Source: a virus | DNA length: 40,150 bases | Reading direction: 5' to 3' (one strand) | Virus record (IMG/VR): IMGVR_UViG_3300047508_000077 | Location: 1 to 40,150 of that record | Part shown: positions 1 through 40,150 of the stretch, piece by piece | Layout of the letters: each line of letters starts with the position of its first letter | Numbering within the stretch: position 1 is the first letter of the stretch | Program-made: the position numbers and the translations under genes | The notes under the pieces: generated by a model | The model's input: the letters and a program-made list of their open reading frames with translations, nothing else | What the model was told of the DNA's origin: nothing | Databases searched by the model: none

Positions 1-31
1 ACTTTTCATTCCGAAATTGCAAAAATTCGAC
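1..31. repeat. Left copy of 31-bp terminal direct repeat
   Basis: The first 31 bases are identical to the last 31 (40120-40150). The repeat is as long as it can be within the window. It most simply marks a circular or circularly permuted molecule whose assembly ends overlap, so reading from 40119 back into position 1 gives continuous phage sequence. A true short terminal repeat of the virion is possible but less likely at this length. Confidence 0.95.
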
Positions 32-297
32 CGCGCGCGCCTCGCGCCGCCCGTGGGTGAAACTTTTTCACCCCGCCCCGGTTGCCCGCCGCCCCATGAA
101 TCGCGGCAATTGGCGAAGCAATTGCCGCGATCCGACCGAGCCGCCGAAGCAAGCAAGCGCGGCGCGGAGTCGTGACGGCTCGCGACGACGCGTCGCGCGA
201 GCGTTGCCGCGGCGGTAACCGTAGGGATGGATGCCCTTTGAATATTTGCGAGGCATGTGCCAAAACCCCACGGCTTGCCGAGCGGCGATATGGTCAT
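1..297 (-). CDS. Possible small gene crossing the contig junction
   Basis: An open frame starts with ATG at 297-295, overlapping the TGA of the kinase-HNH gene as ATGA. It stays open to position 1. If the 31-bp repeat is collapsed it continues from 40119 to a TGA at 40101-40099, which again overlaps the ATG of the ParB-like gene as ATGA. The joined frame is 105 codons. ATGA junctions on both sides match the way this genome links its genes, which is the main evidence. The protein is basic and low in complexity and I recognise no domain. Other frames here (68-313 and 6-263) are also open, and the DNA contains strong inverted repeats, so the stretch could instead be a noncoding packaging or regulatory region. 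Confidence 0.35.
   Translation of the reverse strand, partial: MTISPLGKPWGFGTCLANIQRASIPTVTAAATLARRVVASRHDSAPRLLASAARSDRGNCFANCRDSWGGGQPGRGEKVSPTGGARRARSNFCNFGMKS
55..73. repeat. Perfect 8-3-8 inverted repeat
   Basis: GGGTGAAA and TTTCACCC flank a three-base spacer. It lies between the kinase-HNH gene and the ParB-like gene, just upstream of the modification and packaging genes on the minus strand. An operator, or part of a terminase recognition region, would both fit. Nothing here decides between them. Confidence 0.5.
100..131. repeat. Perfect 12-bp stem-loop, possible packaging-site element
   Basis: ATCGCGGCAATT and its exact complement AATTGCCGCGAT flank an eight-base loop. There is no T-run on either side, so it is not a standard terminator. 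Its position between an HNH gene and the terminase cluster is where cos or pac sites often sit, but that function is inference. Confidence 0.5.
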
Positions 298-1076
298 CGT
301 TGCCATGATTCACGCGCCGTCTTCACGCCGTGACAGTGTACGCAAAGCGACTGCCAGTTGTGTTGCGACCAGAACAAGTGGGCGTCGCCGCGGTGCGGTG
401 TGATGTGGTCGAGCACGCTCGCCGCTTCGCGCCTGCACATGTTGCACACGGGATGGTGACGCATGAACCAACGCCGCGCGCTTTGGAAGCGGCGGTTGTT
501 GGACTGTAGCGACGCGTGCTTCGTGCCGCGCGCGCCGATGTCTTGATGCTCGGCACAACAACCGTGCGCGACTGCATAGGCGGCGCAGTGCGGCATACGG
601 CACTCGGTCACCGCGGCGTGCGGTGCATGACGGTGAGCGCCGCGGCTTATGCGTTGCACATCGTCGAAGCCCTCGGCACGCAAACCCACGTCGGTGAACC
701 CGCGTGCCGCGGCGTGCATATCACGCACGCGGTCGAGCGGTACTGGATGGTCACGGTTGATCTGCGCTTGCTCGCACTGCTCGACGTCGGCATCAAAGAC
801 CACGGCAACCACGCGCGCATAGCACGCACGCGCGGCGTCGATGGCTTGTCGCCGGATACGTTCGTTGACCGCGCACGAATCGAGAATCACGCGCTCGCCA
901 TGTGCGAGCAACGAGCGGATCTCACTGAAGATCCACTCGAAGAATTCGCCGATGGCGCGGCGGTCGTCGACGATGGCGCGCAATGGATCGGTGCTTACCA
1001 CGCGTGCGGGCTGCGACATCGCCCATGTGCTCTTGCCCGATCCAGGCGCGCCGATGGTAACGACGAGCTCACTCAT
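294..1076 (-). CDS. P-loop polynucleotide-kinase-like / HNH endonuclease fusion
   Basis: 260 residues. Residues 1-130 look like an AAA_33/T4-PNK-type kinase. They have a Walker A GAPGSGKST at 9-17, an acidic strand end VILDS near 63-67, and a lid-like INRDHPVP at 106-113. Residues 159-177 hold several Cys and His. Residues 205-255 form an HNH nuclease with C211xxC214, the D223-H224 pair, N240 and C245xxC248-H249. Kinases of this family phosphorylate 5' ends, and HNH proteins beside terminases are needed for packaging in cos phages such as HK97. Having both on one chain suggests DNA-end processing. The ATG overlaps the previous stop by 8 nt. On the circle this gene lies just upstream of the terminase cluster. 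The domains are clear; the joint role is inferred. Confidence 0.85.
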   Translation of the reverse strand: MSELVVTIGAPGSGKSTWAMSQPARVVSTDPLRAIVDDRRAIGEFFEWIFSEIRSLLAHGERVILDSCAVNERIRRQAIDAARACYARVVAVVFDADVEQCEQAQINRDHPVPLDRVRDMHAAARGFTDVGLRAEGFDDVQRISRGAHRHAPHAAVTECRMPHCAAYAVAHGCCAEHQDIGARGTKHASLQSNNRRFQSARRWFMRHHPVCNMCRREAASVLDHITPHRGDAHLFWSQHNWQSLCVHCHGVKTARESWQR

Positions 1077-1356
1077 ACGTCGACCGCGGATGATGCTCGA
1101 TGACGCGCGTTCCCGATTCTTCGAGACGACGCCATCGTGTGAATTTGACGCCGCCGAGCGACGGTGTGCTCGGCTCGCCGATCAATTGCAGTTGTGGAGG
1201 GCGCGCGAGCATGATCGACTTCACGCGCCCCGTGTTGGTTTCTGGTAATGCCGCGCCGCCGCTCACGAGTGCGGTCGCCATCGCGCTATGGACGTAACGG
1301 ATGTGCAAGCCACTCGAAGAGACTACGGCGACGCGTTGATGGTATGCGAGGTTCAA
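1069..1356 (-). CDS. Conserved small phage protein, unknown function
   Basis: 95 residues from a TTG at 1356-1354 that overlaps the TGA of the upstream gene as TTGA. There is no clear Shine-Dalgarno, so translational coupling is likely. The N-terminal half is hydrophobic and beta-rich (VAVVSSSGLHIRYVHSAMAT). The C-terminal half contains IGEPSTPSLGGVKFTRW and ends with EHHPRSTYE. I recognise it as a type of small hypothetical protein that recurs in phages, but no function is known to me. It ends 8 nt inside the kinase-HNH gene, which makes co-expression likely. Confidence 0.75.
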   Translation of the reverse strand: MNLAYHQRVAVVSSSGLHIRYVHSAMATALVSGGAALPETNTGRVKSIMLARPPQLQLIGEPSTPSLGGVKFTRWRRLEESGTRVIEHHPRSTYE

Positions 1357-1844
1357 AAGGATTTGGGTTGAGCGCCGCCGCTTCCGCTTCCAGGTAGCGT
1401 GTTATCGACGCCCGTTCCCGCGTCGACGATGAGCCAACGCGCACCGACGCCGACAACCCAGATCAGAATTGCGTATTTGCCCGTCGTCGACGGCGGCAAC
1501 GGGGGCCAAACCGTTCCAGGCGGCAATGCAATCGGATGCTCGGGCTCGCCTGGAATGACGATGGGGTTTGAGACTTCGGGCGGAATCACAATCGGTTGTG
1601 TGGGCTCTCCAGGCTTCGGCCAAACGCCGGGAAGCGGCGGAAGCACAATCGGATGCGACGGGCCGACGCCGCCGCCCGAAATCGGATGCGATGGACGAGC
1701 GCCGCCGCCTGGAAGTGAGTTATCAGGGCGACCGCCGCCGAATTGCGGCGGCAACGAGTTGTCAGGGCGACCGCCGAAACCCGGAAGCGAATTATCGGGA
1801 TATTCGCCGCCGCTTCCGCCGACCGGATAGATGTAAGCGAGCAT
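1353..1844 (-). CDS. Pro/Gly-rich repeat protein, unknown function
   Basis: 163 residues. The first 110 are low-complexity repeats built on PDNSLP with GGGRP spacers and later on PSHPI, QPIVIPP and NPIVIPG units. The C-terminal part (about 120-163) is more globular, with YAILIWVVGVGARWLIVDAG, which looks like a beta-hairpin domain. The start is ATG 1844 with an AAAGGAA ribosome binding site. It is the first gene after a candidate promoter at 1964-1993 and is translationally coupled to the next gene. Similar repeat proteins occur in other phages; I know no function. It has no signal peptide or membrane segment I would trust. Confidence 0.75.
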   Translation of the reverse strand: MLAYIYPVGGSGGEYPDNSLPGFGGRPDNSLPPQFGGGRPDNSLPGGGARPSHPISGGGVGPSHPIVLPPLPGVWPKPGEPTQPIVIPPEVSNPIVIPGEPEHPIALPPGTVWPPLPPSTTGKYAILIWVVGVGARWLIVDAGTGVDNTLPGSGSGGAQPKSF

Positions 1845-1963
1845 TTTTGCTTGTTCCTTTCAAAAAAGAGCTTTTTGTCGTTTGGTGACACGCATGGCGA
1901 GCGTGAAAGAGGCGGGATGCTATTGCTTTTGTGTTAACGCCTTGTCCCACACGGCGTGCGCCC

Positions 1964-1993
1964 ATGATACACGCAAAATCGGGCACGGTACAA
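1964..1993 (-). promoter_or_regulatory. Candidate sigma70-type promoter
   Basis: On the minus strand TTGTAC (1993-1988) and TATCAT (1969-1964) are separated by 18 bases, with TG directly before the -10. It sits downstream of the terminator at 2085-2116 and about 120 bases before the ATG at 1844, so it would restart transcription toward the Pro/Gly-rich gene, the kinase-HNH gene and possibly the late operon. The match is moderate. Confidence 0.4.
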
Positions 1994-2037
1994 TGGGTCG
2001 TTCCCTTTCGGGTTCGTTAGCGATGCACACAAGCGGC

Positions 2038-2070
2038 AAGAGCCGCGCTTTCGTCGAGAGCGCGGCTCTT
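2038..2070. terminator. Perfect 12-bp hairpin, possible second terminator
   Basis: AAGAGCCGCGCT pairs with AGCGCGGCTCTT around a nine-base loop. Only the plus-strand side is followed by a T-biased stretch (GTTGTGTTT), yet no plus-strand gene is evident. It may block antisense transcription, or act as a backup structure behind the terminator at 2085-2116. Confidence 0.4.
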
Positions 2071-2084
2071 GTTGTGTTTGGAGC

Positions 2085-2116
2085 AAAAAAAAGAGCGGCT
2101 CGCCGAAGCAAGCCGC
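2085..2116 (-). terminator. Intrinsic terminator with UUCG tetraloop
   Basis: On the minus strand GCGGCTTGC-TTCG-GCGAGCCGC forms a nine-pair stem with one G-T wobble and a C(UUCG)G loop, followed by a T-run (eight A on the plus strand, 2085-2092). It lies 50 bases after the stop of the gene ending at 2166 and is a strong factor-independent terminator. Confidence 0.88.
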
Positions 2117-2165
2117 CCGCAAAACCCAAGAGGGGCGACGAAAAATCGCGCCGTCACCCCCCCTG

Positions 2166-2630
2166 CTATTTGATCGCGTCGAGCCATTGCCGCTCGGCGG
2201 CACCGCTCGATTGCGTCGGCGTCGACGCGCGAATCCAGCTATCCTCGCCGCGGCGACCGCGGTTGGGGTTGAGCACGAGGTCGATCACCGCGAGCGACGC
2301 CGCCATCGTCACGCGGCAACCCGTTTCGCTCGGCGCGAGCGTGAAGGTCGCGCCCGTCATCGTGAGCCCGTTATGTCCGCGCGTGTCGGTCGTGTATTTG
2401 AGCAAAAACGGCTTCGCCTTTTTCCCAAACGTGGCGTACACCATCGGTTGCCCGTTATAGCCGAATTGCAGCACGCCGCCCGCGGCGTCGCTTGCCGTGA
2501 TCGTGAAGCTCGCCGCGGTCATCTGCTGCACGATTGCCGGAAAGACTTCGGAGCACGGCTTTGCGAAGTCGCGCGACTCGGCGGCACCGAGCGCGCCGAG
2601 TGAGAGAAAAAACAGAGCGGCGCTTTTCAT
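2166..2630 (-). CDS. Predicted secreted or periplasmic protein, unknown function
   Basis: 154 residues. Residues 1-19 form a typical signal peptide: a Lys, the hydrophobic AALFFLSLGALG, and a probable signal peptidase I site after AAES or nearby. No lipobox Cys is seen. The mature part is beta-rich, with two Cys (in KPCSEV and ETGCRV) that could form a disulfide. Its ATG follows the upstream TAA with no gap. With that gene it forms a two-gene unit flanked by terminators at 3619 and 2085. The layout suggests an accessory (moron) gene acting in the host envelope, for example in superinfection exclusion or fitness. A role in lysis cannot be excluded. Function is not assigned. Confidence 0.75.
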   Translation of the reverse strand: MKSAALFFLSLGALGAAESRDFAKPCSEVFPAIVQQMTAASFTITASDAAGGVLQFGYNGQPMVYATFGKKAKPFLLKYTTDTRGHNGLTMTGATFTLAPSETGCRVTMAASLAVIDLVLNPNRGRRGEDSWIRASTPTQSSGAAERQWLDAIK

Positions 2631-3524
2631 TTACTTCACCGCCTTTCCGAGCGCGAGCTCGAAGCCGTGATCGCCGACCGCGGTCGCCGTGAGCGAGAGC
2701 TTTTCGCCGTTCCAACCCATCTCGCGGAGCAAGCGCGTTACGCGCACTCGCGGATGACCGTTGAGCCGCTTGATTGCGACGCCGCTTTTGCCCTTCGCTT
2801 TCGACGCGTCGATTTTGATCGACTTGCCGTCGACCGTGATCGTGAAGTACGCCATGCCCTCGACGCGCGCCGCGGCGGCGTTGCCGAAGTAGAGCCGACC
2901 GCGCGTGTTGAGCGAAACGGTGAGCGCGCCGTCGTCGGCGACCGCGACTTTCTTCGCGGCTTTCGCTTTTTCCTTCACGGCGACTTTCTTCGCCGCCGCT
3001 TTCTTCACCGCCGCTCTCGCCGCGGCTTTGGTTTCCTTCGAGGGCGGCGTCGGCACGGCGTTTGCCGCTTCGATTTTCTTCGTGTCGGCGGCGTGCGCGG
3101 CGGCGGCGAGCTTCGCTTTCTTCGCACACGCATTCTCGTGCACGCGGCGAGCGCGGCCCTTGTTTGCGCCTTCGAATTCGCTCTTGCCGCAATAGCGGCA
3201 CGCGTCGAAGGTCGTCTCGGTCGGCGCGGTGACCGCGGCGCTCGCTTTCTCGCACTCAGGGCAACCCGCTTTGACTTCGGCGTGACCGTTGTCGAAGTGA
3301 TCGTTTTGCAGAGTCGCGCGGTCGAAGCACTCACGGCAGAGATTCAGACCGCCGTATCCGTTTGCCTCGCTCCAGGTCGAGAGCTTGCCGCACGCGTGGC
3401 ATTTTTGCGGTTGATTGAAGCGCGAAAAATTCGCCATCTTGCGCGGCTTGCGCGCCGTCGCGGGCGCGAGCAGAGCTTCGACCTTTTCAACTACCGTCTT
3501 CGTTTTCTTCGTTGTCGTTTTCAT
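2631..3524 (-). CDS. Multi-zinc-knuckle protein with histone-like Lys/Ala-rich linker
   Basis: 297 residues. The N-terminus is Lys-rich. CHACG (42-46) and LCRECF (about 62-67) make one CxxC-CxxC zinc ribbon; CPEC near 88 and CRYC near 109, followed by H and C (RRVHENAC), make further sites. Residues about 134-195 are nearly all Ala and Lys, like the tails of histone H1-like proteins. The last 100 residues look like a folded domain that ends in FELALG. The start has AAGGAAACGAA before ATG. It is probably a nucleic-acid-binding protein. It leads the terminator-flanked unit with the secreted protein, behind an inverted repeat at 3551-3569. I do not recognise the C-terminal domain. Confidence 0.75.
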   Translation of the reverse strand: MKTTTKKTKTVVEKVEALLAPATARKPRKMANFSRFNQPQKCHACGKLSTWSEANGYGGLNLCRECFDRATLQNDHFDNGHAEVKAGCPECEKASAAVTAPTETTFDACRYCGKSEFEGANKGRARRVHENACAKKAKLAAAAHAADTKKIEAANAVPTPPSKETKAAARAAVKKAAAKKVAVKEKAKAAKKVAVADDGALTVSLNTRGRLYFGNAAAARVEGMAYFTITVDGKSIKIDASKAKGKSGVAIKRLNGHPRVRVTRLLREMGWNGEKLSLTATAVGDHGFELALGKAVK

Positions 3525-3550
3525 TTCGTTTCCTTATTTACTAAAGTACT

Positions 3551-3569
3551 GCTATACAACAAGTATAGC
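3551..3569. promoter_or_regulatory. Inverted repeat, candidate operator
   Basis: GCTATAC and GTATAGC flank five bases (7-5-7, perfect arms). On the minus strand it contains TATACT, a possible -10, but I find no convincing -35 at a proper distance. It lies about 30 bases before the ATG at 3524 and after the terminator at 3619-3649, so it is well placed to control the two-gene unit 3524-2166. Confidence 0.45.
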
Positions 3570-3618
3570 GGGCGCAAGTGGGCAAAAACTCGAGCCCGAG
3601 CTCGCCATTTCACCCACG

Positions 3619-3649
3619 AAAAAGCCCGCGCTTTTGAGGGCGCGGGCTT
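3619..3649 (-). terminator. Intrinsic terminator ending the small-gene cassette
   Basis: On the minus strand AAGCCCGCGC pairs perfectly with GCGCGGGCTT around an eight-base loop and runs into a T-stretch (A at 3619-3623 on the plus strand). It lies 36 bases after the stop of the gene ending at 3685 and closes the early block. Confidence 0.9.
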
Positions 3650-3684
3650 CAACAACAAAACGAAACGATAAACGACTACCCCGA

Positions 3685-4053
3685 TTATAGCCCGCCGAGC
3701 GAGAGCCGCTCGCACCGCGTGCCGTGCAGATAGAAGAGCCGACGGTTGCCGTCGATGACGACTTTCGCCGCGGCGGCGCGCAACAAGAGATCCTCGAAAG
3801 ATCGCGTCACGGTGACGCCGACCGGAACGACGATGCAAACCTCGCGCTCGGCGCGGCGCGCCGCCCAGTAGTTGCGCATCCGCACCGACACTTCGACGCG
3901 CTCCGCGGTCGACATCGATTTTCGACCGCGGCGTTTCGGTTTCGGCTTGCCCACGACTTGCACGACGAGTAACCGCGTGATCGCGGCGTCGACGCGTTTG
4001 AGCTCGTCTCGCAATTGGTCAATCATCCGGCAAATCATCGTTTCCAATTTCAT
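3685..4053 (-). CDS. Small basic DNA-binding-like protein, GRKSMS family copy 2
   Basis: 122 residues. Residues 1-35 form an amphipathic helix (MICRMIDQLRDELKRVDAAI). Residues 41-68 carry an AT-hook-like KRRGRKSMS followed by AERVEVSVRMRNYWAARR. About 50 more residues follow, including LLLRAAAAKVVIDGNRRLFY. The first part matches the upstream gene (4050-4289) in both helix and GRKSMS block, so the two are tandem paralogues; this one has an extra C-terminal domain. Its ATG overlaps the upstream TGA as ATGA. The block looks suited to DNA binding, but I know no demonstrated function. It is the last gene before the terminator at 3619-3649. Confidence 0.75.
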   Translation of the reverse strand: MKLETMICRMIDQLRDELKRVDAAITRLLVVQVVGKPKPKRRGRKSMSTAERVEVSVRMRNYWAARRAEREVCIVVPVGVTVTRSFEDLLLRAAAAKVVIDGNRRLFYLHGTRCERLSLGGL

Positions 4054-4289
4054 TGGTTGCCCTCCCCATCATCGCGGCGCTTTTCCCAATAGCGCCGCAT
4101 TCGCGCCGACACTTGGGCGCGCTCGGTTACCGACATGCTCTTTCGTCCGCGCCGCCGCTCCAGGCGTGAAAGCGGCGATTCGTGTTGGAGCTCAACGAGT
4201 GTTTGGATTGCGTGGTCGATGTGCGCGATCTCGTCGCGCAACATGGCGATCATCCGCGCAATGGATTCCTGAAGGTTGCCGTCATTCAA
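4050..4289 (-). CDS. Small basic DNA-binding-like protein, GRKSMS family copy 1
   Basis: 79 residues from TTG 4289-4287, chosen because AAGGGAG lies seven bases upstream; there is no in-frame ATG before residue 13. Residues 8-33 form a helix (IARMIAMLRDEIAHIDHAI), and residues 45-72 hold RRRGRKSMSVTERAQVSARM with YWEKRR after it. It shares layout and many residues with its downstream neighbour, indicating tandem duplication. A more distant relative is the AT-hook protein at 6642-7103. Function is unknown; a small nucleoid-type or regulatory DNA-binding role is a guess. Confidence 0.7.
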   Translation of the reverse strand: MNDGNLQESIARMIAMLRDEIAHIDHAIQTLVELQHESPLSRLERRRGRKSMSVTERAQVSARMRRYWEKRRDDGEGNQ

Positions 4290-4317
4290 TTTGCACTCCC
4301 TTTGTTGGTTCGTGGTG

Positions 4318-4542
4318 CTATGAAGCGTTTGTGCTTTCGCACGTTGGACAAAAAAGCATGTCGCCGACCTTCGGATCTGGCGTGCAGAATACGAGCGGCG
4401 CGTGCCCGCATTCGAGTGTGACGTCGTGCATGTTTTCGACAAACGGTATCGGTCGGTGCGTCGCGACGATCCGGCGTTGATACCGCGGATCGTGGAAGCG
4501 CGGATCGTCGCTCCGCATGATCGGAAAATCCCAGTCGCTCAT
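4318..4542 (-). CDS. Small zinc-ribbon-like protein
   Basis: 74 residues. The ATG overlaps the upstream stop as ATGA. Cys and His are paired in LECGHAP and MLFCPTCEST, which could bind one zinc. The N-terminus is polar (SDWDFPIMRSDDPRFHDPRY). It belongs to a run of tiny CxxC proteins between 4.3 and 6.6 kb. No function is recognisable. Confidence 0.65.
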   Translation of the reverse strand: MSDWDFPIMRSDDPRFHDPRYQRRIVATHRPIPFVENMHDVTLECGHAPLVFCTPDPKVGDMLFCPTCESTNAS

Positions 4543-4835
4543 AATTCCCCTCCACACACGGGACACGGCTTGATCGGCATGTGCTGCGCGCACCACGGGC
4601 ACGGCTCGCCGACCGCAAGCAACGGAATCACGATGCTCGGCGCGTCGTTGACCCGCATGATGAATGCCGCGGCGTTATGCTCCAGGCGCTCACTCACGAT
4701 GTGCACGCCCTCGCGGCTTCCGTAGATCGTCGCCACGACGTCGCCGCCGCGGATTACCTCAACGATGAGATCTTCGCCGCGGTCGGGATGGATGTGCGGT
4801 CGCACTCGAAGGTTGAGCGTGCTGCGCTCGCTCAT
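4539..4835 (-). CDS. Small protein with C-terminal CxxC-CxxC ribbon
   Basis: 98 residues. Residues 1-70 look like a small beta fold (LNLRVRPHIHP, LIVEVIRGGDVVATIYG, AAFIMRVNDAPSIVIPLL). Residues 79-94 hold CPWC and CPVC separated by ten residues, a zinc-ribbon arrangement. The ATG at 4835 overlaps the upstream TGA as ATGA, and its own stop overlaps the next ATG in the same way. The start was placed here because the longer upstream frame overlaps a better-supported small gene. Confidence 0.7.
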   Translation of the reverse strand: MSERSTLNLRVRPHIHPDRGEDLIVEVIRGGDVVATIYGSREGVHIVSERLEHNAAAFIMRVNDAPSIVIPLLAVGEPCPWCAQHMPIKPCPVCGGEL

Positions 4836-4999
4836 AATTCCTCGTGCTGGAGCCCGCCGAAGTCTTCGGCCCATCGCAAGAGGTTGGCGAGCGGTTGCCC
4901 TTTGAATTTCCGCACGATTGGCGCGGCGCGCGTGATGATGCCGCGCGCGTCGGTTTCGACTTCGACCGTGAAGCGCGCGCATGATACCCAGTGTTTCAA
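4832..4999 (-). CDS. Conserved small phage protein, 55 residues, TTG start
   Basis: This gene starts with TTG 4999-4997, overlapping the upstream TGA as TTGA, with GGAG eight bases before it. The protein contains RFTVEVETDARGIITRAAP and IVRKFKGQPLANLLRWAE, a pattern I recognise from small hypothetical phage proteins. It looks like a beta-hairpin followed by a helix. It ends ATGA into the next gene. Function is unknown. The overlaps at both ends and the ribosome site are the evidence that it is real. Confidence 0.72.
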   Translation of the reverse strand: MKHWVSCARFTVEVETDARGIITRAAPIVRKFKGQPLANLLRWAEDFGGLQHEEL

Positions 5000-5208
5000 T
5001 TTCGAATCTCCACAAACGGCACGATGGTCAATCGATGCCCGAAGTGCCGCGGCTCATACATCAAACAACCCGGATTGTGAATCCAGTAAAACTCGTCGCA
5101 CGAGCGGCAATAATCGAACGCCGCGAAGTGTCCGCACTCGCCGCAATGACGATGGAACGCCGCGAGCGTGAGCAGATTATGAATGTGAGCGTCGTCGAGA
5201 AATGGCAT
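4996..5208 (-). CDS. Small zinc-finger-like protein
   Basis: 70 residues from ATG 5208, one base after the upstream stop, with GGAGG further upstream. CGEC and CRSC lie eight residues apart, with nearby His residues and one more Cys (NPGCLMYE), enough for one zinc site. The middle is aromatic (FAAFDYCRSCDEFYWIH). It belongs to the tiny CxxC cassette. Function is unknown. Confidence 0.68.
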   Translation of the reverse strand: MPFLDDAHIHNLLTLAAFHRHCGECGHFAAFDYCRSCDEFYWIHNPGCLMYEPRHFGHRLTIVPFVEIRN

Positions 5209-5209
5209 G

Positions 5210-5491
5210 TTAATTTCGATTCCTCCGCATATTCGGTCGCGCGGCGCGCGTTTCCGCGCGGAGCTCTTCCGCGGTGCCCGCGCCCTGGATCGTGTCGCCG
5301 ACGTTGACGATTTGCAGATAACACAAGCCGCATATCGTCTCGATGTGCGGGATCTCGCGTATCCGGCGTTGACCCGACGGCGCGATCATGAGCGCGCGAC
5401 CGCATCGCGCACACTTGCGGTCGAAGGTCGATCCCGGCACGAGACGCTCCGCATCGGCGAGCGCACACACGAGTACTGCTGGTCGTGACAT
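5210..5491 (-). CDS. Small zinc-ribbon protein
   Basis: 93 residues. The start at ATG 5491 has AGGA upstream. CARCG at 27-31 and CGLC at 54-57, separated by a basic stretch (SGQRRIREIPHIE), form a CxxC-CxxC ribbon. The C-terminus is charged (EELRAETRAARPNMRRNRN). Such ribbons bind nucleic acid or act as partner modules; the actual role is unknown. Confidence 0.7.
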   Translation of the reverse strand: MSRPAVLVCALADAERLVPGSTFDRKCARCGRALMIAPSGQRRIREIPHIETICGLCYLQIVNVGDTIQGAGTAEELRAETRAARPNMRRNRN

Positions 5492-5496
5492 TGGTT

Positions 5497-5730
5497 TTAA
5501 TTCCTCGCTTTCATCGCGACGAAGAGTTGGCACGCGAGCCGCGCGGCTTGCCGCTTCGTCATGTTGGGCGGATCGTCGCCGTCGCCGCCATAGCACGGGC
5601 ATCGGCGCTCCAGATGTGCGACCGATCCGATCTGGAGCCGCAAGCCGCACTCGGCGTGCAACGGATCGGTTGCCCATCGCGCGACGAGCTCGCCGCGCAC
5701 AATCTCTTCCCCGCAAAATCCGCAAACCAT
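5497..5730 (-). CDS. Small conserved zinc-binding phage protein
   Basis: 77 residues. It begins with CGFCGEEI, continues with a His and ECGLRLQIGSVAHLERRCPC, and ends with DPPNMTKRQAARLACQLF. The spacing C-x2-C, H-x2-C, H, C-x-C suggests two zinc sites in a LIM-like or treble-clef fold. I recognise this as a recurring phage protein family without a known function. AAGGCGGCGAAT precedes the ATG. It lies in the same block as the neighbouring ribbons. Confidence 0.75.
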   Translation of the reverse strand: MVCGFCGEEIVRGELVARWATDPLHAECGLRLQIGSVAHLERRCPCYGGDGDDPPNMTKRQAARLACQLFVAMKARN

Positions 5731-5742
5731 ATTCGCCGCCTT

Positions 5743-5946
5743 TCAGATTTGAATATCGCCGACGCGCGGGCACGTTTTCCAGTTGATCTCGGCGTCGACC
5801 GTAAACATGCACGGCGAGTGCGCATCGGCAACGAGCGCGCACTGGTTGCCGCTTGAACCGATCAGCATAAACGGCGACGCGTGCCGCGGTACGTCGGTGC
5901 GGAAAAGAGCATATCCGTAAAACGGGCAATTACGTTCTGCGTCCAT
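5743..5946 (-). CDS. Small Cys-containing protein, unknown
   Basis: 67 residues with a good ribosome site (GGGGGAAAC before ATG). Cysteines occur singly (NCPFYG, QCALVADAHSPCMF, KTCPRVG), so a compact metal-binding or disulfide fold is possible. It follows a GC hairpin at 5970-6002. No family is recognised. Confidence 0.65.
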   Translation of the reverse strand: MDAERNCPFYGYALFRTDVPRHASPFMLIGSSGNQCALVADAHSPCMFTVDAEINWKTCPRVGDIQI

Positions 5947-5961
5947 GTTTCCCCCTGAAGC

Positions 5962-6002
5962 TATAAAACGCGGCGCGAGCCCTACGACGAAACCCGCGCC
6001 GC
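5962..6002 (-). terminator. Hairpin with short T-tract, weak terminator or attenuator
   Basis: On the minus strand GCGGCGCG and CGCGCCGC form an eight-pair stem around a 17-base loop and run into GTTTTAT. The loop is long and the T-run short. The ribosome site of the next gene follows within about 20 bases, so partial termination is more likely than a full stop. Confidence 0.45.
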
Positions 6003-6016
6003 AAGCGCAGAATCGC

Positions 6017-6370
6017 CTAAGCCGCTCCGCGCCGAAACTCGCGCACCGTCGACGCCGCGGCGGCGACTTTCTTCGCGGGCCGCTTGCTCGACGTCGCGAC
6101 TCTCAAACCAAACGCCGTCGGATCGAAGTAACTCGTCAACGGCAACGTCGGATTTTTGCGCGCGATTTCGGTGTGATGAAACTCGGCGTGCGCCTTTCTG
6201 CCCTGAGTCGTGATGTGGAAGCCGCGTCCCGGTCGGTAAGTGATCCACTGGCGGATGAGCATCGAGCGAAACGGTCTTTGATCAAAATGTTGCGCCGACT
6301 CGATGCTCATGTACAACCCCGTCGAGAATGTCTCTAACATCGGGTATTGCAGGTTACTCAGTCGCGTCAT
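6017..6370 (-). CDS. Small protein, possible winged-helix
   Basis: 117 residues. The ATG at 6370 overlaps the upstream stop as ATGA. The middle (residues 30-68) has helix-like SMLIRQWITYRPGRGFHITT followed by QGRKAHAEF, which resembles the recognition helix and wing ending in 'T..Gr.a' seen in winged-helix proteins. The C-terminus is basic and Ala-rich (SSKRPAKKVAAAAS). A DNA-binding role is plausible but not shown. Confidence 0.65.
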   Translation of the reverse strand: MTRLSNLQYPMLETFSTGLYMSIESAQHFDQRPFRSMLIRQWITYRPGRGFHITTQGRKAHAEFHHTEIARKNPTLPLTSYFDPTAFGLRVATSSKRPAKKVAAAASTVREFRRGAA

Positions 6371-6645
6371 GAGTTGACCCCTTGGCTTCGTGCGATGCGG
6401 GCTGGCGTGACGACGTGGTCGTCGCAATACGCGCAACACCGACCGCCGTTGATCGGTTGCGCGTTGTTGGTGAATTCGCGAAACGGCTCACGGCAGATTG
6501 AGCAGATCTTCGCGGGTTTCTGTGATTCTTCCGAGCCCGTGAAGGTCCAATATCCGTTGGTCGTCGGAATGACGACGAGACGCTCGTCGCCGATCTTCAT
6601 CGACGCGAGGAATTCACGCGCTTGTGCTTCGGTTGGAAACGTCAT
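6367..6645 (-). CDS. Small zinc-finger protein
   Basis: 92 residues. CSICREPF and CCAYCDDH are separated by about 20 residues, giving four Cys for a zinc ribbon. The N-terminus (TEAQAREFLASMKIGDERLVVIP) looks like a short alpha/beta unit. It overlaps its upstream and downstream neighbours as ATGA. Function is unknown; it is a member of the CxxC cassette. Confidence 0.7.
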   Translation of the reverse strand: MTFPTEAQAREFLASMKIGDERLVVIPTTNGYWTFTGSEESQKPAKICSICREPFREFTNNAQPINGGRCCAYCDDHVVTPARIARSQGVNS

Positions 6646-7103
6646 GATGCGACCTCAAGTTTGACGGTTGGTTTGCCGCCGCCCGCGGCTTTGTCTTTTT
6701 TTCCTGCTTGCATAACGGCGAGCCGTTCCTTTCGAGCCCGTACGCTCATTTTGGCCCATCGCGCTTTTGCCGCGGCGCTCGCCTTTGCGACAAACTTCGC
6801 GTGCTCGGGATGATCGGGATGCCGCGGATGCACGGCTTTTTTCGCCGCCGCGACCTTTTGCCGCCGCTTCATTTCGCGCGACCGCTCTTCAGGATCACTG
6901 GGCCATCCGCTCGCGCCCGATGAAACAAGCGGCCCGCGCGGTCGACCGGGGCCGCGGCGCTTCGGCTTCGCCTGCAACCCGGAGAGTTGCGCCCGCATCC
7001 GGTCTAACTCAAGTTGCATAAGCTCAATCATGCGTTGCATGCCGGGGATCAATGTTGCGAGCCCCATTTGCGCGTATAGTTTCTCGTTGTCGTGATCGAT
7101 CAC
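6642..7103 (-). CDS. Basic AT-hook-type protein
   Basis: 153 residues from GTG 7103, with AAAGGA ten bases upstream. Residues 1-45 hold a helix (MIELMQLELDRMRAQLSGL). Residues 47-57 contain PKRRGPGRPRGP, a good AT-hook core (GRPRG). Two Lys/Arg/Ala-rich blocks with KARWAKMS and RKERLAVMQAG follow. It is distantly like the GRKSMS pair at 3685-4289: helix, RGR-type hook, then a basic block. Likely DNA-binding in AT-rich minor grooves, which is notable next to the AT-richer island at 7104-7286. Regulatory or nucoid-type function is inferred. Confidence 0.7.
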   Translation of the reverse strand: MIDHDNEKLYAQMGLATLIPGMQRMIELMQLELDRMRAQLSGLQAKPKRRGPGRPRGPLVSSGASGWPSDPEERSREMKRRQKVAAAKKAVHPRHPDHPEHAKFVAKASAAAKARWAKMSVRARKERLAVMQAGKKDKAAGGGKPTVKLEVAS

Positions 7104-7286
7104 TTTCGGTTGTTCCTTTCGTAGCTACAGATGTTACTACCGTTTTGACTACTGGCGTTGCTAGCACATTGCTTAGCATTATTCCACCAATCTTTCGGAT
7201 CGGGAAAACTATCTTTTGGTTAGACCTAGTAGTCATGTCATGGACAGTACGGCATAGCCCGAAAGGGTCATGATAGAAATCCGGTA
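7104..7286. other. AT-richer intergenic island
   Basis: These 183 bases are much less GC-rich than their surroundings and separate the replication initiator (stop 7287) from the AT-hook gene (start 7103). A short frame begins at ATG 7237 on the minus strand but has unusual codons and no ribosome site. There is no clear -35/-10 pair. Candidate roles are an origin region, or a promoter with an operator bound by the adjacent AT-hook protein. Confidence 0.4.
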
Positions 7287-8144
7287 TCAACCGCACGCCG
7301 CCGCGCGGAAGCAATCGCCGATCACGAGCGGCACAAAACCCCAGGAACGCATTTCCCGAAATTTGTTTCGCTTGAAAAGCGCGACCAGTGTCGCGTGTAT
7401 TTGCTCCGCGGTTGCGCCGCGGCCCGCGTCGAGCACGCGCTCGATCAACGCATCGTCGGGCGGCGGCATACCGATCTGCTCGCCGAGTCCGGTAAGCGAG
7501 TCGCGCAAGAGCTCAACGTCGGCGGCGGCGTGCTTCGGCTCGGCGCTTTCTCTGGATCGGTTTTCCCGTCCCGGCGCTTTGCGCTCGACCGCGGCGCTCG
7601 GCGTTGGTTTTGATTTTTTTTTCGGCGGCGGCGGCGACTTTTCCACGGTCGGCGCACTCTCACGTAGAGAGCGTACGCCGCCGCTTCCGCTATCAGCTAT
7701 CAGGAATCCGGAATCAGCCCGTTTTGACACTGCGATTACAGTGTCTTGTCTATGTAATTCCAGTGTGTCACCGCATCCGTTTGATTCCGGGCTACTTACC
7801 GCGCCGTGAATCGGCGACGGCGGAATCGTCGACGCCTTTTCTCGCGGATCGGGATTTTGATGCGCGCGCCAGTTTGTAACCTGAATGTAACTTTTGCCGC
7901 CGTTTTCGTACGTCGTGATGAAGCCGCTTTTCCCCAGTTTTTCCACTAAGTTTTCCACGTCTTTTGCAGAGACGTCATCCCATAGCGGCATGGCGAGCGC
8001 CTTGATGCGCCGCGGTCGGTATTCGAGCCGACCGTCGCGATCCGCGATCATCCACAATCCGGTGAAGAGAATGTATGCGTACGGGCCGAGCTCGCAAAGA
8101 TCTTCGTTGCTCATGATTCCCGGTTTGATATTTCGCGCTCTCAT
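7287..8144 (-). CDS. Phage replication initiator / replisome organiser-like protein
   Basis: 285 residues. The first 110 match the N-terminal winged-helix region of phage replication proteins: RARNIKPGIMSNEDLCELGP, then LFTGLWMIADRDGRLEYRP, RRIKALAMP and YIQVTNWRAHQNP. Residues 120-200 are a Ser/Pro/Lys-rich linker, and 205-285 form a helical domain (LLRDSLTGLGEQIGMPPPD, then KFREMRSWGFVPLVIGDCF). This family recruits the host replication machinery to the phage origin. The ATG overlaps the nuclease gene as ATGA. No phage helicase or polymerase is present, so this is likely the only replication factor. Origins often lie in or next to such genes; the AT-richer island follows at once. Confidence 0.82.
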   Translation of the reverse strand: MRARNIKPGIMSNEDLCELGPYAYILFTGLWMIADRDGRLEYRPRRIKALAMPLWDDVSAKDVENLVEKLGKSGFITTYENGGKSYIQVTNWRAHQNPDPREKASTIPPSPIHGAVSSPESNGCGDTLELHRQDTVIAVSKRADSGFLIADSGSGGVRSLRESAPTVEKSPPPPKKKSKPTPSAAVERKAPGRENRSRESAEPKHAAADVELLRDSLTGLGEQIGMPPPDDALIERVLDAGRGATAEQIHATLVALFKRNKFREMRSWGFVPLVIGDCFRAAACG

Positions 8145-8512
8145 TTTGGGTTTGCCTTTTCGTGTTGATCGAGCCACGCGACGAGACTCTCGACGCTATC
8201 GACCGTACCGATAGCGAGCCGAAAACCGATGCGGAGCTCTTCGTGTTTTTGTTCCTGCTCGGGCGAGAGCCACTCGCCGGGGCGTTTGACTTCGAGTAAA
8301 AAGCCGGGATGCCGAGCGTGCACGGTCGCGTAATCCGGTGTGCCGCGCTCGACGCCCTTAATCCAGCGACCGCCGTCGACGCTTCGGAACGTTCCGGCGT
8401 GCAACCGTACCACGAAGTATCCGCGGAGTCGGAGCACGTCGACGACGGCGCGCTCGACGTCGTTCTCACTGAGCCGCGGTAGTGGAGTCGGCGTCAATCG
8501 GAATCGTTTCAT
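8141..8512 (-). CDS. VRR-NUC-type nuclease
   Basis: 123 residues. The family pattern is clear: SENDVERAVVDVLRLRGYFV (with the N-terminal Glu), GTPDYATVHARHPG (Asp), FLLEVKRPGEWLS (Glu and Lys of the PD-(D/E)xK core) and PEQEQKHEELR (Gln). This is the stand-alone VRR-NUC domain common in phages, a structure-specific or Holliday-junction-type nuclease. The ATG has GAGGTCATCC upstream and overlaps the previous gene by 47 bases. Likely role: resolving branched DNA in replication or before packaging. Confidence 0.85.
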   Translation of the reverse strand: MKRFRLTPTPLPRLSENDVERAVVDVLRLRGYFVVRLHAGTFRSVDGGRWIKGVERGTPDYATVHARHPGFLLEVKRPGEWLSPEQEQKHEELRIGFRLAIGTVDSVESLVAWLDQHEKANPK

Positions 8513-8678
8513 GGATGACCTCGATATCGTGCGCGGCGCAGATCGAAGCGAGCGCGAGCCACTCAGGGCGCAGCAACGAAAACACGCCGCACACGTGCCA
8601 ACCGTCGTCGCGCATGAGTAAGAGCCGCGCGTGCACGCCGTACGCGTTGTTGCGCGTGACCAGTACGCGCGCTCTCAT
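8466..8678 (-). CDS. Small protein, unknown
   Basis: 70 residues. The ATG overlaps the upstream TGA as ATGA. It has an alpha/beta look: RARVLVTRNNAYGVHARLLL and then a helix around LLRPEWLALASICAAHDIEV. The C-terminal 15 codons overlap the start of the nuclease gene in another frame. No family is recognised. Confidence 0.65.
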   Translation of the reverse strand: MRARVLVTRNNAYGVHARLLLMRDDGWHVCGVFSLLRPEWLALASICAAHDIEVIHETIPIDADSTTAAQ

Positions 8679-9028
8679 TCGTACGCCGCCTTTACGCCGC
8701 GGTCGACGAGCTCGCGGCACTCGGCGCAAAGGTCGCGCATGTTGTCGCCGCTGTAGGGAAGCCGATAGCGCCGCTCGACGGCGCGGCCCGTGAGGTCGAG
8801 CCCGCAGAATGAGCGGTCGTCATAGCCGAAGAGTTGCACGTGCTGCTCGTGATTGCGCAAGCGCGCGATGCGGAGCTCGACGTTGCCCTCGGCGACCTCG
8901 CGCAGATAGTGCCGTTGATAGATTGCCATGTGCTCGTCACTTTTCCTTTGCACGCAAAGCGAGCACGCGAGGAAATTCACGCCGACGTAATTGCCGCAAT
9001 CCCGGCACACGCCCTTGTCGTCGATCAT
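8675..9028 (-). CDS. Zinc-binding protein with three CxxC pairs
   Basis: 117 residues. CRDC at 8-11 and CSLC near 22-25 form an N-terminal ribbon. A basic helical part follows (MAIYQRHYLREVAEGNVELR), then RSFCGLDLTGRAVERRYRLP and LCAECRELVDRG near the C-terminus for a second metal site. The ATG overlaps the upstream stop as ATGA. The second half resembles DksA-type or treble-clef fingers only loosely. Function is unknown. Confidence 0.72.
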   Translation of the reverse strand: MIDDKGVCRDCGNYVGVNFLACSLCVQRKSDEHMAIYQRHYLREVAEGNVELRIARLRNHEQHVQLFGYDDRSFCGLDLTGRAVERRYRLPYSGDNMRDLCAECRELVDRGVKAAYE

Positions 9029-9477
9029 TCGAGCTCCATTGTTCCTTCCGGCGTGATCACGAATTCCACGTCGAAGCCGCTCGCGTGCCATTCGATTTGT
9101 ACGCCGCCGTCGGTCATCGGCACGGCTTGCCCCGGCACTTCGCGGAGCATATTCAACAGGCGTTCCGCGACGTCGATTGCATCCGCGGTCGGCGCGAGCG
9201 CGCCGTCGTTGTCCCAGTCGTCTTTCAGCACGCGTAATTTGTCGAGCTTGATGTCGGGCATAATCGTTCTCCTACTGAGTTGCGTCACCGCTTGCCAGAA
9301 TGCGAGAGCGGCTTCGTCGGTTGTGTATTTCGGATTGACGACGACGACGCCGTCGTGAGTGATGGTCACGATAGTCTCGCCGCCGGATGATGCGATGTGA
9401 ATGAACCCCTCGGGCTTCGTCGTGCCGATGCCGAGATAGCCGAGCGCTAATCCGCGGTCGTAATCTTCGTTTGGCAT
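9025..9477 (-). CDS. Conserved 'WDN-D-GA' domain protein, unknown function
   Basis: 150 residues. Residues 1-75 are a beta-rich part with FIHIASSGGETIVTITHDG and a helix AALAFWQAVTQLS. Residues 76-150 carry KLRVLKDDWDNDGALAPTAD, a helix, then VPMTDGGVQIEWHASGFDVE. I recognise the second half as a common stand-alone family in bacteria and phages, whose function is not known to me. An internal ATG at the start of that half suggests the gene could be a fusion of two small proteins. The start is four bases after the upstream stop. Confidence 0.75.
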   Translation of the reverse strand: MPNEDYDRGLALGYLGIGTTKPEGFIHIASSGGETIVTITHDGVVVVNPKYTTDEAALAFWQAVTQLSRRTIMPDIKLDKLRVLKDDWDNDGALAPTADAIDVAERLLNMLREVPGQAVPMTDGGVQIEWHASGFDVEFVITPEGTMELE

Positions 9478-9481
9478 GGCG

Positions 9482-10129
9482 TCACTTCGCGGGAAGATAA
9501 AACTCAAACTCGCGCACTTGCGCGGCGAGGTCGTCTTCGGCTTCGGGGCCGTCGAGTTTCGCGAGCTCGATGAGCTTCGGCAATCCGCCCGCGACCGACC
9601 GCTCGACCTCTTCGCGCGTCGCGCGCCGACCTTCGGCGAAGCAACCGACTTCGACCGGATCACCGACGCGGATGAGATAGCGGTTGTCTTGCGCGCGGAA
9701 AAGCGAAAAGCTCCGCGTCATCCACAAAAGCGAGACGCCGGGGTTGCGGTCGAGCGGGCATCCCGGCGGTTGCTCGATGCCTTCCGGCAAGTTGTCGTCG
9801 CGGCGCACCATCGACGGTCGCGTGAGAAACGGACAGTTGACAAGACTCCACTCGGCGCACTCGCGATGCTCCGCGGGCTCGCTCGTCGTTCGGGTGATTC
9901 CGCACATTGGCCCCAGCACAAAGGCGAGCCACGCGCCCAGCGGTTGACCGCAAACCCAGCAAAGCTTTTCGGTAACGGCGCGCTTCCATTTCTCGCGGTC
10001 GGCGGCGCGGAATTCCGGCTCGCCATTGATCCAGGCGACAAACCACGGCACAGGATAGCCGCGGTGCACTGGCAAGCGCTCCAGGCGCTCGGAAAGCGCC
10101 GTCAAATCGGATCGTAGAGAGGTCGGCAT
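9482..10129 (-). CDS. Conserved phage protein with CWVCG zinc motif
   Basis: 215 residues. The family pattern is RGYPVPWFVAWINGEPEFR, KWKRAVTEKLCWVCGQPLG, AFVLGPMCGITRTTSEPAEH, ECAEWSLVNCPFLTRP, a set of Cys and His suited to one or two zinc ions. Residues 130-190 include VSLLWMTRSFSLF and YLIRVGDP. I recognise the family from other phages and prophages, but its role is not established. GGAAAGGAAAC precedes the ATG, directly after a terminator hairpin at 10150-10183, so translation may depend on readthrough. Confidence 0.78.
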   Translation of the reverse strand: MPTSLRSDLTALSERLERLPVHRGYPVPWFVAWINGEPEFRAADREKWKRAVTEKLCWVCGQPLGAWLAFVLGPMCGITRTTSEPAEHRECAEWSLVNCPFLTRPSMVRRDDNLPEGIEQPPGCPLDRNPGVSLLWMTRSFSLFRAQDNRYLIRVGDPVEVGCFAEGRRATREEVERSVAGGLPKLIELAKLDGPEAEDDLAAQVREFEFYLPAK

Positions 10130-10149
10130 CGTCTCGTTTCCTTTCCGGC

Positions 10150-10183
10150 AAAAGAAAACCGCCGCGGCTTGCACCGCGGCGGT
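10150..10183 (-). terminator. Intrinsic terminator after the recombinase gene
   Basis: On the minus strand ACCGCCGCGG pairs perfectly with CCGCGGCGGT around a six-base loop and runs into TTTCTTTT. It lies between the recombinase stop (10255) and the next ATG (10129). The ribosome site of that gene begins within the T-tract, so partial termination or antitermination probably sets the level of the genes downstream. Confidence 0.82.
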
Positions 10184-10254
10184 CGGTTGGTTTGGTTACT
10201 TTATGCGGGCGCGCACCACGGGCGAGAGCTTCCAAAGCCCCCCGCCGCGCGGCG

Positions 10255-11883
10255 TCACGCGACGCGCTCCTTTATTTTGATTGGGATATAGAGATTAGAA
10301 GTGTAAGCTTCGTCAAAACGCCTATTGCACTTCCGATCACCTGACGCCGCGACTTCCGGCACTGGCACTTTTCCGGCGATCTCGACGTATTCGCCATCGA
10401 ACGTCATTTTGAGGTCGACCAGAGCTTCGTAGATGGGGCGGCGCTCGGCGAAGGTTTCCGGCTCGCTATCCAGGGCGGTCAAGAGCTCGCATCCGGCGCG
10501 CACCATGTGCTCGGCGGGGAGAGCGAGTACCGAGCCCGCGGCGCGGATCTCGGCGGCAATACGCGCGACCTCTTGCTTATCGGCGAGGATCTCGGCATTG
10601 CCCTTGTCTTCGTCTTCGGTGCCGAGCTTCACCATGCGCCGCGTGCGGTCGATCCGCGCTTTGACGACGGCGAGCTCGGCTTCGAGTTTCGCGGTTGAAT
10701 TCTTCGACGGCAAGGAATCATAATACGCCGCGGCGTTGGCGATCAAAAGCGCCGGATTCGTGAGTAACCGCCAGATCGCATTCCAGACCACGGCTTCCAG
10801 TACGGCGCACTTGACGCGCGGCGTCGAGCGGCACACTTGCTTGCGGAGCTTGTAATCGTAGTTGCCGCACACGTACGATGCGCCGCTCTTTCCGGTCGAT
10901 GTGCGATGCCGCCGACCGCACGCTTTGCACCGTAGGTATCCGCAAAGCTCGTGCTTCGTGGCGGGCTTGCCGTTCGACATTTCCTTCGCGTCGGCAAACA
11001 TCCGTTGCGCGGCGTCGAACGTGTCGAGCTCGACAAACTTCGGACACTCCATGACCTCGCCGCCCTCGATGTGCTCGCCCGCGTACTTGCGGCGCTTGAG
11101 CATTTGCCGCACGGTTTGCCGCGACCACGCTCCCGGCTCGAATTGCCCCGGCTTGCCCGCGGTGAGAATGCCGCGCTTGTTGAGCTCGGTCTGGATCTTG
11201 CCGACGCGCCATTTCTGCGCGACGCGCCACGCATACACCATCTCGACGACGCCGCGGCGCGTGAGCCCTTCAATCGGCTCGTGACCTTTGGCATACTCGA
11301 CGGGCCGCGTGTCTTCGCGCAAGTATTGGCACTTGCCCGCGGCGTCTTTCGAGTACTTATCGACGTACACCATGCCGTACGGCGGCGTCGTTTGCGTCAT
11401 GCGCTTTTGCTTTTGCGCTTTCTTGCGACCGCCCTTCGTGCGGCGCTTGAGCTCGCGGAGCTCGCTTCCGGCTTGCGTCGCCGCTTCCATGCAAAGTTTC
11501 CAACCGCGGTCGGTCCAGGGCTCGACGATGCCTTCTTTCGTCGACACGATGACCTTTCGGTTGTCGAAGAAAAATTGCAAGATGCGCATCGACTCGAAAT
11601 CCTTCGGTCGGAAGATACGGTCGATTGCCGACACGCTGATACCGTCGACCTTCGGATCGCTGAGTTGCGCGAGCATCGCTTGCACTTCCGCGTTGCCCAT
11701 CACGAGCGTGCCGCTGATTTTGATACGGATCGTGCGCAACACGGTGAGCTCGAATTGCTCGCGGTTTTCCGCGGCGTCGTCTTCTTGCCGCGCGACGTCT
11801 TGACGGTCGCTCGACACGCGGAGCATCTCAATCACGTTGAGCGGCATCGGTTGCTCGGTTAGAGTCGGATTCAGGGTCGCCAT
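10255..11883 (-). CDS. Large serine recombinase (integrase)
   Basis: 542 residues. The N-terminal resolvase domain has LRVSSDRQ with the likely nucleophile Ser24, then VDGISVSAIDRIFRP and VIVSTKEGIV. The Recombinase domain spans about 160-300 (GMVYVD, GILTAG, WSRQTVRQMLKRRKYAGEH). Around 315-360 a zinc ribbon has GYLRCKACGRRH and YVCGNYDYK. A coiled coil follows near 395-430 (AKLEAELAVVKARIDRTRR). This is the domain order of large serine integrases, which join attP and attB through a Ser-DNA bond. The ATG has a perfect GGAGGT eight bases upstream. Its presence argues for a temperate phage; a directionality factor is not identified. Confidence 0.93.
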   Translation of the reverse strand: MATLNPTLTEQPMPLNVIEMLRVSSDRQDVARQEDDAAENREQFELTVLRTIRIKISGTLVMGNAEVQAMLAQLSDPKVDGISVSAIDRIFRPKDFESMRILQFFFDNRKVIVSTKEGIVEPWTDRGWKLCMEAATQAGSELRELKRRTKGGRKKAQKQKRMTQTTPPYGMVYVDKYSKDAAGKCQYLREDTRPVEYAKGHEPIEGLTRRGVVEMVYAWRVAQKWRVGKIQTELNKRGILTAGKPGQFEPGAWSRQTVRQMLKRRKYAGEHIEGGEVMECPKFVELDTFDAAQRMFADAKEMSNGKPATKHELCGYLRCKACGRRHRTSTGKSGASYVCGNYDYKLRKQVCRSTPRVKCAVLEAVVWNAIWRLLTNPALLIANAAAYYDSLPSKNSTAKLEAELAVVKARIDRTRRMVKLGTEDEDKGNAEILADKQEVARIAAEIRAAGSVLALPAEHMVRAGCELLTALDSEPETFAERRPIYEALVDLKMTFDGEYVEIAGKVPVPEVAASGDRKCNRRFDEAYTSNLYIPIKIKERVA

Positions 11884-12215
11884 TAGTTTTTACCTCCGCG
11901 CGCCGTGCTCTTGCTTGCCCTGCGCTTCGGAGCATCGTTGCGAAGAGATTCGCCGCGAGCTTCGAGTTGCGCACCACGTCGAGCGTCGGCACCGCTGTTA
12001 TCGTCGGCGGTTTTTTCTGGCGTCGCTTCATGGAGTGACCTCAAAAGCACGAGCCGCGCTTCGAGCACCGCGATTGCGCGCTCGATCAAAAGCCGCTCGG
12101 CAACGGCGCGGTCGCTCGTCTTCGCGCTTTCCTGAATACGCACGCCGAGCTCGTTGGTATAGATCATCCAATACGAGCCGCGGCGTACCTGCACGCTGCC
12201 CATACCGCGAGGCAT
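11883..12215 (-). CDS. Stand-alone AP2-like / integrase arm-binding-type small protein
   Basis: 110 residues from ATG 12215. Residues 1-47 read like the N-terminal arm-site domain of tyrosine integrases: GMGSVQVRRGSYWMIYTNEL, then RIQESAKTSDRAVAERLL. No catalytic domain follows. The remainder is a helix and a low-complexity tail. It sits just upstream of the serine recombinase, so an accessory DNA-binding role, perhaps a directionality factor or regulator, is tempting. In-frame starts at 12257 and 12275 exist, but they lie in a palindrome and lack ribosome sites. The last third overlaps another open frame (11828-12031) with a GAGGT site, so the true C-terminus is uncertain. Confidence 0.6.
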   Translation of the reverse strand: MPRGMGSVQVRRGSYWMIYTNELGVRIQESAKTSDRAVAERLLIERAIAVLEARLVLLRSLHEATPEKTADDNSGADARRGAQLEARGESLRNDAPKRRASKSTARGGKN

Positions 12216-12255
12216 CGTGATCGTTTCTTGTTTCGTACTTCGTTGTTGTTTGTGC

Positions 12256-12282
12256 ATACAAAAAGTGTAACACAATTTGTAT
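12256..12282. promoter_or_regulatory. 27-bp near-perfect palindrome upstream of the recombinase operon
   Basis: Two 13-base arms (11 of 13 matching) surround one central base; the core GTGTAACAC is perfect, and the ends read ATACAAA/TTTGTAT. It is strikingly AT-rich for this genome. On the minus strand it contains TATACA, a possible -10 without a good -35. Candidate roles are an operator for the recombinase operon or part of attP, which in serine-integrase phages usually lies next to the gene. Confidence 0.55.
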
Positions 12283-12308
12283 ACCCATTATTCGCCGCGG
12301 CTTACCGC

Positions 12309-12617
12309 TCATTCCGCCGCGGCGACGCCGCCGTTTGCCTGGAGCGGATCTTTGCGCGATTGCGCGGTGTTTCTCGCGAGCTCTCTCACTTGCCGCCGCC
12401 GCGCCGTTTCCGGCTTCACGGTCGCCGCCGCGGTCGGCTCTCCCGCTATCCGAGTTGCATCGTACTCTCTGATGATGCCCGTCAGGTCGGCGATGAGCTT
12501 TTGCTCTTCCGTCGTCAGGTTGAAGAGGTTGCCCTGAAACGCGAGCGTGATCGTTCCGCCCGCGGCGAGTGTCAAGATTGCGGATGCTTCATCCGCCGTG
12601 CGTCGTCGTCTTGCCAT
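12309..12617 (-). CDS. Small hypothetical protein
   Basis: 102 residues. AAGGGAG lies upstream of the ATG. The N-terminus is basic (MARRRRTADEAS). A beta-like stretch (ILTLAAGGTITLAFQGNLF) and a helix (TTEEQKLIADLTGIIREYDA) follow, and the rest is Ala/Arg-rich and probably flexible. No family is recognised. Confidence 0.65.
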   Translation of the reverse strand: MARRRRTADEASAILTLAAGGTITLAFQGNLFNLTTEEQKLIADLTGIIREYDATRIAGEPTAAATVKPETARRRQVRELARNTAQSRKDPLQANGGVAAAE

Positions 12618-12631
12618 TGTTTGGTTCTCCC

Positions 12632-12904
12632 TTAACTTGTCAGGTCTGGATACTGCATTTCGTCGAGCCGCGCGATCTCGATTCCCATAACCTTGAGCTT
12701 CGTTTCGAGCAATATCAAATTCACCGCGAGCGTGCGGTTGTGATCGTGCCGAAGCACCCAACAGAGCGCGTCGAGATTCGCTTTCACAACCTGGAGCCGC
12801 CCCGGCTCGAAGACGCGCCGCCGTACCTGCTCGTCGAGCGCGACCGCGGTCATGATGTCGTGCGCGCGTTGGATCTCGTCGCGGTCGCGCATCGGATCGT
12901 TCAT
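12632..12904 (-). CDS. Small helical protein, unknown
   Basis: 90 residues. The ATG overlaps the upstream stop as ATGA. It is predicted to be mostly helix: DRDEIQRAHDIMTAVALDEQ, then LQVVKANLDALCWVLRHDHN and LLETKLKVMGIEI. The two long helices with WVLRHDHN might pair as a hairpin. No function is recognised. Confidence 0.68.
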   Translation of the reverse strand: MNDPMRDRDEIQRAHDIMTAVALDEQVRRRVFEPGRLQVVKANLDALCWVLRHDHNRTLAVNLILLETKLKVMGIEIARLDEMQYPDLTS

Positions 12905-13464
12905 ACAAGCTCTCCCAAACTCGCGCCCAGTTGATTCGAGCGCCACGCGTCAAACGCAATCGCCTTGAGCGACACGACGTTATAGAGATGCTCGGGTTCC
13001 ATCATGTAGTGGAGCCCATAGCCGAAGTCGCGCCGCACGTGAAACTCGGCGAAGCGCTTCGGCGTTGTCCAACCGTGAAGCTTGACCACATTCGGCGCGT
13101 CGAGCGTAGTCAATACGGCGACGTCTTGCCGGAATTCTTCAATCTGCGGAAACTTCAAATACGGCGGTAGGTGCATTGGGCATTTGACCGACGCCGTGAG
13201 GTTGCCGATGATCAGGTCGCATACGTTGTTGTCGCCGTGCAAGTCGATGAAAAGATCCATCGGCTCGCGGAAGTAAAGCGAAACGGCGTACTCGCTCACG
13301 ACGCCGCGCAACGCCATTTGATAGCCGTCGTTGTTGGCGATCAGTTTGTCGGGCACCTTGCCGACCTTCGGATCGTGCCGCATATGCGCGAGCCGCTCCA
13401 GTTTCCAGAGCTCGGCTTCACTGAGCACGACGATGTTAGAGCTCAATTGCACGACGGTGCGCAT
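12901..13464 (-). CDS. Possible PD-(D/E)xK-like nuclease, atypical core
   Basis: 187 residues. GGAGGGCAC precedes the ATG. The layout resembles small phage PD-(D/E)xK proteins: a helix with GVVSEYAVSLYF (Glu58), a strand with CDLIIGNLTASVKC (Asp83, Lys94), and a C-terminal part with DVAVLTTLDAPNVVKLHGWT. The position two before the Lys is Ser rather than Asp or Glu, so the classic (D/E)xK is missing, and the enzyme may use another acid or be inactive. It lies between small recombination-region genes. The fold assignment is my inference from pattern only. Confidence 0.55.
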   Translation of the reverse strand: MRTVVQLSSNIVVLSEAELWKLERLAHMRHDPKVGKVPDKLIANNDGYQMALRGVVSEYAVSLYFREPMDLFIDLHGDNNVCDLIIGNLTASVKCPMHLPPYLKFPQIEEFRQDVAVLTTLDAPNVVKLHGWTTPKRFAEFHVRRDFGYGLHYMMEPEHLYNVVSLKAIAFDAWRSNQLGASLGELV

Positions 13465-13655
13465 GTGCCCTCCGGTATGGCGAGGTTCCAACGGATCGCA
13501 AAGGCGCGCCCGTGAATCTCGCAGAGCAAGCGCGTACGCGCGACCGATGAGTTATTGCGGCGGCGGTACGTCGCGTACGTCTTGAAGGTCGCGACGCCGC
13601 CGCAATGGCACACCGCGGGGCCGTCGGTGCGGAAGACCTCACGCGCGGTAGTCAT
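13443..13655 (-). CDS. Small Cys/His protein, unknown
   Basis: 70 residues. The ATG overlaps the upstream stop as ATGA. CHCGG near the N-terminus and LLCEIHGR later give a possible CxC/CxxH metal site. The rest is basic (TYATYRRRNNSSVARTRL). Its end overlaps the next gene by 22 bases. Confidence 0.65.
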   Translation of the reverse strand: MTTAREVFRTDGPAVCHCGGVATFKTYATYRRRNNSSVARTRLLCEIHGRAFAIRWNLAIPEGTCAPSCN

Positions 13656-13867
13656 GCCGACCGCCGCGCGTCGAGCTTGAGCAACGCGTCGCGCTTGCGC
13701 ACGTAGTCGTAGAGCGTTTCGTAATCGACCGCGAACCATTCATGCGTGCCCTTCGGTCGGATCGAGATCATGCGCGCGCGCAGTGCGACAACGAGCGGCA
13801 CACCGCGCACTTCGAGCGCCGTCTCGCGGATGACGGTTTTCGAGCCGTCGATTTTGGGGATCTTCAT
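13652..13867 (-). CDS. Small protein, unknown
   Basis: 71 residues. The ATG at 13867 overlaps the zinc-ribbon frame upstream as ATGA. It has a beta-rich start (TVIRETALEVRGVPLVVALR) and a helical end (YETLYDYVRKRDALLKL). No known family. Confidence 0.65.
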   Translation of the reverse strand: MKIPKIDGSKTVIRETALEVRGVPLVVALRARMISIRPKGTHEWFAVDYETLYDYVRKRDALLKLDARRSA

Positions 13868-14010
13868 GTTTCCTCCATTGCTCCGCAATCCAAACACTTT
13901 TTCAGGAAATAGCGCCGCCGCTCGACGCCGCCGTCAGGGCTAAGGACTCCGGTTGCGCACTCGCCCTCGACGCCGACGATCCGCGGCGATTCGCAAACCG
14001 AGCAAGTTAC
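13864..14010 (-). CDS. Zinc-ribbon frame with no ordinary start codon
   Basis: A 48-codon stretch encodes CSVCESP at the start and KKCLDCGAMEE at the end, a convincing CxxC-CxxC ribbon, and its TGA overlaps the next ATG as ATGA like true genes here. Yet no ATG or GTG lies in frame before the ribbon until ATG 14244, deep inside the RecT-like gene, and the only TTG is past the first Cys pair. The frame is -1 relative to that gene and its first codon (GTA) overlaps the RecT stop. Possibilities are a rare start codon, a frameshifted extension of the RecT-like protein, or a degenerated gene. Confidence 0.45.
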   Translation of the reverse strand, partial: VTCSVCESPRIVGVEGECATGVLSPDGGVERRRYFLKKCLDCGAMEET

Positions 14011-14933
14011 TTGCTCGGCGTCGTCGGCGGCGCGTCGATAAAATCCTCTTCGATGACAGGGCCGCTCGCGGCTTGCTTCACGCGGTCGCGCAACGTCGAC
14101 GGCTTCAACATCGCGGGCTCGGGGAGCTCGCGCGGCATCGGATCGGGCGGCATATCCGCGGGCACCGCTTCGAGTGCCTCTTCGCGCAGTACGCCGCCGC
14201 GGAGCACGCTCGGCGCGTAATACTTGCGCACGCGCGAGATGCATCGCCAGTAGTACATATCGCTCGGGTAGCTCTGGTAATTGAATTTGTCGGCGAGCGG
14301 CTTCACTTGCCCTTTCTCGTAATACTTCGCATTCTCCGCATCGGCGAGCGTGAAGCTCACGCTAATCTGCTCGCCTTTGCGGTCGAGCATCGGCGCATAC
14401 TTGCCGTCGACAACGTGCTTGAGCCATAGCGTGCAACCGACGCACTTACGCCATGTGCGCGAGCCCTTCGACGCCGGAACGTCGTCATACGCAAAGTCGA
14501 CGTCCCACGCGATGCCCGCTTGCGAGAGCTTGCTCGCCACGATGTCTTGCTCCAGGGCGGGCTTACCGTTGACGAAGTAAATGTTTTTGATCGAGTCGGC
14601 GGCGTTGAAGCCCCAGGCCCGACCGAGTTGGATCTTCACCATCGCGGTCGCGACGGCTTGCTCGGGCGTGGCGTCTTTCAGGTCGTCAAACTTCCCGCAG
14701 ATCGCGAAGTCGCGCGCGAGCGCTTTGTCGGTCGCGTAACTCTGGCGGTACGCGTCGGCTTCCACCAATGTGTTGAGCCACGTGATGCGGCGGTCATCCG
14801 CGGCAATCGGGCCGAGCGCGGCGAGTTGGTCGATACTGATCCGGCGGTCGAGCGATGGCGGCGCGGGCGGTGCCGCGGTTGGTGCCGCGGCGAGCGCGGT
14901 CACGGTTTCGGGTTCGGTTACGGTGGGCTGCAT
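14007..14933 (-). CDS. RecT-like single-strand annealing protein
   Basis: 308 residues. After a Pro/Ala/Thr-rich N-terminus, residues 60-270 follow the RecT pattern: a helix with QAVATAMVKIQLGRAWGFN, the typical IKNIYFVNGKPALEQDIVAS, SQAGIAWDVDF, ISVSFTLADAENA, and SDMYYWRCISRVRKYYAP. RecT-family proteins anneal complementary single strands and work with a 5'-3' exonuclease, here the YqaJ-type gene immediately upstream with a 14-base gap. AAAGGAAACG precedes the ATG. The pair makes a Red-like recombination module for repair, concatemer formation and exchange. The tail overlaps the zinc-ribbon frame. Confidence 0.85.
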   Translation of the reverse strand: MQPTVTEPETVTALAAAPTAAPPAPPSLDRRISIDQLAALGPIAADDRRITWLNTLVEADAYRQSYATDKALARDFAICGKFDDLKDATPEQAVATAMVKIQLGRAWGFNAADSIKNIYFVNGKPALEQDIVASKLSQAGIAWDVDFAYDDVPASKGSRTWRKCVGCTLWLKHVVDGKYAPMLDRKGEQISVSFTLADAENAKYYEKGQVKPLADKFNYQSYPSDMYYWRCISRVRKYYAPSVLRGGVLREEALEAVPADMPPDPMPRELPEPAMLKPSTLRDRVKQAASGPVIEEDFIDAPPTTPSK

Positions 14934-14947
14934 TCGTTCGTTTCCTT

Positions 14948-15922
14948 TCACACTTCGGTAGTTACTTCCGCGGCGACTAAGTCGCAATCGAAATAGATTC
15001 GCCGGATTCCCGGCTTGATGGTTGTATAAAACTCGACGAGCGTTTTCCGCTCGGCGGCGTCGGGTATGAATTGATTGATGAGTCCGAGTGATAGCGATTT
15101 GTAGTCGACGACTTCGCGGTCTTTCGTCTTTCTCCAGGTAAACTTGCCGTCGGGCCAAAGCAAGCCCTCGCGGTCGGCAATCGCGAGCTTGATCGAGTTT
15201 TCGAGCTCGTCGCGCTCGCGTTGTAACTCGATCTGGTCGGCGCGCACGCCCGCATAGGCGGCGAGCATTTGCTCTTCGGCTTGTGTCGCGCGCCGAAGGT
15301 CGGGCCGCTTATGCGTCGGAAACGCGCGTTGCAACCACGCGGCGGCGCTCGCCGATGCGCCCATCGGCGGCATCTCGTCGCCCTTCAGATAGCGCAGATA
15401 GAATTCCTCGCACCGCGCGAGCATCACGCGCTCGGCTTCGAGGTCGCGCTCGATGGTATAGATCCGCGGCATACCGTCGCCCATGAATGCGGCGACGTCC
15501 CACACGTCGTAGTCGAGCGCCGCCATGTAATACCAGCACTGAAGCTGGATCTTTTCGGGGATGTCGTCGGCGGTCGGTCCCCAGTTGCGCCGTTGGTCGA
15601 AGCTAATCGACTTTGCGTCGACGCCGCGGCGCTCGCCGCGCACGAGCGCATCCGGCGTGTAGATCATCCATTCGCGCTCGGGATGGCGCATGGTCTGATC
15701 GCAGTAGTCGAGCTCGTAGCCCGTACGGTAGCTGTAGAGCGCGAGGATTCCCGGCTCTATCGCTTTGCCGACGCGCATCCGGTCGGTCGTCTCGATTGGC
15801 GGCAAGTCGCCTTTCTTTTCGGCGACGACGCTAAACGCGTCGCGATTCGGATCGACGCCGAAGATCGCGCCGACGTCGCTCGCGGCGACTCCGCTCTTTC
15901 TCATTTCGTGGTTGATCGGCAT
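14948..15922 (-). CDS. YqaJ-type recombination exonuclease
   Basis: 324 residues. Start ATG 15922 has GGAG at good distance; an ATGA start at 15904 is an alternative. Motifs of the lambda-exonuclease/RecB-like PD-(D/E)xK fold are visible: SGVAASDVGAIFGVDP, the helix Glu56 in AIEPGILAL, Asp91 in YTPDALV, Asp102-Ala-Lys104 in GVDAKSIS, and the QLQCWYYM helix at 127-134. The C-terminal 120 residues are a helical extension. The enzyme would resect double-stranded ends 5'-3' to give substrate to the RecT-like partner downstream. The length and motif order are normal for the family. Confidence 0.9.
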   Translation of the reverse strand: MPINHEMRKSGVAASDVGAIFGVDPNRDAFSVVAEKKGDLPPIETTDRMRVGKAIEPGILALYSYRTGYELDYCDQTMRHPEREWMIYTPDALVRGERRGVDAKSISFDQRRNWGPTADDIPEKIQLQCWYYMAALDYDVWDVAAFMGDGMPRIYTIERDLEAERVMLARCEEFYLRYLKGDEMPPMGASASAAAWLQRAFPTHKRPDLRRATQAEEQMLAAYAGVRADQIELQRERDELENSIKLAIADREGLLWPDGKFTWRKTKDREVVDYKSLSLGLINQFIPDAAERKTLVEFYTTIKPGIRRIYFDCDLVAAEVTTEV

Positions 15923-16071
15923 ATCGACTCCGCGCGCAATTGATCGGAATAGACCATCGCGCAAAACAAGCACAACCAGTAGTGATCGAGAAAGCGTACG
16001 CCGCGGCGTTCATGGCATCGGTCGCACTGCGCCGCGGCGACCTCGCTCGCGATCTCCAGGTCGAGCGGCAT
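15901..16071 (-). CDS. 56-residue zinc-ribbon protein
   Basis: A small frame from ATG 16071, whose A is also the last base of the upstream TGA (TGATG). It encodes CDRCHERRG near residue 16 and LCLFCAMVYS after a short aromatic stretch (RFLDHYW), a clean CxxC-CxxC ribbon. It ends inside the exonuclease gene. The overlaps at both ends and the motif support it as a real gene. The role is unknown; its position before the exonuclease suggests a link to recombination or its control. Confidence 0.7.
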   Translation of the reverse strand: MPLDLEIASEVAAAQCDRCHERRGVRFLDHYWLCLFCAMVYSDQLRAESICRSTTK

Positions 16072-16325
16072 CACGCGCTCTTCGCGCTCACGCTCCGCAC
16101 GGTCGCGCGGGCGGGCGGTTTATTCTGCGGATCTTCCGCGGGCGTCGGCGGCAAGGTTTGACCGAGCCGTACGAAAAGCATGTTGAGCGAAAATCGCCCG
16201 CCGAATTCCTGCGAGAGCCGCTCGCACTCTTGCAGGTAACGGGCGTGGATATGGGGCGGTACTTTCACGTTCATGAGTTTCGCTTTCGGCGCGCTAGCGA
16301 TCTCGCGCGGCTTTTTGGCACGCAT
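16071..16325 (-). CDS. Small protein, ribbon-helix-helix candidate; first early gene
   Basis: 84 residues from ATG 16325 (GGGAG ten bases upstream; a GTG at 16331 is the alternative). After a basic tail, MNVKVPPHIHARYLQECERL followed by SQEFGGRFSLNMLFVRL has the strand-helix-helix look of ribbon-helix-helix DNA-binding proteins. The last 30 residues are Pro/Ala-rich. It is the first gene behind the promoter at 16434-16462 and near a 15-bp palindrome, so autoregulation is plausible. This is the best candidate in the window for a small repressor, but the fold call is weak. Confidence 0.6.
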   Translation of the reverse strand: MRAKKPREIASAPKAKLMNVKVPPHIHARYLQECERLSQEFGGRFSLNMLFVRLGQTLPPTPAEDPQNKPPARATVRSVSAKSA

Positions 16326-16433
16326 AGACACACATCTCCCGTGCTCGGTTGGTACTGCGTTTTTGATTTTTGTGCCGGGGCTTGCTTGCTTGCTTCGCTT
16401 CCGGCTCTCTACCGGGGAATCGTTTCGATGGTG

Positions 16434-16462
16434 ACTATAACGCCGCCAGAAACGCCCGTCAA
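16434..16462 (-). promoter_or_regulatory. Strong sigma70-like early promoter
   Basis: On the minus strand TTGACG (16462-16457) and TATAGT (16439-16434) are exactly 17 bases apart, five of six consensus positions at each box. It drives the early block starting at 16325, with a leader of about 100 bases. It is the best promoter match in the window. Confidence 0.8.
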
Positions 16463-16516
16463 GAGTGCAAACCGCACGAAACGCCTTGTTTATAAGTGAT
16501 TTACTAACATCCGCGC

Positions 16517-16531
16517 TAGCAATTATTGCTA
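16517..16531. promoter_or_regulatory. 15-bp perfect palindrome, candidate operator
   Basis: TAGCAAT-T-ATTGCTA (7-1-7). It lies 55 bases upstream of the early promoter's -35 box in an AT-richer stretch. A repressor or activator site is plausible; no second identical copy was seen by eye. Confidence 0.5.
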
Positions 16532-16681
16532 TCGAAACAATTAGTGCTTCGATGAGCGCCGCGGCTCATACTTGCCGCGCTCGATGATTGAGCCCGTTGG
16601 AGTTACGCGTTTTGGGCGGCGCGCGCCGCCGACCGCGGATCGTACGCGCGGAAAGTAACCCAAAAAAAGTCGAAAAAAATT

Positions 16682-16975
16682 TCAGAGTAGCTTGTTGACG
16701 GTCGCTTCGACCGATCCCTGTAGCGCGGCGTCGTCAATCGTCGAGCCCGCGGCTTGTACCGCGGCGTCCATAACCACGGGCGGTTGCAGGGACGTTGCCG
16801 TCATCTCGGGTTGCTGCTCGCATGTCGTCGCCCAGCGCAAGCGCGTGTTGTGCGCGGGCGTCTCCGTTGGCTCGCCGAAAATCGAGTCGGCGTATCGGAG
16901 CGCGGCGACTTTGATGCGCCCGCGAAAAGCTTGATCTTGCATGAGTGCCGCGGATTGATCGTAGGTTAGTGCCAT
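16682..16975 (-). CDS. Small late protein downstream of the tail fibre
   Basis: 97 residues. The ATG is five bases after the fibre stop, with GGAG inside the fibre's last codons. The N-terminal half is helical (LTYDQSAALMQDQAFRGRIK, then VAALRYADSIFGEP). A Thr/Pro stretch and a second helical end with AALQGSVEATVNKLL follow. Proteins with this beginning are known from the ends of phage tail modules, function unknown. It is the last gene of the late operon. A virion or assembly role is inferred from place only. Confidence 0.72.
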   Translation of the reverse strand: MALTYDQSAALMQDQAFRGRIKVAALRYADSIFGEPTETPAHNTRLRWATTCEQQPEMTATSLQPPVVMDAAVQAAGSTIDDAALQGSVEATVNKLL

Positions 16976-16980
16976 CTGTT

Positions 16981-19900
16981 TTAGCTCTCCAGTTTCTTTA
17001 GGCGTTCGTCGATCTGGCGTAACGCGTTGAGGATCATGTATTGCACGGCTCCAGTGTTCGTGCTCAAAAGGTCGACGTCTTCCCCGGCGATCTTGTTGCG
17101 CGTGCGACTGATGAATTGCGGAGCGACGTCTTCCAATTCCTGGGCGATCAGACCGACGCTCTTCAAACCTTCCGGCGTGTGTGCCTCACCGTTGTACTCG
17201 AAGGAAATGGGGCGTAACTGGAGTAGCTTTTCCAGACCATCGGTGAAGGGTTGAATGTTTCGCTTGACGCGCAGATCGGACGCGACCGTCCAAACGTTCG
17301 ATCCGGGTTTCGCGCACGAATCCTGCCCGACTTGAAACCAGTACGACGCGGCGATGCCATAGGCGACTCCCAAAAAGCCCTGATTGCTGATGACGAAGTG
17401 CGCATCCGGCGTTCCGCTTGTGCCAGTCCGAATCCAAACGTGTCCGTTGACGTCGCATCCCATGCCCGCCCAGTTGACCGAGCTCGCGTTGTAAAGCAAG
17501 ATATTCGCGTCCGAATTCGCGAGCCCCGTCAATCCGCCCGCAGACCAACCAAAGAGATTCATCTTTGATGAGCCGATGATGTTGCCGCAACGGATTCCGC
17601 CGCTCACGTCCAACGGATACGCCGGAAGGTTTGTACTCAGATTGATTCCGACATAACCGCCCGCGGGGTTGAGCGCAAGCGGGCCAGTGGGACCGCCCGC
17701 GGTGGACTGCATCACGCCGATCCAGTTTCCGGCAAGGTTGGCATAACCCACGTTGAGCCGATAGCTCGCGTTGTCGCTCTGCTCGCCGACCTGAAGTTGG
17801 GTCGCGGTTGCAACCGTGGTTGGATTGGCGGCGGCGATGACGGTGAGCGTTCCGGTCGGCGAAACCGTGTTGATTCCGATATTGCCTTTCGTGTTGAAGG
17901 CGCTATTTGCGTTGGCGGTTCCGTTGATCACGATTCGTTGGACGCCGTCGCCCGCGCCGAAGATATCGACGTTGCCGCCGCCGCCTTGACTACCGACGTA
18001 TAGGTGACCCGTGTACAGCATGACGTGGCTCGCACCAACCCAAATGCCTGCCGTAAACTGGCCCGAGTTATTCAGTCGTAGATACGAGTCGCCCGTGCTG
18101 ATAGCGTCTTTGTTGTTGCCGAAGAGAGTGCCCGCGAAGCCGACCGCCCCGGCGCAATCGAGCGGATAGGCGGGCTGCTGAGTATTCACTCCCATGCTGC
18201 CCGCTCCGGTGATGGTCACGCGCACGGCATTCTGCGTCGCGAAGTTGAGCGGATAATTGTTGACGCTCGAAATGAACGCGCTATAAGCGGGATCGGACTG
18301 CACGACGGTTCCCGCGACGCTTGCTTCGACGCCGATCTGCAACGTGTTTCCGCCGTTCGCCGCCTGGAAGCGCGCATAATTGGTTCCGGTGAGAGACGAG
18401 CACACGCACTGCGCCGTCGCGGCGTTGATGTGCCACGGGTAACTGGGCGAGCCGCCGACGCCCGCGAGCGTGTCAGTAAGAATCATGCGCGGCCCCGTCG
18501 CCATGCTGTAAAACGTGAGCTCGGTGCCGCCGTTGCCGCCGATGAGATCCGTGCCGACCGCCCATAAGTCTCCCGCGGTCTTCGCGCCCGCCCAGCGGAT
18601 CTGGCAATTATTGCTCGTCGTTCCGCCGCCCGAGCTCATACGGATCGCGTAAAAGCCCGCGTTGCATATGATGTCGAGACGCGGATTGCCGTCGGGTATC
18701 ACGCCCATTCCAATGCATCCGCTCGACGAGATCCGCATTCGTTCGATTCCGCTCGCGGCGGCGGTGTAGGTAAAAAACGAGAGTATGCCCGAGTCCGTTG
18801 TTGCGCCCGTAAACGCCACAATCGCCGCGATGCGCTTGTCGGTGCCCGCCGTGTTGTAATTCGCGAAATTCATCCGACCGATGATCGCGTTCGCACTCGT
18901 CGCCGTGCTCGCCGCCGTGATGTCGCTAAATCCGCCCGCGCCGCCGACCACGAGTTGCGGCCCCGCGGTATTGGGCGTCGGCATCGCCGCCAAAGTGTTT
19001 TGCACTCCGACCGCCGCGGCACTGTAGAGCTTAAAATTCGCCGCGTTAATGTCGCTTGTCCACGGCGTTTGCGAGCCGCCCGTCGCGAGCGGCACACCGT
19101 TGACGCGGTAGACGCCGCCCGTGAGATTCACGTCGCCCGCGACTTCGAGCGGATACGTCGTCGGCACTCTACCGATGCCGACGAAGCCGCTCGCCGCGAT
19201 GCGCATCGCCTCGCCCGCGATATTGCCGCCGACTTGAAAAATGATCGCATTGCTCGAATACAGAAACGCTTGCCGTTGCTGGTTGGTGATTGTCGCCGCC
19301 GATCCGTACAGTCCCGCGATGAAGTTGTCGAATTTGTCGTTAGTGAAGTAGAAACCCGCGCGTCGGTTGGCGTTGGACTGGGTCATCTGCATTCCCCATT
19401 CCAGGTTGAGACTTCCGGCGACGCCGATGCCGCCGCCGCTCGGGGGTCCGCCGCCGATGCCGATGCCCGCGGCGTTATTCAGGTTTTTATTCGCCGCGTC
19501 GATGTCACTGAGCCACGGGGTTTGCGATCCGCCGCCGCCCGCTGAGATCGGCACACCATTGACGCGGTACACGCCGCCCGTGAGATTGCAATCGCCCTGG
19601 ACGTCGAGCGGATACGTCGGCAACGAGCTCTTGCGGATGCCGACGTATCCGGTGCCGTTGGTGCCGTCGACGCGGATGCTCGGCGCGCCGCCGATGTAGT
19701 CGACGAAGATCGAGAAACTATCGTTCGTGCTGATGTATGCGGTGTTCGCCGCGGTCGGTCCCGCGGAGCCGCTCTTGCCGATCTTGAAGTTGCTATCTAT
19801 TGCGATCAGCGGGCCGACCGTTCCGCTCGAATCGCTGAGCGCAATCGTCGCGTTGCTGCCCGCGCCATTCTTAGACGTGATGTTTAGCGGAGCGTTGGAC

Positions 19901-20796
19901 GCAAACGATCCGCCGCCGATGCCGATTGCGCCGACGTTGTTGAGGTTGTGCGCCGCGGCGTCGATGTCGGTTAACCACGGGCTCTGCGCGCCGCCGCCCG
20001 TCGCGAGCGGCGCGCCGTTGACGCGGTACACGCCGCCGACAAGGTTCACGTCGCCCGCGACCTCAAGCGGGTATGTGGTCGGCGTGAGTCCGATGCCGAT
20101 GAGCCCGCTCGCCGTGATGCGCATCCGCTCGACCGCCGCGGTCTGAAACACGATGTAACCGCGACCGACGAGCGTCAACGGGTCGCCCGTGGCGATGAAA
20201 CTCTTTGAAGGATCGGACTCGATGCGCATTTGACCCGCGCCGCCCGCGACCAGTTGACCTATCGAGCCGCCCTGATACGTGATCTGAATGCGCCGCGTGT
20301 TGGTGAGTTGGAAGGTCGCCGCGTCGATGTCGCTCAACCACGGCGTTTGCGCGGAGCCCGCCGCCGCGGGCATCGCCCACTTGACGCCGAGCGGCGACGC
20401 CGCGTCGACCGTGAGCACTTGACCGTCGGGCGTGCCGACCGCGAGACGGTTGAGCGCCGTGCCGTCGTTGACGATGAGGTCGCCCTTCGCGTTGGTCGGA
20501 TTGGTCGCGACGTTGTTCGCGAGCCATTGAAGGTCGATCCAAAGATCGTTGATGCCGAGCGAGACGGTGTTTTCGTGTACCGCGGTGATGAGGTCGCCCG
20601 TCGCCACATTCGGCGGTATCGGCGGCGTGACCGGAAACGCGGGCGTTTGCAGATCGGGGAACGCATCCGGCCATAGTTGCGGCGGCACGAGCGCGCGCGT
20701 GCCGATCTTGAGATCGGGCGGCGGCGACGTGTCGGGCACTAGCTGAAAGTCGCGCGGAAGCACGAACCTGCGGAGCTTGAAACTGACGGGTGTCAT
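16981..20796 (-). CDS. Long tail fibre with S74 intramolecular chaperone
   Basis: 1271 residues. The ATG at 20796 overlaps the upstream TGA as ATGA. After a Pro-rich N-terminus the shaft is built from repeats of about 110-160 residues. Each opens with a variant of SQTPWLSDIDAANKNLNN and carries YPLEVAGDVNLTGGVYRVNG near its end; three or four copies are close even in DNA. The last 120 residues contain WTVASDLRVKRNI, then RPISFEYNG, VGLIAQELEDVAPQFI and a C-terminal helix. This is the Peptidase_S74 chaperone that trimerises the fibre and cleaves itself off before the Ser of the SD-x-R-x-K motif. Likely the host-recognition fibre; repeats invite length changes by recombination. Confidence 0.88.
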   Translation of the reverse strand: MTPVSFKLRRFVLPRDFQLVPDTSPPPDLKIGTRALVPPQLWPDAFPDLQTPAFPVTPPIPPNVATGDLITAVHENTVSLGINDLWIDLQWLANNVATNPTNAKGDLIVNDGTALNRLAVGTPDGQVLTVDAASPLGVKWAMPAAAGSAQTPWLSDIDAATFQLTNTRRIQITYQGGSIGQLVAGGAGQMRIESDPSKSFIATGDPLTLVGRGYIVFQTAAVERMRITASGLIGIGLTPTTYPLEVAGDVNLVGGVYRVNGAPLATGGGAQSPWLTDIDAAAHNLNNVGAIGIGGGSFASNAPLNITSKNGAGSNATIALSDSSGTVGPLIAIDSNFKIGKSGSAGPTAANTAYISTNDSFSIFVDYIGGAPSIRVDGTNGTGYVGIRKSSLPTYPLDVQGDCNLTGGVYRVNGVPISAGGGGSQTPWLSDIDAANKNLNNAAGIGIGGGPPSGGGIGVAGSLNLEWGMQMTQSNANRRAGFYFTNDKFDNFIAGLYGSAATITNQQRQAFLYSSNAIIFQVGGNIAGEAMRIAASGFVGIGRVPTTYPLEVAGDVNLTGGVYRVNGVPLATGGSQTPWTSDINAANFKLYSAAAVGVQNTLAAMPTPNTAGPQLVVGGAGGFSDITAASTATSANAIIGRMNFANYNTAGTDKRIAAIVAFTGATTDSGILSFFTYTAAASGIERMRISSSGCIGMGVIPDGNPRLDIICNAGFYAIRMSSGGGTTSNNCQIRWAGAKTAGDLWAVGTDLIGGNGGTELTFYSMATGPRMILTDTLAGVGGSPSYPWHINAATAQCVCSSLTGTNYARFQAANGGNTLQIGVEASVAGTVVQSDPAYSAFISSVNNYPLNFATQNAVRVTITGAGSMGVNTQQPAYPLDCAGAVGFAGTLFGNNKDAISTGDSYLRLNNSGQFTAGIWVGASHVMLYTGHLYVGSQGGGGNVDIFGAGDGVQRIVINGTANANSAFNTKGNIGINTVSPTGTLTVIAAANPTTVATATQLQVGEQSDNASYRLNVGYANLAGNWIGVMQSTAGGPTGPLALNPAGGYVGINLSTNLPAYPLDVSGGIRCGNIIGSSKMNLFGWSAGGLTGLANSDANILLYNASSVNWAGMGCDVNGHVWIRTGTSGTPDAHFVISNQGFLGVAYGIAASYWFQVGQDSCAKPGSNVWTVASDLRVKRNIQPFTDGLEKLLQLRPISFEYNGEAHTPEGLKSVGLIAQELEDVAPQFISRTRNKIAGEDVDLLSTNTGAVQYMILNALRQIDERLKKLES

Positions 20797-21026
20797 TGCG
20801 GCATCTGCTGCATTTGTTGCGGCACTTTCACGAGCTCTTTGCCGTTTTCCGCCTCTTGCCAATTGCCCTGGAGCTTGTGTTGCCGGATGAAATGCACGAG
20901 CGCGCCTTGCCGTTGCGCTTGCAAGAGCGTCACTTGTTGTTTGATCTCGCTCAAAATCGAGATCATCGCTTCGTCGAGCGGAAAGTTTTCCGCTTCGGGT
21001 TGTTGTCCGTTCTGCTCGTTTTCCAT
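20793..21026 (-). CDS. Small helical protein between tail hub and fibre
   Basis: 77 residues. AAAAGGAGAG precedes the ATG. Nearly all helix with a coiled-coil flavour (AMISILSEIKQQVTLLQAQR, then GALVHFIRQHKLQGNWQEAE); Gln-rich ends. It is coupled to the fibre gene by ATGA. It could be a chaperone or connector for the fibre. No family is recognised. Confidence 0.7.
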   Translation of the reverse strand: MENEQNGQQPEAENFPLDEAMISILSEIKQQVTLLQAQRQGALVHFIRQHKLQGNWQEAENGKELVKVPQQMQQMPQ

Positions 21027-21043
21027 TTTGCTTGCTCTCCTTT

Positions 21044-24000
21044 TTACGCCGTGCCGACGATGACGCCGCCGACGAATCTAATTTGTATTGCTCCGAAATT
21101 CTGCCCGTTGATCCAGAGATCCATCAGCGCTCCCGTGGTGTGATCGCGAAACGAAATGTTCCACGTTTGACCGCTCCAACCCGTCGGATTGAATCCGGTG
21201 CCGCCGATTCCGGCGTTGCAGTTGACGCCGTTGCCGATGAATTGGCCCGACGAGTTGATCACTTGCGAGCCGACGTAAAAGCCCTGCGACGCCGACACGC
21301 TTCCGCTCGTGCTCACGCTGGAGCCCTGAAACGAGCCGCCGAAATAGCCGCCGCTCGCGTTGACCGTGTTCGACGTGACGATGCTACCGCTCGTGTTGAC
21401 GTTGCCCGTGAGCGTGCCCGAGCACGTGCCAGTGAGGTTGCCCGTCACGGTGCCTGTAAACTGGCCCGACGAGTTGATCACGCGCGTGCCGCCGACGCTG
21501 TAGCCCGCATCACTGCGCACGCCTTGATTGCCGCTGATAAACACGTACGCGCCGCCGACGGGAAACTCCATTTCCATCCACCCGCCGCTCGGCGAGCGCA
21601 CGATAGAGCCGATTTTGCCGCTGTTGTAATAGAGCACGAGTCCGCGCGAAATGAAGTTTGCCTGATCCGAGCCGCTCGTATTGACGAAAGCGAGCGTCGA
21701 GTATGTCGCGTCGAAGGTTTGCGTGTCGGTTTTGATCTGGCCCGAGACGCTGATGCTCGGATTGCTGATCGTCGAGTTGGTGAGCGTGCCGCCGCTCAAA
21801 TTCGCGTTGGTGAGGTTCGTATTGCGGATCGTGAGGTTGCCCGCGGAGTCGGTGAAGACGGGCGCGTTGCTGTAGCTCGTGCCGCCCGCGCCCCAGATCT
21901 TGAACCATCCGCCGTACGCGCCGACGCCGACCTCGCCCATATAGCCGATCTGCGAGACGACGGCACCGCTCGCCCAGACTCGAATGCGCGCGGGCATGGA
22001 GCCAACGCCCGTCGGGTCGCCGACGTCGATTGCGGTCGCGTTCAATTGCGCGCTCGTGATCGTGCCCGCCGTGATCTTGCCGCCGTTCATTCCTGAAATC
22101 TGCGCGTCGCCGACTTGATTCACGGTGATCGTCGCCGCGTTGATCGAGCCGATCTGGTTGTACGCGAGCGTGCCTGTAATCTGGCCCGCGGTGATCGTGC
22201 CGATCTGCGCCGCGGCAATCGTGCCCGTGATCTGCCCCGCGGTGATCTCTTTGATCTGGTTGGCTTGCACGAGCCCCTGGATCGCGGTCGCGTTGACGGT
22301 GTGAATCTGGTTGGCTTCAATCGGACCCGCGATCACGCTCGCATTCACACCGCCGATTTGCGACGCCTGGATCGATCCGGTAATCTGGCCCGCGGTGATC
22401 GTGTTGATCTGCGCCGCGAGAATGAGTCCGGTGATGCTCCGCGCGTTGATTGCGCCGATGTGATAGAAGCTCATGAGCGCCGCGGTCGGATTGTTGTTGA
22501 CGGCCCATCCGGTGCCCGCGGCGTTGATCTGGTAAAAGTTGCCGTCGGGCTCGTAATAGAAAAAGCTATTCGGCGGAAAGTTTTTATTCGGCATCGCCAC
22601 GGGCCACGGGTCGCCGATCTTGATCATCTGAATCGGCGTCAACGCCGCGGCGTACTTCGATAGGTTGTCGATGATCTGGTCGGCGAGTTGCGTCGACACG
22701 ATCACGCCGTTGATCACGCCCGCATTCACGCCGCCGATCTGGCCCGCCTGGATCGATCCGTTGATCTGCCCCGCGTTGACTTGATAAATCTGATTCGCTT
22801 GAATCTGCCCCTGAATCGAGCTCGCGTTGACGGTCTGGATCTGGCCCGCCGTGATCTTGCCGTTGATCACGCCCGCGTCGACGCCGCCGATCTGGTTCGC
22901 CTGGATCTTGCCGTTGATACTTCCGGCGTTGACGCTCTGTATCGACGTCGCGGTGAGCCCCGGCGGCGCGATGCTCGCATCGGTGACACTGCCGTCGGGC
23001 GGCGGGCCTGGAGTCGATACCGTGACGGGCACGTTGGACGTCGCCCACTTCGTGCGTTGGTCGAGCAAACGGAGAATCGTTTCGAGGTCTTGTTGCACCG
23101 CGCCGAATTGGCACGTGTAGACGACGGTCGACTTGTCGACCCATTGCATGGTCATCGCGCGAATCAAGTAGTCGTCATCGATGCCGATATTCTCTTCGAG
23201 AATGTGCACCGACATACCGCACTGCAAACCGTCTTTCCCCCAGATCGTGAATGTGCCCGTCTCGATGGGGTACGCATACGTGAGCACGATGCTTTTCGCG
23301 CGCAGTGCGGCGTCCCATCCGGTCACAATCTGCGTGTCGACGATGCCCGTCGAGTAGTCGCCGTAGGTCTGCACCGATACCGGATCGGAGTAGCTCGCCG
23401 AGATGGTGACGCCCGTCGTCGGATCTTGCGTGCCGCGCACGTACGCGTGGTTGACCGGATTGGTGAAGTCGTGTTTATAGCCGTCGACCTTCACGGGAAA
23501 CGTGGTCACCATATCCGGCGAAGTCGACAACCCAAACGGTGCGGTCGGTGCCGCGGTCGCCAGATGGTAATGCAGGTTGCCGTCAAAGTCGACGCGCCAC
23601 GAGCCCATCGAGATCGACGACATATCGTCGAGCACTTGCCGACACGTCTTCGTCGCCCAGTCGTATTTCTGAATTGTCGGCACGATCTGCGCGACGTCGG
23701 TGAGATGGATCTTCGGGCAGAAATGACCGAGCAACGCGTTGATGATGCCTTGATCGCTATTCGGCATCGTGACCGCGAAGCTCGTATCCCAACAAACCGA
23801 GCGGTCAAGATACGCCGCCCAGTCGTTCAAGTCGCACTGGTAAAACACGCTGAATTGCGCGGCGTCGCTCTGCACCATCGTCATCGAGTAGATTTGCCCG
23901 TCGAATAATTTCGTCGTGCCGTCGCGCCCATCGAGGATCTGCACTTCGTACATCTCGCTCAAACTCACCGCGTATCGGTCGACGTCGTAATGCGCCGCGT

Positions 24001-24154
24001 CGTATGCGGCCCCGGCAACGGATTGCAACGCGTCGCCCATGACGGTGATCTGCGCCGTCGTGATGCGCTTCGAGGAATCGAACGCGATCCGCGTCGCCGA
24101 GAGCAAGCACGAGTCGGTCACGTCTTGACCGTTCATGATGATGAGCACGTTCAT
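21044..24154 (-). CDS. Tail hub / baseplate protein with long beta-helix repeats
   Basis: 1036 residues. The ATG overlaps the tape-measure stop as ATGA. Residues 1-400 resemble tail-hub (Tal/gp27-like) domains, with MNVLIIMNGQDVTD, an IYSMTMVQSDAAQFSVFYQC region and IRAMTMQWVDKSTVVYTCQF. Residues about 420-690 consist of short repeats such as AGQITGTI-A-AQIGTI and IQANQIGGVDAGVINGK, typical of a triple-stranded beta-helix. Then come Thr/Asn/Gly repeats (NLTNANLSGGTLTNS) and a C-terminal domain with SGQTWNISFRDHTTG and GAIQIRFVGG. It probably forms the tail tip and a side or central fibre. No peptidoglycan hydrolase motif was seen. Confidence 0.8.
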   Translation of the reverse strand: MNVLIIMNGQDVTDSCLLSATRIAFDSSKRITTAQITVMGDALQSVAGAAYDAAHYDVDRYAVSLSEMYEVQILDGRDGTTKLFDGQIYSMTMVQSDAAQFSVFYQCDLNDWAAYLDRSVCWDTSFAVTMPNSDQGIINALLGHFCPKIHLTDVAQIVPTIQKYDWATKTCRQVLDDMSSISMGSWRVDFDGNLHYHLATAAPTAPFGLSTSPDMVTTFPVKVDGYKHDFTNPVNHAYVRGTQDPTTGVTISASYSDPVSVQTYGDYSTGIVDTQIVTGWDAALRAKSIVLTYAYPIETGTFTIWGKDGLQCGMSVHILEENIGIDDDYLIRAMTMQWVDKSTVVYTCQFGAVQQDLETILRLLDQRTKWATSNVPVTVSTPGPPPDGSVTDASIAPPGLTATSIQSVNAGSINGKIQANQIGGVDAGVINGKITAGQIQTVNASSIQGQIQANQIYQVNAGQINGSIQAGQIGGVNAGVINGVIVSTQLADQIIDNLSKYAAALTPIQMIKIGDPWPVAMPNKNFPPNSFFYYEPDGNFYQINAAGTGWAVNNNPTAALMSFYHIGAINARSITGLILAAQINTITAGQITGSIQASQIGGVNASVIAGPIEANQIHTVNATAIQGLVQANQIKEITAGQITGTIAAAQIGTITAGQITGTLAYNQIGSINAATITVNQVGDAQISGMNGGKITAGTITSAQLNATAIDVGDPTGVGSMPARIRVWASGAVVSQIGYMGEVGVGAYGGWFKIWGAGGTSYSNAPVFTDSAGNLTIRNTNLTNANLSGGTLTNSTISNPSISVSGQIKTDTQTFDATYSTLAFVNTSGSDQANFISRGLVLYYNSGKIGSIVRSPSGGWMEMEFPVGGAYVFISGNQGVRSDAGYSVGGTRVINSSGQFTGTVTGNLTGTCSGTLTGNVNTSGSIVTSNTVNASGGYFGGSFQGSSVSTSGSVSASQGFYVGSQVINSSGQFIGNGVNCNAGIGGTGFNPTGWSGQTWNISFRDHTTGALMDLWINGQNFGAIQIRFVGGVIVGTA

Positions 24155-27100
24155 TTGATGGCTACCATCTGGGTTGCGAGATTCGCGGCGATCTGGTCGC
24201 CCAGTGCTTTTGCGGCTTCGCGCGTCGTGACGCCCGTCGCGGTGACGGTCACGTTGAGTTGCGCAAAGCCCTTGTTGATCACATCGGCGAGCGGCGCGAC
24301 CATATCGCGGATGTCTTCGAGCGCGGTTTTCGAGTCGACGATGTACGGCGCGAGCGCTTCCAGGTCGTCTTGAATCGCCTTAAAAATCGGTGCGACGAGC
24401 CCGCTCCAATCGAGGAAAAGGTCGCGCAGATTCTCGGTTGCTTTCGTGTTCGCGCCCCACGCGAGCTCTTCGTCGATTTTGAAAAGCACGCCGAGAATGC
24501 CGCCGTCGGCGCGGTCGCCGACGTACATCATCGTGTAGCGCGTGTTGTGCTCGATGGCGTTGAGCGATGTCTCTTGATGCATCGATTGAAAGACGCCGAT
24601 CACGCCCGTAACCGCGCTAATTGCGCCGGATACGGCACTGACGACGCTTGTCAATCCGGCACCGAGTATGCCCGCTCCCGCGCTTGCCGCGCCGCCGCCG
24701 GGAGGTGCGCCGGGAGTCGCGCCGACGTTGGGCAAGCCGGGAACGCTCGACGGCACGCCGCCCGACGCGCCGCCGCCGCCGCTGAATAAACCGCCGATGT
24801 CGCTCCCGAATTTTTTGATCGCGTCGCTCACGCCGCCGAAGCCCTTCGGGCCGAGCAGTGAGCCGAGCGTGTCGGTGATGAAAGTGTCGATTTCTTTTTT
24901 GATCGGCGAGAGAAACAGATTCACGCAATCGGTCGCGAGCGACGTCCAGAGCTTATTCATCACGTCGCCGAAACTGCCCTTGCCCGTGACGATCAGCGTC
25001 GAGAGCCCGTCAAATGCGGTCGAAACGTCTTTCGATACGTCTTTGCAGAAATCCTGCCATGCGGTTTTTTGCTTCGTGAGATGGGTATTGAGATCGGTTT
25101 CGAGTTGCTTCCGGCGCGCTTCGTCCGCGGTGCTCCAGTCCGTGCCGAATTGCTTCTGGTCGTTGAGCATGTCGAGCTCGGCTTGCTTCGCCTGCTTGAC
25201 CAGATACGGGTTGCCGTTGTCGGGATCGTCGGCGAGCGCTTTCGCGGCTTGCCATCGCTTCGTGTCCGCGGCGGTGATGTCGGCGAGGTCGCTCGCCGTC
25301 TTCAAATTCATTTGGTGATATGAGTCGGTCGTCGACGTCGACATATTGCCGATTTCGGTCGTCGTCTCTTTGAGCTTGCCCTTCAGTACGTCGAGCTCCG
25401 CGGCGTGATCGCCCTGCGCGCTCGTGAGTTGCGCGATCTGCGCTTGCAAAAGCTTCGCGCTCGCGTTGGCTTTGTCCCACTCGGTCGAGAGCGGATTGTT
25501 GATCACCGCGTTGTATGCGGTCTGCGCGTCGGTCGCGGTCTTCGTGTAGGTCGCGCTCGACGTGATGCCGAGATTTTTGAGCGCGGTTTCCGCGGCCCCG
25601 GTGACCGTGCTCATGTCGGCGATCTGGCCCATCGTTTTGAGCGCCGCCGCGCCGAGCACGGTGATCGCCGCCGACGCGTCGGTCGTCGGGATCTTGATCG
25701 CGGTGATCTTGTCGGCGAGGGTCTGCCCGCTTGCCGCTAGTTGATCCTGCTGTACTTTCACTTGCGCGACAAACTGGATCGATTTTTGATATTCGGAGTT
25801 GAGTATCTGCGCTTCGGCCCAGAGCAACGCGGTCGCGTCTTTGCTCGCCTTAAATTTGTCCTGCGCCTCGACGTGGGCTTTCGATAGCTTCGTGATCTGG
25901 TCGGTATTGTCTTTGAGATGACCCGTGGTTTCCTTCGTCGCCGTGCCGAGATCTTTGGTGACGCCCGACGTCTTCGTCATCTCGTCGCCGACGTTGGTCA
26001 CCGCGCGCGACACGATGCCGAAGGTTTCGCCGATTTTGCCGAGCCACGACTCGCCCGTCGTCGCCGCGGTGAAGATGCCTTTTATGTTGTTCCATGCGGT
26101 CGTGATCGCGCCGACGATGTCATTCCAGACCGCGAGAAACGCCTTTTTGATCGGATCCCAAAACGGGATGAGATAGGTCGCGATGGCGTCGAAGATTTTG
26201 AGCTCGGTTTTAAACGTCGTCCACACGAGCTCGACCGCGGCCCAGATGCCGTTCCACACCGCCGACCACGCGCCCGTGATGCCGTCCCATACGGCGAGCA
26301 CGACGGCGACGATGTAATTCCACTCGTTCACCGTGTCTTGCTTGAACGTGTCCCACGTCGTCGTGATGTCTTTGATCGCCGCGGTCCAGGTCGCGCCCCA
26401 GATGTCTTTGATGCCGTTCCAGGCGTTCACCAAAATATTCGAGATGCCCGCCCAGTGTTCGTTCACCCACTCGCCGAGCGCAACGAGCGCGGCGACCACG
26501 GCGGCAATGCCGATCACGGTGAGCGCGATAGGCGCGCCGATAGCGCCGAGCGCCACGCTCAACAGTGCGATTGCGCCGCCGACCGCGGAGATCACGCCGA
26601 CCGCGCCGCCGAAAGCGAGGATCGCATCTTTGACGGGCGCGGAAAGATTCTTCCACCAATCGACGACGTCTTTGAGCGCTTCGGTCAATGCCTTGACCGC
26701 GGGCGCGCCGACATCGTTCAACGCCGATTTGATATCGTCGCCGACCGCCGCCATAGCCGTGTGGGTTTCGGTGCTCAAACCTTTCATCGCACCTTTCCAC
26801 GTGTTGCCCCACTGGTCGGCGGTATCGGCGTACGTGCCCATCGACTTCGTGAGCGCCTGGATGATCTCGTCGTTACTGATCGCGCCCGCCTTCACTTTGG
26901 CTTGCGCGTCGGTCATGTTGGTCCCGAGTTGCTCGGCGAGCATCTGCCATACGGGCACGTTTTCGCCGACGAGTTGCTTCATCACGCGGAGCGGATCGTT
27001 GCCCGCGGCGAGCTTACCCATCGACGTCGCGATTCCGGTAACCTGCTCGCTCGTCATCTTGAGCGCGGTGCCCATCTGCGTGATGGCGGTCATCGTCTCG

Positions 27101-27498
27101 GAGACTTGGCCCATGCTCGCGCCGAGTTGCACCATGTTTTTCGACGCGGTCGCGAGCTCGGGAAACGCAAACGGCGAGGTCGCGGCGAGCTCGTGAATGT
27201 GGTCGAGAAACGCGGTCGTTTCCTCGCCCGAGCCCTTGAGCGCGACGATTGCCGATTTGAATTTGCCGACCTCATCGCTCGCGGCGATAGCGTCTTCGGC
27301 GAAAGTCTTGAGCCCTTCGGCGAGCGCGAGCCCTGCGAACGCTTCGCCCACTTTGCCGAGCGACTCGCTGATTCCGGCGAGCGAACCTTCGATCTCGGTC
27401 GCGCCCGCGGCGGCGTCGGCTTCGGCTTGCTTCATGCCCGCGCTCCACTGCGAAGCGTCGAGCAATAACCGCGCGATCAGATCGCCGAGATCCGCCAT
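24151..27498 (-). CDS. Tail tape measure protein
   Basis: 1115 residues, just after the frameshifted chaperone pair. The N-terminal 230 residues follow the tape-measure start (DLIARLLLDASQWSAGMKQA, then SPFAFPELATASKNMVQLG and LRVMKQLVGENVPVWQMLAE). A hydrophobic segment lies around 285-345 (IALLSVALGAIGAPIALTVI). Trp-rich repeats with NAWNGIKDIWGATW and VWDGITGAWSAVWNGIW follow, then long helical stretches and a C-terminal domain. At about 1.5 angstrom per residue, the usual ruler, the tail would be near 165 nm, in the siphovirus range. No lysozyme or peptidase motif was recognised inside. Confidence 0.93.
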   Translation of the reverse strand: MADLGDLIARLLLDASQWSAGMKQAEADAAAGATEIEGSLAGISESLGKVGEAFAGLALAEGLKTFAEDAIAASDEVGKFKSAIVALKGSGEETTAFLDHIHELAATSPFAFPELATASKNMVQLGASMGQVSETMTAITQMGTALKMTSEQVTGIATSMGKLAAGNDPLRVMKQLVGENVPVWQMLAEQLGTNMTDAQAKVKAGAISNDEIIQALTKSMGTYADTADQWGNTWKGAMKGLSTETHTAMAAVGDDIKSALNDVGAPAVKALTEALKDVVDWWKNLSAPVKDAILAFGGAVGVISAVGGAIALLSVALGAIGAPIALTVIGIAAVVAALVALGEWVNEHWAGISNILVNAWNGIKDIWGATWTAAIKDITTTWDTFKQDTVNEWNYIVAVVLAVWDGITGAWSAVWNGIWAAVELVWTTFKTELKIFDAIATYLIPFWDPIKKAFLAVWNDIVGAITTAWNNIKGIFTAATTGESWLGKIGETFGIVSRAVTNVGDEMTKTSGVTKDLGTATKETTGHLKDNTDQITKLSKAHVEAQDKFKASKDATALLWAEAQILNSEYQKSIQFVAQVKVQQDQLAASGQTLADKITAIKIPTTDASAAITVLGAAALKTMGQIADMSTVTGAAETALKNLGITSSATYTKTATDAQTAYNAVINNPLSTEWDKANASAKLLQAQIAQLTSAQGDHAAELDVLKGKLKETTTEIGNMSTSTTDSYHQMNLKTASDLADITAADTKRWQAAKALADDPDNGNPYLVKQAKQAELDMLNDQKQFGTDWSTADEARRKQLETDLNTHLTKQKTAWQDFCKDVSKDVSTAFDGLSTLIVTGKGSFGDVMNKLWTSLATDCVNLFLSPIKKEIDTFITDTLGSLLGPKGFGGVSDAIKKFGSDIGGLFSGGGGASGGVPSSVPGLPNVGATPGAPPGGGAASAGAGILGAGLTSVVSAVSGAISAVTGVIGVFQSMHQETSLNAIEHNTRYTMMYVGDRADGGILGVLFKIDEELAWGANTKATENLRDLFLDWSGLVAPIFKAIQDDLEALAPYIVDSKTALEDIRDMVAPLADVINKGFAQLNVTVTATGVTTREAAKALGDQIAANLATQMVAIK

Positions 27499-27499
27499 A

Positions 27500-27916
27500 T
27501 CAATTGATCCTTTCCCGCTTCATGCGGTGGGTATACGCGTCGAAACGGTCGATGATGTCGTCGCGCGCTCCAGGCGGGCGCGTCGACGGCGGTCGCTCGC
27601 CGGGAAGCGCGTACCGCATCGGTTGGGTTGTGGGCTCGAGGGTTGCTTCCGCGGTGCGCGCGAGATGCCGAAGCATGAGCTTATCCGGCGTAATGAAGCG
27701 CGTCTCGGCTTTGCGGTTCACGTTGTAGACCGCGCTCGCGGTGAGCGCGGCGCAATACTCGGCGAAGTCTTGCGCCGCGGTGAGACGGTCAACGAGCGCG
27801 TAGAATTCCTCAAACGTGAGACGCCAAAACTCGCGCTCGCTCAGGTTGAGGTCGAAGCGTCCGACGGCCCAAAGCTTGAGCCAATTCCATTTACTTTGGG
27901 CCGCGGTGCGTTTGGG
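27500..27916 (-). CDS. Tail assembly chaperone, -1 frameshift extension (gpGT-type)
   Basis: This frame has no upstream start of its own near the overlap and is open from the slippery heptamer at 27910-27916 to a TGA at 27502-27500. It encodes KWNWLKLWAVGRFDLNLSER followed by EFWRLTFEEFYALVDR, the tryptophan-rich pattern of T domains in G/GT chaperones, then LTPDKLML-like helices and a basic end. By slipping at CCCAAAC the ribosome would join 109 residues of the upstream protein to 136 of this one, a 245-residue fusion. The tape measure starts one base after the stop. In lambda-like phages the G:GT ratio governs tail assembly. Confidence 0.82.
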   Translation of the reverse strand, partial: PKRTAAQSKWNWLKLWAVGRFDLNLSEREFWRLTFEEFYALVDRLTAAQDFAEYCAALTASAVYNVNRKAETRFITPDKLMLRHLARTAEATLEPTTQPMRYALPGERPPSTRPPGARDDIIDRFDAYTHRMKRERIN

Positions 27917-28236
27917 TCTGCGTCGCCGCTCGGCTTGACCTCGCGACCGCTCATCGCGAACGTGAGCGCCGGAAGCATACCGAGCAATATCGATGTGTCG
28001 ACGTTGTCTTCGATCCAGTCGACCGTGATCTCGGGATTCGCGCCGCGCATCCCGTAGAAGAGGATTACGGCGAGCTTGCCGATGTCGCTCATCGTGTCGG
28101 CGAAGCTACCGCTAATCACGCTGATGCCGTGGTCTTTCTGCAATTCTTTGAGCACGCGGAGCGTGAAGCGAATCGGATATTCCTTGCCGTCGATGGTGAT
28201 GCTTACGGGCATCCCCGGCTCGAATTTTTGCGGCAT
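27841..28236 (-). CDS. Tail assembly chaperone (gpG-type)
   Basis: 131 residues. CGGGAG precedes the ATG. It has MPVSITIDGKEYPIRFTLRV, a helix LKELQKDHGISVISG and a helical segment with IGKLAVILFYGMRGAN and SILLGMLPALTFAMSG, matching the chaperone encoded between tail tube and tape measure. The last 22 codons after the slippery site are low in complexity, as expected if the unshifted tail is unimportant. Its frame overlaps the GT extension by 76 bases. Confidence 0.85.
   Translation of the reverse strand: MPQKFEPGMPVSITIDGKEYPIRFTLRVLKELQKDHGISVISGSFADTMSDIGKLAVILFYGMRGANPEITVDWIEDNVDTSILLGMLPALTFAMSGREVKPSGDADPNAPRPKVNGIGSSFGPSDASTST
27910..27916 (-). promoter_or_regulatory. Programmed -1 frameshift slippery site
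   Basis: Minus-strand C CCA AAC, in phase with the gpG-type gene (codons CCA and AAC), is a canonical X-XXY-YYZ heptamer. Slippage re-pairs on CCC and AAA and continues in the frame of the GT extension, with no stop between. Confidence 0.82.
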
Positions 28237-28240
28237 CGGC

Positions 28241-29011
28241 TTACACTCCCGCCGCTTGCGTGACCTTAAAGGTCTGGTTGCCGATCTGAAGGTTGCCCGT
28301 ACGCGCGGGCGTCGGCGCGGTGCTCGCGGCGACCGTATAGCTCACGCTTCCGTTGCCCTGTTGCGGCACGGTCGGCGCGGTCACGGTGAGCCACGACGGC
28401 GAATCGGTCGTCGCAAACCATGAGTTGGGATCGGTCGATGTGACGGCAACCGTCGCCGTGCCGCCCGCCGCGGTTTCGGTGAGGTTGTTGGTCGGCACGA
28501 GCGTTACCGACGCCTGGACGTCGGTCGGCACGCTCGCGACGCGGATCGTCACTTGCCGCGTGCACACACCCGCGAGCGGATACGTCTCGCCGAGTTGCTT
28601 CACGAAGCCGAGAAACACGCGCGTGCGGTGCGTCGAGTCCGTGTTGACCATGCGGAATTTCGTTACCGCGCGATTCTGGTACAGATTCTCGATGCCGAAG
28701 GGCGAGTACAACGAGTGCGTCGGATCGCTCGGGTTGAAGTAGCAGGGAAACGCGAGGTCGCCGTCGTCGATGAGCGTCGGAATAAATGTGCGATGCGGCT
28801 TGCCCGTCGAGTGCGAGGTCGTCTCGGTTTCCGCAACCGACGTGTTGAATCCGGTGATGTCGCCGACGCCCGCAATCGTGGTGAATGCTTCGGGCGACGC
28901 CGTGCTCAAAACCTGGATCTGGGTTCCGAATGCCGCGACCGCGGGATCGGGAGAGACGCCCGTCGGCAGAACCGGGGGCGGGGGTGCGAGTTGCTGCGCT
29001 TGTGTAGCCAT
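28241..29011 (-). CDS. Major tail tube protein with C-terminal BACON/Ig-like domain
   Basis: 256 residues. GGAAG precedes the ATG. Residues 1-165 fit a tail-tube protein by position (between tail terminator and chaperones) and by pattern: GDITGFNTSVAETETTSHST, DDGDLAFPCYFNPSD, HRTRVFLGFVKQLGETYPLA. Residues 170-256 carry SPSWLTVTAPTVPQQGNGSV, then ARTGNLQIGNQTFKVTQAA, a BACON-type Ig-like domain that likely decorates the outside of the tail and may bind carbohydrate or mucus. The tube assignment is strong by context and moderate by sequence. Confidence 0.82.
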   Translation of the reverse strand: MATQAQQLAPPPPVLPTGVSPDPAVAAFGTQIQVLSTASPEAFTTIAGVGDITGFNTSVAETETTSHSTGKPHRTFIPTLIDDGDLAFPCYFNPSDPTHSLYSPFGIENLYQNRAVTKFRMVNTDSTHRTRVFLGFVKQLGETYPLAGVCTRQVTIRVASVPTDVQASVTLVPTNNLTETAAGGTATVAVTSTDPNSWFATTDSPSWLTVTAPTVPQQGNGSVSYTVAASTAPTPARTGNLQIGNQTFKVTQAAGV

Positions 29012-29016
29012 AGTTT

Positions 29017-29469
29017 TTACTTCCGTATTTGTTGCCGTTCGTGTTGCAGGGGATTGATGACCGGATAGTCGGGCAGAAACTGGAAGAGAATTTCGAACGT
29101 GATCACGACTTGATGTAACTCGGTTTCCGGCTCGTAACTTGAGGTCTGGAGCTTATAGAAGATCGCGCCGAAGTGCACGCCGAGATAGTCGCCCGTCGCG
29201 CCGTCGAGCCGCGAGCGGAGCGTGTCGGCAATGGCGAGCGCGCGCGATTGCGACGTATCGAAAATCGAAATCTGATACTCGCGTTGGAGCACGTCGAGCG
29301 GCGCGCGGATCGAATGCAAAGGAATCGGCCCGACGTGGAAAAAGATCATGTACGGCGTCATCGGCGCGACCGTCGGCTTTTGCGGCGCGCGCACCAACCA
29401 TACGCGCTTGTCGACTAGGTTGAGTTGGATCAACAGTGCGCGGAAGACGTCTTCGAAGATCGGGCTCAT
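29017..29469 (-). CDS. Tail terminator / tail completion protein
   Basis: 150 residues. The ATG overlaps the upstream stop as ATGA. A typical order for this class: an N-terminal helix (IFEDVFRALLIQLNLVDKRV), PMTPYMIFFHVGPIPLHS, an internal beta-hairpin with YQISIFDTSQSRALAIADTL, and a strand VVITFEILFQFLP. It lies between the HK97 gp10-like gene and the tube gene, which is the place of the tail terminator in siphoviruses. Such proteins cap the finished tube as a hexameric ring and join it to the head. Confidence 0.78.
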   Translation of the reverse strand: MSPIFEDVFRALLIQLNLVDKRVWLVRAPQKPTVAPMTPYMIFFHVGPIPLHSIRAPLDVLQREYQISIFDTSQSRALAIADTLRSRLDGATGDYLGVHFGAIFYKLQTSSYEPETELHQVVITFEILFQFLPDYPVINPLQHERQQIRK

Positions 29470-29918
29470 TTGCCGCCGCCGCCATCGGTTGCGTGCCACG
29501 CGTCAGAGCGCGCGACATCGTCGATCAAGGTTTTGAGATCGCCCGCGATCATGTTTGCGTAGAGCGGGCGCGTCGAGTTGAGCGCGGGCCGGAAGTACGG
29601 ATGCGCTTCGCTTCGGCTCGTGCCGAATTCAATGAACGCGCCGTAATAGACGCCCTTCACGCCGACGAGCGCGCCGACTTTGTCTTTCAGTGCGCCCGCG
29701 AAAATCGCCTCTTTCAGCGTGCCTGTCACGACGGGCACGAGGTCTTTCGCTTCGTCGCGGATCACCATTGCGGGCTTCATGACGATGCCCTTCAATCGCT
29801 CGCTAAACGCCGCGGCCCCTTCGCCGGATAGCGTCGCGCCGAGCTCGCGCACCGTCTTGACCAGTTGCGGCACGCCCTCAAGCTTCATCGCCTTCGATTT
29901 GAGCGAGACGGTTTTCAT
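29466..29918 (-). CDS. HK97 gp10-like tail-component protein
   Basis: 150 residues. ATGA overlap with the upstream gene. The pattern of the HK97 gp10/minor tail family is clear: KLEGVPQLVKTVRELGATLS, helix with MKPAMVIRDEAKDLVPVVTG, TLKEAIFAGAL, VYYGAFIEFGTSRSEAHPYF, RPALNSTRP. This protein acts at the head-tail joint next to the terminator. The length is usual for the family. Confidence 0.86.
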   Translation of the reverse strand: MKTVSLKSKAMKLEGVPQLVKTVRELGATLSGEGAAAFSERLKGIVMKPAMVIRDEAKDLVPVVTGTLKEAIFAGALKDKVGALVGVKGVYYGAFIEFGTSRSEAHPYFRPALNSTRPLYANMIAGDLKTLIDDVARSDAWHATDGGGGK

Positions 29919-30385
29919 ACGTGGAGTTGGATCGTGACCGAGGTCCACGAGTTTTGCCCGTCCATGACCGCGGTCACCGTCTCGGTGCTCGCCGCGGCGA
30001 CGGTCGCGGGCGCGGTATAGAGTCCGGTCGCGTCGATGGTTCCGAGCGCGCCGCCAGAGATCGACCACGTGAATGTTGCCGCCGGAATCGTCGCGCCCGA
30101 TGCGTCGACCGCGCTCGCGGTGAATTGCTGCGTCTCGCCGGGGCCGAGCGACGCGCCCGTCGGCGAGACGACGACGCGGTCGCCCGCACTGCGTTGTGTG
30201 TACGTGACGCTATTCGTCAATGTGCGGTCGCTCGAATTCATCGAGTGCGTCGTGCCGCCGCCGTCGAACGTGACGCCCGCATTGGAGCTTGTCCAATTCG
30301 TGCCCGCGACGTACGCGTCGAGCGCGTCGAAAACTGCCTGTAGCTTCGGGTCGAGTGCGAATCCGGTTGGTCTGGGTGGCGTCAT
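29915..30385 (-). CDS. Ig-like (BIG2-type) structural protein
   Basis: 156 residues. GAGGGAG lies upstream of the ATG. Residues 1-65 are a short unrecognised part (DPKLQAVFDALDAYVAGTNW). Residues 70-156 form an Ig-like domain with VVVSPTGASLGPGETQQFTA, then TFTWSISGGALGTIDATGLY and ETVTAVMDGQNSWTSVTIQL. It sits between the second capsid-like gene and the gp10-like gene. A head decoration protein or an externally displayed module that binds surfaces is a fair guess; no direct evidence. Confidence 0.75.
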   Translation of the reverse strand: MTPPRPTGFALDPKLQAVFDALDAYVAGTNWTSSNAGVTFDGGGTTHSMNSSDRTLTNSVTYTQRSAGDRVVVSPTGASLGPGETQQFTASAVDASGATIPAATFTWSISGGALGTIDATGLYTAPATVAAASTETVTAVMDGQNSWTSVTIQLHV

Positions 30386-30395
30386 ATCATCTCCC

Positions 30396-31307
30396 TCACG
30401 ACAGTAGGAACGTGCCTTTTGCAAATGCCGACGGTTGGTAGATCGCGAGCGCGAGCCGCTCTTCGGCACGCATCACGACGAGGTTGCGGATGAAGTCGTC
30501 TTCGTTCTGCGTGGCGACTTCAATCGCCGCGTCTTCGCGGTCGAAGATCTGCGAGAACGGATCGAACTGCCCGACCAGATAGTTACCGCTCGCCATCGCT
30601 TGCGTCACGACGACGGGGATGCCCCAGAGCGATACCGGAGTCGTGACCAGTGTCGGCGCGCCGAGCGCGAAGAGCATGAGTCCGAAATCGTTCGGGTTGA
30701 GCACGATGCCGTTGGGCGCATAGCCTTGCCCGTAGACGCTCGCGACGCCGCTCGCCACGCCCGCGAGCACCGCGGCGGGGCCGGGACTCGGCACGGGCGC
30801 GGGCGGCGGCGCGGTGAGTGCGACCGCCATAAAACCTTGCAGGTTTGCGCCCGTGCCGTCGCCGTTCAAAAACTGATTTTCTTCGGCGAGCGCGAGCCCG
30901 TACATCAAGCGCGCATCCATCCACGACTGAAGCATCGCGAAATCTTGCCAGTATTGCTTGGGCAATTTCAGGTACGCCGGAATCGTGATCACGGGTTGCA
31001 AGTGCACGTCGTACGACGTGACGGGTTGCGGCTTCGGCGCGCCTGGAGCGACGGGGCCGATCACGCTCGCGTTGAAGCTCACTTCGCGCAAGTAGACGAT
31101 CCCCGAGCCGACGGTCGTTCCCGGTGCGATGAGCGACCGCATCCGGTACAACCACGTGCGACCGGGGATCACGCGGTCGACGGTTTCGTATGTCGGCGGA
31201 TAGCTCAGAATCGGCGTGACCGCTTTGCGGTCGAGCGTGAGCTCGAAGCGGCGGCACTCGGGTTTTTCGGTGAGTGTGTCGGTGATCTGCTGCCCTGCGG
31301 TTTTCAT
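30396..31307 (-). CDS. Second HK97-fold capsid-like protein (paralogue without delta domain)
   Basis: 303 residues. The ATG overlaps the upstream TGA and has a near-perfect GGAGG site. It starts near the mature part of an HK97 capsid protein and has its typical signatures: AEENQFLNGDGTGANLQGFM, NPNDFGLMLFALGAP, LWGIPVVVTQAMASGNYLVG, then NEDDFIRNL followed by RAEERLALAIYQPSAFAKG. The C-terminal 45 residues match the first capsid gene (32457-33812) closely, and RKAVTPI is shared near the start. It lacks the N-terminal coiled-coil scaffold. It could be a minor capsid subunit, a special lattice position, or an alternative shell protein. It lies outside the usual capsid position, after the joining genes. 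Confidence 0.85.
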   Translation of the reverse strand: MKTAGQQITDTLTEKPECRRFELTLDRKAVTPILSYPPTYETVDRVIPGRTWLYRMRSLIAPGTTVGSGIVYLREVSFNASVIGPVAPGAPKPQPVTSYDVHLQPVITIPAYLKLPKQYWQDFAMLQSWMDARLMYGLALAEENQFLNGDGTGANLQGFMAVALTAPPPAPVPSPGPAAVLAGVASGVASVYGQGYAPNGIVLNPNDFGLMLFALGAPTLVTTPVSLWGIPVVVTQAMASGNYLVGQFDPFSQIFDREDAAIEVATQNEDDFIRNLVVMRAEERLALAIYQPSAFAKGTFLLS

Positions 31308-31633
31308 TCGACCTCCATACAGGTGAGTTGCAATTGCACGTGCCGACGCATCACGTCGTCGATGCCTTTGATCTGGTACACGCGGTCGCGGTCTTGCACG
31401 CGCCAACGCGCGTCGATGTCGGCGCGGTAGCGGATGACTACCGCGATCCTGGTCGTCGCGACCGTGCGGCCCGCTTGATTCAATTCCATTGCGGTTTCCG
31501 GCATGATGCTCGCCCAGACCGTCGTCACCGCGGCATAGCTCACGATCTCGTCGAGCGCGGCGTTGTATTGCGGCGCGAGCAACGTCACGCGCTTATCGAG
31601 AGTGCCCGCTTCGATGCCGGGATGCTCGGGCAT
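31304..31633 (-). CDS. Head-tail adaptor (Phage_H_T_join-type)
   Basis: 109 residues. ATG one base after the upstream stop. Residues 9-105 follow the joining-protein pattern: GTLDKRVTLLAPQYNAALDE, VTTVWASIMPETAMELNQAG, RIAVVIRYRADIDARWRV, DRVYQIKGIDDVMRRH. Such proteins (SPP1 gp16/HK97 gp7-like stoppers) seal the portal after packaging and receive the tail. The order portal, capsid, connector, this gene fits. Confidence 0.87.
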   Translation of the reverse strand: MPEHPGIEAGTLDKRVTLLAPQYNAALDEIVSYAAVTTVWASIMPETAMELNQAGRTVATTRIAVVIRYRADIDARWRVQDRDRVYQIKGIDDVMRRHVQLQLTCMEVE

Positions 31634-31634
31634 A

Positions 31635-32156
31635 TCAGTAGACGGGGTAGTCCCGCTCCATGCTCATGAGAGCTTTCCACGCAATCGGCGCGTCGACCCA
31701 TCGACCGTCGCGCATGAGCTCGCGGTTGCGATACCAATCGCCGATCAGAATCAACATGCCTTGCTTGATGTTTTCGCCGACGCTCGCATCGATCTGATAC
31801 CGGAGATAGTTTTCCGAGTGAATGCGCGCCGCCATTTCGAGTTGCTTGAGATAGTCGTCGTCCGCGGTCTGGTCGAGCTCAACGTGACACTGCGCCTTGA
31901 TCTCGGCGATTGTGAGCACGGGCTCGCGGCTCGACGCCGAGTCGCTCGGTGTGACGGGCGGCGGCGGGGAGACGTCGCCGCCGCTACCGTCGGTCGTCGT
32001 GCCGCCAGTGAGCACGGTCGCCATGTCGCGCACAAAGTTGTCGCGGTCTTCGAATGCCGCGGGCAGACTCGGTCCACCGATGTCGCTCAACGACTGCGTC
32101 GAGACTTGCGTATTCGCGAGCACGACGTCGGGTTGCTGGTCGGGTAGATCGTTCAT
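31635..32156 (-). CDS. Head-tail connector (HK97 gp6-like)
   Basis: 173 residues. The ATG overlaps the upstream TGA as ATGA. Residues 1-80 are an unstructured Asp/Ser/Thr/Pro-rich arm (GGTTTDGSGGDVSPPPP). Residues 85-173 match gp6-type connectors: LTIAEIKAQCHVELDQTADD, YLKQLEMAARIHSENYLRY, IKQGMLILIGDWYRNRELM, IAWKALMSMERDYPV. It forms the first connector ring under the portal. The long N-terminal arm is unusual for this family. Confidence 0.85.
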   Translation of the reverse strand: MNDLPDQQPDVVLANTQVSTQSLSDIGGPSLPAAFEDRDNFVRDMATVLTGGTTTDGSGGDVSPPPPVTPSDSASSREPVLTIAEIKAQCHVELDQTADDDYLKQLEMAARIHSENYLRYQIDASVGENIKQGMLILIGDWYRNRELMRDGRWVDAPIAWKALMSMERDYPVY

Positions 32157-32290
32157 GCGAGAATCACCGCGAGTATCCAGAGAGAGAGCCCGAGCGATTG
32201 CAGGTTGAGCCGCGGCGCACTCACGCCGAGCGCGCTCAAGAGCAAGCACACGAAGCCGACAATCATTAGCAAGAGTCGGAGCGTGATCAC
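32153..32290 (-). CDS. Small hydrophobic phage protein (45 residues)
   Basis: A GTG start at 32290-32288 overlaps the upstream TGA as GTGA and has AAAGGGGG before it. The protein has two membrane-like segments (LRLLLMIVGFVCLLLSALGV and LQSLGLSLWILAVILA) joined by SAPRLN. Proteins of this shape often occur near head genes of phages, function unknown. It could be a holin-like membrane protein, but the position and the lack of a nearby endolysin do not support that strongly. Confidence 0.72.
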   Translation of the reverse strand: MITLRLLLMIVGFVCLLLSALGVSAPRLNLQSLGLSLWILAVILA

Positions 32291-32460
32291 GTTTCCCCCT
32301 TTCGCTCGATAGCGGGCGAGGGCGGTATGCGTTGCTTTGCGATGCCCTCGCGGATGAGGTCTTGCGCCAGATCGTCGGTGAGAGCGGCAACCTCGCCTTT
32401 GCGAAATTGCCGCCCTCCCGCGGCGACATGGTCTTTCAGGAATTGAACGGTCGTGGTCAT
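32287..32460 (-). CDS. Small head-region protein (57 residues)
   Basis: The ATG overlaps the capsid stop as ATGA. The sequence reads VQFLKDHVAAGGRQFRKGEV, then ALTDDLAQDLIREGIAKQR: a beta-hairpin with a short helix, a pattern often seen in tiny proteins after the major capsid gene. It may be an accessory head or decoration protein. Too short for a firm call. Confidence 0.72.
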   Translation of the reverse strand: MTTTVQFLKDHVAAGGRQFRKGEVAALTDDLAQDLIREGIAKQRIPPSPAIERKGET

Positions 32461-33812
32461 GGTTTGCGTGTCGGCGGCGGCGTCGGTTTCGAACCGCCGT
32501 TGATCGTGTCTTCGCCGCCGAGCGCGCCGAGCGCGAGCGGTGCGAGGAATGGCCCTTTCGCGTACGCCTTCGGCACGAAGACGGCAAACGCGACGCGCTC
32601 TTCGGCGCGGATCGTGATCAGGTTGCGGATGAAGTCGTCTTCGTTCTGGAATGCCATCTCGACATTCACCGTCTCGCGGTCGAAGAGCGCGCTCGTGCCG
32701 GGAAACGCGCCGCACAAATAGTCGGTTGCCGACATGACGGGCGTCGTATACACGGGCAAGCCCCATAGCCGTTGACCGGGGCCGTCTTGAATCGGCGATC
32801 CCGGCAAGAGGTACGAACCGAAAGACGTCTTCAAACTTTCGATCCGATACCACGTCGTCGGGTTAAGCACGAACGCCGTCGGGAAGTAAAACTGATTCTC
32901 GATGTACGCGGTCGCGGCGTTGAGTTGGTCGAGCGGATTGTCGGTCGTCGGCGCGGGGCCGGGATAGTACACGGTCGCGGGCGTGGCTTGCGGCATGATG
33001 CCCCACAGATGGCCCGCGGAGTTGTCGCCGTTTAAGATCTCGGCGTCTTCTTTGATCAGCACGAAAAGCGTGAGCCGATTGTTGATGGTCGAGATGATGA
33101 AATTCACATCGCTCGCCATCTGCCGCGACACTTTGACATAGTGGGCAATCGTGCGCACAACCGCGGTGTGCTCGGTGTAGATAACCGAGCTCGTGCCTTT
33201 GACGTCGCCTTCGAGGATCTGGTACGCCGCGCCGCTCGTCCACGCTTCGGTGACGTACTCGACCGCGTTGGTGCCGTCGAGCGGAATCACGTCGACGAGA
33301 TCGCGCATCGTCGGTTTCAAATACTGCTGCGCGATGAGCCCGACGCGTTGCGGAAAGATCGGGTACGCGCCGACGGGCGGCGTGATTGTGGTCTGCCCGC
33401 CTTCGATGATCGGCGTTACCGCTTTGCGGATGATGCGCGTTTTCGTGAAGCCCGATTGAATCTGAAACTTGCCGGAAAACTGCGCGTTTTTAAAGTTGTC
33501 GCTTTCGATGAAGCGTTGTCCGAGCGTCTTCATGTCGGGCAATGCAAGATCGCCCATGCCTCCCGGCGGTCGCGAGATGCGCGCGCCGAGCTCTTTGATC
33601 TGCACGCCCTGCGACTCGATTTGCTTTTGCTGGTCGGCGATCACTTTGTCGGTGATCGTGATGAGCGCGGCGTCGGTCTTTTCGCATTTCGCGCGCGCTT
33701 CCGCGTCGACGAAACCTTTTTTGGCGTATTGCTCCATGCCCTCTTCGAAGCTCTTCCGCCATTCGACGCGGAGCTCGCGTACTAGTTCAAGGTCTTGTGG
33801 GTCGAGTGCCAT
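32457..33812 (-). CDS. Major capsid protein, HK97 fold
   Basis: 451 residues. The ATG at 33812 is seven bases after the protease stop, with GGAAGGAA upstream. Residues 1-90 are a helical, coiled-coil delta domain (ITDKVIADQQKQIESQGVQI) that would act as internal scaffold and be cut by the protease. Residues about 130-440 are the HK97 fold: RKAVTPIIEGGQTTITPPVG, YVTEAWTSGAAYQILEGD, AEILNGDNSAGHLWGIMPQ, LWGLPVYTTPVMSATDYLCG, NEDDFIRNLITIRAEERVAF. A Pro-rich tail (KPTPPPTRKP) follows. A shorter paralogue lies at 30396-31307. Confidence 0.93.
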   Translation of the reverse strand: MALDPQDLELVRELRVEWRKSFEEGMEQYAKKGFVDAEARAKCEKTDAALITITDKVIADQQKQIESQGVQIKELGARISRPPGGMGDLALPDMKTLGQRFIESDNFKNAQFSGKFQIQSGFTKTRIIRKAVTPIIEGGQTTITPPVGAYPIFPQRVGLIAQQYLKPTMRDLVDVIPLDGTNAVEYVTEAWTSGAAYQILEGDVKGTSSVIYTEHTAVVRTIAHYVKVSRQMASDVNFIISTINNRLTLFVLIKEDAEILNGDNSAGHLWGIMPQATPATVYYPGPAPTTDNPLDQLNAATAYIENQFYFPTAFVLNPTTWYRIESLKTSFGSYLLPGSPIQDGPGQRLWGLPVYTTPVMSATDYLCGAFPGTSALFDRETVNVEMAFQNEDDFIRNLITIRAEERVAFAVFVPKAYAKGPFLAPLALGALGGEDTINGGSKPTPPPTRKP

Positions 33813-33819
33813 CGCGTTT

Positions 33820-34464
33820 TTATTCCTTCCAAAGCGACTGCGCGGTGAGTGCGCGCAATGCTTGACTGCGCCGCATAAACGGCGATGCGTCGTCGAGCAT
33901 CCCACCCGAAGACTGGTTGTAATCGGCGACGACGCGCATGATGCGCCGTGCGTCCGACTTCGAGAAACGCTCTACTTCCCGCAGATGTTTCTCTAAATCG
34001 CGAAAGGTTTTTACGTCGCTGACAAAAGCTTTGGGTTGCGCCGGAAACGGCGTGATCGAGATTTCATACAAGTTGATCTCTTTTAGCGTGCGCACGTTGC
34101 CGTCAAAATCCCAATCCTGCGCCGTGAAGCCGATGCTCATGCCGACGCGGAAGTCGAGCTCCGCGGCTTTTTGCAAGAGCGCGTACGCATCCGCGCCGTC
34201 GCTATTGCCGAGCGCGATCTCGCCCGCCATGATGAGCCCTTTGCCGTCTTCGGCGAGCGAGGTCGAAACGCCGATCCAGTCTTCGTGATTGAAAAAGATC
34301 GGCACTTTGCCGCGCTTGTCGGTGATCGACTGCGCAAACGCTCCGGGTTGGATCTTGTCGTTTTGCAGGTCGAGATTGTACGTCGACGCGTAGCCGCTAA
34401 ACGCGCCCGCTTTGTCGTCGGCGACCGTCTTAAACTGCATGAGTGTGTGATAGGCGTAACCCAT
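33820..34464 (-). CDS. HK97-family prohead protease
   Basis: 214 residues. AAAGGAG precedes the ATG. The family's catalytic pattern is present: His60 in PIFFNHED, Ser110 in RVGMSIGFTA, and a conserved Glu in LKEINLYEISITPFPA. Start GAFSGYASTYNLDLQNDKIQ is typical of Peptidase_S78. It cleaves the delta domain of capsid subunits during prohead maturation and sits between portal and capsid genes, as usual. Confidence 0.93.
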   Translation of the reverse strand: MGYAYHTLMQFKTVADDKAGAFSGYASTYNLDLQNDKIQPGAFAQSITDKRGKVPIFFNHEDWIGVSTSLAEDGKGLIMAGEIALGNSDGADAYALLQKAAELDFRVGMSIGFTAQDWDFDGNVRTLKEINLYEISITPFPAQPKAFVSDVKTFRDLEKHLREVERFSKSDARRIMRVVADYNQSSGGMLDDASPFMRRSQALRALTAQSLWKE

Positions 34465-34474
34465 ATTTCTCCTT

Positions 34475-35728
34475 TCACTGCGCGGGCGAGGCGGGCGCGA
34501 GCGGCTTGCCGTCGTCCGCGGCGTTCACCATGTTGAGCGGCGTGAGGTACGTGTCGCCGCCGTCGATCTTGTTTTGATCTTCGAGCTCGCGGATGTCGTT
34601 GGCGCTTGCCCAACCCCATTGCCGCGCGGTCGCATAACTCAGATAGCGCGTGCGGATGTCGCTTCGCTCGAAGCCGTTGAGATTCATCCGGTATGTGTAG
34701 GGCGCTTCGAGCAACGCTTTGTCGATGGATTGCTCGATGCTCACCACATACGGGTTGATCGTGTACCGCACAAACTCGATGCTCTGTTGCTCGACGCTCG
34801 CGTACGTCGGCTTATCCATTGCGCCGATGAGGTGCGGCGGCACGCCGAAGATGCGCGCGATCTGCTCGACCGAAAACTTTTTCTCTTCGATGTAGTTGAG
34901 TTGACTTAGTGGAATCGCGAGCGGCGTATACTTGACGCCCTCTTCGAGAATGCAGAGCTTGCCCGCGTTGAGCGGCCCCGAGTGCGTCTCGCGCCACGAT
35001 TCGCGGATACGGTCGACTTGCGGTTTCGTGAGTGCGTTGGGCGATTCGAGCACGCCGCTCGGTTGCCCGCTGTTTTGATAGATCGAGTACGCGTACGCCG
35101 ACGTCGCCGCTTCGAAGTCGAGCGTCATACGGTGATAGTCGAGCACGGGCAATCCGATATAGCCGTCGAGCGTGTAGAGCCGAAAATGGATCACGTCGGC
35201 GCTCGTGAACATGTGCGCGCGACCGCGCATGTCCGAGTAGTAGTAACCGAGCGTGCCGTCTTCCAAGAGCATGATCTGTACGCGCGCCGGATTGAGCGGC
35301 CATAGGCCGACGACTTCGCCGCCGATAGTGTCTTTCCACGTGAAGGCGTTGCCCCAGAGCAAGAGCGACATCATCGTCGGTTGCATCCACTGCGACGCGG
35401 TCATCGTGTTGTTAGGCGAGCGCGTGAGCGTGTTGTAAAGCGGGTTGTCGATTGCCTTCACTTTGCCCTGCGCGGTTTCCTCGAAGACGTTCGACGGCAA
35501 ACTCGCAATCGAATTCGCGATCACGCGGCAACACGCCCAGACCGCGGCACTCTGGAGCGCGCGGTTTACCGACGGGTTCATGCCGACGATTCCCGGCAAC
35601 GTGTTGATCGGCGCGCCGCCGCTCGCGCCGACCACGTTAGAGCTCGGCGTGCGGTTGGCGACGGTCACGCTACCGATGGTCGTGATCGCTTTCCAGGCGC
35701 GCGAGATGAGGGTTTTCAGATCGTCCAT
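34475..35728 (-). CDS. Portal protein, HK97 family
   Basis: 417 residues from ATG 35728, 13 bases inside the terminase gene. The longer open frame upstream is a terminase shadow. Signatures: ALQSAAVWACCRVIANSIAS, PLYNTLTRSPNNTMTASQWM, LLLWGNAFTWKDTIGGEVVG, LWPLNPARVQIM, DVIHFRLYTLDGYIGLPVLD, KKFSVEQIARIFGVPPHLIG and a C-terminal helical part. The portal forms the dodecameric ring at one capsid vertex through which DNA enters. Order with terminase and protease is canonical. Confidence 0.93.
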   Translation of the reverse strand: MDDLKTLISRAWKAITTIGSVTVANRTPSSNVVGASGGAPINTLPGIVGMNPSVNRALQSAAVWACCRVIANSIASLPSNVFEETAQGKVKAIDNPLYNTLTRSPNNTMTASQWMQPTMMSLLLWGNAFTWKDTIGGEVVGLWPLNPARVQIMLLEDGTLGYYYSDMRGRAHMFTSADVIHFRLYTLDGYIGLPVLDYHRMTLDFEAATSAYAYSIYQNSGQPSGVLESPNALTKPQVDRIRESWRETHSGPLNAGKLCILEEGVKYTPLAIPLSQLNYIEEKKFSVEQIARIFGVPPHLIGAMDKPTYASVEQQSIEFVRYTINPYVVSIEQSIDKALLEAPYTYRMNLNGFERSDIRTRYLSYATARQWGWASANDIRELEDQNKIDGGDTYLTPLNMVNAADDGKPLAPASPAQ

Positions 35729-37425
35729 AAGCCCCGGTTTTCGTAGTCGGCGCGCGGTGCCGCGTTGCGCTTCATGGCGCGCGATAGCGCCATCACGAGC
35801 GCGGTCACGCCGTCGATTTTCTTTTCTTCGGATTCCTTCCGCGGTTGGATCAAGTCGCCGACGCGGTGACACTTGACGTTTGCCATCATCCACGCGAGCA
35901 CTGGGTCGCCATCATGCCGGATCTTTTGCGAGATGACCAGACCTTCGAGCTCGGTCATCGCGGGCGACATGTTGGCGGGCGATTGCCGGATGTCGACAAT
36001 CGGCGCGCGGATGCCGAGCTTTTGGAGTCCGGTCACGATGGGCAGGTTTTTGTACGGATCGCTCGCGATCTCGATCACCTGGAAACGCGTCGCGAGGTCG
36101 GCGATGTGATCGAGAATGTAATCGAAATTCGTCACGTTGCCGGGAGTCGAGATGATGCGGCCCTGCGACTCCCAACCTTGATAGTGCTGATTCTCGCCGC
36201 GCGCGATTGTGTCTTCGGGCAAGTAGTGATAGGCGAAGACCGCGCCATGATCGCGCGTGCCGTGCGGCGGAAAGTATGCGACGAGATCGGCGATGTCACT
36301 TCGAAACGCGAGGTCGAGTCCGAGATAGCATTGCTCGTGCTCCAGGTCGAGAATTTCGAGCTCGGGGTCGGCGCACTTTTCCCACGCGCCCGCGGGCAAC
36401 CACGCGCTATCCGCGTTGACCCACACGTTGCAATGCCGCGTGAGGTACGCGTTCTGTTGCGACGGCATCGACTGCGCGCGCGCCGCGGCGATGCGCAGAC
36501 TCTCGGGATAGATCGACACGCCGTAATTGGGATTGGCTTTGATCTGCGCGGTTTCCGAGTACGGATCGTCGCCGTCGTCAATCGTGTAGATGATGCCGAA
36601 GTACGAATCGTCGGCGCTCACGCCGTCGAGAATGTCGATCACGTGCGCGCGTTGTTCATAGCACACGCTCGCGCGGTTGAGCCCCGCGGTCGTGATCGCC
36701 CAGATCAACGGTTGCGAGCGCGATCCGGTCGCGGTTTCGAGCACGTCCCACAAGCCGCGCGTCGGATGTGCATGGAGCTCGTCGATCAACGCCGCGTGAA
36801 TGTTGAGCCCGTCGAGATTCGAATGCTCCGCGGAAAGCGCCTCAAACTTGCTCGCGGTCGACGGTTGCACGATGGTATGCGCGGGCACTTCGACGCCGAA
36901 TTTCGAAAGGAATCCCGGCTCGCGCTTCGCCATGTATTGGGCGTCGTTAAAGACGAGCTTCGCTTGATCGCGCGTGTTGGCGGCGCTCACGACGTACGCG
37001 CCCGCTTCGTTGTCGCACGCGACCAGATAGCAACCGAGCGCGCTCGTGAGCGTTGACTTCGCATTCTTCCGCGGCACTTCGATATAGGCGACGCGGAATC
37101 GCCGCGTCTCGGTCGCGGTGCACTGCCAACCGAAGACGGTCGCGAGAATGAAGCTCTGCCAGTGTTCGAGCTCGATCCGCTTGCGTTGCTGCGCCCAAAC
37201 GCCTTTGATGTGCGGAAAGCGTTGCACGATGTCGCACACGCGATTGCCCGCCGCGCCGTCGAAGTAAAACGGTTGGTCTTTGCCTTTGTACTTGTCGAGG
37301 TCGCGCAATTGCCGCTCGCACGCGAGCTTGACGAAGCGGCACGCGAGCACTTTGCCCGAGATCACGTCTTCGCAGTATTCGAGCGCCGCGCTTACGTGCG
37401 GTAGTGCGCGCGTCGCGGTGGGCAT
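35716..37425 (-). CDS. Terminase large subunit
   Basis: 569 residues. ATPase domain: a degenerate Walker A VPRKNAKST at 117-125, Walker B ALIDELHAH at 212-220, then a coupling motif around WAITTAG (242-248). The nuclease domain has acidic residues at Asp371 (LGLDLAFRSD), Asp456 (IEIASDPYKN) and Asp538 (KKIDGVTALVMAL). This arrangement matches the Terminase_1/HK97-type large subunits that cut concatemers and pump DNA. It starts 19 bases after the small subunit. A cos mechanism is suggested by the nearby HNH gene, though not proven. Confidence 0.94.
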   Translation of the reverse strand: MPTATRALPHVSAALEYCEDVISGKVLACRFVKLACERQLRDLDKYKGKDQPFYFDGAAGNRVCDIVQRFPHIKGVWAQQRKRIELEHWQSFILATVFGWQCTATETRRFRVAYIEVPRKNAKSTLTSALGCYLVACDNEAGAYVVSAANTRDQAKLVFNDAQYMAKREPGFLSKFGVEVPAHTIVQPSTASKFEALSAEHSNLDGLNIHAALIDELHAHPTRGLWDVLETATGSRSQPLIWAITTAGLNRASVCYEQRAHVIDILDGVSADDSYFGIIYTIDDGDDPYSETAQIKANPNYGVSIYPESLRIAAARAQSMPSQQNAYLTRHCNVWVNADSAWLPAGAWEKCADPELEILDLEHEQCYLGLDLAFRSDIADLVAYFPPHGTRDHGAVFAYHYLPEDTIARGENQHYQGWESQGRIISTPGNVTNFDYILDHIADLATRFQVIEIASDPYKNLPIVTGLQKLGIRAPIVDIRQSPANMSPAMTELEGLVISQKIRHDGDPVLAWMMANVKCHRVGDLIQPRKESEEKKIDGVTALVMALSRAMKRNAAPRADYENRGLWTI

Positions 37426-37444
37426 TCAAACAACCAGGCCCGAC

Positions 37445-37903
37445 TTATCCGACGTCTTCCCAACCGTCGGCGGTCGGTGCCGACGACGGCTTGCCCGCAT
37501 CGATGCGCGCGCGACTGCACGGCGTGAAGCCGAGCTCGCTCGCCGCGCGGATCATCAGAACCATTTGCCGATTGATGATCGCGAGGTACGGATTCTGCAT
37601 GGGTAGCTCTTGCTTCGGACTCTTCACGAGTAACTGCGATTGCGCCATCGCGACGCACGCTTTGCGGTGCGTGTCTTCGGCGACGATGAATCCGGCGAGT
37701 ACGGCTTTGTCGATGCGGCGCAGAATCTCGCGCGGCGCGTTTTCGAGCGTGTACGCCCACTCGGTCTTTTGCTCGGCGGTGAGCCACTCGGGCGGATCGG
37801 CGAGCGGTCCCGGCGTCGGCGTGCGGCGCGCAATAAGTTTCTCCGCTTTCTTTCCGGTCATGCGGAGGATTTTCAATTCGACGGGTTTCTTTTTACCTGC
37901 CAT
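37445..37903 (-). CDS. Terminase small subunit, P27 family
   Basis: 152 residues from ATG 37903 (AAGG eight bases upstream; overlaps the carboxy-SAM synthase gene by 11 bases). P27-type signatures: KKPVELKILRMTGKKAEKLI, DPPEWLTAEQKTEWAYTLE, AVLAGFIVAEDTHRKACVAM, and LPMQNPYLAIINRQMVLMIR followed by ELGFTPCSRARI. It recognises the packaging site on phage DNA and hands it to the large subunit. Its direct overlap with the modification genes ties modification and packaging to one transcript. Confidence 0.9.
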   Translation of the reverse strand: MAGKKKPVELKILRMTGKKAEKLIARRTPTPGPLADPPEWLTAEQKTEWAYTLENAPREILRRIDKAVLAGFIVAEDTHRKACVAMAQSQLLVKSPKQELPMQNPYLAIINRQMVLMIRAASELGFTPCSRARIDAGKPSSAPTADGWEDVG

Positions 37904-38618
37904 GATCGTTACCTTTGATCGCGACCCATGCCGCAAAATTCATCCAACGCCAATAGCAATCGACGCTTCGGAATCCGGCGTCGCGAAGCATCGACTCATT
38001 CCATGCCGCGGTGATCGGCACGAGCACACCTTCGAGCGAGAGCCGCTTACGCTCGATGGCGTTTTCGTCGTATCCGTTCTCGCGCTTCAGATAGTAGTAG
38101 AGCTCGACGAAGGTCCGGTCGAGCTCGAAGTTATTGCCGAGCACTTTCTCGACGAGCAAGAGCGCGCCGCCGGGAAGTAACGAATCGTGGATGTGTTGCA
38201 CGATCCGCATCCGGTATTCGATGGGAATGAATTGGAGCGTGAGCACGGCGAGCGCGACCGAGTACTCGCCCGCCGGAAGCTCGCTCCGCAAATCCATTTC
38301 GAGCACTTCGACCAGATCGCCGTGCGGCGCGAGCTCGGCGCGCGCGGCTTCGACCATCGGCTTTGAGATGTCGACGCCGACGTACTCATTCGACACGTCG
38401 AGCACGCTCGCGATCTCGGCGAGTTGCACGCCGCGCGAGCAACCGTAATCGATGATCGACGTTCCGAGTTGCGCAAACTTGAGCGCGAGGTCGGTCGTCG
38501 CGCGGCGCATCACGTTGTATTGCGGAATCGAGCGCGCGAGCATGTCGTCGAAAGCGCGCGTCACGTCGTCGTCAAACTTCCATGCGCCGAGCGGTTGTAC
38601 GTTGTCGATCTCAGGCAT
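37893..38618 (-). CDS. CmoA-like carboxy-S-adenosylmethionine synthase
   Basis: 241 residues. It aligns along its length with bacterial CmoA, which turns SAM and prephenate into carboxy-SAM: WKFDDDVTRAFDDMLARSIP, IIDYGCSRGVQLAEI (SAM-binding loop), VGVDISKPMVEAA, LTLQFIPIEYRMRIVQHIH, LLPGGALLLVEKVL, YYYLKRENGYDENAIERKRL, and WMNFAAWVAIKG. Arg192 in ERKRLSLEGV falls where E. coli CmoA has Arg199, the residue that holds the carboxylate. No CmoB (the tRNA carboxymethyltransferase) is present. It is coupled by 8 bases to the C5 methyltransferase and by 11 to the terminase. I infer that it feeds carboxy-SAM to the methyltransferase; plain methyltransferase activity is the alternative. Confidence 0.87.
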   Translation of the reverse strand: MPEIDNVQPLGAWKFDDDVTRAFDDMLARSIPQYNVMRRATTDLALKFAQLGTSIIDYGCSRGVQLAEIASVLDVSNEYVGVDISKPMVEAARAELAPHGDLVEVLEMDLRSELPAGEYSVALAVLTLQFIPIEYRMRIVQHIHDSLLPGGALLLVEKVLGNNFELDRTFVELYYYLKRENGYDENAIERKRLSLEGVLVPITAAWNESMLRDAGFRSVDCYWRWMNFAAWVAIKGNDHGR

Positions 38619-39561
38619 TGAGTATCCGGTCGCGGATCACCGCGGCGACCTCGCGCATCATGAGCGGCGGCACGGCGCGCGCGACGCGCTCCCACTGCTG
38701 CGCATACGTTCCGGTGAGCTCGAAGTCGTCGGGGAATCCGGCGACGGCTTTGAGCTCGCGCATGGTGAAGCGCCGCCGCTCGCCGAGCTCGGCTTCCACC
38801 TGGAGCGCGCGCGTCGCCTGGAGCGTCGCCGCGGCGCGGTAGGCCGACGAGTAGCGGTGATGATTGAAACCGTTGGCCCCTTCGACGGCGCGCAAATGCG
38901 GCACCGCATCGGCGACCGAGTACGAATACCGGAAGGGCCGCGGAAACGCCGGATCACGCGCGAGGTCTTCGCGCACGCCGATGAAGATAAGCCGCTCGCG
39001 GCTTTGCGGCACGCCGAGCCATTTCGCGTCGAGTACCTGCGACCGCACGCGGTAACCGTGCGCCTGGAACGCGGCGAGGATATCGAGGAAATATCCTTTG
39101 GCGACGCCCTTCACGAGTCCGCTCACGTTCTCGGCGACGAAGACTTTCGGGCGAAGCTCGCCGACGATCCGCGCATATTCGAAAAACAGATCGTCGGTGC
39201 GTTGCTCTGTATCGCTGTACGGTTTCACACTACCCCAGTCGCGGGCGCGTTTCCCGGCGCTCGAAAAGCTCGCGCACGGCGGCGAACCTTCGAGCACGTC
39301 GACGCCGCGGTCGCCGATTGAATCTAGGGCCGTTTCCGCCGCGGCAATCAGGGTTTTAGCCGTGACCGTGCGCACGTCGGAAGCGTCGAGCGGCGTCTCG
39401 GGGAAGTTGGCGCGGTACGTGTCGCGCGCCGCGGCGACGAATTCGCAAGCGTAGACGACGCGGAAGCCCGCCATGCGGAAGCCGAGACACGAGCCGCCGC
39501 AACCCGAAAAGAGCGACGCGACCGTGTAACCGTTCCGCGGCACCGCGGCGATCTCGGTCAT
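38611..39561 (-). CDS. C5-cytosine DNA methyltransferase with motif X Asn-to-Arg change
   Basis: 316 residues from ATG 39561 (an ATG at 39639 would overlap the ParB-like gene and add an unconserved tail). All catalytic motifs are present: I LFSGCGG (17-23), II with Glu40, IV SPPCASFS with Cys96, VI AENV with Glu144, VIII QSRER (186-190), IX RRRFTMREL (262-270) and GFPDDF. The target domain is short. In motif X, where methyltransferases normally have GN(A/S)V, this protein reads ARAVPP: Arg295 replaces the Asn near the transferred group. An engineered Asn-to-Lys change in motif X of M.MpeI is known to let it use carboxy-SAM and make 5-carboxymethylcytosine. With the CmoA-like neighbour, DNA carboxymethylation is the likely reaction (inference). 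Confidence 0.92.
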   Translation of the reverse strand: MTEIAAVPRNGYTVASLFSGCGGSCLGFRMAGFRVVYACEFVAAARDTYRANFPETPLDASDVRTVTAKTLIAAAETALDSIGDRGVDVLEGSPPCASFSSAGKRARDWGSVKPYSDTEQRTDDLFFEYARIVGELRPKVFVAENVSGLVKGVAKGYFLDILAAFQAHGYRVRSQVLDAKWLGVPQSRERLIFIGVREDLARDPAFPRPFRYSYSVADAVPHLRAVEGANGFNHHRYSSAYRAAATLQATRALQVEAELGERRRFTMRELKAVAGFPDDFELTGTYAQQWERVARAVPPLMMREVAAVIRDRILNA

Positions 39562-39583
39562 CGTCGGCACGCGATAGGCGGGC

Positions 39584-40102
39584 TTAGAATCGATAGCCGC
39601 ACTTCGGGCACTCGTGCTCGGTTGCCATGTTGCCGTCATATTCTCGAAACTCTTCGGGTGCGCTCACGCCGCGCATGAGCTTTTGAAATTCGTCATCAGT
39701 GAAGCCGATCAAGTCGAGCGCGTACGCGTCGCGGAGCTCGCTCAATTCACCCGCGAGCAACGTGTTGTCCCATTGCGCGTTGAGCGCGAGCTTGTTGTCG
39801 GCGAGCACATACGCGCGTTTCTTCGCGTCGCTCCAACCGCGGGCGACCAGTACGGGCACGTTGACGTATCCGAGCTTGCGCGCGGCGAGTACGCGACCGT
39901 GACCCGCGATGATGCCGTCGAGCTCGTCGATCAAAACCGGGATCGTCCATCCCCACTCGCGGATCGACGCGGCGATCTGCGCAACGTGCGCGTCGTCGTG
40001 CACGCGGGCATTCCTCGCGTACGGCACGAGCGACGCAACCGAGCGCGTCTCAAGCGCCGCGGCGGCGGGTCTGAGCGATAAAAGCTCGGTCGATGGGCTC
40101 AT
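39584..40102 (-). CDS. Stand-alone ParB/Srx-like domain protein
   Basis: 172 residues from ATG 40102; a TTG at 40141 would lie in the terminal repeat. Residues 20-125 match the ParB-like domain usually fused to phage DNA methylases: LVPYARNARVHDDAHVAQIA, IREWGWTIPVLID, GIIAGHGRVLAARKLGYVNV, AYVLADNKLALNAQWDNTLL. The end is HECPKCGYRF, a half ribbon. Here no methylase is fused; a C5 methyltransferase gene follows 22 bases after the stop. ParB-type domains bind DNA and nucleotides, some with nuclease activity. A link to the modification enzyme, for example target control, is inferred from its usual partner. Confidence 0.85.
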   Translation of the reverse strand: MSPSTELLSLRPAAAALETRSVASLVPYARNARVHDDAHVAQIAASIREWGWTIPVLIDELDGIIAGHGRVLAARKLGYVNVPVLVARGWSDAKKRAYVLADNKLALNAQWDNTLLAGELSELRDAYALDLIGFTDDEFQKLMRGVSAPEEFREYDGNMATEHECPKCGYRF

Positions 40103-40119
40103 AGCCGCGGAGTACTCCC

Positions 40120-40150
40120 ACTTTTCATTCCGAAATTGCAAAAATTCGAC
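40120..40150. repeat. Right copy of 31-bp terminal direct repeat
   Basis: Identical to bases 1-31. See the left copy; together they show that the contig closes on itself with a unit length of about 40,119 bp. Confidence 0.95.

Follow-up and report, generated by a model that had tools for sequence, protein, structure and literature searches.

A second HK97-type capsid protein, possibly a vertex subunit, in a group of uncultivated tailed phages

Introduction

How one capsid protein can form both the pentamers and the hexamers of a shell is a classic question. In HK97, D3, and phiXacJX1, a single capsid gene, whose product carries a delta domain, serves both. Among tailed phages, the well-studied case in which two paralogues share the work of the shell is T4. 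Its proteins gp23 and gp24 are about 20% identical. From the N-terminus of gp24, the vertex protein, 10 residues are removed, versus 65 for gp23, and the A domain of gp23 is the site of some of the bypass mutations (PMC9958956). The Family 2B encapsulins of Streptomyces lydicus also have two HK97-fold shell proteins, which co-assemble (PMC12407261). An HK97-fold encapsulin from which the A-domain loop at the capsomer center was deleted formed, without cargo, no shells other than T=1 ones made entirely of pentamers (PMC11092584).

Here, we analyze a phage genome with two HK97-type capsid genes. The window (the whole stretch of DNA that was analyzed, 40,150 nucleotides) is a single virus record, IMG/VR record IMGVR_UViG_3300047508_000077. 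Within open-access text, we did not find any description of a phage with two capsid proteins of family PF05065.

Results

Two intact capsid proteins in one head operon

The head genes of the window lie on the minus strand. The large subunit of terminase (35716..37425; PF03354 and PF20441) precedes the portal protein (34475..35725; PF04860, 2e-98), an S78 prohead protease (33820..34464; PF04586, 2.1e-20), and the main HK97-type major capsid protein, which we call MCP1 (32457..33812; 451 amino acids; PF05065, 2.6e-37; phrog_10, 9.2e-49). Immediately 3' of MCP1 is a small protein of 57 amino acids (32287..32460; phrog_2616, a function-unknown family, 1.1e-4) that is also kept in relatives. The head-tail adaptor Ad1 (31635..32156; phrog_40, 1.4e-16) and the head closure protein Hc1 (31304..31633; PF05521, 1.4e-18) come next, followed by the second HK97-type capsid protein, MCP2 (30396..31307; 303 amino acids; PF05065, 6.3e-30; phrog_10, 9.4e-36). 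An Ig-like (Big_2) protein (29915..30385; PF02368, 2e-7) lies 3' of MCP2, and then Neck1, an HK97 gp10-like tail completion protein (29466..29918; phrog_5, 2e-16). The MCP2 gene thus sits 3' of Ad1 and Hc1, within the block of neck genes. The stop codon of Hc1 and the start codon of MCP2 overlap as ATGA, and GGAGG is found just upstream of the start.

A first-pass annotation of the window had proposed that it contains two capsid genes with common motifs (NEDDFIRNL, RAEER, AKG-F, and RKAVTPI), and that the second gene lacks the scaffold or delta domain and lies beyond the joining genes. All of this holds: both genes are present, each alone matches PF05065 (Phage_capsid) and PHROG 10 (major head protein), the four motifs are common to both, and the second gene is without a delta domain and past Ad1 and Hc1. 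The alignment of the two proteins spans the entire fold (32% identity, E = 5e-41), and by this measure their likeness far exceeds chance.

In the AlphaFold model of MCP1, the delta domain consists of two helices (residues 5-32 and 37-79). MCP2 does not have this helical N-terminal part of about 100 residues, nor do any of 12 MCP2 sequences, all of which begin at the linker. About 28 residues precede an invariant RKA (R27, K28, and A29) in MCP2, versus about 124-130 in MCP1. This short N-terminal stretch (residues 1-28; 31224..31307, minus strand) ends in a candidate maturation cleavage point, with R27-K28 preceding A29. Judging by the spacing to the preceding phenylalanine, RKA is likely the equivalent of HK97 K103, and cleavage there may be inferred by likeness to K103, whose placement on MCP2 varies with an unstable alignment. 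The model of MCP2 has low pLDDT at residues 20-37.

Otherwise, the predicted fold of MCP2 is intact (pLDDT of 82), with an E-loop, a spine helix, and A and P domains. The nearest structures are PDB 2ft1, 9ous, and 9lbm, and by sequence the nearest proteins of known structure are those of HK97, D3, and phiXacJX1. The top match is chain G of HK97 Head II (2ft1_G; Z of 26.5, rmsd of 2.3 over 252 residues); the model of MCP1 is nearest to a prohead chain. The preference for chain G is suggestive but weak support for a special position in the lattice, because the conformation of an AlphaFold monomer does not indicate lattice position.

These comparisons bear on whether MCP2 assembles apart from MCP1, as a small shell or an encapsulin-like compartment. 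Encapsulins are scaffold-less HK97-fold proteins that can self-assemble, and the model of MCP2 does match them (Z of 17-19). Against the Family 2B encapsulin structures 9bje and 9bix (Z of about 17), identity over the aligned parts is 13% and 9%. However, MCP2 is much nearer to the capsid proteins of HK97, D3, and phiXacJX1. Of the Pfam families, PF05065 alone matched MCP2; there was no match to an encapsulin family, with a resemblance in the fold only, and none to a T4-type capsid family. MCP2 also retains capsid cross-link residues (see below), and no cargo or targeting gene was recognized near it. The alternative shell raised by the first-pass annotation is left without support, and we consider a separate compartment highly improbable.

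Cross-link residues are kept and the capsomer-center loop is often shortened

As judged from sequence equivalence, MCP2 in the window holds the full cross-link triad of HK97, as do the capsid proteins of D3 and phiXacJX1, which share its family and fold. K92, in the E-loop (31032..31034, minus strand), is the equivalent of HK97 K169 and is invariant in 12/12 sequences. E282 (30462..30464, minus strand), the equivalent of E363, is glutamate in all 12. N275 (30483-30485, minus strand), the equivalent of N356, is asparagine in 10 and aspartate in the other two (L003 and L026). The corresponding residues of MCP1 are K205, N397, and E404. The E-loop of MCP2 has a constant length of 37 in the eight sequences measured.

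The A domain is less constant. Residues 204-228 of MCP2 (NPNDFGLMLFALGAPTLVTTPVSLW; 30624..30698, minus strand; 25 residues) form a segment with a shortened A-domain loop. This segment has 23-28 residues in 8 of 12 MCP2s, versus 32-34 in all 31 MCP1s; in a further 39 capsid proteins, it has 32-40 (Fisher p of 1e-8, with rows that are not independent). The other four MCP2s retain the full-length loop, and the MCP2 tree has three changes in loop length. The motif K...G.Y of the segment is found in 2/12 MCP2s, 31/31 MCP1s, and 36/39 other capsid proteins. The placement of this loop at the capsomer center, in HK97 as well, is taken from homologous folds.

Contacts between capsomers would thus be kept while contacts within capsomers are relaxed, which fits a minor subunit of the same cross-linked shell. 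One such subunit would be a random or sparse component of a mixed lattice, in hexamers as well as pentamers, that has no fixed position and tunes the stability or size of the shell. Two-component HK97-fold encapsulins do make mixed shells of variable composition (PMC12407261), and the retained cross-link residues are consistent with this. However, loss of the capsomer-center loop in 8 of 12 MCP2s is expected to be harmful to hexamers (PMC11092584), and MCP2 has no delta domain to steer its entry into them. We view a mixed lattice as unlikely.

MCP2 recombines independently of MCP1 and is absent from many relatives

MCP2 is present in at least 16 IMG/VR contigs (about 12 lineages), and it is intact and delta-less in every case. 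As the first-pass annotation had suggested looking for, related phages show the same arrangement of two capsid genes: MCP2 is directly 3' of Hc1, inside the late head operon, in nearly all carriers. The exception is the L029-L032 lineage, in which MCP2 lies between Ad1 and Hc1. About 20 related contigs, including records of 37-42 kb, contain MCP1 but not MCP2.

In our trees, every MCP1 falls in one clade and every MCP2 in a second, with 100/100 for each clade, and the split between them predates the radiation of MCP1. On the best tree, MCP2 joins single capsid proteins of other phages (99/90); its sister group consists of capsid proteins from metagenomic phages, L006, L008, and L013 among them. 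Unlike MCP2, those proteins have a delta domain and are encoded directly 3' of the protease, and no second capsid gene was seen within the stretch examined. MCP2 is also 43% identical to the capsid protein of Xanthomonas phage phiL7, versus 32% to its neighbor MCP1. The trees rule out a recent tandem duplication of MCP1 and do not support the simple duplication within the lineage that had been proposed at first; two AU tests do not reject an ancient duplication that came before MCP1 radiated (p of 0.256 and 0.44).

That the two homologous genes share an operon might indicate that MCP2 is a recent duplicate or a decaying copy without function. However, dN/dS for MCP2 is about 0.22, which is what purifying selection gives. 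This, along with its intactness in 16 contigs and the age of the split, makes a functionless copy barely credible.

MCP2 did not co-evolve with MCP1: their distances are not correlated, their tree topologies conflict (AU p of 0.001 to 0.0001), and MCP2 is found beside MCP1s of only 42% likeness. As far as these comparisons go, MCP2 recombines freely and independently of MCP1. Such independence would suit the loosely specified partner of a mixed lattice. Nor does MCP2 track Hc1 or Neck1 across carriers (rho of -0.12 and 0.22), which argues against an accessory protein of the portal vertex or neck, placed around the portal or the head-tail joint and not at the other eleven vertices. The gene does lie inside the neck block, directly after Hc1, and L003 is the best or nearly the best match for Hc1, Neck1, and MCP2 from the window (72%, 70%, and 82%). 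However, a complete HK97 fold with cross-link residues would not be needed at that site, and we think this role quite improbable.

The patchy, plug-in-like occurrence of MCP2 and its exchange independently of MCP1 could also point to a weapon in phage/satellite competition, with a scaffold-less capsid protein as the agent that poisons co-infecting elements' shells or diverts them. But MCP2 belongs to the late structural operon, with a start that overlaps the stop of Hc1, and its cross-link residues have been conserved over the long term. Also, any poison able to fit into HK97 lattices would damage the phage's own shell. We rate this explanation as very improbable.

No isolated phage among the matching records resembled the window in this respect: 772 records matched MCP2 at E of 1e-5 and 989 at E of 10, and none matched in two places. 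A comparable protein query recovered both the MCP1 and MCP2 genes in the window. A prophage search found 14 loci in bacterial genomes, all of which matched as single capsid genes (27-42% identity).

Discussion

The best reading of MCP2, and the one among the first-pass suggestions that we favor, is that of special vertices. Specifically, MCP2 would be a minor, specialized HK97-fold subunit of MCP1's cross-linked shell, most likely the pentamer protein; we see the case for this as evenly balanced. Its presence in virions, five-fold placement, processing, and low copy number are all what we infer under this reading. MCP1, with its delta domain, would build the hexamer lattice, and MCP2, made in lower amounts from a gene coupled to Hc1, would fill the five-fold positions. 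The S78 protease would cut the delta domain off MCP1 and perhaps 28 residues off MCP2. After expansion, lysines in the E-loops of MCP1 and MCP2 would form cross-links across capsomers with asparagines in the P domains of the two proteins.

A vertex role fits the retention of predicted capsomer-joining residues, the relaxed loop at the capsomer center, the location in the late head operon, and dN/dS of about 0.22. By analogy, T4 gp23 and gp24 offer a precedent for a shorter second propeptide. Several observations count against it. A subunit that makes many specific contacts would normally co-vary with MCP1, which MCP2 does not. Presumably, MCP1-type proteins alone can form closed shells, because about 20 relatives lack MCP2. 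Also, 4/12 MCP2s have a full loop, two have aspartate in place of N356, and gene order differs in L029-L032.

As in T4, one phage has two HK97-fold proteins, the second with a far shorter N-terminal propeptide, and specialization would be tied to the A domain (PMC9958956). Unlike the T4 pair, MCP1 and MCP2 belong to a separate family and apparently arose separately: both are PF05065 proteins, cross-link residues are kept, and the MCP2 gene lies past neck genes. Also, gp24 is essential, whereas many relatives of MCP2 carriers do without MCP2. The Family 2B encapsulins are cellular compartments without a portal or prohead protease and are distant in sequence.

More broadly, a group of HK97-type cross-linking tailed phages may have independently evolved a five-fold vertex protein, as an optional module that is exchanged apart from the main capsid protein; we advance this tentatively, at somewhat less than an even chance. 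If true, it would be a second split of shell work, unrelated to T4's, in the HK97 family, and MCP1 and MCP2 would be a pair of cross-linkable shell proteins, given their predicted residues. Relatives with and without MCP2, and homologues with and without the capsomer-center loop, provide natural comparisons. On this reading, an automatic annotation of "major capsid protein" can conceal a minor subunit.

Two capsid genes in the window

The first-pass annotation reported two HK97-fold capsid genes, and both are present on the minus strand: the main capsid protein with an N-terminal delta (scaffold) domain (MCP1; 32457-33812, 451 amino acids) and a second, delta-less one (MCP2; 30396-31307, 303 amino acids). 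Each matches PF05065 and PHROG 10 on its own, and they align at 32% identity (E = 5e-41). The gene order is terminase large subunit, portal, prohead protease (S78), MCP1, a 57-amino-acid protein, head-tail adaptor (Ad1), head closure (Hc1), MCP2, an Ig-like protein, tail completion protein (Neck1), tail terminator, and major tail protein. The start of MCP2 overlaps the stop of Hc1 (ATGA), with GGAGG upstream. None of the phage records with a match contained a second such capsid gene, and we found no paper on two such proteins in one phage among the open-access texts searched.

Elsewhere in the window, a large serine recombinase (10255-11883) suggests that the phage is temperate. Directly upstream of the terminase, positions 37893-39639 encode a methyltransferase (phrog_4752) together with a C5 cytosine DNA methylase (PF00145, 2.5e-53), and a polynucleotide-kinase-like AAA domain is fused to an HNH endonuclease at 294-1076 (PF13671, 3e-17; PF01844, 2e-4). 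The major tail protein (28241-29011; phrog_158) has a C-terminal extension that resembles a bacterial Ig-type domain (TATVAVTS...FKVTQAAGV) and has no match in Pfam.

MCP2 in related phages

IMG/VR scans and tblastn across fetched loci identified the two-capsid arrangement, which the first-pass annotation had suggested looking for, in 16 metagenomic contigs: the window, L003, L026 to L032, L043, L049, L118, L119, L120, L124, and L131. These represent about 12 lineages or fewer, because L029-L032 are a single lineage, the MCP2 of L118 and L119 are identical, and L120 and L131 are near-copies. Most carriers have the order Hc1-MCP2-Ig-like; the L029-L032 lineage instead has its MCP2 gene between Ad1 and Hc1 (L030:7440-9224). 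About 20 contigs have the same operon without MCP2 (such as L034, L036, L039-L042, L075-L085, and L125-L128), and there Hc1 adjoins the Ig-like gene or Neck1. A PF05065 search of whole records gave two capsid genes in every carrier tested and one in every non-carrier; some of the non-carrier records are 37-42 kb long. Mapped on the MCP1 tree, carriage of MCP2 requires three changes.

The Ig-like (Big_2) gene between MCP2 and Neck1 (29915-30385) is kept in most relatives, carriers or not. It diverges faster than any other gene in this block, sharing 37-48% identity with its counterpart in the window. In L075, the terminase and portal frames appear broken or internally deleted (2822-4869; terminase pieces q1-80, q385-476, and q478-569), perhaps due to assembly errors. 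The terminase large subunit (652-3474) of L003, the nearest relative, has an in-frame insert of ~365 residues in the ATPase P-loop (1024-2088; KNAK|ALALD...THN|STLTS); it matches LAGLIDADG PF14528 (1.6e-10) and is an intein with a homing endonuclease.

Origin of MCP2

All 31 MCP1 form one clade and all 12 MCP2 another (support 100/100 each); therefore, the split predates the radiation of MCP1. Duplication followed by specialization had been proposed. In the best tree, MCP2 groups instead (support 99/90) with single capsid proteins from other metagenomic phages, but a tree that keeps MCP1 and MCP2 together was not rejected (AU p = 0.44). Both acquisition from another phage and ancient duplication are possible sources.

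MCP2 has its own evolutionary history. Pairwise identities of MCP1 track those of portal, protease, and Ad1 (rho = 0.67, 0.74, and 0.65), while those of MCP2 track none of the compared genes (rho = -0.33 with MCP1). Groupings found with one gene were rejected in AU tests with the other gene (p = 0.0011, 0.0001, and 0.0002). Between L027 and L028, terminase, portal, protease, MCP1, and Ad1 are 84-89% identical, versus 58-60% for Hc1 and MCP2.

Predicted structure and conserved residues

The intact fold assumed for the second protein is borne out by its AlphaFold model (pLDDT 82; low confidence at residues 20-37 only). The nearest solved chains are capsids of HK97, D3, and phiXacJX1, and the best match is HK97 Head II chain G (Z = 26.5, rmsd 2.3). 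By convention, chain G is the pentamer subunit, but we give this match little weight as a sign of a pentamer position. The MCP1 model shares this fold but has a delta domain of two long helices added at the N-terminus, and best matches prohead chains. MCP2 has dN/dS of ~0.22 (window-L003, 0.105/0.487; L028-L030, 0.263/1.21), as computed on open frames that also take in some codons upstream.

The residues of the HK97 cross-link, which joins one capsomer to another, are kept in MCP2 (HK97 numbering): the equivalents of K169 and E363, the catalyst, in 12/12 and that of N356 in 10/12 (D in L003 and L026). All three are constant in 31 MCP1 and 39 other capsid proteins, except for one cut-off sequence, and the E-loop has 36-38 residues everywhere. 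The cross-link itself joins K169 to N356 (PMC5701804).

The A-domain segment, measured from NP to W (HK97 278-309), has 32-34 residues in all MCP1, 32-40 in the others, and 23-28 in 8 of the 12 MCP2, with three changes in length on the MCP2 tree. The K...G.Y motif of its loop is left in just two of the 12. In HK97-fold shells, as in SPP1 (PMC6813328) and P22 (PMC4113789), loops of the A domain meet at the capsomer center. Deleting a loop of this kind from the Myxococcus encapsulin gave all-pentamer T=1 shells, unless cargo held larger ones together (PMC11092584); topology and motif suggest that this loop is equivalent to the one shortened in MCP2. MCP2 also keeps R27-K28-A29, ~28 residues from the N-terminus, at the point where cleavage would be expected in an HK97-type protein, so this is a candidate cleavage site.

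Possible role of MCP2

As far as sequences indicate, MCP2 has conserved contacts between capsomers, relaxed contacts within them, and no scaffold domain of its own. In the simplest interpretation, it is a minor component of the cross-linked shell that MCP1 forms. Co-assembly with MCP1, in any position, is probable. The five-fold vertices would be the most likely position, given the retained cross-link residues and the loop shortened in 8/12, and of the arrangements proposed earlier, special vertices rank above a mixed lattice. We assign MCP2 to the vertices tentatively: it does not co-vary with MCP1, many relatives manage without it, and four MCP2 have a full-length A-domain loop.

In T4, the propeptide has 10 residues in the vertex protein (gp24) and 65 in the main capsid protein (PMC9958956); MCP2 likewise has a short stretch (~28 residues) before RKA. 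MCP2 would work like gp24, but it belongs to the HK97/PF05065 family and not to that of gp24. If MCP2 is a vertex protein, then a gp24-like function exists in another family.

Follow-up and report, generated by a model that had tools for sequence, protein, structure and literature searches.

The stretch of DNA analysed here (the window) comprises 40,150 nucleotides of viral sequence, and carries on its minus strand a run of genes encoding, in order, a ParB-domain protein, a C5-cytosine methyltransferase (MTase) homolog, a CmoA-like protein, and the small and large subunits of terminase. The ParB-domain gene (39584..40102), assigned through a weak match of its ParB N domain to PF02195 (E = 2e-4, below the cut-off) and through conservation of its neighbours, encodes a C-terminal CPKC tail; its start at 40102 was inferred from alignment, the reading frame being open up to the contig end, and the 40,150-base record is probably a fragment that ends just upstream of this gene. 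The MTase gene, cmoX (38611..39639, 342 amino acids), is predicted to encode a DNA cytosine C5-carboxymethyltransferase on the basis of PF00145 membership, similarity to the structure 8YF3 and its key residues. It had previously been taken to start at 39561, but that start corresponds to an internal methionine (M27); because the family-conserved residues K19, P20, Y22 and P25 lie upstream of M27 the gene must be longer, and its open reading frame runs to 39639. The ATG of cmoA (37893..38618, 241 amino acids), a predicted carboxy-SAM synthase gene assigned from TIGR00740, the structures 1im8, 4gek and 4iwn, and residue mapping, overlaps the MTase stop codon by 8 bases (ATGCCTGA). Beyond it lie the genes for the terminase small subunit (37445..37936; PF05119), whose start may be internal, and large subunit (35716..37425; PF03354 and PF20441). 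The original prediction of overlapping C5-MTase and CmoA-like genes directly before the terminase genes was therefore correct, and the pairing of MTase and CmoA is not due to chance, since the order ParB-MTase-CmoA recurs in many related viruses. Elsewhere in the window, positions 294-1076 encode a protein predicted to join a P-loop kinase-like AAA_33 domain to an HNH nuclease domain at its C terminus, and positions 10255-11883 a large serine recombinase (Resolvase, Recombinase and Zn ribbon domains), which suggests that the phage is temperate.

The MTase scored 182 bits against PF00145 (cut-off 22). When it was compared by phmmer with all PDB chains the best match was 8YF3 (E = 2.4e-57), the complex of CmoX from Synechococcus phage S-B43 with carboxy-SAM (Cx-SAM), followed by M.HaeIII (E = 3.2e-22); with a 40-member MTase profile the corresponding E-values were 8.9e-97 for 8YF3 and 4.7e-40 for the next chain. 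The same structure was the top Foldseek match to an AlphaFold2 model of the protein (pLDDT 88); in sequence and fold alike, no solved protein stands nearer to the window MTase than S-B43 CmoX, with which it shares about 31-34% identity (~31% in the fold alignment). The SPPC nucleophile motif is present, with Cys122 followed by Ala123. Motif X reads WERVARAVPPLMM, in which an arginine (Arg321, codon CGC at 38677..38679, minus strand) takes the place of the asparagine of ordinary C5-MTases, at the position of Asn304 in M.HhaI, and aligns with Arg350 of S-B43 CmoX in 8YF3. A C5-MTase fold and SPPC motif are thus found together with the arginine of CmoX and a neighbouring cmoA gene.

The CmoA-like protein matched TIGR00740 with E = 1.4e-47 and 162 bits, against a curated equivalog cut-off of 193, and NF011995 with 110 bits, against a cut-off of 285; because both scores fall short, we regard it as a divergent CmoA, named CmoA-like on family-level evidence. 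Its best sequence matches among solved proteins are the CmoA structures 1im8, 4gek and 4iwn, and these same three fill the first six Foldseek rows for its model (pLDDT 83; TM 0.74-0.81; ~30% identity), so that CmoA is also its nearest solved fold. It keeps the equivalents of E. coli Asp62, Asp117, Glu164 (as Glu157) and Arg199 (as Arg192), the last of which forms a salt bridge to the carboxylate in the scheme of residue roles of Byrne et al. (PMC3663124); equivalents of Ala70 and Asn132 are missing. S-B43 CmoA likewise lacks Ala70 and Asn132, and has Glu at the Arg199 position. A divergent class of CmoA-like proteins, ~20-25% identical to that of the window, was seen in loci L005, L011, L028, L048, L087 and others; its members also have Glu at the Arg199 position, and share a common KELSLxGxQRP stretch.

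The original prediction had left open whether a natural system for carboxymethylation of phage DNA had been reported. Such a system does exist, but it is not new: the pathway of phage S-B43 was published on 7 December 2025 (Yang et al., Nat Commun; PMC12783734). In S-B43, the sole phage measured in that work, CmoA produces carboxy-SAM; CmoX, a C5-MTase homolog with Arg for the motif X Asn, yields 5-carboxymethylcytosine (5cxmC) at GC motifs, and the wild-type enzyme takes only carboxy-SAM, whose carboxylate is contacted in 8YF3 by Arg350; and CmoY then attaches glycine, the virion DNA containing 5-glycylcarboxymethylcytosine and no free 5cxmC (PMC12783734). The same study reported that host CmoA is able to provide the cofactor and described HhaI resistance, and gathered from IMG/VR and other sources 5,615 candidate CmoX sequences, many with CmoA, ligase and ParB neighbours (PMC12783734); the window MTase may be among them.

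A neighbourhood survey for co-occurrence of CmoA with motif X variants, proposed at the outset as a check, was run on 175 loci of the window MTase family from viral contigs, bacterial genomes and annotated phages, with profiles built from collected relatives and applied to six-frame open reading frames. A CmoA homolog lies nearby in 122 of 130 Arg-type loci and in none of 45 non-Arg loci (43 Asn, 1 Asp, 1 Leu), an association due in part to shared ancestry, since the Arg-type members cluster in the tree (six changes in the best tree, only one forced by well-supported branches), so that Fisher p-values overstate independence. After dereplication at 80% identity the counts are 67 of 71 against 0 of 31, and among loci with more than 2 kb of downstream sequence 61 of 62 against 0 of 28. 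Among the Arg-type loci without CmoA several lie on contigs that are cut short, while L034 and L065 stand without an explanation; the cofactor can also come from a host CmoA. A short match to the CmoA tail in L070 and L072 had no convincing reading frame and was not counted. The position following the catalytic cysteine, which corresponds to Gln82 of M.HhaI, differs between the two types: of the 130 Arg-type enzymes 127 have Ala or Ser there, whereas 40 of the 43 Asn-type enzymes have Gln. The caveat of shared ancestry applies equally to this difference. In M.HhaI, Gln82 and Asn304 have both been shortened by engineering to admit bulkier cofactors (PMC10666283); Gln at this site is not mentioned in the main text of PMC12783734. 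At the site of M.HhaI Tyr254 the recognition domain is unaligned across the family. Two Asn-type MTases, L130 and L136, have Val for Gln after the catalytic cysteine and no CmoA, and are placed near the window enzyme in the tree without firm support; they are possible reversions from the Arg type. Several Arg-type MTase and CmoA loci (among L148-L164) occur within single Verrucomicrobia MAGs, and the two examined both adjoin a lambda-type GpA terminase, so these appear to represent several prophages, or phages included by binning.

The ParB gene adjoins the MTase gene in 166 of the 175 loci and, because it is found with both Arg- and Asn-type enzymes, is best seen as a partner of the MTase and not of carboxymethylation. 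The N-terminal part of its product is widely variable, but conservation is seen in the tail ...FxExDExIxTEHxCPKCGYxW, which may serve in docking or in binding metal; this tail is absent from the one S-B43 neighbour checked, the product of the gene after CmoX.

The combination of Arg321, Ala123 and an adjoining cmoA gene makes carboxymethylation the best reading of the window. By analogy with S-B43, from whose experiments the chemistry and product are carried over to gene identities, gene order, key residues and a co-occurrence observed here, we put at about 0.88 the probability that the window carries a CmoA-CmoX cassette that carboxymethylates DNA cytosines. The proposal that the phage makes its own carboxy-SAM for this purpose is supported by the match to the S-B43 system, by CmoX being the nearest relative of known structure, and by the co-occurrence of Arg-type enzymes with CmoA. 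Phage CmoA would convert SAM and prephenate into carboxy-SAM; CmoX would flip out the target cytosine for attack by Cys122 at C6, with Arg321 holding the cofactor carboxylate and Ala123 making room in the pocket, and would transfer the carboxymethyl group to C5 to give 5-carboxymethylcytosine at a short motif in the phage DNA. The modified base probably shields the DNA against restriction, which would fit the published HhaI resistance, and modification may end with the bare acid, no CmoY-type ligase being seen. Judged from the sequences, the points that weigh against the cassette are the ~31% identity of the MTase to 8YF3, the position of CmoA below its equivalog cut-off, the clustering of Arg-type enzymes in the tree, and the missing Asn132 and Ala70 equivalents, though the active S-B43 CmoA is without them too.

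The nature of the final base turns on the ligase. No window open reading frame matched the CmoY amide ligase profile, and no asparagine-synthetase-like ligase was found by CmoX and CmoA among the window reading frames, the contig ending just upstream of ParB. Of the 175 surveyed loci, 31 have a CmoY homolog, all of them Arg-type and including those of PaBG, an Erwinia phage and TurkishDelight. Where a ParB-linked cassette contains a ligase gene, this separates ParB from the MTase, separates the MTase from CmoA, or closely follows CmoA; only an Erwinia jumbo phage departs from the pattern, its CmoA and CmoY being located far upstream of the MTase. No ligase was matched in 23 of 30 dereplicated Arg-type loci with CmoA and adequate flanks, and inspection of genes lying between MTase and CmoA in some of the loci without a ligase disclosed no recurrent candidate for a tailoring enzyme. 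The lack of CmoY in the window and in these 23 loci makes bare 5cxmC plausible as a final base, and we tentatively suggest, at slightly less than even odds, that the window phage and many ligase-free cassettes carry it in their virion DNA in this anionic form. In a variant of the carboxymethylation reading, the carboxymethyl group would be only a handle, capped with glycine, ammonia or another amine by a ligase whose gene lies outside the contig or goes unrecognised within the window. The glycylated base of S-B43, the 31 loci with CmoY homologs and the truncation of the window beside ParB all favour such capping; however, given the missing CmoY match, the lack of room for a ligase at the usual sites in the ParB-MTase-CmoA-TerS run, and the high proportion of well-flanked loci that are ligase-free, it is possible but rather doubtful.

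Readings that dispense with carboxymethylation fare much worse. Membership of PF00145 would suit an ordinary 5-methylcytosine MTase that happens to stand beside an unrelated CmoA-like methyltransferase, but the motif X arginine, the lack of any CmoA neighbour among the family's 45 non-Arg members, and the exclusive use of carboxy-SAM by wild-type S-B43 CmoX render this very improbable. Bacterial CmoA works in the tRNA wobble cmo5U pathway and the label tRNA methyltransferase is given to some phage copies, but a CmoA serving tRNA modification and only incidentally placed beside the MTase is very unlikely here, the window having no tRNA gene and the CmoA gene going with Arg-type and not with Asn-type MTases.

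A cytosine-carboxymethylating cassette in the window would place a DNA-modification pathway whose publication is very recent in another phage lineage. The family also offers a natural control for the pathway, in sister enzymes that have the same ParB partner and differ in two pocket residues and in the presence of CmoA, while it is in the ligase-free cassettes that modification may stop at free 5-carboxymethylcytosine.

The window resembles S-B43 in uniting, in one cassette, CmoA and a C5-MTase homolog of the same fold with SPPC and the same key arginine, and ParB partners were reported in the S-B43 study as well (PMC12783734). It differs in having a ParB partner itself, in the lack of a detected ligase, in the position of the cassette before terminase, and in a CmoA that keeps the Arg199 equivalent where that of S-B43 has Glu. 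Neighbouring ParB, Arg-type MTase and CmoA genes are shared with the Streptomyces phage TurkishDelight, the Pseudomonas phage PaBG and the Moraxella phage Mcat8. TurkishDelight and PaBG both carry a ligase, which was not found in the window; Mcat8 has its cassette directly before terminase and without a ligase, as in the window, but its CmoA is only ~21% identical and has no Arg199 equivalent. The Asn-type ParB-linked phage C5-MTases (for example L042 and L097) have the same MTase family and ParB partner, but with a Gln and Asn pocket and neither CmoA nor ligase, and are presumably plain 5mC enzymes. A basic motif X residue is also found in M.MpeI N374K, a CG-specific enzyme which it enables to use carboxy-SAM, as cited in PMC12783734; there the residue is an engineered lysine, whereas in the window MTase it is a natural arginine.
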